The position numbers and the translations under genes are program-made. Of a stretch of DNA of 34,074 nucleotides, positions 1 to 34,074 are shown piece by piece. The notes under the pieces are model-generated. The model saw only the letters and a list, made by a program, of their open reading frames with translations, made no database searches and was not told the origin of the DNA. The stretch is from a virus. The stretch lies in the IMG/VR virus record IMGVR_UViG_3300017991_000264, positions 1 to 34,074 of that record, one strand, 5' to 3'. Position 1 is the first letter of the stretch. Each line of letters begins with the position of its first letter.

Positions 1-8
1 AGGAATTT

Positions 9-467
9 ATGAAAAGAGTACTGACATTGACAATTGTGCTGGCACTACTCGGATGTGCCGGGGGTCCGGAGCCTATAGTCCTGGACGAAATGACAGACCG
101 GTATGTCGAGGTAATGGCCGGGATGGCAGTCCGTGAAATAGCCTACGAAGTTTGCCGGATCGACGATCAGGAGTTGACGGACGCGATAGTCAACCTCTAT
201 ACTACCGTCCGGGATGGGGCCTTGACCGACGATGCTATTGACCAACTCTCGAGGCTGACCGCTGGCCGACCGACACTGGGACCGGCCATCGGGGATCTAG
301 TCGAGCTGTTCGGTCAGCCGATACTTGAGGGATACGAGCCGGTTCTATTGACGCGGCCCATGCTTCAACGGATCGAGAACAAGTGGGCTGAGGGATTCCG
401 ACTTTGCGGTCTTGGGGGTCCGCCCCCGGAGCCGGTCCCGATCCCCGGACCTTTGAATAGGGAATAA
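9..467 (+). CDS. Putative phage-encoded lipoprotein
   Basis: The 152-residue product starts with a short lipoprotein signal: basic residues (MKR), a hydrophobic core, then a lipobox ending LLGC with the lipidated cysteine at residue 16. It should be exported and anchored in a membrane of the infected cell. The mature part is mostly helical and acidic with a proline-rich tail; I recognise no enzymatic domain. The start is supported by AGGAATTT directly before the ATG. It heads a run of small genes before the terminase. Possible roles are superinfection exclusion or an outer-membrane spanin-type lysis function, but neither is shown by the sequence. The lipobox is seen; the role is not known. 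Confidence 0.72.
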   Translation: MKRVLTLTIVLALLGCAGGPEPIVLDEMTDRYVEVMAGMAVREIAYEVCRIDDQELTDAIVNLYTTVRDGALTDDAIDQLSRLTAGRPTLGPAIGDLVELFGQPILEGYEPVLLTRPMLQRIENKWAEGFRLCGLGGPPPEPVPIPGPLNRE

Positions 468-471
468 ACCT

Positions 472-591
472 ATGCCATTCAAGAAAATCAACAAGGGGAA
501 GAATAAGGGAAAATTCAAGTCCCCCTCAGGCAGGGTGTGGACTAAAGCTCAGATTAAGGCCTACCATGCTAAAAAGAAGAGGAAGAAATGA
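472..591 (+). CDS. Small highly basic protein (39 aa)
   Basis: A 39-codon reading frame runs from an ATG at 472 to a TGA at 589-591. It is rich in lysine, with a KKKRKK C-terminus and a central SPSGRVWTKAQIKAYH segment. AGGGA lies about nine bases upstream of the ATG, and the stop overlaps the next gene's start as ATGA, which supports real translation. No domain is recognised. The charge suggests nucleic-acid or phosphate binding, which is inference only. Confidence 0.6.
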   Translation: MPFKKINKGKNKGKFKSPSGRVWTKAQIKAYHAKKKRKK

Positions 592-1040
592 CAAAAGAGG
601 AAAAGCGTTTAATGTGTTCCCAGTGTGCGGAACACCCATTTGTTGCTGAAGCAGCTCGAAAGTCTGTTCCTCGGTGGGCATTTATTAGTGTCTTATCCAC
701 GGCATTGGTCATATCCCTCACGTTTAGCGGCTGGTACACTTCCTCTCTCAGGACGATCGAGACGAAGGTAATAGCAGAAGTTGAGGAACACAGGATGAAC
801 ATCGATTCGGTCATGGCCTCTCAAAAATTTCACATAAATGAGAGGATAGCTGCGGCCCATGAAGCCTATAACCATGACGTCGAGAGGTTTATCAATGCGG
901 TTCGGGAGAACCGGGAAGCCATCATAGTTATAAAATCCGACATTCAGGACATCAAAGTAAAACAGGCGGAATTTGAAACGAAACAGGATATGGTCCTTAA
1001 GCGGATAGGATTAGATAGGCCAGAAAGACCGGAGGGATAA
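588..1040 (+). CDS. Single-pass membrane protein with coiled-coil tail
   Basis: The 150-residue protein has an N-terminal CxxC pair (CSQC, residues 10-13), one hydrophobic segment near residues 30-50 (WAFISVLSTALVISLTF), and a long charged helical C-terminal half with heptad-like spacing, probably a coiled coil. GAGGAAGAA precedes the ATG, which overlaps the upstream stop (ATGA). One transmembrane helix plus a long helical domain is the layout of inner-membrane spanins (Rz-like) but also of other phage membrane proteins. The nearby lipoprotein and two-helix protein would fit a dispersed lysis set, but no endolysin is recognised here. Confidence 0.68.
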   Translation: MTKEEKRLMCSQCAEHPFVAEAARKSVPRWAFISVLSTALVISLTFSGWYTSSLRTIETKVIAEVEEHRMNIDSVMASQKFHINERIAAAHEAYNHDVERFINAVRENREAIIVIKSDIQDIKVKQAEFETKQDMVLKRIGLDRPERPEG

Positions 1041-1321
1041 TGGGCGGGCTATTAAGATTAGATGGAACCAAGAAGGGTCCGGGATTTTTGGGTCGACTTG
1101 ATCGACCTGATGGGGGTTACTCCACCGAACTTAGTATAGGGGTAGAATTTGACGGAAAAGAGGTTCAAATCCCATCACTGGTCCCAACCCTAACTCCAGG
1201 GGAAATCGAACTATTACTATCTGGGGGAGAAATAACTCCTGAAATAATTAATAAGGCTATCCAACACGCCAGAGATCGAATGTCCAAGGGTTTAAGTCCG
1301 TTCTATGAGGAGGGGGAATAG
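1040..1321 (+). CDS. Conserved small phage protein, function unknown
   Basis: The 93-residue product has a glycine-rich N-terminus and a central segment (GGYSTELSIGVEFDGKEV then IPSLVPTLTP) that looks like a small beta-rich module I associate with phage virion-linked proteins. The rest is helical. It starts at an ATG overlapping the previous stop (TAATG), and its own stop TAG runs into the GTG start of the terminase gene. No catalytic motif is visible. Confidence 0.6.
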   Translation: MGGLLRLDGTKKGPGFLGRLDRPDGGYSTELSIGVEFDGKEVQIPSLVPTLTPGEIELLLSGGEITPEIINKAIQHARDRMSKGLSPFYEEGE

Positions 1322-2754
1322 TGCATATCAACTACGTCTCGGAACCGACTCTAACCAAATTCCACAAGTCCGATGCCTTTTACCGCTGCGTCCGGGGGCC
1401 TGTCCGTTCGGGCAAGTCCACCGGAATGTGCGTCGAGATAATGAAACGGGCTATGGAGCAGAAGGTTGGACCGGGGAACGTCCGCCGAAGTCGTTGGGTC
1501 GTGGTTCGAAACACCTACCGCGAACTTGAGGATACAACTTTGAACACGTGGCTCATGTGGTTCCCCGAGGCGGTATTCGGATCATTTAACCGGAGGACGA
1601 TGACTCATGTCCTCCAGTTCAATGACATATACTGTGAGGTCATGTTCCGAGCGCTGGACCGGCCTGATGACGTCAAGAAGCTCCTGTCTCTGGAAGTGAC
1701 CGGTGCCTGGATCAATGAGGCGCGGGAGGTCCCTAAGGCAATCGTCGACGTCCTTGGGGATAGAGTCGAGCAGTATCCCCCGAAGATGGACGAGGGGGTC
1801 ACCTGGGGAGGAGTCTTCCTCGACACCAATGCCCCGGATGAAGACCATTGGTGGTTTGAGTTTGAGGCTAATCCCCCGAGGGATTGGAAATTCTTCGTAC
1901 AACCGGGGGCACTCAAGGAGGTTCGGGAGGGAATCTTCAAGGCCAACCCCAAGGCCGAAAACATCAAGAATCTAAACGCAGGGCATAACTACTACCTCAA
2001 GCGGATGGGAGGCAAGAAGGATAGCTATATCCGAGTCTATTACTGTAATCAGTTCGGGTTCGTGGAGGAGGGGAGACGGGTCCATCCGGAATACTCCGAT
2101 GCGGCTCATTGCAGTCCGTCGCCCCTGATCCCCAATCCGGAGCATCAGGTTGTGGTGGGCCTCGACTATGGCCTGACCCCAGCAGCCGCATTTTTCTCGA
2201 GGAGACCCTCAGGTCAATGGTGGCTCTTCCACGAGATCACGACAGAGAAGGTGGGGATCAAGAACTTCGGACAGATGTGCCTTCTCCCCTACTATCTGTC
2301 CACACTCAAGGATTTCGACAATGTATCCTACTATGGGGACACTTGGGGAAACACCGCTGGACAGAATGACAAAAGGACGCCGGGGATGATCCTGGAGACT
2401 ATAGGGTTTAACATAGAACACCCGTCTATTGAGGGAGGGACCACGATCCGGAGAGAGGCCCTGGCCGCGCCTCTCGAGAGGATGATCGATGGTGAACCGG
2501 GCCTCCTCATAGACCCATCTTGCAAGGCGATTCGCAAAGGGCTAAGCTCGAAGTACGTCTACAAGAGGCTCAAGGTCTCCGGAGATGAGAAATTTCAGGA
2601 GAAGCCCGACAAGAACTGGTGGTCTCACGTTTGTGAGGCCGCCGAACACGGAATGTGGGGCGCGGGTGAAGGAAAGGCCCTAATCCGCAAACCAAGGAAA
2701 AAAACCAACAGGCCAAGAAGGCCAGCGATTCAGGGAGCATGGATGGGGGCATGA
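1321..2754 (+). CDS. terL: Terminase large subunit
   Basis: This is the packaging motor: an ATPase that pumps DNA into the prohead and a nuclease that cuts the concatemer. The 477-residue protein has a Walker A motif GPVRSGKS (residues 26-33), a Walker B-like segment VTGAWINEA with the catalytic Glu at 133, and a coupling-motif-like FLDTN near 167-170. The C-terminal RNase H-fold nuclease is indicated by VVVGLDYG (Asp282) and YYGDTWG (Asp340). It starts at GTG 1321, preceded by GAGGAGGGGGAATA. No small terminase subunit is recognised in the window. The next gene overlaps its stop by four bases. Confidence 0.92.
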   Translation: MHINYVSEPTLTKFHKSDAFYRCVRGPVRSGKSTGMCVEIMKRAMEQKVGPGNVRRSRWVVVRNTYRELEDTTLNTWLMWFPEAVFGSFNRRTMTHVLQFNDIYCEVMFRALDRPDDVKKLLSLEVTGAWINEAREVPKAIVDVLGDRVEQYPPKMDEGVTWGGVFLDTNAPDEDHWWFEFEANPPRDWKFFVQPGALKEVREGIFKANPKAENIKNLNAGHNYYLKRMGGKKDSYIRVYYCNQFGFVEEGRRVHPEYSDAAHCSPSPLIPNPEHQVVVGLDYGLTPAAAFFSRRPSGQWWLFHEITTEKVGIKNFGQMCLLPYYLSTLKDFDNVSYYGDTWGNTAGQNDKRTPGMILETIGFNIEHPSIEGGTTIRREALAAPLERMIDGEPGLLIDPSCKAIRKGLSSKYVYKRLKVSGDEKFQEKPDKNWWSHVCEAAEHGMWGAGEGKALIRKPRKKTNRPRRPAIQGAWMGA

Positions 2755-2903
2755 GCATGATGGATGACAAAACATTAGTAGTGATTGGGGCGGTTGTCAC
2801 GATGCTTACTTGCGTCGTATGGCCCCCTCCGGAGCCGGTCCTCGAACTTATTAAAATAGGCCTTGCCGGAATGTTTGGCCTCGCGATGGGAAAGGGGAGC
2901 TGA
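2751..2903 (+). CDS. Small two-transmembrane protein, holin candidate
   Basis: A 50-codon frame begins at an ATG overlapping the terminase stop (ATGA). The product has two hydrophobic stretches, TLVVIGAVVTMLTCVVW (about 8-24) and LELIKIGLAGMFGLAMG (about 31-47), separated by a proline turn (PPPEP). This hairpin layout is that of small class II holins. Methionines at residues 3 and 4 are alternative starts. A lysis role is inference from topology and size only; no endolysin gene is next to it. Confidence 0.6.
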   Translation: MSMMDDKTLVVIGAVVTMLTCVVWPPPEPVLELIKIGLAGMFGLAMGKGS

Positions 2904-2904
2904 T

Positions 2905-3741
2905 ATGGGTCTCGGACCGGAATTAGTCACTAACGGGCATTTCAACGTCGACACGACCGGCTGGAGTGCACTAAACGGGGGAGTCCTTAGTTCTGAGGCA
3001 GGTGGGATAGACAGTAGTAATGCCCTTAAGGTCCTCAGTGGTGCGGCCAATGCCGGATCTGCTTATCAAACGGTAAATGTTAAGGCCGGTAGAAAATATG
3101 TTCTGTCACAGTGGCATAAGAATGGGAGCACATCTGGTAAAATATCACTAGATTCCACGGCATCAACCTGGAATGGGGACATATACTACGAAGTATTCGT
3201 CGACGCCGCGTGGACTTTTAGGTCCAGGGTTATTGAGTGCCCCACCAATATAATCGCTATGACGCTATTTAATAACTCGACAACCCTGGGGCACTACAAT
3301 TACTGGGATAACATATCGGTACGCGAAATAGTGACCCGCGACGGAGTCATTGCCGACATAATCAAACAAATACTCAAAAAAGGAAGGGGATCTATACCAA
3401 TGAAATACTTGAAGTCAGACATCGCCATTGCAAACAATGGAACCTTCTCCACTGGGTTTAACATCGAGGAGTGGGCATTGTTCTTCGGAGCCTTGTTCCC
3501 GGATATGGACGCTGGAGCCATAGGACTAGAGATGAGTATCGACGGGACGAACTACTATCCAGTGATAGACCCGGCTACTGGGACTGATGCGGTCCTACTA
3601 GTTTCAGGGGCGGACCCCGCTTTCGTCGACTTTTCGGATAAGGTCCGGTCGATGTTTAATAACTCATTGGCCAAACTCCGATTCACCTGCGCGACTCAGT
3701 CGTCAGGAGCAGTTACCGTCACACTAATTCAGAGAGGTTAA
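2905..3741 (+). CDS. Virion-associated protein with carbohydrate-binding-like N-terminal module
   Basis: The start at ATG 2905 is chosen over an upstream in-frame ATG (2863) because GGGGAGC lies just ahead of it and it follows the preceding stop. The 278-residue protein opens with ELVTNGHFNVDTTGWS, which resembles the beginning of CBM4/9-type jelly-roll modules, and continues as beta-rich sequence to about residue 135. The C-terminal part (about 165-278) looks like a separate beta-sandwich common in phage structural proteins (SIDGTNYYPV; VRSMFNNSLAKLRF). It could be a capsid decoration or head-fibre protein. Its place between terminase and portal is unusual. Confidence 0.6.
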   Translation: MGLGPELVTNGHFNVDTTGWSALNGGVLSSEAGGIDSSNALKVLSGAANAGSAYQTVNVKAGRKYVLSQWHKNGSTSGKISLDSTASTWNGDIYYEVFVDAAWTFRSRVIECPTNIIAMTLFNNSTTLGHYNYWDNISVREIVTRDGVIADIIKQILKKGRGSIPMKYLKSDIAIANNGTFSTGFNIEEWALFFGALFPDMDAGAIGLEMSIDGTNYYPVIDPATGTDAVLLVSGADPAFVDFSDKVRSMFNNSLAKLRFTCATQSSGAVTVTLIQRG

Positions 3742-3742
3742 G

Positions 3743-4252
3743 ATGGCAATCCCAGATTCCAGACCGCAACCGGAAATTGTAGACACCAGGGACAATGATC
3801 TGCCTGAGAGGGAGAGGATCGTCGACGAGTTCCTGGCCAATTTCAGACTCGTCAGTCTGTACGAGGAATACAATCGACGGGAGGCGAGAGATGACCTCCG
3901 AATGATTGCGGGGTTTGACCACTGGCCAGCTAAAGTCGCGAAGCAGAGGGAGGAGGACGGGAGGCCGGTCCTCACCGTCAATAAGCTCCCGTCATTCATC
4001 GATCAGGTCCTCAATGAAGCGAGGCTCAACAAAATTGGGATCAAGGTGATTGCCAAAGGCTCGGGCGCTACCAAGGAATTGGCCGACACCTACGAGGGAC
4101 TAATCCGCGAGATTGAGGACGACTCCAACGCGGACGTGGCTTACTTCCCGGACTTGAGGGTGGGGTCAATAACGGATTCGGGTACTTCCGGGTCGTCAGT
4201 GAATACGCAGATGACGAGGGGTTCGAGCAGGTCCTCAAGATCAAGAGGGTGA
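3743..4252 (+). CDS. Portal protein, N-terminal part (frame broken near 4147-4152)
   Basis: This frame encodes the first part of a P22-like portal, the dodecameric ring at the DNA entry vertex. Residues 1-136 look like portal sequence, for example FDHWPAKVAKQREEDGRPVLTVNKLPSF and then SNADVAYF. After about nucleotide 4150 the frame becomes serine/arginine-rich nonsense and stops at 4252. The portal sequence resumes in the frame one base back (GLEGGVNNGFGYFRV from about 4150). One extra G in the CCCGG run at 4147-4151 would restore a single reading frame of about 703 residues (3743-5853), close to the 725 of P22 gp1. See the next entry. Confidence 0.82.
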   Translation: MAIPDSRPQPEIVDTRDNDLPERERIVDEFLANFRLVSLYEEYNRREARDDLRMIAGFDHWPAKVAKQREEDGRPVLTVNKLPSFIDQVLNEARLNKIGIKVIAKGSGATKELADTYEGLIREIEDDSNADVAYFPDLRVGSITDSGTSGSSVNTQMTRGSSRSSRSRG

Positions 4253-5853
4253 AGAACCAATTCACGGTTTACCTCGATCCTGCCGCTGAAGAGGCGGACG
4301 GGTCCGACGCCCGTTGGGGTTTCGTCACGGAGTTGATCTCAGGGAAAGAGTACAAGGCACGATACCCCAACTGCGATCCCCCAAGCCAATTCCCTTCGGA
4401 GGAAAACCGGCTATGGTTCCAGGAGGATATGTACCGAATCGCGGAGTATTGGGTCAAAGAACCAACGACTCGAACCCTGGCTCTATTGGAGGATGGGAGG
4501 ACGGTCATCAAGGAAGACTGGCTCCGGGTTGAGGACGATCTGAACCGGAAGTATGAAGAGGAAATGGGAGCCTATATGAAGGCTCAGGAGGCGGCTAAGT
4601 CTACGGCCCAGCCTCAGGCCCCAGCCCCAGAGGGTCAGCCCATGCCCCAGCCTCAGGCCCCAGAATCCATGCCTCCGCTCCCAGATCCTCCTCCTCCAGT
4701 CCCAGGAGTCCTGAAGGAGCGGACCGTCAAGACCCACAAGGTAATGCAGTATCTCGTGGATGGGGTCAAGGTCATCGAGAAGACCGAGTGGTTGGGCAAG
4801 TACATCCCAATTTGTCCAGTGTATGGCAAGGAGGTCGTGATCGACGAGGAGAGATTCCTCCGAGGCCTGATCCGGTTTGCCAAGGATCCGCAACGGATGT
4901 ATGACTACTTCCGGACTGCAGCGACGGAGACCGTAGGACTTGCCCCCAAGGCCCCGTACATTATGGAAGAGGGTCAAGTAGAGGGTCATGAGACGGAGTG
5001 GGATAATTCAGGAACTAAGAACCACCCGTACCTGCTCTATAAGGCGATTCCTGGAGTTCCCCCACCTCAACGACAAGTAGTGACCCAAACGGCAATCGGG
5101 GAGATGACCGAATCGCAACTGAGCAACGACGAGATGAAGGCAACGACTTCCCTGTTTGACGCGAGTCTTGGGGCACAGGGGAATGAAATCTCTGGCGTGG
5201 CTATCCAATCCAGGCAGCAGAAGGGCGACGTGGCCAACTACGCGTTCCATGACAACCTGAACCGGGCGATTCGATTCTGCGGAAAGATATTGGTTGACCT
5301 TATCCCCAAAATCTACGACACGGAGAGACAGATCCTGATTATGGACGTCGAAGGTGAAGAGAAGCTCGTGACGATCAATCAGGTGGTGCTGGATGAAGCT
5401 ACAGGGAAGAAGGTGATCATTAACGATCTGACCCAGGGGAAATATAAGGTGACCACGACGACAGGTCCGAGATTCAGCTCCGCACGACAAGCGGCAGTTG
5501 CCTCGATGCTCGACTTCATCCGTGTGGCCCCAGAATCCAGCAATATGATCATGGATCTGGTCGCGGAGAATATGGATTGGCCGGGGGCTGAGAAGATAGC
5601 CCGTCGTTTCCGCACTATGCTGGGGATCGACGAGCAGGGCAATATGCAGACGAAGGAGCCTGGACTTGACCAAATCTTCATGGAGAAGAAAATTCAGGGG
5701 ACGACCCTTGGAAATGAGAAGAAGAAACTGGATATAGTGGAGAAACGTCGGGAACTCGGCGGGACGTACCAGGAAGTGGCCCATGCTGGGGCTGTAGGTG
5801 CTCTCTCCGCTTTCATGGGACAACAAGGAGGTGGAAATGGCCAGCAAACCTAA
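4249..5853 (+). CDS. Portal protein, C-terminal part
   Basis: This is the rest of the P22-type portal. The listed start is an in-frame GTG, but homologous-looking sequence in this frame extends back to about 4150, so the GTG is probably not a real start. It includes wing/stem-type sequence (VKNQFTVYLDPAAEEADGSD), a proline/glutamine-rich insert around nucleotides 4600-4720, and a segment with TTSLFDASLGAQGNEISGVA and IQSRQQKGDVANYAF that is typical of P22-like portals. The C-terminus is helical and glycine/glutamine-rich. It overlaps the next small gene by 17 bases. Either a one-base error or mutation splits the gene, or frameshifting joins it. Confidence 0.88.
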   Translation: MKNQFTVYLDPAAEEADGSDARWGFVTELISGKEYKARYPNCDPPSQFPSEENRLWFQEDMYRIAEYWVKEPTTRTLALLEDGRTVIKEDWLRVEDDLNRKYEEEMGAYMKAQEAAKSTAQPQAPAPEGQPMPQPQAPESMPPLPDPPPPVPGVLKERTVKTHKVMQYLVDGVKVIEKTEWLGKYIPICPVYGKEVVIDEERFLRGLIRFAKDPQRMYDYFRTAATETVGLAPKAPYIMEEGQVEGHETEWDNSGTKNHPYLLYKAIPGVPPPQRQVVTQTAIGEMTESQLSNDEMKATTSLFDASLGAQGNEISGVAIQSRQQKGDVANYAFHDNLNRAIRFCGKILVDLIPKIYDTERQILIMDVEGEEKLVTINQVVLDEATGKKVIINDLTQGKYKVTTTTGPRFSSARQAAVASMLDFIRVAPESSNMIMDLVAENMDWPGAEKIARRFRTMLGIDEQGNMQTKEPGLDQIFMEKKIQGTTLGNEKKKLDIVEKRRELGGTYQEVAHAGAVGALSAFMGQQGGGNGQQT

Positions 5854-5995
5854 AGTAGTGAGGAAGAAAGTCGGGCACCGTCCTGATCCTAAGGGGTCCA
5901 AGGCGAGAGCTTACCTTCGGGCCAGGAAAAAAGAGCAGATGAGGAAAGCTGAGAAGAGGGACTCAATGCGGAAAAGGGGGAAAAGGAACAGATGA
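5837..5995 (+). CDS. Small arginine/lysine-rich protein (52 aa)
   Basis: The start at ATG 5837 is chosen because AGGAGGTGGAA precedes it; it overlaps the portal end by 17 bases. The 52-residue product is very basic (KPKVVRKKVGHRPDPKG, then many RK pairs to KRGKRNR). No domain is recognised. It overlaps the next gene (ATGA at 5992). Such small basic proteins are common near phage capsid genes; DNA or scaffold contact is only a guess. Confidence 0.6.
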   Translation: MASKPKVVRKKVGHRPDPKGSKARAYLRARKKEQMRKAEKRDSMRKRGKRNR

Positions 5996-6204
5996 CACTT
6001 AGAGATGGAGACATCCGCGACTTACAGCGGAAGATGAAACTGGAGGGTCGGCCCATAAAGACGAATATCTTTCGTGATGGGGTCCGGGAGTATTTCACCA
6101 ACAAGAGGAATGAGATCGTGGAAGAGCGCAAGGACACGGGGGAGGTCGCAACCCCCCGCGATCGAAACCTCAACAAGCCGGAAAGGCGGAGGAAAAGAAT
6201 CTAA
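5992..6204 (+). CDS. Small charged protein of the head module
   Basis: The 70-residue protein is highly charged and probably helical (GDIRDLQRKMKLEGRP, FTNKRNEIVEERKD). AGGAACAG lies ahead of the ATG, which overlaps the upstream TGA, and its own TAA overlaps the scaffold start (TAATG). Translational coupling across portal, small genes and scaffold suggests a head-assembly role, but no family is recognised. Confidence 0.6.
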   Translation: MTLRDGDIRDLQRKMKLEGRPIKTNIFRDGVREYFTNKRNEIVEERKDTGEVATPRDRNLNKPERRRKRI

Positions 6205-6968
6205 TGAGCGGAGAACACATACCGGGGACAACCCCCGCACCAGGCGAGAACAACTCCGAGGCCTCGCCAGCCTCCCAGGTCACCGAACCTGCCAACACTG
6301 ACAAGGGCGGAGTACAGGAACGAATTAACATCTTAACCAAGAAGAGGCGACAGGCCGAGAGGGAAGCGGCATACTGGCGCGGCAAAGCTGAGGCTACACC
6401 CCCAGCGGAACCGGCAGCTCCCGCAACCCCCGCAACCCCGAAAGCTGAGGACTTGAATCCAGACGACTTCGACAGTCAAGCGGATTACCTCAAGGCATTT
6501 GCCAAAGCGACGAGGGAAGAGGCCAGGGCCGAGATCCAGCAGGAGGAGACAAAGCGCAGGACCGCAGAGTCCCAAGCTCAAATCAACAGGTCTTACTCCA
6601 AGGGTCGAGAGGCTCATGATGACTTCGATGAGGTCGCGCTGAGTCCCACGGTCCCCGTCACTCAGGTCATGTTTGACGCGGCCATGGGCGAGAATCTTGA
6701 TAAGGTGCTGTACTACCTTGGATCAAACGTGGAGGATGCGGCAAGGATTGCGGCTCTCCCCCCAACCCAACAGATTAAGGAGGTCGGACTGCTCGAGGCT
6801 AAGCTGACAGCAGAACCACCGGCCAAAACAACAACCAATGCTCCCGCTCCCCCCAAGACCGTGGGGGGAGGGGGAAACCCACCCCCAGTGGACGAGACCA
6901 AAATGTCTCGAGCCGAACTTCACGCGAAGTGGGAGAAGGAGCGGAGAGCCAGAGCAGGAATAAGGTGA
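6204..6968 (+). CDS. Putative scaffolding protein
   Basis: Position directly before the coat gene and composition indicate a capsid assembly scaffold, which guides coat subunits into a prohead and then leaves. The 254 residues are hydrophilic and largely helical with proline/alanine-rich linkers (about 65-80 and 210-230). There is a coiled-coil-like stretch around residues 90-135 (KAFAKATREEARAEIQQEETKRR, seen here as separate helical repeats) and a short basic C-terminal helix (LHAKWEKERRARAGIR), like the coat-binding basic helix-turn-helix of the P22 scaffold. Sequence similarity itself is weak, as is usual for scaffolds. Confidence 0.75.
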   Translation: MSGEHIPGTTPAPGENNSEASPASQVTEPANTDKGGVQERINILTKKRRQAEREAAYWRGKAEATPPAEPAAPATPATPKAEDLNPDDFDSQADYLKAFAKATREEARAEIQQEETKRRTAESQAQINRSYSKGREAHDDFDEVALSPTVPVTQVMFDAAMGENLDKVLYYLGSNVEDAARIAALPPTQQIKEVGLLEAKLTAEPPAKTTTNAPAPPKTVGGGGNPPPVDETKMSRAELHAKWEKERRARAGIR

Positions 6969-6973
6969 CCTAA

Positions 6974-8224
6974 ATGGCAGCAGATACTTTTTTAACTCAT
7001 AGTATGATCGCGGAGCGAGCGCTCTTCGATCTGCAGAACAACTTGACCATGGCTCAGAATGTGTACCGTGGGTACAACTCTGAATTTCAAACGGCAATCG
7101 GTGGATACAAGAAGGGTAACTCCGTGACTGTCCACCTGCCCAATAAGTTCCGGACGAAGGCCGGACCTACCCTCGACACTGTTGGGGTCCAGGAGCAAAG
7201 CACGACAGTGACCGTGGACGTCCACCGCCACGTTGGCCTCGACTTTCTGGAGACCGACCTGACCCTGTCCATCGAGGATTTCAGTCGGAAGTACACGAAC
7301 CCCGCGACCATCGCACTTGCCAACTACGTCGATCTTGGGGGCTGCTCCGAGTATGTCAACATCTACAATGAGGTCGGCACCGTTGGCACAACCCCCTCAA
7401 CTTTCGGGGTTCTGGCCGATGCCGCTCTCCGGATGGACAATGAGGCTGTCCCCAGAATGGACCGAGTGGCCATCCTGAGTCCCAAGGCCCACTGGTCCAT
7501 GGCGGATGGGGAACTCAAGTCCGTATTCCAGCAGAACATAGTGGATACAATGGTTCGGAGGGGGTTCATCGGCAATTTTGCCCTGATGGACTTCTTCATG
7601 GATCAAAACATCCAGACCCATACGGTGGGGACCTGGGATGCCGGTTCGACCGGAGTGATGAATGGGGCGACCGCTGAAGGGGCCACGTCCCTAGTTACCA
7701 ACGGATGGGCCGCTACCACTGCGATTCTGAAACAAGGGGATATCCTCACGGTAGCTGCAGTTGTCGGTGTCAATCCCATCTCGGGTGCCGCCTGGGAAGG
7801 TAATGAGCTGAGGCAATTCGTCGTGACCGCAGATGTCTCTTCTGTCGGTTCAGACGCCACCATTCCGATCTCACCGAAGATCTATTCCTCTGCCGCAAGC
7901 GAGGACGTCCTTCCCTACCAGACCGTAGTGACCCTGCCTCAAACCGGGGCGGCTCTAGTGGTTCGGGGATCGGATGCCACCGGATACCCGAAGAATCTTG
8001 CCTTTCACCCTGATTGCTTCGCTCTGACCATGGTACCCCTGAAGAGGCCCAAATCGGCGGGACAGTCGGTCATGTGGGCACAGGCATCGGATCAGCAGCT
8101 TGGTCTGAGCATTACGGTCAGCACCGGATTCAACATCAGCAGCTACCTGGAGAACACCAGAATGGACATCCTGTACGGTTGGGATACCATTCGTCCAGAG
8201 CTGGGCGTCCGGATTACCGGCTAA
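6974..8224 (+). CDS. Major capsid protein, P22 coat-like (HK97 fold)
   Basis: The 416-residue protein resembles the P22 gp5 coat family (about 430 residues). The N-terminus reads FLTHSMIAERALFDLQNNL then MAQNVYRGY, followed by KGNSVTVHLPNKF and VGLDFLETDLTLSIEDFSRK, a pattern typical of this family, with a YTNPATIALANYVD helix after it. It follows the scaffold by five bases, with AAGGTGACCTAA ahead of the ATG. A strong terminator follows the stop. A beta-rich insert from roughly residue 220 to 320 would match the variable insertion domain of P22-type coats; this is inferred from position. Confidence 0.9.
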   Translation: MAADTFLTHSMIAERALFDLQNNLTMAQNVYRGYNSEFQTAIGGYKKGNSVTVHLPNKFRTKAGPTLDTVGVQEQSTTVTVDVHRHVGLDFLETDLTLSIEDFSRKYTNPATIALANYVDLGGCSEYVNIYNEVGTVGTTPSTFGVLADAALRMDNEAVPRMDRVAILSPKAHWSMADGELKSVFQQNIVDTMVRRGFIGNFALMDFFMDQNIQTHTVGTWDAGSTGVMNGATAEGATSLVTNGWAATTAILKQGDILTVAAVVGVNPISGAAWEGNELRQFVVTADVSSVGSDATIPISPKIYSSAASEDVLPYQTVVTLPQTGAALVVRGSDATGYPKNLAFHPDCFALTMVPLKRPKSAGQSVMWAQASDQQLGLSITVSTGFNISSYLENTRMDILYGWDTIRPELGVRITG

Positions 8225-8252
8225 AGTCTGAGTACTCACAGTTAACCCAAGT

Positions 8253-8278
8253 GGGGAGGCTAACCCCTCCCCCTTTTT
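8253..8278 (+). terminator. Rho-independent terminator after the coat gene
   Basis: GGGGAGG (8253-8259) pairs perfectly with CCTCCCC (8266-8272) around a CTAACC loop and is followed by CTTTTT. The next gene's AAGGAGATACC ribosome site begins right after the T-run. Partial termination here would set coat and scaffold mRNA above downstream tail genes. Confidence 0.85.
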
Positions 8279-8289
8279 AAGGAGATACC

Positions 8290-10269
8290 ATGAAAAAGTT
8301 CACGTTAGGAATTTTAACCGTGGCACTTATTGCCACATTTGCATATGCGGGTCTCAGGGATAGATCCTCGCAGATTGAGCTGTTTGGGGCTAAGACTTCC
8401 CCTGGCAACTATATCTACTTCCCTGAAATCGCATCAGCCCCCGCAACTCCGGCTACCGGCTATGGAGCCGTGTCGGTGAGGGGCAACGACATTTACTTCA
8501 TAGACGACCTGGGCGTGGAAACCAGCATGATCGGTGCCGCGTCCGGTGGAGCCTCAAATCTGGACGAGGCCTACGACGGGGGCGGAGCCGGTGCGGGTAG
8601 AACCGTCACGGTGGATAACGATGCTGTTATCCTCAACGGAGCTTCCGATGGCAATAACGTCCTGGAGATGACAAAGGCTGGTGGTGCTGGTAACGTAATC
8701 GACATCGCCAACTCCGGGACCGGGAAGGATATCGACGGAACCAGTTCAACGTGGAGTTTCACCAAGGCTGGGGTCATGACCTTGGCCAATGGTCTGACTG
8801 TGGACAATGGAACTAACAACGTCCTTAGCTTCGTGGAGAACTCGGAGGACATCGACATAACCTTTGCGAACAACGTCATCGACTTCAGTACCGACACTGG
8901 TGCTGTCCAGTGGGATCTATACGATGGGGTAGCGTCTACCTTGACGAAAGCGGCTGATGGTGCGGCTGATGACCTGACAATTTCCGTGACCGGGGCGCAG
9001 GATTCGAGCCTCCACCTTGCCTCTGCAGGGACCGGGGCTGACGCTCTGACCCTGACGACTTCCGCTGGCGGTATCGACCTGACCGTATCAGGAGGGGCTG
9101 CTGGTGAGGATATCGACCTGACCGCCGATACCAGTATCAACCTCTCGTCAACTGAAAATGCTGGCTCGGCCATCAAACTCCTGACAAACGGCGGAACCTC
9201 CGAGACCATAGTGGTGACCAACACTCAGGGGACAGGGGATGCGGCTATTGACATCAATGGCACTGCCGGTGGCGTTGACATCGACGCGGCCAAAAGCATT
9301 ACCATAACTTCAGCCGAGAATACCACCGACTCCATAGTAATTTCCTCGAGTGTCGGGGGCGTTCAGATCCTGGCTGCAGCGGCTGCTGCGACGGAAGACA
9401 TCCTGGTGACAGCAACCGGGTCTAGTGTCAAGGTAACTGCCACAGAAAATGCGGCTGATGCAATCGTGTTGAACGCGAGTGCTGGAGGCGTGGACATTAC
9501 CGCCGCAGGTGCAGCCGGTGAGGATATTGACATCGACAACAGTGCCGGTTCAGTGAAAATCACCGGTTCTGAGGCCATTGCCGACGCCGTGGCCATCCTC
9601 GCGGACGCAGGGGGCATCGATATTACCTCCGCTGCCACCTTCGACATCGACATTACTGCGACGGGCGGGAAAATCCTCGGGGTCGCTTCTGAGGCCGCAG
9701 CGGACCAGTTCAAGATCGACGCTCAGGGGACAGTGGTCGGAGATGCCATCAACCTGGAGACATCCGATGGCGGTATCATGCTGAATGCCGACGGTGCGGC
9801 CAACGGTGATATCCAGATAAATGCGGCTGACGATGTGGAGATTGTGGCTGGCGGCGACACCATCTTCTCGGGGTCAGTAATTCAGCCCTTCGAGATTGTG
9901 ATCGCTGCCAACGTCCTTACTGCTGCTGAATGCGGTAAGACCATGACACTGACTGCTGCGGCTGAATTCGAGACTACACTCCCCGCAATCTCCACAGTCA
10001 CCAATGGCTGCACCTTCAGGTTCATAGTGACCGCAGCCGCTTCCGGGGCTAACTACACCGTTATCACCGGCAACACAAAAGAGGCAATCATCAACGGATT
10101 CGTCACTCACGCCGGGGCCTACGCCCAATGCGCCTCCGAGGACACTATCACCTTTGTCACGGGGAATGCAATTGGGGACTGGGCTGAGATTATCAGCGAT
10201 GGGACCAATTGGATCATCAAGGGCGAAGCTGTTACCACTGACAAGTTAACCTGTACCGACGAAGCATAA
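8290..10269 (+). CDS. Secreted Ala/Gly/Asp-rich repeat protein, probable fibre or adhesin
   Basis: The 659-residue product begins with a convincing Sec signal peptide (MKKFTLGILTVALIATFAYA, cleavage after residue 20). The body from about residue 90 to 520 is built of degenerate repeats of roughly 20-30 residues with the pattern GGIDITA...AGEDIDI...ADAIVLNAS, suggesting a long beta-helix or beta-roll. The last 130 residues form a different beta-rich cap with four cysteines (ECGK, NGCTF, AQCAS, LTCTD). It has a perfect AAGGAGATACC site and sits directly after the coat terminator. A signal peptide is unexpected for a virion part. It might be a head fibre assembled outside the cytoplasm or a surface protein of the infected cell. 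Confidence 0.72.
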   Translation: MKKFTLGILTVALIATFAYAGLRDRSSQIELFGAKTSPGNYIYFPEIASAPATPATGYGAVSVRGNDIYFIDDLGVETSMIGAASGGASNLDEAYDGGGAGAGRTVTVDNDAVILNGASDGNNVLEMTKAGGAGNVIDIANSGTGKDIDGTSSTWSFTKAGVMTLANGLTVDNGTNNVLSFVENSEDIDITFANNVIDFSTDTGAVQWDLYDGVASTLTKAADGAADDLTISVTGAQDSSLHLASAGTGADALTLTTSAGGIDLTVSGGAAGEDIDLTADTSINLSSTENAGSAIKLLTNGGTSETIVVTNTQGTGDAAIDINGTAGGVDIDAAKSITITSAENTTDSIVISSSVGGVQILAAAAAATEDILVTATGSSVKVTATENAADAIVLNASAGGVDITAAGAAGEDIDIDNSAGSVKITGSEAIADAVAILADAGGIDITSAATFDIDITATGGKILGVASEAAADQFKIDAQGTVVGDAINLETSDGGIMLNADGAANGDIQINAADDVEIVAGGDTIFSGSVIQPFEIVIAANVLTAAECGKTMTLTAAAEFETTLPAISTVTNGCTFRFIVTAAASGANYTVITGNTKEAIINGFVTHAGAYAQCASEDTITFVTGNAIGDWAEIISDGTNWIIKGEAVTTDKLTCTDEA

Positions 10270-10278
10270 GGAGGTATT

Positions 10279-10635
10279 ATGCCAGCGAAAGTAGATCCGT
10301 ACAAGCTGGCTCCAACATGGCTGTACCGGAGCAAGGACTTAAGCTCCGGGCAGCTCTTTTGGACCCAGGAGGAAGTGGACGAGGCCTGGGAGGACGGTTG
10401 GTTCGGTCCCCCCTGGCTAAGGAATGAGGCCGGGGAAGAAAAGGTCTCGGAAGAGGCCCCTGAAGCCCCCGCAATTTCAGCGGTCGAGTGGGGCACGAAG
10501 AAAAACCTCAGGGCCATGGTCAAAGCGGATACTCGCTACAAAGGCCTCAAATTCTCGGGCAACATGACCGTCGAGAACATGATCAACGCTCTCGTCGAGT
10601 ATGAGGTCCGCAAAGGAATAGGGGAGGACGACTGA
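10279..10635 (+). CDS. Head-tail module protein of unknown function
   Basis: The ATG at 10279 has AAGGAGGTATT ahead of it. The 118-residue protein has an aromatic, acidic N-terminal half (WLYRSKDLSSGQLFWTQEEVDEAW is its core pattern) that looks like a small phage head-tail or decoration fold. An acidic linker and a C-terminal helical segment (RAMVKADTRYKGLKFSG, MTVENMINALVEYE) resembling a small DNA- or protein-binding helix pair follow. Its stop overlaps the gp4-like gene start. No family is assigned. Confidence 0.6.
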   Translation: MPAKVDPYKLAPTWLYRSKDLSSGQLFWTQEEVDEAWEDGWFGPPWLRNEAGEEKVSEEAPEAPAISAVEWGTKKNLRAMVKADTRYKGLKFSGNMTVENMINALVEYEVRKGIGEDD

Positions 10636-11360
10636 TGTCGAGCTATAGCGCCAACGACATTATCGAGAAGGCGGCGGTCAAGGCCAGAGTAACGGCCCCC
10701 GGAGAGTCACTCCCTGCTGCCAAGGCCAGCGCAATCTACGAGGCCCTAAATGATCTCCTTGAGGCGTGGACCCTTGACAACCTGACGATCCTCTACGATA
10801 CGGTAGAGTCTCAGGCCATGGTCTCAGGCCAAGCGGAGTACACCTGGGGGTCGGGAGGAGATTGGACCTCCGACCGACCCCTGGAGCTTCGCGATGAAAC
10901 TTTCGTGAGGCAGGGGAACGTGGACTATCCTATCCGATTCCGCCCCCTGGAACATTACAGGCGGAAACACACGAAATCGACGGGGGCGAGGCCCAGGATC
11001 ATAAGCTATGATCCAGAGTATCCCCTTGGTCGCGTCTACCTCTGGCCGACTCCGGTCACTAACAACAGCATCTATATCCGGAGCCTGAAGCAGGTGACGG
11101 AATTCACGGACCGGACCACGTCCGTTGCCCTGCCCCCAGGATACGCTCGGGCCATCATCTCCAACCTCGCAGTTGAGATATGCCCCGACTTTGGAAAGAA
11201 GATCCCCAAGGCTCTGGCCTATATCGCGGACAAGAGCCTTAAGGCGGTCAAGAGCCAGAACACGAAACCGAGGGCGATCCAGAGGCCGGAGGAATTGGCC
11301 GCTATGACCAGGACCGGAAGGGGATACCTGCTTGATATACAGTCGGGTCCGTTCTATTAA
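10635..11360 (+). CDS. Head-tail adaptor / tail accessory factor, P22 gp4-like
   Basis: The N-terminus (SANDIIEKAAVKARV, then ALNDLLEAWTLDNL) and the later PPGYARAIISNLAVEICPDFGKK segment are typical of the P22 gp4 family, which binds under the portal ring and closes the filled head. At 241 residues it is longer than P22 gp4 (166) but within the range of podovirus relatives. Its order, coat then gp4-like then gp10-like, is the P22 order. The stop is followed by AAGGAGATGTT for the next gene. Confidence 0.82.
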   Translation: MSSYSANDIIEKAAVKARVTAPGESLPAAKASAIYEALNDLLEAWTLDNLTILYDTVESQAMVSGQAEYTWGSGGDWTSDRPLELRDETFVRQGNVDYPIRFRPLEHYRRKHTKSTGARPRIISYDPEYPLGRVYLWPTPVTNNSIYIRSLKQVTEFTDRTTSVALPPGYARAIISNLAVEICPDFGKKIPKALAYIADKSLKAVKSQNTKPRAIQRPEELAAMTRTGRGYLLDIQSGPFY

Positions 11361-11369
11361 GGAGATGTT

Positions 11370-11561
11370 ATGCCGCTAAGTAAGAGAACAAATCCGGGGG
11401 TCTACAAGCTCCCAATCAAGACGGAGATCAAGAAGTCCCTTGGGGGCTTCACCATCGTCGGGAGGAGAGACACCGGGGTCATGGTAGAGTCGGCCAGCAC
11501 CTGGAATGAGGCTGAGGCCAAGGCCAAAATCATGAGGGGGTCCAATGAGTCAAAGGATTGA
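11370..11561 (+). CDS. Small hypothetical protein between gp4-like and gp10-like genes
   Basis: The 63-residue product is preceded by AAGGAGATGTT and overlaps the next gene by 17 bases. Its basic N-terminal half (KRTNPGVYKLPIKTEIKKS) is followed by a short beta/alpha stretch (GGFTIVGRRDTGVMV, then a helix with WNEAEAKAKIM). No family is recognised. Confidence 0.55.
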   Translation: MPLSKRTNPGVYKLPIKTEIKKSLGGFTIVGRRDTGVMVESASTWNEAEAKAKIMRGSNESKD

Positions 11562-12990
11562 AATTCCCTTTTGCGGTCCATGGGGAGAGTCGGTTTCCAA
11601 GATTCTGTCCCCCGAGGACTGCATAAACCTGTTCCCCCGACCCTACGCCAAGGCCACTGGGGCCGACGGAATGGCCCTGTTCGGGACCCCAGGCCTCGAG
11701 CCTTGGGTCACCCCCGGATTGTCTCAGGGGGTTAGGGGAATTCTTAAGTATGGAAACTATATCTACGTTGTGGCGGGGAGTGGATTCTACCGGATCGACA
11801 AAGATGGGAACTCGACGGAGATTGATACTGGACTATTCGGAGGTACAGGTCCGGTCAGTATGGACACAAACGGGTTGGATATAGTAATAGTTGATGGGAT
11901 AAAGGGCCACTGTTACGACTTCACTACTGCCACTATCTCCGAGATAACTGACGCTGATTTTCCGGTGTCCGATGTGGTGGTACACATTGATGGATATTAC
12001 CTCGTAAACCGGCAGGGGACGGGACAAGTGTATCGCTCGGATTACCAATCCGGTTCGTCCTGGGGCGGTCTCGCCTTCTCCACTGCTGGGGCCAACCCCG
12101 ATAACGTCGTCTCCCTCCTGGTTGATCACAACGATGTCTACGTCTTCGGGGAGGTCACGACGGAAATCTGGTACAACACCGGATCCGCAACCTTCAACTT
12201 CGCCCGAATCCCTGGAGCTATAATCGACCAGGGAATCAACGCGACCCATGCTGTCTGCAGGATCAACAACGCGGTCTATTCCCTCGGGCTGGATCAGTTC
12301 GGTCAGGGGCAAGTCTTCGAAGCCGTAGGTCGACAGCCCAGGGTCATATCGACCCAGGAAGTCTCGGAAGAGCTGGAGACCTACACCCTCACGGACGCAT
12401 TCCTCTGGTCCTATCAGCAGCAGGGACACTCTTTTGTCGTCTGCCAGTTCCCGACCTCGGAATCGACCCTGGTTTACGACAGCAGCACAAAGCTTTGGCA
12501 TCGGAGATCCTCCAGGGTCAATGGACTCGACGTTCGCTGGAGGGGTCAGTGTCACGCCCTACTCAAGGGAGAACACATAGTTGGAGACGACTCGAATGGT
12601 AAGCTCTACAAGATGAAGACGGACGTCTACACGGACAACGAAGGGGATATGATAGCTACCCGGGCATCCCGCGTCCTTCGAGACCTACAGGATCGAATCA
12701 CCATCGACGAGTTTCAACTGTACAATGAGCCTGGGGTCGGTACCTCCGGGGGCGACTCGCAGGACTCTGACCCCCAGGCCATTTTTGACTGGTCCACGGA
12801 CGGGGGTCGGACCTGGAGCAACGAACATGACATTCCCCTCGGCAAGATCGGGGAGTATGAGAATCGGGCCAACTGGCATCAGCTTGGGCAGGGGAGGAAT
12901 TGGGTCCTCCGCGTCCGTATCTCCGCAGCAGTCAAGCGGATAATTCTCGGCGCTTACGTCGAATTTGAAAAGGACGACACCGGTGACTAA
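11545..12990 (+). CDS. Packaged-DNA stabilisation / tail hub protein, P22 gp10-like
   Basis: The product has 481 residues, close to P22 gp10 (472). Its opening, IPFCGPWGESVSKILSPEDCINLFPRP with the INLFPRP signature seen as INLYPE-type in relatives, together with the repeated beta-propeller-like blades (GNYIYVVAGSGFYRID; DVYVFGEVTTEIWYNTG; HSFVVCQFPTSESTLVYD), places it in the phage stabilisation protein family. In P22, gp10 sits below gp4 and holds tailspikes and needle. The ribosome site for the next gene lies within its 3' end. Confidence 0.85.
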   Translation: MSQRIEIPFCGPWGESVSKILSPEDCINLFPRPYAKATGADGMALFGTPGLEPWVTPGLSQGVRGILKYGNYIYVVAGSGFYRIDKDGNSTEIDTGLFGGTGPVSMDTNGLDIVIVDGIKGHCYDFTTATISEITDADFPVSDVVVHIDGYYLVNRQGTGQVYRSDYQSGSSWGGLAFSTAGANPDNVVSLLVDHNDVYVFGEVTTEIWYNTGSATFNFARIPGAIIDQGINATHAVCRINNAVYSLGLDQFGQGQVFEAVGRQPRVISTQEVSEELETYTLTDAFLWSYQQQGHSFVVCQFPTSESTLVYDSSTKLWHRRSSRVNGLDVRWRGQCHALLKGEHIVGDDSNGKLYKMKTDVYTDNEGDMIATRASRVLRDLQDRITIDEFQLYNEPGVGTSGGDSQDSDPQAIFDWSTDGGRTWSNEHDIPLGKIGEYENRANWHQLGQGRNWVLRVRISAAVKRIILGAYVEFEKDDTGD

Positions 12991-13936
12991 ACTGTATCTA
13001 CCGCCACTCCCTCGGGGAGAGATGTACGTCGGTGGGATTATGACCATCGAGTGGCAAAACTTCTTCCGCGACCTGTACAATCGAGTCGGCGGGGAGTCCG
13101 GTCCAGTGGACCTGGAGGACCTCACCCAGCTCGTAGTGTCTCAAGCGTTCGGGACACCCCCCGCTGTTGAGGCACGGCTCAAGGCCCTCGAAAAGGCTGA
13201 GGCCATGTCTCCCGGCCCTCCCGTGGGGTACGAGAAGCGACTCGAGGCCCTGGAGCAGCGGTTCGGATCGCTCCCGCTGCCGACCGTGGGTCTCGCGAAG
13301 CGGATTGAGGCTCTGGAGAAGGCAATGGCCCCATCCCCGACCTCCAAGCCTCAGGGGCTAACCCTCGACTTTCTCGACTCTCGGGTTCCGTTCAACTACT
13401 ATCTGCCGACCCCGGTGTGGGATGACCTGAGGTTTCCCGTTGGGTCAGTTCGAGGGGGTGGGGCTTTCGACACGACACCGACAGCGTACAAAGGGGGGAT
13501 AGTGGAGGCCTTCTCAACCGGCCCCAACAATGAGTCGATCCAGTGGATAGCGCAATTGCCCCACGCGACGAAATTGAACCCGACCCTGGAATTTCATATG
13601 CACTATGTCCTTCCGGCGGCAGGTGCAGGTGCAGGTGTTGAGAACATCAAGTTTGATTTTACATATTCCTGGGCCGACATCAACGATTCGTTTCCAGCGG
13701 AGACATCGGAATCCGAGACCTTGGATGTCCAGTCCCTGTCCGCTGACACCCACTACCTGCTGGACTGGGATATTGATATGACGGGAGCGGGATCCGATGT
13801 CAGTTCGATCCTCATTTGTTCCCTGACACGGGACGTTGGAGTGGCTAACGACTATGCCAGTTCCGTTTACTTTTTGGAGGCAGACTTTCACATTCCCCTC
13901 GACACTTTTGGGTCCAGGGAAGAATACGTCAAATAA
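12983..13936 (+). CDS. Fibre-like protein with coiled-coil repeats
   Basis: The start is placed at GTG 12983, which has AAGGA eight bases upstream; a TTG at 12965 is in frame but has no good site. The protein (317 residues) has a short N-terminal anchor (YLPPLPRGEMYVGGIMTIEWQNFFRDLYNRV) typical of phage tail-tip proteins. Next come three spaced copies of a heptad-rich unit (ARLKALEKAE, KRLEALEQRF, KRIEALEKAM, residues about 61-115) joined by proline/glycine linkers, then a beta-rich C-terminal domain. Trimeric coiled coil then globular head is the usual fibre or needle layout. It may be the equivalent of the P22 needle by position, though the similarity is not direct. Confidence 0.65.
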   Translation: MTKLYLPPLPRGEMYVGGIMTIEWQNFFRDLYNRVGGESGPVDLEDLTQLVVSQAFGTPPAVEARLKALEKAEAMSPGPPVGYEKRLEALEQRFGSLPLPTVGLAKRIEALEKAMAPSPTSKPQGLTLDFLDSRVPFNYYLPTPVWDDLRFPVGSVRGGGAFDTTPTAYKGGIVEAFSTGPNNESIQWIAQLPHATKLNPTLEFHMHYVLPAAGAGAGVENIKFDFTYSWADINDSFPAETSESETLDVQSLSADTHYLLDWDIDMTGAGSDVSSILICSLTRDVGVANDYASSVYFLEADFHIPLDTFGSREEYVK

Positions 13937-13945
13937 GGAGATGAC

Positions 13946-14281
13946 ATGAGCGTAACAATGAAGAATGCCTATATGGCGCAACCAGCGGCAACGGATACGA
14001 CACTGTATACCTGTCCAGCCAATACACAGGCGAGGGTATTGAAATGTACCGTGACGAATGACACCACGACTGCCGCGACCATCAGCTTCAACAAGGTGCC
14101 GAGCGGGGGAAGTGTTGGGGTCACGAACCTGATCATGAACGCGAAGGCAATCGGGTCGAAGGAGACGTATGAATGCCCTGAGGTCGTGGGCCAAGTCCTG
14201 GACGCAGCGGACTTGCTCAGTGCCATTGCCAGCGTCGCGGACCAACTGACCGTGGCCCTGGATGTAGTGGAGGTAGTCTAA
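13946..14281 (+). CDS. Small beta-sandwich virion protein
   Basis: The 111-residue protein has AAGGAGATGAC ahead of its ATG. It reads as alternating beta strands (TTLYTCPANTQARVLKCTVTN, ATISFNKV, VTNLIMNAKAI) ending DVVEVV, a pattern common among phage tail- or capsid-associated beta-sandwich proteins. Two cysteines (23 and 34) sit in neighbouring strands. Its stop overlaps the next ATG. No exact family is assigned. Confidence 0.6.
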   Translation: MSVTMKNAYMAQPAATDTTLYTCPANTQARVLKCTVTNDTTTAATISFNKVPSGGSVGVTNLIMNAKAIGSKETYECPEVVGQVLDAADLLSAIASVADQLTVALDVVEVV

Positions 14282-15105
14282 TGGAAAGCCTACTGAGAAT
14301 GGAGGAAGTCGGACCCCCGACTGAGGATAGGATTGAGGAGATTGAGGAGCAAATGCTCGAGTTTCCTCAGGCCGATTGCCCCGTGATTCATACCTTCGGC
14401 CCTGGAGTCTACATCCGGGAGTTGAGGATGAAGAAGGGGACGGTGATCATAGGTCGGGAGCAGAGGTTCCAGCACATGAACATTTTCCTGAGGGGGAAAG
14501 TCAAAATGATGGCCCCTGATGGAAGCATGAAGACCCTGGAGGCCCCCATGATGTTCGTGGGGGAGCCGGGACGGAAGATGGGCTATGTCCTGGAGGACGT
14601 GGTCTGGCTTAACATCTATGGGACGGATGATAGGGATGTGGAGTTGCTGGAGAAGACGTACTTCGTGGATAGCCCAATCCGGAGGAAGAGGAATGAGACT
14701 AGGGCCAAAATGAGGGCGCTGGAATATGCCTCTGCCCTCAAGGACCTTGGGGTAACGCCTCAGCAGGTGGAGGATGAGTCAAGGAACCTGCCGATGCTGG
14801 ACTTCCCCTTCGGATCTTACAAGATCGGGGTCTTTCCCCAGGCCATAGCGGGAAGGGGAATCTTCGCGACTGCAGAGATAGAGGAGGGGGAAATCATAGC
14901 CCCTGCGGCCATTGCCGGGATCCGGACCCCAGCCGGTAGGTTCACGAACCATAGTGACAACCCGAACGCCAAGATGGTCAAGGCTGAGGGCAACGTTTAT
15001 CTTGTGGCCCTCAAGAGGATCGAGGGCAGCAAGGGCGGAGACGTCGGGGAGGAGATAACGACTGATTACCGCGAGACAAGGAAGGAGATATCATGTCAGG
15101 AGTAG
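14281..15105 (+). CDS. Cupin-like plus SET-domain fusion protein
   Basis: Residues about 40-128 form a cupin-like double-stranded beta-helix (GVYIRELRMKKGTVIIG; HMNIFLRGKVKMM; EAPMMFVGEPG). Residues about 180-270 read as a compact SET domain, with GVFPQAIAGRGIFATAEIEE (strand and G-x-G), GRFTNHSDNPNA (the NHS..PN motif, 223-229) and GEEITTDY (256-263), which holds the catalytic-type Tyr. SET proteins transfer methyl from S-adenosylmethionine to lysine. The two regions are joined by a helical linker. The gene lies among tail and ejection genes and overlaps the next by 13 bases. Virion-protein modification or a purely structural use of the fold are both possible; activity is not shown. Confidence 0.75.
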   Translation: MESLLRMEEVGPPTEDRIEEIEEQMLEFPQADCPVIHTFGPGVYIRELRMKKGTVIIGREQRFQHMNIFLRGKVKMMAPDGSMKTLEAPMMFVGEPGRKMGYVLEDVVWLNIYGTDDRDVELLEKTYFVDSPIRRKRNETRAKMRALEYASALKDLGVTPQQVEDESRNLPMLDFPFGSYKIGVFPQAIAGRGIFATAEIEEGEIIAPAAIAGIRTPAGRFTNHSDNPNAKMVKAEGNVYLVALKRIEGSKGGDVGEEITTDYRETRKEISCQE

Positions 15106-15932
15106 CAACAGCAGTAATTGGAGGGGCAGTTGTCGGAGCCGGGGCCTCCTACCTAGCAGGAAAGGAACAATCCAAGGCCATAAAGAAGTCCGGCGATGCT
15201 CAGGCCGCAGCGATGATGGCCTCTCAAGAAATGCAACTAGAGTTCCTCCGGGAGCAGAGAGCTGATATTGCCGAGGCCGTAGAAGCAGGACTTATCGACC
15301 TGGAATCGGGGATCAATGCAGCTATTGCAGAGATGAGACCTGAGGAGCGGCTTGGGGCAATCCAGAACTATGCGAATCTGCTACAAGACCCAAGTGCCGT
15401 GTTCCAGCGTCCTGGGGTCCAGTACCAGTATGATAAGGGGATCGAGGCACTACAGGCCGGGTTCTCAAGAACAGCGGGAGGGGGCATGTCGGGTCCGGTA
15501 CTTCAAGCGGCCCAGGAGTACGGCCAGAACTTTGCGGCCATGGCCCTGGACGCTGAATTGTCCCGACTCGAGCCTCTAATGAACATCGAGACTGCAGCGA
15601 GGTCCAGGATCTCAAACCTTGAGGCAGACCGGGGACGGATGATGGCAAACCTGAGGTTGACGGGGGCAACGGGGACCGCAGGGGCGACGGGGGCTGCGGC
15701 CCCTGGGATAGCCGCAACAATAACCGGAGCTGGGGCAGCAAATGCCTGGAGCAAAATCCAAAGGGCAAACGTGGGTACCAACGTGATGTCTGACCTTACC
15801 AACATCGGGGTCGATCTGGCCAATATGATCGCATACAACCCCGGGCTTTTCTCAAACTTCGGGTCAAGAGCAGGAGCGGGATATAATAGTCCTCCAGTCC
15901 CAGCGGGAAGTGGATATACCCCCAGCAGATAA
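15093..15932 (+). CDS. Putative DNA ejection (internal virion) protein 1
   Basis: The 279-residue product starts with a glycine/alanine-rich hydrophobic helix (VATAVIGGAVVGAGASYLAG) and continues as long helices (AAAMMASQEMQLEFLREQRAD) with a second Ala/Gly-rich stretch near 200-225. This composition and the position after the tail-closure genes match podovirus ejection proteins such as P22 gp7/gp20, which leave the capsid and help form a conduit across the envelope. AAGGAGATATC precedes the ATG. Assignment rests on order and composition, not on a strong motif. Confidence 0.65.
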   Translation: MSGVATAVIGGAVVGAGASYLAGKEQSKAIKKSGDAQAAAMMASQEMQLEFLREQRADIAEAVEAGLIDLESGINAAIAEMRPEERLGAIQNYANLLQDPSAVFQRPGVQYQYDKGIEALQAGFSRTAGGGMSGPVLQAAQEYGQNFAAMALDAELSRLEPLMNIETAARSRISNLEADRGRMMANLRLTGATGTAGATGAAAPGIAATITGAGAANAWSKIQRANVGTNVMSDLTNIGVDLANMIAYNPGLFSNFGSRAGAGYNSPPVPAGSGYTPSR

Positions 15933-15946
15933 GAAAGGAGAATAAG

Positions 15947-17263
15947 ATGCCAGCAGGAAGAACACTAAGTCCTATTCAGGGGATACAGCAGAACCCCCTG
16001 GGAGTAACAAGATTCGAGGCTCCCGACGTTGTTAATTCTGCGGCCAGGGCGATCCAGTTCAGGGATATGATGAAACCCGAGGAGGCTCAACCCCTGAACG
16101 CTGCGGCGGTCCAACTCCTAAAGCTACAGGAGGAGCAGAGGAAAGCTCAAGCCGGGGAGAAGATAGCGCAAAATGAGTTTGCCCTGTCGGTCCTCTCGGG
16201 GGTCAATTCTGCTGAGGATTGGGAACGGGCGAAGGGGATCATGATCTCCCGTTATCCCGAGATGCGCCAGTCGATTGAGACGAGTTTCCCCGAGTATCAC
16301 CCGAGGAACGTCGAGTTGATCCGGAACGCCCTAATGGACGAGACGCAAAAGCTGAAGTCCGAGGAGTTGGGGATAGAGCGGTACAAGGCCGTGACGGACA
16401 GGGCCAGGGCCGAGAGTGAACAATATGGTCGGGCCACGGAGAGAAAGAAGTCGGAACTTCGGGGCTTCGCTCCAGGGACGGAGGTCATGTATCACCCGGA
16501 AAGCGGAGAGGCCGAGAGCCTGGGGCAGGTGGCATTCAAATCTGCAGCCCCTGAGGGCTTCGAGCTTTTTGAGGACGCGGAGGGGAACCAGGGGTATATC
16601 CGAGAGGGAGGCAAGATCCCCGAAGGCTGGACTCGGGTTGAGAAGGGTCCTGGGGTCAGCGTCCGAGTCGACACGGGCAATAAGCTGACGACCGGGGTCA
16701 AGACCCAGCTCCAGAAGGATATCATCAAGGGGAGCCAGAACGTCCAGAGCTTCAAGAAGACAGGGGAATTGTTTAAGCCCTCATATCTCACGTGGTGGGG
16801 CAAAGGTGACAAGGAAGTGGCCCAGCTCCTGGACAAAGCGGGTCTGGCATCCAAGGCACAGAAGAGACTGCTGAAGGAGCGGAATAAGTGGTTCCTCCGA
16901 GCGAAGAACGACTTCATTGCATTCCGGAAGTGGGCAACTGGCGTCGCAGGTGGGGAAAAGGAACTGGCCGAGATCGCCACGGCCTTTCCGGATCCGGTGA
17001 AGAACAGCCCGACGCAATACCAGTCGAATCTCCAGGCGATAGAGCAGACGACCAAGGAGATCCTGAAAATGAACCAGGACTTCCTGAGCCTCGACATTGA
17101 TATGGACATGCCCATTGCCGACATCCTCCGGGCTGCACAGGAAGTGGGAATCCCGCTGCCTCCGGGGACTAAGGTTGGGGAGCCGGGGTCTCCCGAGGAG
17201 ACGACGCTCTACTTTAATACCCAGGGACAAGAAACCGACAAGGACGGAAAGGTGATAGAATGA
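15947..17263 (+). CDS. Putative DNA ejection (internal virion) protein 2
   Basis: The 438-residue protein is mostly helical and charged, with coiled-coil-like stretches (QLLKLQEEQRKAQAGEKIAQ; ERYKAVTDRARAESEQYGRA), a small beta-rich insert near 180-230 (GFAPGTEVMYHPESGEAESL; GFELFEDAEGNQGYIREGG) and an acidic C-terminal end. AAAGGAGAATAAG precedes the ATG and the stop overlaps the next start. Its size and place, second of three large helical proteins before the tailspike, match the ejection-protein block of P22-like phages. Confidence 0.62.
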   Translation: MPAGRTLSPIQGIQQNPLGVTRFEAPDVVNSAARAIQFRDMMKPEEAQPLNAAAVQLLKLQEEQRKAQAGEKIAQNEFALSVLSGVNSAEDWERAKGIMISRYPEMRQSIETSFPEYHPRNVELIRNALMDETQKLKSEELGIERYKAVTDRARAESEQYGRATERKKSELRGFAPGTEVMYHPESGEAESLGQVAFKSAAPEGFELFEDAEGNQGYIREGGKIPEGWTRVEKGPGVSVRVDTGNKLTTGVKTQLQKDIIKGSQNVQSFKKTGELFKPSYLTWWGKGDKEVAQLLDKAGLASKAQKRLLKERNKWFLRAKNDFIAFRKWATGVAGGEKELAEIATAFPDPVKNSPTQYQSNLQAIEQTTKEILKMNQDFLSLDIDMDMPIADILRAAQEVGIPLPPGTKVGEPGSPEETTLYFNTQGQETDKDGKVIE

Positions 17264-20200
17264 AGGTAGAAGTTGAAGGGATTGGGACCCTCGAGTTCCC
17301 AGACGGTACGTCGAAGGATGTGATTGCCGAGACTGTCCGCAAGAAGCAGATGGATAGTGTCGGGGGCGGAGGCTTCATCGGCTCCATGTCCCCAGAACTC
17401 CCAGAGCCAGGGAAGGTTGGAGAGGCCCTGGTCCAGGAGGCCCCTGCAGTTGGAGGCCTCGTAGGGACCGGACTTGCTCTGGCCTCAGGGGCCGGGACTA
17501 TCCCCACGATTATTGCGCTCCTTGCCGGAGCCGCTGGGGGCGAGAGCTTCAAGCAGACGTTCCAGGTCATGTCGGGGTCTGAGGCCGCGCCGAAGAACAA
17601 TTGGGAGTCCTGGACCCGAATCCGCGATGCTGTGGCCGTTGAGGGCTACGGGGAGCTTGCCGGTCTCGGTCTCGGAAAACTCGCGAGTGTCGGAGTCCGG
17701 AGGCTTCAGCCGAAGATGACCGGAGCCGCAAATCGAGCGAAGCAGTACTTCAAGGACCGAATCCCCAGCGTGACGTTGCTGCCCAGTGAGATGGCCGACT
17801 CCCCAGGACTCACGACGATTCAGAACATAATCGAGTCGAGTTACACGGGGGGTGGTACCTTCGCCAAGTTCAGGTCGAATCGGACTGAGGCCATGAATGA
17901 GTTTGCCGACGGCCTCATTGACGAATTTGGCTCTCGGACCAGCCCGACGGAGTTGGGGGAATTGTACCTGGACGTGCTCAACAAAAAGAAGGGGTTTCAC
18001 TCGGGAGTCTCGGAAGTATTGTACAATGGAGTGAAGGAATACGTCGAGCGGAATGGGGGGAAGCGGCTGGAGCCGATCTATGACACCGCCGTGAGACAGC
18101 GGGTCTATCACGGGAGGAAGGGGCACTTGAGGGAAGCCTCAAGGCACGGAGATCTGGGGGTCCACTTCACTGAGGATCTACCTACTGCCTCCGACCTTGC
18201 CTCTGGAGAACATTTGATTCGAGAGTTCGGAGCAAAGAAAGCCGGACCCCCTCCGGTCGGAATAGTCCATGGGGCCATCATCGAGCCAAACAAATACCTG
18301 GAAGTTCCGGACCTAACAAATTGGACTGAGGGGGAAGTCAGGGCACTCCTCAAGGAGAGGGGAATAGAGATAGGACAAAAACCTTTCCACGGCAAATGGG
18401 AGGTCTTGGACCCCTACAAACTCGAATTTGACGATGACGAGTATACTTGGATAATAAAGGCGACAGGGGAGGAAATTGAACCGGGACACTTCGCGACTGA
18501 TCAAGCGGGTCACATAATAGATCATATGGGTGAGAGGGTAGTTCCAGTAAAGCCATTTTCAGGATCCAAGTCAACCGAAGGCCCCGAGGCCATATGGGAG
18601 GCTTTGGACGCTGCGGGGTATGATGGAGTCCGGTATGTCAATCAGTTTGAGGGTCCGGAGGGATCCTGGAGTTACATCATGAGTCCGGAGAAGGCCCTGG
18701 ACGGTTCAGTGGCGAGACGTGCGGGGGAAGGCATGACCTCGGAGGTCTTCGAGCAGGGTGCTCCGGTCCTGGTCCCGTCCGCAAGCCTCAAGAAGTTTGC
18801 CGGTCCCCTCCAGAAGGTCGGGGAGGAGCTGGACAACCTGGGTCGAGCAAACGCGGGGGATGACCTCGTGGATACGGTTATGGGCTACGGGGACGAGTTG
18901 ACCCTTGAAGCGGCCCTGGCTCTCCGGTCCCGACTCCGCGCTCGAATCGACGAGTTCAACGTGCTGAACAAAAAGGCCCCGGCAATTGGGGTCGCGAAAA
19001 AGATGATAGGCCTGTTGGATGAGGCAATTGAGTCGAGCCTTGGGAAGATGCGAGGCGTAGACATGCCGGGGGCAGGACCTAGGCCTCTTGACTCCGACCT
19101 GCAAGCGACCTCCGCCACGGGTCGAGCCTACGAGATGGCCGCAAAGTCCACGGACAAAGCGGCGGACATGAAGTGGCTCGATATGAAGAGGCTCGAGATG
19201 GAAGGCCTGTCCGCTGGGCATTTGGAGCAGGGGAACTTCCAGGAGGCTATGGACGTCGGCATGGAAGGGCAGATGTACCGTGAGGCCTGGGAGGCATTGG
19301 ATGGGCAAGCGCAACATGCGGACGGGCTGGCCAAGGCGAAAGAACTTCTAGGGAGAGGGGAAGACGTCTCCGGTATCGTCAGGTCCAAATACAGCACAGA
19401 AGAAGCGGATGATATCCTCTTAGCGTTTGATAAAATGTCCAAAGACCCAAAATCCGTTGAATCCAGCCTCAAAGGCCTTGGGGAGATGTATGGACCTGAA
19501 ACGCGAAACTTGTGGTTAAAGTTTAAAGGGAAAAGCCCAGTTGGTCCATTCAAGGACGCGTGGACTCCTGCTGTGAACTATAGGGGTAAGACATATACTG
19601 GACGAAACCACGGAGAGGCCTATCAGGCCTGGATGGATGCTAATCCTGGGCGCAAAGATGCTCCAGTAGAGGGGTGGTCCAAAGGAGACAAGAGATTTGA
19701 GGCTGGTGGGTCAGATGTCAATATGGAAAGGATGGGTACAAAAGAGAAAGTATGGAGTGATAAAGATAAGAGATTCTATTATCCAGATAAGTGGGAATCT
19801 ACCGCTGGGGTTGCGAAGGCTGATCCCAGGACCGTGGGACAACAAGCCGTGGACCGCTGGCGCACCGCTAACACCTTCTACCGGGAGGGTCAGGAGTCCT
19901 TCAATAACACGATGCTCCGGAGGCTGGTCAAGAAGGCGAGAGACGAGGGAACAGGCCCTTCGACCTTGGCCCCCGCGATCTTCAAGCCGGGGAACGTGGA
20001 CGTCGTCAAGAGGGTCTTCAGGTCAGCGGACGAGAACACCCGGAAGCACCTGCGGGGCTTCTTCATGGAACATTTGCTTCAAAAGAGCACTGACACCGGA
20101 GGCATCATCCAGGGGCGAAAGCTTATCAACAACCTCGTGGGGAAGCCTAACAGCTTTGGGGATCCCATGCTCCACGAGATCCTGAGTCCGTCCCAGGTTG

Positions 20201-20514
20201 CGGACCTCAAGGCCTTTGGGGAGGCCCTAGACCTGACGCAGCAGAAGGGTTCGGGGTCCGGTTCGATGCTTATCCAGTTTACCCAGGCCGGAATGGTCGG
20301 GGCTATGTTCATGGGCGAGATGAATACGGCAGCGGCCACGACCCTGATCGCTCCTGCAGTTCTCGCGAAGATAATGACGAAACCTTGGGGTCAGAGGCTT
20401 GTGACCGATGCGGTCCTCAAGTCTGGGGATCCCACCAAATTCACTGGGGCAATGGCTCGGCTCATAGCCGCAGCAGCCCGAATCAGAAAGGAAGAGTATA
20501 ATGAAGAGGAATAA
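17260..20514 (+). CDS. Large ejection/polyvalent-like virion protein with ADP-ribosyltransferase-like insert
   Basis: The 1084-residue protein begins with a small beta module (KVEVEGIGTLEFPDGTS), then a hydrophobic Gly/Ala region (about 68-95). Residues about 283-485 look like an inserted ADP-ribosyltransferase-type domain: VYHGRKG (Tyr283-His284), GVHFTEDLPTASD, and near its end AGYDGVRYVNQ and SYIMSPEKALDG, a pattern known from ART domains of phage polyvalent proteins. A second insert about 760-850 (TYTGRNHGEAYQAWMD) lies in visibly AT-rich DNA: the 60 bases from 19741 are 32 percent GC, against 65 percent in the 60 from 19921. The C-terminus is helical with a hydrophobic segment. It is probably carried in the capsid and ejected into the host. 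Whether the ART module is active is not known. Confidence 0.7.
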   Translation: MKVEVEGIGTLEFPDGTSKDVIAETVRKKQMDSVGGGGFIGSMSPELPEPGKVGEALVQEAPAVGGLVGTGLALASGAGTIPTIIALLAGAAGGESFKQTFQVMSGSEAAPKNNWESWTRIRDAVAVEGYGELAGLGLGKLASVGVRRLQPKMTGAANRAKQYFKDRIPSVTLLPSEMADSPGLTTIQNIIESSYTGGGTFAKFRSNRTEAMNEFADGLIDEFGSRTSPTELGELYLDVLNKKKGFHSGVSEVLYNGVKEYVERNGGKRLEPIYDTAVRQRVYHGRKGHLREASRHGDLGVHFTEDLPTASDLASGEHLIREFGAKKAGPPPVGIVHGAIIEPNKYLEVPDLTNWTEGEVRALLKERGIEIGQKPFHGKWEVLDPYKLEFDDDEYTWIIKATGEEIEPGHFATDQAGHIIDHMGERVVPVKPFSGSKSTEGPEAIWEALDAAGYDGVRYVNQFEGPEGSWSYIMSPEKALDGSVARRAGEGMTSEVFEQGAPVLVPSASLKKFAGPLQKVGEELDNLGRANAGDDLVDTVMGYGDELTLEAALALRSRLRARIDEFNVLNKKAPAIGVAKKMIGLLDEAIESSLGKMRGVDMPGAGPRPLDSDLQATSATGRAYEMAAKSTDKAADMKWLDMKRLEMEGLSAGHLEQGNFQEAMDVGMEGQMYREAWEALDGQAQHADGLAKAKELLGRGEDVSGIVRSKYSTEEADDILLAFDKMSKDPKSVESSLKGLGEMYGPETRNLWLKFKGKSPVGPFKDAWTPAVNYRGKTYTGRNHGEAYQAWMDANPGRKDAPVEGWSKGDKRFEAGGSDVNMERMGTKEKVWSDKDKRFYYPDKWESTAGVAKADPRTVGQQAVDRWRTANTFYREGQESFNNTMLRRLVKKARDEGTGPSTLAPAIFKPGNVDVVKRVFRSADENTRKHLRGFFMEHLLQKSTDTGGIIQGRKLINNLVGKPNSFGDPMLHEILSPSQVADLKAFGEALDLTQQKGSGSGSMLIQFTQAGMVGAMFMGEMNTAAATTLIAPAVLAKIMTKPWGQRLVTDAVLKSGDPTKFTGAMARLIAAAARIRKEEYNEEE

Positions 20515-22912
20515 GTTTTGGAGTTTTGTTGGTATAGCGGCAGCAGTCTACCTCGTCCTGCTTGTGGCATTCCACTCGTCGCTCGTCCTCGGAGCGACGA
20601 CAGCGACCCTGGCCCCCCAGCCCCTATTCACGGCTCTGGATGCTAACGGGGATCCATATGTTGGGGGCAAACTCTACACGTACGAGACCGGGACCACGAC
20701 TCCGAAAAGCACCTGGACAGACTCAACAAAGGGCAGTGCCAACGCGAACCCCGTAATCCTCGACTCTCGGGGCCAAGCGGACGTCTGGATTGACTCCAGT
20801 GATGGGGCATACCGATTCCGGCTCCTCGACTCCAGCGACGTCACTATCTGGACCGTCGACGGAATAAAGAGCGGAGATGACCTCTCGGCCCTCACGGCCT
20901 TAGTCCACCCGGACGTGGCGGACCTCGTGTCGATCTACGACAATTCTGCTTCCGCTGGTAAGGCCATTTCGGTCCTCAACCTGCTAGGGAACATCTGCTA
21001 CCCGAACTACGCTGCGGCAAACCATGGGGTCACTGGAAGCTCCGACACGATCAAGTATTGCGTCGACACCATCGGGTCTAACGGGGGAATAATCCGTTTG
21101 AGGAACAACTCCGGGTCTGCCCGGACTGAGTATGCCCTGGGGACAGCGGAGACGATCGGCGCGACTATCATCCTGAGTTTTGAGGAGGGAGCAGAAGTGA
21201 AGCCGGGAGCGGCTATTACCCTGACCCTGGCGAAGCCCGAGAACATAGAGGCCAGGAGCAAGCAGCAGATATTCGACCTCGCCAGCAACTCCACGACCCC
21301 TGTGGCCTTCACAGCCGGTGGCGTGGCCTACCCCGAGTGGTTTGGGGTCGACGGAACCGCCGATGACGTGCCGATAAACGCGGCGGTCACGGCTCTCCCC
21401 TCGGGGACAGTGCAGTTGCAGGAATACACCTATAACATAACCGCTGCCATTGCGATGAAGAGCAACGTCAACCTGAGGGGTCGGGGGGACTCCAGCCTCC
21501 TTCAAAACGGGGCGAACACGAACACTATCGAGATAGACGCAGACAACAACATCAGGATATCGGACCTCAAAATTGACGGACAAAAGGACACATATACATC
21601 GACCGTAGACACCAACTCTGGGATCCACGGACTCGCGAATGGGACAGGGTCTACTGGAATAACGATCGAGAACGTCTACATCATAGACATGGCAGTTTCG
21701 GGGATCCAAATCCTGGCTCAAACGGGGTCCCACTCAAGTGATGTTAAAATCGTGAACAATAGGATCCACGACTCTGGTGCACATGGAATTATAACCCAGG
21801 ATTACGTAGATGATGTCTTGATCCAGGGAAACCGAGTCGTCAACTGGGGCGACACCGTCGACAACCGAATTGCCATTGCGTCAGGTCGAGACAGTACAAA
21901 CCAGCAGATATTGGGCAATTATATCGAGTCAGACGGGAATGAGGGGGGAGTTTCCTGTCACGCCATATCCATCGACAGTTCCGACAACTTTGTCATTGCC
22001 AGTAACATTATAAATGGGACGAATGCCTACGGGATAGAGGTTGGGTTCAGCGAGAGGGGTGTCGTCTCCGGGAATGAGATCCACGGAACTGGGAGGGCCG
22101 GAATTACGGTCATTGGAGATGATACCACCAGTTTGATTTGTAACAATGTCTCGATTACTGGCAATAGCATCTATAATTCAACGCAACAGGGGATATACAT
22201 CAACGTCAACAATTACGTCGATGATACCCATCAGAATATTACGGTAACCGGAAATAACATCTTCGACGCCGGCAATAGCACCAACGTCGCTATCCACGTG
22301 CAGTACGTGACTAACTTCAACGTCTCAGTCAATACCATAGTGGACGCATACAAAGCGGCTATATATATCCAAAATGCGGACTATGGAGTTGTCTCCGGTA
22401 ACATGATCAAAAATGCCAACACCAGCGCAACTGCGGGGATGGATCAGGGGGTCGATTTGGTATCCTCGACCTACACGGTGGTCAACGGATATCTGATTCG
22501 GGATTTTACTGGAGTGTCGACGAGCGGCACTGGAGAGGATACCCTGCAGACCCTGACAATCCCGCAAAACTATGCGCAGGATTGGGCTGGGTTCAAAGTG
22601 AAGGCCTATGGCATCAAGACTGGATCCAACGGGAATAAAACCTTGAAGTTCCACTGGGGTTCAGGAGCATACACATTCAACGCAGCCGCAAATGACACAA
22701 ATGATTGGCTGATTGATGCCACGGTCTTGTTTAATTCCCAGGTGTCTCAGAGAGTATCATGGCTTGGGTGGAATGGGACAACCCCGCTCCAGGGGGTCGA
22801 AGCAGATACGGAGGATTTGTCTGCTGGGGCTATTGTCACGAAGATAACGGGGGAATGTGCCGACGCCTCAGACTCAATCATTATTACTGCCTGGATGGTC
22901 GAACTGTTCTAA
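20501..22912 (+). CDS. Tailspike-like protein: signal-like N-terminus, head-binding-like domain, beta-helix
   Basis: The 803-residue protein starts with basic residues and a hydrophobic stretch ending near residue 31 (VYLVLLVAFHSSLVLG), which looks like a signal peptide or anchor. Residues about 38-125 resemble the P22-tailspike-type virion-binding domain (PLFTALDANGDPYVGGKLYTYE; NPVILDSRGQADVWID). From about 270 to 650 it is a right-handed parallel beta-helix of pectate-lyase type, with repeated short strands such as ISDLKIDG, VKIVNNRIHDSGAHGI and VSGNEIHGTGRAGITV. The C-terminal 130 residues form a separate beta domain. It likely binds or degrades a surface polysaccharide of the host. The stop codon overlaps the convergent polymerase gene. 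Confidence 0.82.
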   Translation: MKRNKFWSFVGIAAAVYLVLLVAFHSSLVLGATTATLAPQPLFTALDANGDPYVGGKLYTYETGTTTPKSTWTDSTKGSANANPVILDSRGQADVWIDSSDGAYRFRLLDSSDVTIWTVDGIKSGDDLSALTALVHPDVADLVSIYDNSASAGKAISVLNLLGNICYPNYAAANHGVTGSSDTIKYCVDTIGSNGGIIRLRNNSGSARTEYALGTAETIGATIILSFEEGAEVKPGAAITLTLAKPENIEARSKQQIFDLASNSTTPVAFTAGGVAYPEWFGVDGTADDVPINAAVTALPSGTVQLQEYTYNITAAIAMKSNVNLRGRGDSSLLQNGANTNTIEIDADNNIRISDLKIDGQKDTYTSTVDTNSGIHGLANGTGSTGITIENVYIIDMAVSGIQILAQTGSHSSDVKIVNNRIHDSGAHGIITQDYVDDVLIQGNRVVNWGDTVDNRIAIASGRDSTNQQILGNYIESDGNEGGVSCHAISIDSSDNFVIASNIINGTNAYGIEVGFSERGVVSGNEIHGTGRAGITVIGDDTTSLICNNVSITGNSIYNSTQQGIYINVNNYVDDTHQNITVTGNNIFDAGNSTNVAIHVQYVTNFNVSVNTIVDAYKAAIYIQNADYGVVSGNMIKNANTSATAGMDQGVDLVSSTYTVVNGYLIRDFTGVSTSGTGEDTLQTLTIPQNYAQDWAGFKVKAYGIKTGSNGNKTLKFHWGSGAYTFNAAANDTNDWLIDATVLFNSQVSQRVSWLGWNGTTPLQGVEADTEDLSAGAIVTKITGECADASDSIIITAWMVELF

Positions 22913-25554
22913 AGGGTTGGGGTCCAGGACTTCATGGACCCCCACTTCTTCCCGACTTTGAAATCAACATCGAGTGGGACCTGGAAACCCTTGGGTCCCA
23001 CGCTCTCCATTACTGCCTTGATCTCTGGAATAACAACTGGGATCAGAGGCTCCGCCATTTCCCAGACGATATCGTCGTGAATCTGAATGAGGGGGCGGAC
23101 CTCTCCATCCCAGGGGCGGTAGACTGGAACGAGCTGCCCCATAGCCTCCTTTATTACCCCCTGTGCCCCCATCTGAATCGGGGCATTCCCCGCTTGCCTC
23201 TCCGCCTCGATCCGGATCCACTTGTTCGTACTCCTTATCCCTGGGATGTACCGAATCCGACCCCAGCAGTCTCGGACGTAACCTCGACGCTTGGCCATCT
23301 CACCATTCCGCTTCATGTAGGCCGCAATGCCGCTGTAGATCTGGAACCAAGACTGTATCATGTCCTCACAATCCGCAACAGTCCAATCCCCGGCCCGTGA
23401 GACCGCCAGTTCCCTCTGCAATCCCTGGGCCGAAATCAAGTTGAGGATGCCGAATCCTACACGTTTCGCGGGATACCGATGCTTCATCTCGTCGAGGTCC
23501 GAGACCGGAACACCAAACATGTCGGACGCTGTCATTGAGTGGATGTCCAGGCCCTCGTGGAAGATCCGGAGCATCTTGGGGTCCTTGGACTCCGACGCGG
23601 CCACTCGCATCTCCACCTGGGCGTAGTCCCCTGAGACCAGGACGTTGCCCTCCTCGGCCTCGTAGCAGTCCCGGACCATGCGGCCTTCCTCCGACCTCAC
23701 CGGCTGGGCCATCAGGTTCGGGTCGCTCGACGAGAGCCTTCCGGTGGCAACCCTCGTGATCCGGAGGGTCGTGCGGACTCTCCCGTCCGACTCGACCTTC
23801 TTGGGGATAGTGTCGGCGTAGCTCGTCTTGAGCTTCTGGTACTGCCTCCACTCGATGATCTTCGCGACGATTGGGTGGAGACCGAGGTAGCGGGAGAGGA
23901 TATCATTCGCCGTGGACTTGTTCCCTCCCTTCTTCGCCCGAAATCTTCCCCCTTTCTCCGGGAGCCGAAGGACGTCATAAATGAGCCGCGACATTTGGGG
24001 ATAGGACAGAGGGCTTATTGCTTGCCCCTGCAGGTGATGTCCAACCATCTTCTGCATCGACTTGGCAATCGTGTCCATCCACTCCTGAAAATACTGGCTG
24101 AGCCTCTTGAAGGCCTGGAGGCTCACGGGCATCCCATTCGCCATCATGTCCACGACCATGGGGACCGCCCTCATATCTCGTCGGAAAGTATCCTCGAGGC
24201 CCATTGATTTAATGCGTCCCATAAGGAGTGGGTAGAGTCGAATTGTTGCATCCGCGTCTCGAGCGGAGTAGTGGATTGCCTCTGCCCTTGGGATGTCACT
24301 AAGGTCAGCTTCTCGCAGGGGTCCAAGCAGATCCACGACTTGCTCGGTCCCGTCCATTTTGCGCCAACGGGACCAAGGATCCACATCCTGTCCCTCTGCA
24401 ATCTGTGTGAGCAAGCGGCTAACTTTCCTTGTGATGTTCTGTGGTTGTCTGACATGCGGTTCTCCTTTCCGCCACTCGAGGACGGGTTCGGGGTCGGGCC
24501 ATTCGAGAGAGGCGACGGTCTCGAGGTAATCCAGGGCCATCTCCCGCGTCCTGGCCCCAACCATCTCCTGATAGGCACTCATCTCCATCCCCAAGTGCCT
24601 GAAGGCGAGGGGTTTGAGGCCCTGGGGTTCCGACTGCAGGAGATAGGCCATGACCATCGTGTCATCTATCCGGGCCGGTTCGATCCCCATCTGGGCAAGC
24701 ACCGGGATGTCGTAGAGCGAGTTGTGGATGGCTGTCCGTACCCCACGGGAGGCCAAGGAGACCCCCAGAGCCTCGAGGGCCGAGCCAGAGGCCGCGTCCA
24801 CGACCCAGGCCTTTCCGGGGACTACGGAGAAGCTAAGACACCAAGGCTTCTCCCGCGCCCACTCCGTGTCCACAGCCACGACCCCTGGGACATACCAATC
24901 CTCGCCCTCCAGGGCAAATCGGACGTCTGTTGGGGTTTTGGCCTCCCGGTAGACCTCCCGCCCTTTCCACTCGTCCGTTGGGGGATGAGGCTCGATCTTG
25001 CCCTTGAAGGTGTCCCCTGCGGCCTTCATGTCGACGTGGAATAGGATCATCTGCTCCGGACTGTGCATACCCGCTGCGGGGTGGTAGGATGGAAGGACCG
25101 TGGTCTCGAACCCGAGGACGTTGACCGGCCTCGGGATCCCGTGGACCAGCTCCATGGAGACGTCCCCGAGAAAGAAGCGGGTGCTGAGTCGGCCCATGGT
25201 GATGATCAGGCGCGGCTGCAGTTCCAGGATCTTGGGGATGAGATGGGCCTCGGCACAGGCGAGGATCTCGTCCCGGTGCGGGTCCCGGTTCCCCTCCGGA
25301 TGGCATAGGCAGAGGTTCGTGAGCCAAACCCCATGCCTCGAGAGTCCGTTGATGTTCAGGTGATCTCGTGCCTCTTGTCCGGACGCACCAATGAGAGTCC
25401 TTCCGCTATCATTCTCTTCATTTCCTGGTGCCTCCGCAACCACGAGAATTCGGGGATTATGTCCGACCCTTCCTCCGTGTTCCTCTCCCCAGCAGATGCG
25501 CTTTCGGCTTTCGCACAACTCAGGACACAGGTCGCAATAGTTCCGGTGTTTCAT
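22909..25554 (-). CDS. Uracil-DNA glycosylase (family 4-like) fused to family A DNA polymerase
   Basis: The start at ATG 25554 has GGAGG six bases upstream; an earlier in-frame ATG lacks this. The protein is 881 residues. Residues 1-190 look like a family 4 UDG: cysteines 7, 10, 84 and 100 for an Fe-S cluster, AEAPGNEE (40-47), SYHPAAG (156-162). Residues 220-435 are a 3'-5' exonuclease with Asp229/Glu231, Asn278/Asp282 and Tyr429/Asp433. The polymerase part has SGDYAQVEMR (Asp643), the O-helix RYPAKRVGFGILNL (Arg693, Lys697, Phe701) and IHDD (826-828). The O-helix has Asn705 where family A enzymes normally have Tyr, and about 74 extra residues lie between Exo II and Exo III. In a purZ genome it is the candidate 2-aminoadenine polymerase (DpoZ-like). 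Confidence 0.93.
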   Translation of the reverse strand: MKHRNYCDLCPELCESRKRICWGEEHGGRVGHNPRILVVAEAPGNEENDSGRTLIGASGQEARDHLNINGLSRHGVWLTNLCLCHPEGNRDPHRDEILACAEAHLIPKILELQPRLIITMGRLSTRFFLGDVSMELVHGIPRPVNVLGFETTVLPSYHPAAGMHSPEQMILFHVDMKAAGDTFKGKIEPHPPTDEWKGREVYREAKTPTDVRFALEGEDWYVPGVVAVDTEWAREKPWCLSFSVVPGKAWVVDAASGSALEALGVSLASRGVRTAIHNSLYDIPVLAQMGIEPARIDDTMVMAYLLQSEPQGLKPLAFRHLGMEMSAYQEMVGARTREMALDYLETVASLEWPDPEPVLEWRKGEPHVRQPQNITRKVSRLLTQIAEGQDVDPWSRWRKMDGTEQVVDLLGPLREADLSDIPRAEAIHYSARDADATIRLYPLLMGRIKSMGLEDTFRRDMRAVPMVVDMMANGMPVSLQAFKRLSQYFQEWMDTIAKSMQKMVGHHLQGQAISPLSYPQMSRLIYDVLRLPEKGGRFRAKKGGNKSTANDILSRYLGLHPIVAKIIEWRQYQKLKTSYADTIPKKVESDGRVRTTLRITRVATGRLSSSDPNLMAQPVRSEEGRMVRDCYEAEEGNVLVSGDYAQVEMRVAASESKDPKMLRIFHEGLDIHSMTASDMFGVPVSDLDEMKHRYPAKRVGFGILNLISAQGLQRELAVSRAGDWTVADCEDMIQSWFQIYSGIAAYMKRNGEMAKRRGYVRDCWGRIRYIPGIRSTNKWIRIEAERQAGNAPIQMGAQGVIKEAMGQLVPVYRPWDGEVRPLIQIHDDIVWEMAEPLIPVVIPEIKAVMESVGPKGFQVPLDVDFKVGKKWGSMKSWTPTL

Positions 25555-25915
25555 GCGGGTCCTCCAACCAGCAGATGGGTTTGTTATGGGACCGGGCGTA
25601 CTCGATTTCCCGCTCCGTCGATTCCCCGACATACCCCTCAACGTTCAGGACCAGGATGTAGTCCGCGAGGTCGATCTTCCTGAAGTGTAACACGTCGAGC
25701 TTCGCTTTGGCAAGACGTTTTGCCTCCGGAATAAAGGTCTCAAAGATGTCGTCGTCCGGAATGCTGCAGCCTGGGGCCAGGACGATTTCCCCGTTGAGGG
25801 TTCGGTCCATTGACGCGGCTTTGAAGGCGTCCGAGAATCGGGTGGATCCGCAAAGGCAAACGACTCGCGGCCTGTCCATTGGGGGGAGCTTCCCCCTTGC
25901 ACCTAAAGTGTTCAT
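25520..25915 (-). CDS. Nucleoside 2-deoxyribosyltransferase-like protein
   Basis: The 131-residue protein has the fold signature of the nucleoside deoxyribosyltransferase/DUF4406 group: VVCLCGSTRF (19-28), the central helix with EAKRLAKAKLDVLHFRKI, then ADYILVLNVEGYVGESTERE with IEYARSHNKPI after it. Relatives move or remove deoxyribose on purines and pyrimidines, but many phage members are uncharacterised. GGAGAGGTAAT precedes ATG 25915, which overlaps the upstream stop (ATGA); Met13 is an alternative start. It overlaps the polymerase start by 35 bases. Since the window also carries purZ, a role in the nucleotide pool is attractive but unproven. Confidence 0.72.
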   Translation of the reverse strand: MNTLGARGKLPPMDRPRVVCLCGSTRFSDAFKAASMDRTLNGEIVLAPGCSIPDDDIFETFIPEAKRLAKAKLDVLHFRKIDLADYILVLNVEGYVGESTEREIEYARSHNKPICWLEDPHETPELLRPVS

Positions 25916-26178
25916 ATTACCTCTCCTTCTATCATTCTGATAAGTCTCCGGACCCCAAAGAGTTTCTTCCCGTTCGATCGGGGAATGAAACGCCCGGTTC
26001 CGGGCCAGTAATCGATTAATCCGTTGTAACCCTCGACGATCAGATGCGCTCCTCCGTTCTTGCTGGTGAAGGCTATCCCATGACTTTCGAGGAGTTTGGG
26101 GCTGTTGGATCGGTTTCTTGACCGATTCCTTTGGCCCTCCTCTCTCATTGCTCTAAAGTCGTCGCCAACATCTCCCAT
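25912..26178 (-). CDS. Conserved small phage protein
   Basis: The 88-residue product has a basic N-terminal third and a C-terminal module (KLLESHGIAFTSKNGGAHLIV, then YNGLIDYWPGTGRFIPR) that I recognise as a pattern recurring in small proteins of many phages, without known function. AAAGGGGGTGTT precedes the ATG. The stop overlaps the deoxyribosyltransferase-like gene (ATGA). The fold may be a small alpha/beta unit; no catalytic residues are evident. Confidence 0.65.
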   Translation of the reverse strand: MGDVGDDFRAMREEGQRNRSRNRSNSPKLLESHGIAFTSKNGGAHLIVEGYNGLIDYWPGTGRFIPRSNGKKLFGVRRLIRMIEGEVI

Positions 26179-26188
26179 AACACCCCCT

Positions 26189-26356
26189 TTAGTCGATGAT
26201 CACGTTGTCCCGGTACTTGTCCAGGATCTCCGCGATCTGGTTACGGAGCCATGGCCCCTGAAGTTTCGGGTGGCGTCCAGTTGCGCCCCGGAGCTTTGCC
26301 TTATCCAGGACCTCGTCCAGTTCCGCGATTAGTGCTTTCAGTTTTGGATCATTCAT
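26189..26356 (-). CDS. Small hypothetical protein (55 aa)
   Basis: A 55-codon frame runs from ATG 26356 to the TAA at 26191-26189. GGAGGAATA precedes the start, which overlaps the stop of the ERCC4 nuclease gene as TAATG. The product starts MNDPKLKALIAELDEVLDKA and ends NQIAEILDKYRDNVIID, two amphipathic helices around a glycine-containing turn. Coupling and a good ribosome site argue that it is real. Function is unknown. Confidence 0.72.
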   Translation of the reverse strand: MNDPKLKALIAELDEVLDKAKLRGATGRHPKLQGPWLRNQIAEILDKYRDNVIID

Positions 26357-27078
26357 TATTCCTCCCCGTCCCGCTGGGATACGATCGACTCCGCCATTTT
26401 AGGGCCGATCCCGTTAAGTTTTTGGAAGTCGGAGGCCTCAGCCCCCATGAAGCTCCAGATGTCGGGGAACGCGGCCCCGATCTCCATCGCCCTTCTCCAG
26501 CCGACACCCTCGAACTGAGCTGCTATCCTCGAAACCAGTGATGGCTTCGTCAGTTTCGGGCTGTCCGGACCTCGATGCCATTGGAGATGCGACCGGTGCC
26601 GGTCCCAGGGCTTCTGCCACCAGCGGTAGCATGAGTCGAGCCAATTGGCCGTCTCCCACTTATTTGAGGTCGAGACGCAGACGACGTTGCAGATGACTTG
26701 GAGCGTGTTGACGTAGGAGTAGACGTCCCGCGCCATGAATCGGCGGGAGCCTTGGGACGCCGCAATCCACTTTCCGCCGCGACCTATCCGCTGAAGAATG
26801 CCGGATTCCCGGTCCGGACGCCAGATCCCCTCGATGATGAGGTAGGGCGTATCGTAGTTTTGGAGAAGGCCGACGAGTTGATGGCCGCTGAGTCGTCCGG
26901 TGACCATGGAGTTGAGGAAATCGAGAAGGGACTTGCGTTCGACTCCGACGATGGACTCCCCCTCTGGGCCTTGACCGACCCAGGAGAAATCGGCGAATTC
27001 CAGGTAACATGTGACACTGGGGGTGGACAGAAGAGGAGCAAGCTCTCCCGATCCGGTCCGCTCATCGACAAGGATCAT
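26356..27078 (-). CDS. ERCC4-type nuclease with C-terminal helix-hairpin-helix
   Basis: The start at ATG 27078 is fixed by GAGGAGGAAAG directly upstream; a longer frame from 27150 has no such site. The 240-residue protein opens MILVDERTGSGEL (Asp5, Arg7) and has the ERCC4 core motif GVERKSLLDFLNS (Glu47, Arg48, Lys49, Asp53), so the XPF/MUS81-type metal-binding site is intact. The C-terminus carries a helix-hairpin-helix (LNGIGPKMAESIVS, about 222-235) for DNA binding. Such nucleases cut branched or forked DNA and are found in phages near Sak4-type genes. Here it lies three genes downstream of the Sak4-like ATPase. Confidence 0.87.
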   Translation of the reverse strand: MILVDERTGSGELAPLLSTPSVTCYLEFADFSWVGQGPEGESIVGVERKSLLDFLNSMVTGRLSGHQLVGLLQNYDTPYLIIEGIWRPDRESGILQRIGRGGKWIAASQGSRRFMARDVYSYVNTLQVICNVVCVSTSNKWETANWLDSCYRWWQKPWDRHRSHLQWHRGPDSPKLTKPSLVSRIAAQFEGVGWRRAMEIGAAFPDIWSFMGAEASDFQKLNGIGPKMAESIVSQRDGEE

Positions 27079-27268
27079 CTTTCCTCCTCTTTCTTTTGGG
27101 GTCGTGGATCCCCAGGCCCCTAACCCCAGTGAATTTGGAGCCGGGGGCATTAGCTATTTTGGCGTCAAAGACCCTGTGACATTTGTCGCACATTAGGGTC
27201 ATCCTGTCAGGCCTACGGTCAGGAACGGATACGTAGCGTCCTCCGCATCTGCATCCACTCGGCATCAT
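27062..27268 (-). CDS. Small zinc-ribbon protein
   Basis: The product (68 residues from ATG 27268) has CRCGG at residues 6-10 and CDKCH around 27-31, two paired-cysteine knuckles of a zinc ribbon, then a basic C-terminal tail (DPKRKRRKDDPCR). AAGGGGGTGAT precedes the start, and the ATG overlaps the upstream stop (ATGA); a second ATG follows at once. It overlaps the ERCC4 gene by 17 bases. It could bind DNA or act as a partner of the neighbouring nuclease, which is inference. Confidence 0.66.
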   Translation of the reverse strand: MMPSGCRCGGRYVSVPDRRPDRMTLMCDKCHRVFDAKIANAPGSKFTGVRGLGIHDPKRKRRKDDPCR

Positions 27269-27465
27269 ATCACCCCCTTCTCTTTGGCCAGCCATTCGGG
27301 CATGATGACGTCGTCGCAATCCCCGACGTCGGGCCAATCCTCAAGCTGAGACTTGGGAAGCCAAACCGCCTCCGGATCCCCAAAGTCTACTAGGATCGCG
27401 TAGTCAGTCTCATGCCTTACCTCTCCGGTTATCGTTATCATGTTGTCTGTGCTGCCGTATGTCAT
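27265..27465 (-). CDS. Small beta-barrel-like hypothetical protein
   Basis: The start at ATG 27465 has AGGAGGT six bases ahead. The 66-residue protein reads MITITGEVRHETDYAILVDFG then EAVWLPKSQLEDWPDV, a pattern of short strands with a WLPKSQ turn that recurs in small phage proteins near recombination genes. An acidic helix ends it (DCDDVIMPEWLAKEKGVI). No activity is known. It is the third gene in a coupled block with the zinc ribbon and ERCC4 nuclease. Confidence 0.66.
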   Translation of the reverse strand: MTYGSTDNMITITGEVRHETDYAILVDFGDPEAVWLPKSQLEDWPDVGDCDDVIMPEWLAKEKGVI

Positions 27466-27476
27466 GGATCTACCTC

Positions 27477-28217
27477 CTATTCCCAGGTGTCGGGGGGCAG
27501 CATCGGCAAGACCACGGCCCCAAGCCCCTGAAAGTTGCACATGTCCCCCTCCAGTTCAAAGCCCATTAGGTCCGGGTCATGCCGACAGTCCTGAATCGTG
27601 AGAGTGAACCCCTCCTCGTCGTAGTGGTCGATTTGAGCGTTGACCTGGACTAGGTACCCCGTGTCCTTGAATCCGGAGCGAGTCCACTCCCCGGTCGGAG
27701 CTGCCTTCGGCCCGTTCCCCGAGTAGACCTCTTTCATCTTGTGGAGCAGGACGAGGTTCTTGTCCCAGTTGAATGCCTCCCGGATCAAAGCGCGGTACTC
27801 GGCATTGACGGGTCCGTACTGATACGGCATGACCTGAGTCAAGCGTCCGAACCGGGCCATCCGGAGGAGTTCCCAGACCTCCGTCGCGGTGTCCACGACC
27901 ATTGTCCGGATATAGTTGCTCCGGAGCATAGCCTTGAAGGCGGTCTCGAACCGGTCCCACTCGTCCTCCGCGTCGGTCTCCTCGTTCTCGACTCGAGCGA
28001 CTTCGAGGACGTGGATCTCCTTGTCCCCGGTGAATTTGCCGACGACCCCCTCCATGCCGATGTCCGCATTGAAGTATGCGATGGGTCCTGGGGCTGTCAT
28101 CGCAAAATGCGACTTCCCCTGCTTCTCGTGACCGGACACTGACACGATCAGTCGGGGCTTGACCCCAATCTTCTTTGCGTCCGTGAATCCGGCCTTTTGC
28201 ATCATGGCTTTAGTCAT
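27477..28217 (-). CDS. Sak4-like RecA-fold recombination ATPase
   Basis: The 246-residue protein has a Walker A motif GHEKQGKS (29-36) after a beta strand (RLIVSVS) and a Walker B-like strand TMVVDTATEVWELL about residues 105-118, the core of the AAA_24/Sak4 group. Sak4 proteins are single-domain RecA/Rad51 relatives that promote strand annealing with their phage ssDNA-binding protein. GGAGGAACTAA precedes the ATG. Neighbours fit this: a candidate ssDNA-binding protein, two nucleases and a helicase all in the same leftward transcript. Confidence 0.85.
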   Translation of the reverse strand: MTKAMMQKAGFTDAKKIGVKPRLIVSVSGHEKQGKSHFAMTAPGPIAYFNADIGMEGVVGKFTGDKEIHVLEVARVENEETDAEDEWDRFETAFKAMLRSNYIRTMVVDTATEVWELLRMARFGRLTQVMPYQYGPVNAEYRALIREAFNWDKNLVLLHKMKEVYSGNGPKAAPTGEWTRSGFKDTGYLVQVNAQIDHYDEEGFTLTIQDCRHDPDLMGFELEGDMCNFQGLGAVVLPMLPPDTWE

Positions 28218-28461
28218 TTAGTTCCTCCATTTCACATCCGACTTGGGACACCACATACCATGGTTTCCCAGCCGGTTCGTTTGTCGAGATCCAATCGCTC
28301 GGATTGTAATTGTCCGGGCAGGAAACCGGAATCTCGTAGGGTTTGGGGTCGGAGCAGCGGATGCACACGGAGCCTTCAGGGGCCAGGAGATGGTCCCCGA
28401 AGAAATTGTAATGGACCGCACAGCCCCGACACATGTAGATTTTGCCAATTGGTCTGCTCAT
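28210..28461 (-). CDS. Small cysteine-rich (zinc-binding) protein
   Basis: The 83-residue product has MCRGC (10-14) and CIRC (33-36), a typical four-cysteine zinc site, plus two further cysteines (48 and 76). GGGGGAG precedes the ATG, which overlaps the upstream TGA (ATGA); its own end overlaps the Sak4-like gene by eight bases. No known family is recognised. Confidence 0.66.
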   Translation of the reverse strand: MSRPIGKIYMCRGCAVHYNFFGDHLLAPEGSVCIRCSDPKPYEIPVSCPDNYNPSDWISTNEPAGKPWYVVSQVGCEMEELND

Positions 28462-28685
28462 AGCGTCTCCCCCTTATGCCAAGTCTGGAAGTCGGCCTCA
28501 GTCAAGTGATCGGATTCGGGTATATCTTTTATGAGATGTTTATGATGATGACACGCAAAATCCCCGGTATGTCGGGCCGATATTCCGGCCTTTCTCCAAA
28601 TGGCGTCGACCTTCTCCGGTTTGCAGTGGTCGCAGTATATGTTTCCCGCCCTTTCCCTCTCCTTGTTTTTGATCATCCTTATCAT
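28458..28685 (-). CDS. Small Cys/His-rich protein
   Basis: The start is placed at ATG 28685 because it overlaps the nuclease gene stop as ATGA; the ribosome site (GAGGGACAA) is modest. The 75-residue product holds YCDHC (18-22) and a downstream CHHHKH cluster (about 45-50), a plausible metal-binding or HNH-like small fold. I see no full HNH motif, so the activity is left open. Upstream and downstream genes are both coupled to it. Confidence 0.6.
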   Translation of the reverse strand: MIRMIKNKERERAGNIYCDHCKPEKVDAIWRKAGISARHTGDFACHHHKHLIKDIPESDHLTEADFQTWHKGETL

Positions 28686-29230
28686 TTGTCCCTCGCTCTC
28701 AGGATCATCTCCCAATTCCGCTCCAGCTCCCGTTGGGTAAACACGATCCGGGAGACTCGGTAGATGGGGCCAGAGCCTTTATAGTCTCCCATGCAGTGGA
28801 AGATCCTCATGATCCCGACCGTAGTGTCCAGGGCGTAGCAGTAGGACTTGAGCTGCAGCATGTAGTGGAGCTGCTCGGTCGGACAGGACTTGGTGCTCTT
28901 CCAGGTGAATTTCACTTCCTCCACGACGAGGGGGACGATCCCCGCTGGGTCCGGCCCGATTCCGTCCGGGGCAAGCCAGATACCGTCCTTCTGGATCTGT
29001 GGTGGCTTGAAGATGTACTTGTCCGCCATGCAGCGGGAATAGATCTCCTCCCAGAGGGTCCCGATCTCCGCTGTCAGTTCCATGTCGGTGAAGCCCCCCT
29101 TGCCCTTCCAGTAACCCATGTCCTTGAGAAGGGGTCGGGTGAGATCCGACAGGTGCGTCCCCTTTTGCCTTGGTTCGTCGTCGGGCCAAATGACCCCTGG
29201 CCAACGTTCATCTACAGTTTCGACTTCCAC
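28682..29230 (-). CDS. RecB/Cas4-like PD-(D/E)XK nuclease
   Basis: The protein carries the RecB-family nuclease elements in order: a helix with MELTAEIGTLWEEIY, then PDG (in LAPDGIG), EVK in VVEEVKFTWK, and the QxxxY motif in EQLHYMLQLKSYCYAL. It probably degrades or processes DNA ends. The start is uncertain. GTG 29230 forms TAGTG with the upstream stop and has GGAG eight bases ahead. ATG 29257 lies only after AGGACGG, and an ATG at 29338 would overlap the previous gene heavily. From 29230 the product is 182 residues. No Fe-S cysteine cluster of Cas4 type is visible. Confidence 0.8.
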   Translation of the reverse strand: MEVETVDERWPGVIWPDDEPRQKGTHLSDLTRPLLKDMGYWKGKGGFTDMELTAEIGTLWEEIYSRCMADKYIFKPPQIQKDGIWLAPDGIGPDPAGIVPLVVEEVKFTWKSTKSCPTEQLHYMLQLKSYCYALDTTVGIMRIFHCMGDYKGSGPIYRVSRIVFTQRELERNWEMILRARDK

Positions 29231-29496
29231 TAGCGTTTCTCCATCCAGCCGATGCATCCGTCCTGAGAGCAGGAGCCAGCCGTAGCCCGATCGTAGGACG
29301 TATAACGCCAGTAGGCGAGATGTCCGCAGACGGGGCACGGGGAAGTCCCGGCCTCGCTCTCAGGGCCACATTGAGCCTTGATTGATTCGATCAGTTTCTC
29401 CGTTTCCTCTAACTTGAACTCTTCCCAACTGTTGTCCACATCTATCAGTTTCTCCGTTTCCTCTGATTTGAACTCTTCCCAAATGTCATCTGGCAT
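29230..29496 (-). CDS. Zinc-ribbon protein with an 18-residue tandem repeat
   Basis: The 88-residue protein starts after AGGAGAACTGAC. Its N-terminal part holds two copies of an 18-residue unit (WEEFKSEETEKLIDVDNS and WEEFKLEETEKLIESIKA), likely amphipathic helices. The C-terminal part has CPVCGH (54-59) and a second pair at CSQDGC (75-80), a zinc ribbon like those in phage ssDNA-binding or primase-linked proteins. Its stop TAG overlaps the nuclease GTG. The recent duplication is visible in the DNA too. Confidence 0.7.
   Translation of the reverse strand: MPDDIWEEFKSEETEKLIDVDNSWEEFKLEETEKLIESIKAQCGPESEAGTSPCPVCGHLAYWRYTSYDRATAGSCSQDGCIGWMEKR
29390..29485. repeat. Direct repeat, 54-base period, inside the zinc-ribbon gene
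   Basis: ATCAGTTTCTCCGTTTCCTC starts at 29390 and again at 29444, and TTGAACTCTTCCCAA follows in each copy. The 54-base offset equals 18 codons, so the repeat keeps the reading frame and makes the tandem WEEFK units. Confidence 0.85.
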
Positions 29497-29545
29497 GTCA
29501 GTTCTCCTATGAGAGGGGAGCCGAAGCCCCCCTCAGGTTGAGGAT

Positions 29546-30355
29546 TTAAGCCGAGACCAGGGTCCCGTCGTCGTATTCCCAGGGGCCTTCGGCCAGGAAC
29601 TCGTCATCGAACACCAACTTGACGACCGCATTCCGGTCCGGGTCGGTCTTCATGACCTGGAAGATCTTCGCGGGGAGTTCTTTCTTCGTCACGGTCCCTG
29701 CGTCCTCCAGGATCTCTAGGATAGCGGCTACGGCCTTGGCCCCGACGTCATCATCTCCGGCCTCCTCCTCTACCTCTTCGGCCTCGGGTTTGGCCTTGGC
29801 CTTGGCCTTGGCCTTGGCCTTCGGTTTCGCTTTGGCTTTGGCCTTGGACTTCGGCTTCTCCTCGTCCTCTTCCCACGGCAGGGTCAGGATTTCTCCGATC
29901 ACCAAAATGGTCTTTTCGTAGACCTTGCCATCGGCGCGGGGCTTTTCCTTGATTCCGGTCCGTTTGGGGGCCGGGATTTGGATCACGTGAGCCTTCATTC
30001 CGTCGAGGCTGGAGATGTCGTCCCCCAGCTTGTCAACCGGGAATCCAGCGTCTATTAGGGACTTCAGGAGGATCCCACCGTTCGACGTCATCCGAATGGC
30101 CGTAGCCGATCCGATTGCCTCCAGGGTCGTCCCATCCTCAGACGGCTCCCAATCCTCCGGTTTGCCCATGGAGTAGTACTGGACCACTTCCTCGCCTTCG
30201 GGGTCCGTCATGTGCAGGGCCAGTGCCGGAACGCCGGGGATCACGGTCCCGTTATAGTCAAACAACTCAAATCGGGCCTTGTCGATAGTCACGTCAACGT
30301 CGTCGATAAGGCCTCCGCCCTCTACAAAAGTCTCGGGGTTTAATGAAATTCCCAT
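29546..30355 (-). CDS. Candidate ssDNA-binding protein with Lys/Ala linker
   Basis: The 269-residue protein has AAGGAGAAGTAAC before its ATG. Residues 1-165 are beta-rich and look like a globular domain of a family I associate with phage Sak4 neighbourhoods (YYSMGKPEDWEPSEDG; GSATAIRMTSNGGILLKSL; IPAPKRTGI). Residues about 168-190 are a Lys/Ala/Pro repeat (KAKAKAKPKAKAKAKAKAK), followed by an acidic run (EAEEVEEEAGDDD) and a C-terminal helical domain of winged-helix type (LEDAGTVTKKELPAKIF). The ssDNA-binding role is inferred from gene order and layout. An alternative is an accessory protein of the helicase or ATPase. Confidence 0.6.
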   Translation of the reverse strand: MGISLNPETFVEGGGLIDDVDVTIDKARFELFDYNGTVIPGVPALALHMTDPEGEEVVQYYSMGKPEDWEPSEDGTTLEAIGSATAIRMTSNGGILLKSLIDAGFPVDKLGDDISSLDGMKAHVIQIPAPKRTGIKEKPRADGKVYEKTILVIGEILTLPWEEDEEKPKSKAKAKAKPKAKAKAKAKAKPEAEEVEEEAGDDDVGAKAVAAILEILEDAGTVTKKELPAKIFQVMKTDPDRNAVVKLVFDDEFLAEGPWEYDDGTLVSA

Positions 30356-30389
30356 GTTACTTCTCCTTACAGTTTAGGGTTTATGGTTT

Positions 30390-30402
30390 GGGGCTAAGCC
30401 CC
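30390..30402. other. Short hairpin in the helicase / ssDNA-binding gene gap
   Basis: GGGGC and GCCCC surround a TAA loop in the 57-base gap between two leftward genes. No T-run follows on the minus strand, so it is not a standard terminator. It could affect mRNA stability or processing in the operon. Confidence 0.4.
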
Positions 30403-30412
30403 GCTTCGTCCG

Positions 30413-31954
30413 TCAGATTCCTCCTTTCATGGGTTTAGGGATTGTAGCCATCTGCCTGTATGCCCCGCTGAACCAGCCAGGGAGCAGGTCTTGGTGTTTT
30501 GGTATCCACCACTGAATGTTGTTGTCCAGGACAAAGCACTCGGCCCAATCAGTCTCGGACCGGACCGCACGTCCAGCGGCCTGGACCAGGAGCTGAGCGA
30601 TGAGGTAAGGCACGTACATCTTGTCCGCTTTGTCCCGCGTCTTCATGATGTTCCCCCGAAGGTCGGGGTAGGGGACTTTGACGATTATCTGCCATCGGCA
30701 CTGGTCCTCGGGGAAGTCCCATCCGGTAGCCATGGACGGGGAGACGAGGATCGAGGGACTGTCCGGTTCTTTGAACCAGCGGACCGCACTCTCCGCACTC
30801 TTGGTGTCGTGGGTCATCATCTCATCGGAGTATCGGCTCCGCTCCATGACGAAGTCCCTCCGGGCATAGGACACGGTGTGGATGATGCCCTTCGTCCCGA
30901 GCCTCGGCTTTATTATCTGGTCAATCTTGTTGATCCAGAGGCGCTGCTCCAGGTCCGTGATCCGAAAATTCATCCGGACTGTGGGCAGGTGCGTGACGCG
31001 TCGATTCTCCACGGGGAAGGAGGACGGGTAGGTCTCAAACTTCGCGTCCTCAACCTCGATCCCCAGGAGGCTTGCGGTCTTTGGCACGACCGTGGCACTT
31101 GTCAGGAGAATTTTCGGGATCTTGAGGAACAGGAAGTCCTCAGAGTAAGGCCCAGGCCATGTCGGCTCAAGCTCGACGCGGTAATCGTCCATGACCCAAA
31201 TCCAGTCGGGGGAGATCGTCTCGAGCCTCTCCAACTTCCCCATTAGTTTGCGCAGGGACAGGACGAGCTTCGTCTTTCGGTTGTCCACGGCCCGATCATG
31301 CTCTATGCGAAGGCCCTGGAGCCTCGACTCGGCCCAAGAGGCCCATCCGCTGTGGCTTGAGGGCAAGGACCCCTTCAGGCCCAGCCTTGATTCCTCGAAC
31401 TTGTACTTCTTGCTGAACCCGACGCCTATGTGGTCGATTAAATGCCCCGGAGCCGCGTGTGCCTCGTCGAGCACCAGCAGGTCGAATTCTCCAAGCCCCG
31501 TGCCGTATTCGTTCTGAGACATCCAGTAGGCATAATTGGTGACGACCACCTTCGACTTTCGGGCACGTCGGACCAGATCGTAGTACGTGCAGCCCCCCTC
31601 GTCCCTCAGGGCGCACTTTGCCCCGAAGGCACAAATCCCCGCGTCACAGGTCACCTTCGTGTTCAGTCGGCAGGGATAATTCCCCCGGCCCCTGATGTCC
31701 AGGGCGAGGCCCTCAAACTCTGAGGCCAATTGCGACTGCAGGCCCTTCGTCGAGGTCAGGATGACGGTTCGGCCCTCTATAAGCTGGGAGGCCGTGACAT
31801 ACGTCAGGCTCTTGCCGAAGCCCGTGGGGCAATTTTGGATGAGGAATCGAGGCTCGGGGTCTGTGATCCGCTCACAGGCCCTATCCTGTCCCTTCCTCCA
31901 GGATGTGAATTTGTCCGGAAGCCCGAAGGCGACCGGTGGTGGAAGCCGCTCCAT
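30413..31954 (-). CDS. DinG/XPD-like superfamily 2 DNA helicase with Fe-S cysteines
   Basis: The 513-residue protein has PTGFGKS (43-49, motif I), DEAH (163-166, motif II), and QAAGRAVR near 470 (motif VI). Between motifs I and II lie cysteines 95, 103, 108, 114 and 122, as in the Fe-S domain of DinG/XPD helicases, and VVVTNYAYW (137-145) is typical of this group. Such enzymes unwind 5'-tailed DNA, D-loops or R-loops. GAGGAGG lies eight bases before ATG 31954. It sits early in the leftward transcript. No other replicative helicase or primase was recognised in the window, so it may be the main replication helicase. Confidence 0.88.
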   Translation of the reverse strand: MERLPPPVAFGLPDKFTSWRKGQDRACERITDPEPRFLIQNCPTGFGKSLTYVTASQLIEGRTVILTSTKGLQSQLASEFEGLALDIRGRGNYPCRLNTKVTCDAGICAFGAKCALRDEGGCTYYDLVRRARKSKVVVTNYAYWMSQNEYGTGLGEFDLLVLDEAHAAPGHLIDHIGVGFSKKYKFEESRLGLKGSLPSSHSGWASWAESRLQGLRIEHDRAVDNRKTKLVLSLRKLMGKLERLETISPDWIWVMDDYRVELEPTWPGPYSEDFLFLKIPKILLTSATVVPKTASLLGIEVEDAKFETYPSSFPVENRRVTHLPTVRMNFRITDLEQRLWINKIDQIIKPRLGTKGIIHTVSYARRDFVMERSRYSDEMMTHDTKSAESAVRWFKEPDSPSILVSPSMATGWDFPEDQCRWQIIVKVPYPDLRGNIMKTRDKADKMYVPYLIAQLLVQAAGRAVRSETDWAECFVLDNNIQWWIPKHQDLLPGWFSGAYRQMATIPKPMKGGI

Positions 31955-31957
31955 GCT

Positions 31958-32497
31958 CTAATCCTCCTCTCGATCCTCTAAACTGGTTAACTGCAATGTC
32001 CTCCTCTGCTTTGGGCTGAGGATCGATCCGAATCGGGCCATCATCTCCTCCACGAACCTCTTCTCCAGATATCCGTCCAGGTTGGGGCTTACGGATCTAT
32101 AGTATCGAAGGACCACTCGAGGCGCATCCTCCGGTCGGCTTCGGACTATGGACTCGAGCCGGTTCATCATGGCCATCATCTCCGTGATCCTCTCCTCTTC
32201 CCTCAGGATCTCCTCCTCCGCTTTGATTAATCTCATCTGCCTCTCAATTTCGGGGTCCTTGTCCCTCCTCCGGAGCCACTCCATGTGCCGGTGCACCGCA
32301 TGCCGGAATAGGTCCCCCTTGACCCGATACGGGTACTTCCCCCCTTGCACCACCTCCTCTATCAGCCTCGACATCTTCGGGACGAACCTGAACCACGCCT
32401 TGGCAGTATGTCCGCTGGTGTCGGTGGCTGAGACTATCCACTCCTCCCTCTTGTCTCTCTCTTCCTCAAAATCGAAAATGTTCGCGTCTCGGCCCAT
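31958..32497 (-). CDS. Hypothetical helical early protein
   Basis: The 179-residue protein has AAGGAGAGAGA before its ATG. Its N-terminal half has a small beta/alpha region (EEWIVSATDTSGHTAKAWFRFVP) and a helix with YPYRVKGDLFRHAVHRHMEWL, which looks like a DNA-binding or ribbon-helix-helix-like surface. A long, charged, possibly coiled helix follows (IERQMRLIKAEEEILREEER). No exact family is recognised. Being second in the operon, right after the repressor, it may be regulatory or replicative. Confidence 0.6.
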   Translation of the reverse strand: MGRDANIFDFEEERDKREEWIVSATDTSGHTAKAWFRFVPKMSRLIEEVVQGGKYPYRVKGDLFRHAVHRHMEWLRRRDKDPEIERQMRLIKAEEEILREEERITEMMAMMNRLESIVRSRPEDAPRVVLRYYRSVSPNLDGYLEKRFVEEMMARFGSILSPKQRRTLQLTSLEDREED

Positions 32498-32506
32498 TCT
32501 CTCTCC

Positions 32507-32770
32507 TTACTTTCCCCCTGGGTTGTGGTCGTTGTGAATCAGGAATCCGCGCCTCCGGATCCCGTCGATAAGGTCGTCCTTGCCAATTCCCAGGCACTCA
32601 GCCAGAACCTCTGCGCACTTGAGGCTCGGGTTAGTCTTCCCGTTGAAGACTCGGGACATGTGACTGAGGCTATATCCGCTGGACGCGGCGAGCCTCGTCA
32701 GGTTGACCTCTCGGTTTCTCTTGACAAATTTCTTGCGCACACCAATAGTCATTTCAATCGACTGCTGCAT
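32507..32770 (-). CDS. XRE/Cro-CI-type transcriptional regulator
   Basis: The start at ATG 32770 is fixed by GGAAGGAGGAACCAA just upstream; the longer open frame to 33445 runs through the control region and the opposite gene and is rejected. The 87-residue protein has a lambda-repressor-like helix-turn-helix (about 23-65: NLTRLAASSGYSLSHMSRVF then KTNPSLKCAEVLAECLGI). It has no protease or oligomerisation domain, so it is Cro-like in size. It lies at the start of the leftward operon beside a divergent promoter pair and probably regulates one or both. Confidence 0.85.
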   Translation of the reverse strand: MQQSIEMTIGVRKKFVKRNREVNLTRLAASSGYSLSHMSRVFNGKTNPSLKCAEVLAECLGIGKDDLIDGIRRRGFLIHNDHNPGGK

Positions 32771-32818
32771 TTGGTTCCTCCTTCCGGGAATTCGCGCTCT
32801 CTTCGCGCTCAAAGGCCC

Positions 32819-32847
32819 ATTATACCGCGCCTCACGGCGCTCCGCAA
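32819..32847 (-). promoter_or_regulatory. Leftward sigma70-type promoter (early operon)
   Basis: On the minus strand TTGCGG (32847-32842) lies 17 bases ahead of a perfect TATAAT (32824-32819). It is about 50 bases upstream of the repressor start. The -35 matches the consensus at its first three positions. Confidence 0.68.
32827..32840. promoter_or_regulatory. Inverted repeat in the leftward promoter, operator candidate
   Basis: GCGCC-TCAC-GGCGC is a perfect five-base inverted repeat placed exactly between the -35 and -10 boxes of the leftward promoter. This is a usual place for a repressor site, and the XRE protein is the first gene controlled. Binding is inferred. Confidence 0.5.
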
Positions 32848-32853
32848 GCCCCC

Positions 32854-32882
32854 TTGGCGGACGACGCGCCCCCTGGTATAAT
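32854..32882 (+). promoter_or_regulatory. Rightward sigma70-type promoter (purZ operon)
   Basis: TTGGCG (32854-32859) and TATAAT (32877-32882) are 17 bases apart, giving a strong-looking promoter. It would give a leader of about 140 bases before the ATG at 33032. Confidence 0.75.
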
Positions 32883-32887
32883 AGGGG
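32870..32887. promoter_or_regulatory. Inverted repeat around the rightward -10 box
   Basis: CCCCT and AGGGG flank GGTATAAT, so the -10 element sits in the loop of a perfect five-base palindrome. It could be a repressor operator. It is shorter and different in sequence from the palindrome in the leftward promoter. Confidence 0.45.
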
Positions 32888-33031
32888 TGTTGAGGGCAGG
32901 ATTCCCCCGCTCGAAGCGCAGGAAATCCCCCCTCGAGAGCCGCAGCGCCCACGCGCATAATGCGGTGTACCATCCAACAGTAAAAGGACGGAGCGCCCAC
33001 CGCGCAAACCCCGGTGGCGCAGGAGGAACCA

Positions 33032-33376
33032 ATGCCGCACAGGAAATTCATCGTGACCCCTGAGGTCGTCAGGGACTTCAATCCGACCTGGGAGCAGAGA
33101 ATCCGGCTCCTGGAAATTGAACGTCTCCTCGACGATACTGGGCCGACGGGTCCTTACCGCTGGGAGCGCAGGAAATTGATGCGCGAGAAGGATCGGATCT
33201 GGAAGAGGGCCTCCGGTCGAGACGTGAACTTTATCGTGACGGGCGACCCCACGGGGAAGGCCCGTCCGAAGAAATGGCAGATGGCTGCATACCGCAGATG
33301 GAAAAGAATCATAGCCGCTCGAGACGGGGAGAGGGATCAGGAGATCCTGGACCTGATCGAGCAAGAGGAGGAATGA
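33032..33376 (+). CDS. Unknown protein encoded directly upstream of purZ
   Basis: ATG 33032 has GGAGGAACC right ahead and is preferred to an in-frame start at 33014. The 114-residue product is charged and helical (TWEQRIRLLEIERLLDD; RWERRKLMREKDRIW) with a central short beta piece (GRDVNFIVTGDPTG) and a basic KARPKKWQMAAYRRWKR segment, ending in an acidic helix. No family is recognised. It is co-transcribed with purZ: its stop is one base before the purZ ATG. It could be a nucleic-acid-binding or nucleotide-related protein, but nothing shows this. Confidence 0.7.
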   Translation: MPHRKFIVTPEVVRDFNPTWEQRIRLLEIERLLDDTGPTGPYRWERRKLMREKDRIWKRASGRDVNFIVTGDPTGKARPKKWQMAAYRRWKRIIAARDGERDQEILDLIEQEEE

Positions 33377-33377
33377 A

Positions 33378-34074
33378 ATGACTGAGTTTTTGAAGAGAGG
33401 GAAGTTCAACATGATCGTGGGAGCACAAGCGGGTTCGGAGGCCAAGGGGAAACTGAGCGCCTACCTCTGCGAGAGGGAGGATCCGATCCTGTTGGTAATG
33501 ACCGCCTCGCCCAACGCGGGGCATACGGCAGTGATCCGGGGGAAGAAGTACGTGTCGTACCACCTGCCGATCGGATCGGTGGCTTGCGATGCCCGAATCG
33601 TGCTCGGCCCCGCGTCTCTAATCAACCCGGACGTGCTGGAGAAAGAGATCAAGGCTCTGGGGATCCGACCCGGACGCGTCATTCTCGACGAGAGGGCAAG
33701 CATCATAACCCTAGGGCACATGTCTAATGAGAAGAAGGGACACCTGGTGTCGATAGGCTCGACCCTGCAGGGGATAGGTGAATGCCGACGGGGAAAGATG
33801 CGTCGGGACAGGTACCATATCCTTGCCCGAGAGTACCGGGATATCCTCCAGCCGATGGGGGTTGATGTCAAGCCTAACGTCTCCGGCCTGATCAACGCGA
33901 ACCTGGAGCTGGACCGGAAGGTCCTCTGTGAAGGGACCCAGGGCTTCGACCTGGACCTGGAGCACGGCATCGACCCGATCTACTGCACGTCCAAGATGAT
34001 CAACCCCGCAATGATGATGGCTGAGGCCGGGGTGCCCGTGTCCTCCGCCGGGGAGATCTGGGGAGTCCTCCGAC
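33378..34074 (+). CDS. purZ: PurZ-type adenylosuccinate synthetase (2-aminoadenine pathway), cut by window end
   Basis: The frame runs from ATG 33378 (GAGGAGGAATGAA just ahead) to the window edge without a stop: 232 complete codons. The start aligns with PurA: MIVGAQAGSEAKGK corresponds to GTQWGDEGKGK. The PurA catalytic Asp (Asp13 in E. coli) is Ser here, the change described for PurZ. Other synthetase features are kept: SPNAGHT (with the His of the active site), LGPASLINP, GSTLQGIGECRRGKMRR (phosphate/IMP-loop region) and CEGTQGFDLDLEHGIDPIY. PurZ joins aspartate to dGMP with ATP energy, giving N6-succino-2-amino-dAMP, which host enzymes turn to dZTP. About the last third of the protein is beyond the window. 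Confidence 0.93.
   Translation, partial: MTEFLKRGKFNMIVGAQAGSEAKGKLSAYLCEREDPILLVMTASPNAGHTAVIRGKKYVSYHLPIGSVACDARIVLGPASLINPDVLEKEIKALGIRPGRVILDERASIITLGHMSNEKKGHLVSIGSTLQGIGECRRGKMRRDRYHILAREYRDILQPMGVDVKPNVSGLINANLELDRKVLCEGTQGFDLDLEHGIDPIYCTSKMINPAMMMAEAGVPVSSAGEIWGVLR

Follow-up and report, generated by a model that had tools for sequence, protein, structure and literature searches.

The window, the whole stretch of DNA analysed here, is a 34,074-base virus fragment from IMG/VR. An ORF at its 3' end (33378-34073, plus strand) stays open up to the end of the fragment and encodes 232 residues (MTEFLKRGKFNMIVGAQAGSEAKGKLSAYL...SPNAGHT...CEGTQGFDLDLEHGIDPIYCTSK...GVLR), which include ...IVGAQAGSEAKGKL... 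SPNAGHT ... CEGTQGFDLDLEHGIDPIYCTSK...; roughly the last third of the protein, at its C-terminus, is absent owing to the contig end. Profile searches matched the protein to Pfam PF00709 (E 9e-28), to NCBIfam PRK04293 (1e-42) and amino_Aden_PurZ (3e-39), and to phrog_1211 of PHROGs. Both NCBIfam scores lie below the full-length cut-offs, as would be expected for a truncated protein. Ser20 (TCG, 33435) aligned to Asp13 of Escherichia coli PurA and to Ser23 of S-2L PurZ. These matches and this alignment bear out the initial annotation, which had described an adenylosuccinate-synthetase frame with serine at the catalytic aspartate of PurA, and show that 33378-34074 is the start of a PurZ-type adenylosuccinate synthetase gene.

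Table 1. Features of the window, with coordinates and the basis of each assignment
Feature	Position	Strand	Remarks
DNA polymerase: N-terminal uracil-DNA glycosylase (UDG) domain (residues 61-195), 3'-5' exonuclease and PolA	22909..25641	-	candidate Z-DNA polymerase
Codon AAC, polymerase Asn734	23440..23442	-	helix-O tyrosine site (E. coli Pol I Tyr766; phiVC8 DpoZ Phe459)
ERCC4-type nuclease (c111)	26356..27150	-	Pfam, clustering
AAA_24/Sak4-like ATPase (c149)	27477..28217	-	sub-threshold Pfam, clustering
Conserved protein c196	28682..29338	-	nuclease-like solely from gene order; without a Pfam match
Conserved replication-cassette protein c195	29546..30355	-	clustering
DEAD/Rad3-type helicase (c194)	30413..31954	-	Pfam, clustering
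Conserved protein c193	31958..32497	-	15 genomes (gene clustering)
HTH_3 regulator, divergent from purZ	32507..32755	-	C-terminal part of long ORF 32507-33445; weak PF01381 match
Small ORF immediately upstream of purZ, same strand	33014..33376	+	similarly placed ORF (c64) in 8 relatives; window ORF did not cluster with c64
purZ, 5' 232 codons	33378..34074	+	open into contig end; Ser20 codon 33435-33437 replaces PurA Asp13; homologues L003, L005-L009, L024-L035

Homologues of purZ, mostly full-length copies, were found on about 18 related metagenomic contigs by scans of IMG/VR and a genome collection. The IMG/VR scan yielded a full-length enzyme of 369 aa (L003:390-1499) with 61 % identity to the window fragment, and further homologues were L005-L009 and L024-L034. 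The L003 contig has a terminase gene, homologous to window positions 1321-2754, 7.5 kb past purZ and therefore extends over a region like the one that the window lacks. The sole match in the genome collection (L035, JAUXIH010000023.1) leaves the host unsettled; this close purZ cassette lies on an 11-kb contig binned in a Dehalococcoidia MAG, which is either a possible hint of the host or a misbinning.

Active-site residues were compared in an alignment of this clade with PurZ of S-2L, VP5 (phiVC8-type) and Acinetobacter, Klebsiella and Burkholderia phages, four PurZ0 enzymes and PurA. Residues S23, T273 and Q308 of S-2L PurZ are PurZ-specific and interact with substrates, with Q308 (N297 in phiVC8) contacting the adenine of dATP/ATP (PMC8342488). 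Serine at the S23 position was invariant across the window's clade. The full-length relatives, frameshifted L008 apart, have Thr at the T273 position (Gly in PurA) and Asn at the Q308 position (Asn297 in phiVC8, but Asp in both PurA and PurZ0); both positions fall past the end of the window fragment and were read in the relatives only. The side chains of the S-2L dGMP pocket, as listed in PMC8342488, that lie within the fragment (G22, S23, N49, A50, G130, S131, T132, R146, Q190, Y203, C204 and T205) are all identical in the window protein. Because of the Ser, Thr and Asn at these three positions and the identical pocket, the substrates of the clade are predicted to be dGMP and ATP or dATP. An AlphaFold2 model of the full-length L003 protein (pLDDT 82, pTM 0.86) had Pyrococcus horikoshii PurA (5k7x), S-2L PurZ (7odx) and phiVC8 PurZ (6fko) among its best PDB matches, which confirms the predicted fold; PurA and PurZ are not told apart by fold.

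Phylogenetic trees were reconstructed in three builds, and in each the window's enzymes formed one group (support 99-100/99-100), as did the PurZ and PurZ0 groups. The full-length relatives clustered with PurZ and away from PurA, in agreement with the proposed PurZ homology; clustering of the full protein with cellular PurA, named initially as the result that would speak against it, was not seen. In the most widely sampled tree, Asp-bearing PurA was split from every Ser-type enzyme (100/99), and PurZ0 from a group made up of the clade, PurZ, L010 and the enzyme of a Bacillus phage (99/97). AU tests in a smaller tree rejected neither a grouping of the clade with PurZ0 (P=0.115) nor one with PurA (P=0.10), and the deep branching order of PurZ, PurZ0, PurA and the clade is therefore held loosely. 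Two phage subgroups, PurZ and PurZ0, have been described in NCBI viruses (PMC12884076); in these trees, the window's clade is a separate branch outside both. It also departs from PurZ0 in that its relatives have Asn, not Asp, at the NTP-base position and in lying outside the clade of Wayne and Ghobes.

At least two further deep groups of Ser-type, PurZ-like enzymes were seen, comprising L172, L173 and L175 (G055, G057 and G044) and L174/L176 (G038 and G031), with the motifs GSEGKGA, GSESKGL, GSEAKGM and GSSGKGK and a helix-O Thr or Phe in the polymerase. In a 64-kb phage (L102, G029:C1:25570-27126, minus strand), an intein-like insertion lies inside the active-site motif of PurZ (YC / TSK).

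With PurZ of S-2L and phiVC8, the clade shares the serine for Asp13, the Thr at T273, an Asn/Gln at the ATP-base position, the dGMP pocket and the same side of the tree (99/97). It stands apart at about 30-36 % identity, with the motif GSE[AS]KGK versus GSTGKGL. S-2L and phiVC8 have DatZ/MazZ, whereas DatZ was not found in the window's lineage, and the polymerase is UDG-PolA versus DpoZ-2 in phiVC8 and PrimPol in S-2L. PHROGs matches of the window to a portal (phrog_156), major head protein (phrog_283), head closure (phrog_578) and, weakly, ejection protein (phrog_598) support the P22-like podovirus virion genes noted initially. With a separate branch and neither DatZ nor DpoZ-2 in its lineage, the phage is nevertheless not simply phiVC8-like. 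PurZ0 of Arthrobacter phage Wayne and Gordonia phage Ghobes shares the GSEAKG motif and the presence of a DUF5664 gene but keeps Asp at the NTP-base position, forms its own clade (100/100), is accompanied by DutZ, DmtZ, DUF5664-1 and DpoZ-1, and occurs with a polymerase unlike that of the window's lineage. The compact fold is shared with archaeal PurA (5k7x), the best structural match by E-value, which differs in Asp13, Gly at the T273 position, Asp at the GTP-base position and IMP as substrate. The 'PurA' of Bacillus phage vB_BpsS-140 is Ser-type, with 34 % identity to L003 and Asn at the NTP-base position, but has Ala at the T273 position and comes from a genome in which no PolA was found. 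An IMG/VR scan for relatives of this enzyme (L012) found none; the phage, in which it is annotated as purA, has adenylate kinase, dut and recA and gave no DatZ match.

Gene clustering over 20 contigs revealed a common cassette of PolA, ERCC4 nuclease, AAA ATPase, c196, c195, helicase, c193 and HTH, followed by purZ on the opposite strand. In most of the relatives' contigs, a DUF5664 gene directly follows purZ (for example L004:1493-1957 and G002 13041-13532); the window ends before the place of any gene downstream of purZ. DUF5664 corresponds to PF18909, the N-terminal domain of dATP/dGTP diphosphohydrolase, with matches above cut-off in seven tested proteins (E 1e-9 to 3e-18). MazG (PF03819) was present in two clade contigs only, G016 and G017, where it lies within the cassette and takes the place of a DUF5664 gene after purZ. 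Three PurZ-positive contigs (G013, G031 and G055) had neither by Pfam. Among the larger contigs, DUF5664 was present in 12 of 17 PurZ-positive versus three of 12 PurZ-negative records, so that it is enriched in PurZ-positive contigs and is not exclusive to them. A search for DatZ (PF13023, HD_3) detected three positive controls and gave no match in any clade record covered. One DUF5664 enzyme that has been characterised yields monophosphates from both dATP and dGTP (PMC12884076), and such an activity would provide substrate for PurZ and at the same time draw down dATP.

At the usual place of DUF5664, G013 has a different small protein (24907-25233, minus strand) that overlaps the purZ stop. 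In G018 (L033:4143-4766, plus strand), DUF5664 is fused to a DUF7768/nucleoside-deoxyribosyltransferase (NDT)-like domain, while G004, G005, G016, G017 and G020 carry separate NDT/DUF4406-like genes (cluster c948). These genes may recall DmtZ of PurZ0 phages.

The window's polymerase lies outside the DpoZ-1 and DpoZ-2 clades and belongs to a clade of its own (100/99). Like DpoZ of phiVC8 (DpoZ-2) and Wayne (DpoZ-1), it is of the PolA family with an exonuclease and has the helix-O Tyr replaced; DpoZ-1 and DpoZ-2 differ in their place on the tree, have no reported UDG domain and have Phe at this position, which is Asn in the window and its clade and Asn, Thr or Phe in the UDG-PolA family. Helix O aligned without ambiguity at the sequence level. 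This position is Phe in two families of Z-selective polymerases (PMC8599892). The UDG-PolA family was collected from IMG/VR by motif (55 contigs), the helix-O residue was read and each contig was searched for PF00709; all the PF00709 enzymes with a readable motif had Ser. Among contigs of at least 25 kb, the residue was non-Tyr in 18 of 18 with PurZ (13 Asn, three Thr, two Phe) and Tyr in 12 of 12 without (Fisher test, P=1.2e-8, uncorrected for kinship). The helix-O column, picked from the literature before the column scan, was the only one of 433 alignment columns that perfectly separated PurZ-positive from PurZ-negative contigs. Among the shorter contigs, nine lacked PurZ yet had a non-Tyr residue; these are fragments of 5.8-20.8 kb.

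The polymerase tree requires at least six changes of PurZ state. All four independent pairs on well-supported branches went in the same direction; if every branch is allowed, the number of possible pairs is six. With four pairs the sign test gave P=0.125 and cannot reach 0.05. Common descent as the sole cause of the pattern was set aside in view of the several changes on the tree and the lack of any other column alike, although the pair test is underpowered. The PurZ-negative contigs may be incomplete, but truncation was rejected as the reason for the lack of purZ in Tyr contigs, given that those of at least 25 kb all agree and that one of them, G062, covers the syntenic site. This 25-kb contig has Tyr and sits inside the window's own polymerase subclade. 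It keeps ERCC4, AAA, c196, c195, helicase and HTH, then c314/c287, and between helicase and c314 it has no purZ, DUF5664 or c193. In G050, the same interval contains c193, HTH, c64 and purZ ahead of c314, with DUF5664 at 23191-23445. A scan with the Tyr-type polymerase as query recovered the query and a single near neighbour, and nothing else.

The helix-O rule holds without exception only inside the motif-defined UDG-PolA family because G019 (L034) and Streptomyces phage Galactica, which has a Ser-type PurZ0, combine a Ser-type enzyme with a Tyr polymerase. The G019 enzyme was near PurZ0 in one tree and unplaced in the widest. No PolA was found in S-2L, vB_BpsS-140 or the record of L010. The PolA of G019 (L188) is 1165 aa long with an intein-like insertion. 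A literature search, with poor coverage of subscription journals, found no relevant paper tying a UDG-PolA fusion to Z-DNA, and novelty is thus unproven.

Phages with PurZ swap one base of the genetic alphabet, using 2-aminoadenine (Z) instead of A. In the window's phage, PurZ would join dGMP to aspartate at the expense of ATP (or dATP); the product, N6-succino-2-amino-dAMP, would be converted to dZTP by enzymes of the host. The DUF5664 pyrophosphohydrolase adjoining purZ most likely supplies dGMP and removes competing dATP, and the window's copy would sit just beyond the contig end. The UDG-PolA polymerase, with helix-O Tyr changed to Asn, would then copy the genome with Z for A. The suggestion of Z-DNA in the initial annotation is thus supported, short of proof, by the position of the clade on the PurZ side, the dNTP pyrophosphohydrolase gene next to purZ in relatives and a helix-O residue that tracks PurZ. 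The gene is a genuine purZ, and we consider it quite probable that the phage makes Z-DNA, most likely through a third, separately adapted replication module. Homology, residues, trees, gene neighbourhood and covariation are established here, whereas the enzyme activities, Z in the virion DNA and a causal role of helix O are inferred. That UDG-PolA repeatedly became a Z-DNA polymerase by a helix-O change from Tyr to Asn, Thr or Phe on gain of purZ, with Tyr kept or regained in its absence, is favoured by a modest degree.

An auxiliary metabolic gene is a highly improbable reading of this locus, in which a phage PurA would boost the host's adenine supply, the phage DNA would contain ordinary A and the serine would be incidental. 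For the truncated protein, the archaeal PurA model PRK04293 does score slightly above the model for PurZ, archaeal PurA is the top fold match of the L003 model and a grouping of the clade with PurA survives the AU test in the small tree; however, the serine is invariant clade-wide, PurZ-type residues occupy the T273 (Thr) and NTP-base (Asn) positions and the wider tree parts Ser from Asp enzymes (100/99). The adjoining DUF5664 gene also speaks against it, and the covariation with the polymerase would be left without a reason.

Synthesis of dZTP might be followed by partial replacement of A, or by starvation or poisoning of host replication, with a phage polymerase that tolerates A. The lack of a detected DatZ-type dATP triphosphohydrolase is consistent with this, and PurZ alone could yield a mixed pool. 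It is nevertheless improbable, as characterised DUF5664 enzymes hydrolyse dATP besides dGTP (PMC12884076) and the helix-O Tyr is replaced in exactly the PurZ-positive phages of the UDG-PolA family, which suggests that their own polymerase copes with Z. The helix-O column is a correlation only, and some relatives have extra NDT/DUF4406-like genes; the change could be an adaptation to another trait linked to purZ, such as a base modification of another kind or a shift in dNTP pools, Z being only an intermediate. To this we give scarcely any credence, since Phe occupies the same position in the two Z-selective polymerase families (PMC8599892) and the shared gene set revealed no further base-modification enzyme common to PurZ-positive contigs.

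With Z-DNA as the preferred reading, the window represents a third PurZ/polymerase lineage, in which the presence or absence of purZ predicts the helix-O residue across many contigs, and it adds possible enzymes for Z-DNA synthesis. Natural matched pairs are provided by G062 (Tyr) and the window's group (Asn, as also in G002), G052 (Tyr) and G057 (Thr), and G063 and G006. If the proposed adaptation is true, the helix-O position would be a near-general requirement for Z-DNA replication that can be studied in such pairs of close relatives.

Restriction-site avoidance was uninformative, with GATC at expectation (218 in the window versus 218.7 expected) and CTAG strongly under-represented in the whole window (19 versus 54.5). 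The earlier reading of no avoidance of GATC was therefore correct, but its count of five in the first 480 nt of purZ should be eight. The portal gene of the window (3743-5853) lies in two overlapping frames (3743-4252 and 4249-5853) and is single in most relatives, reflecting either a sequencing error or a real frameshift.
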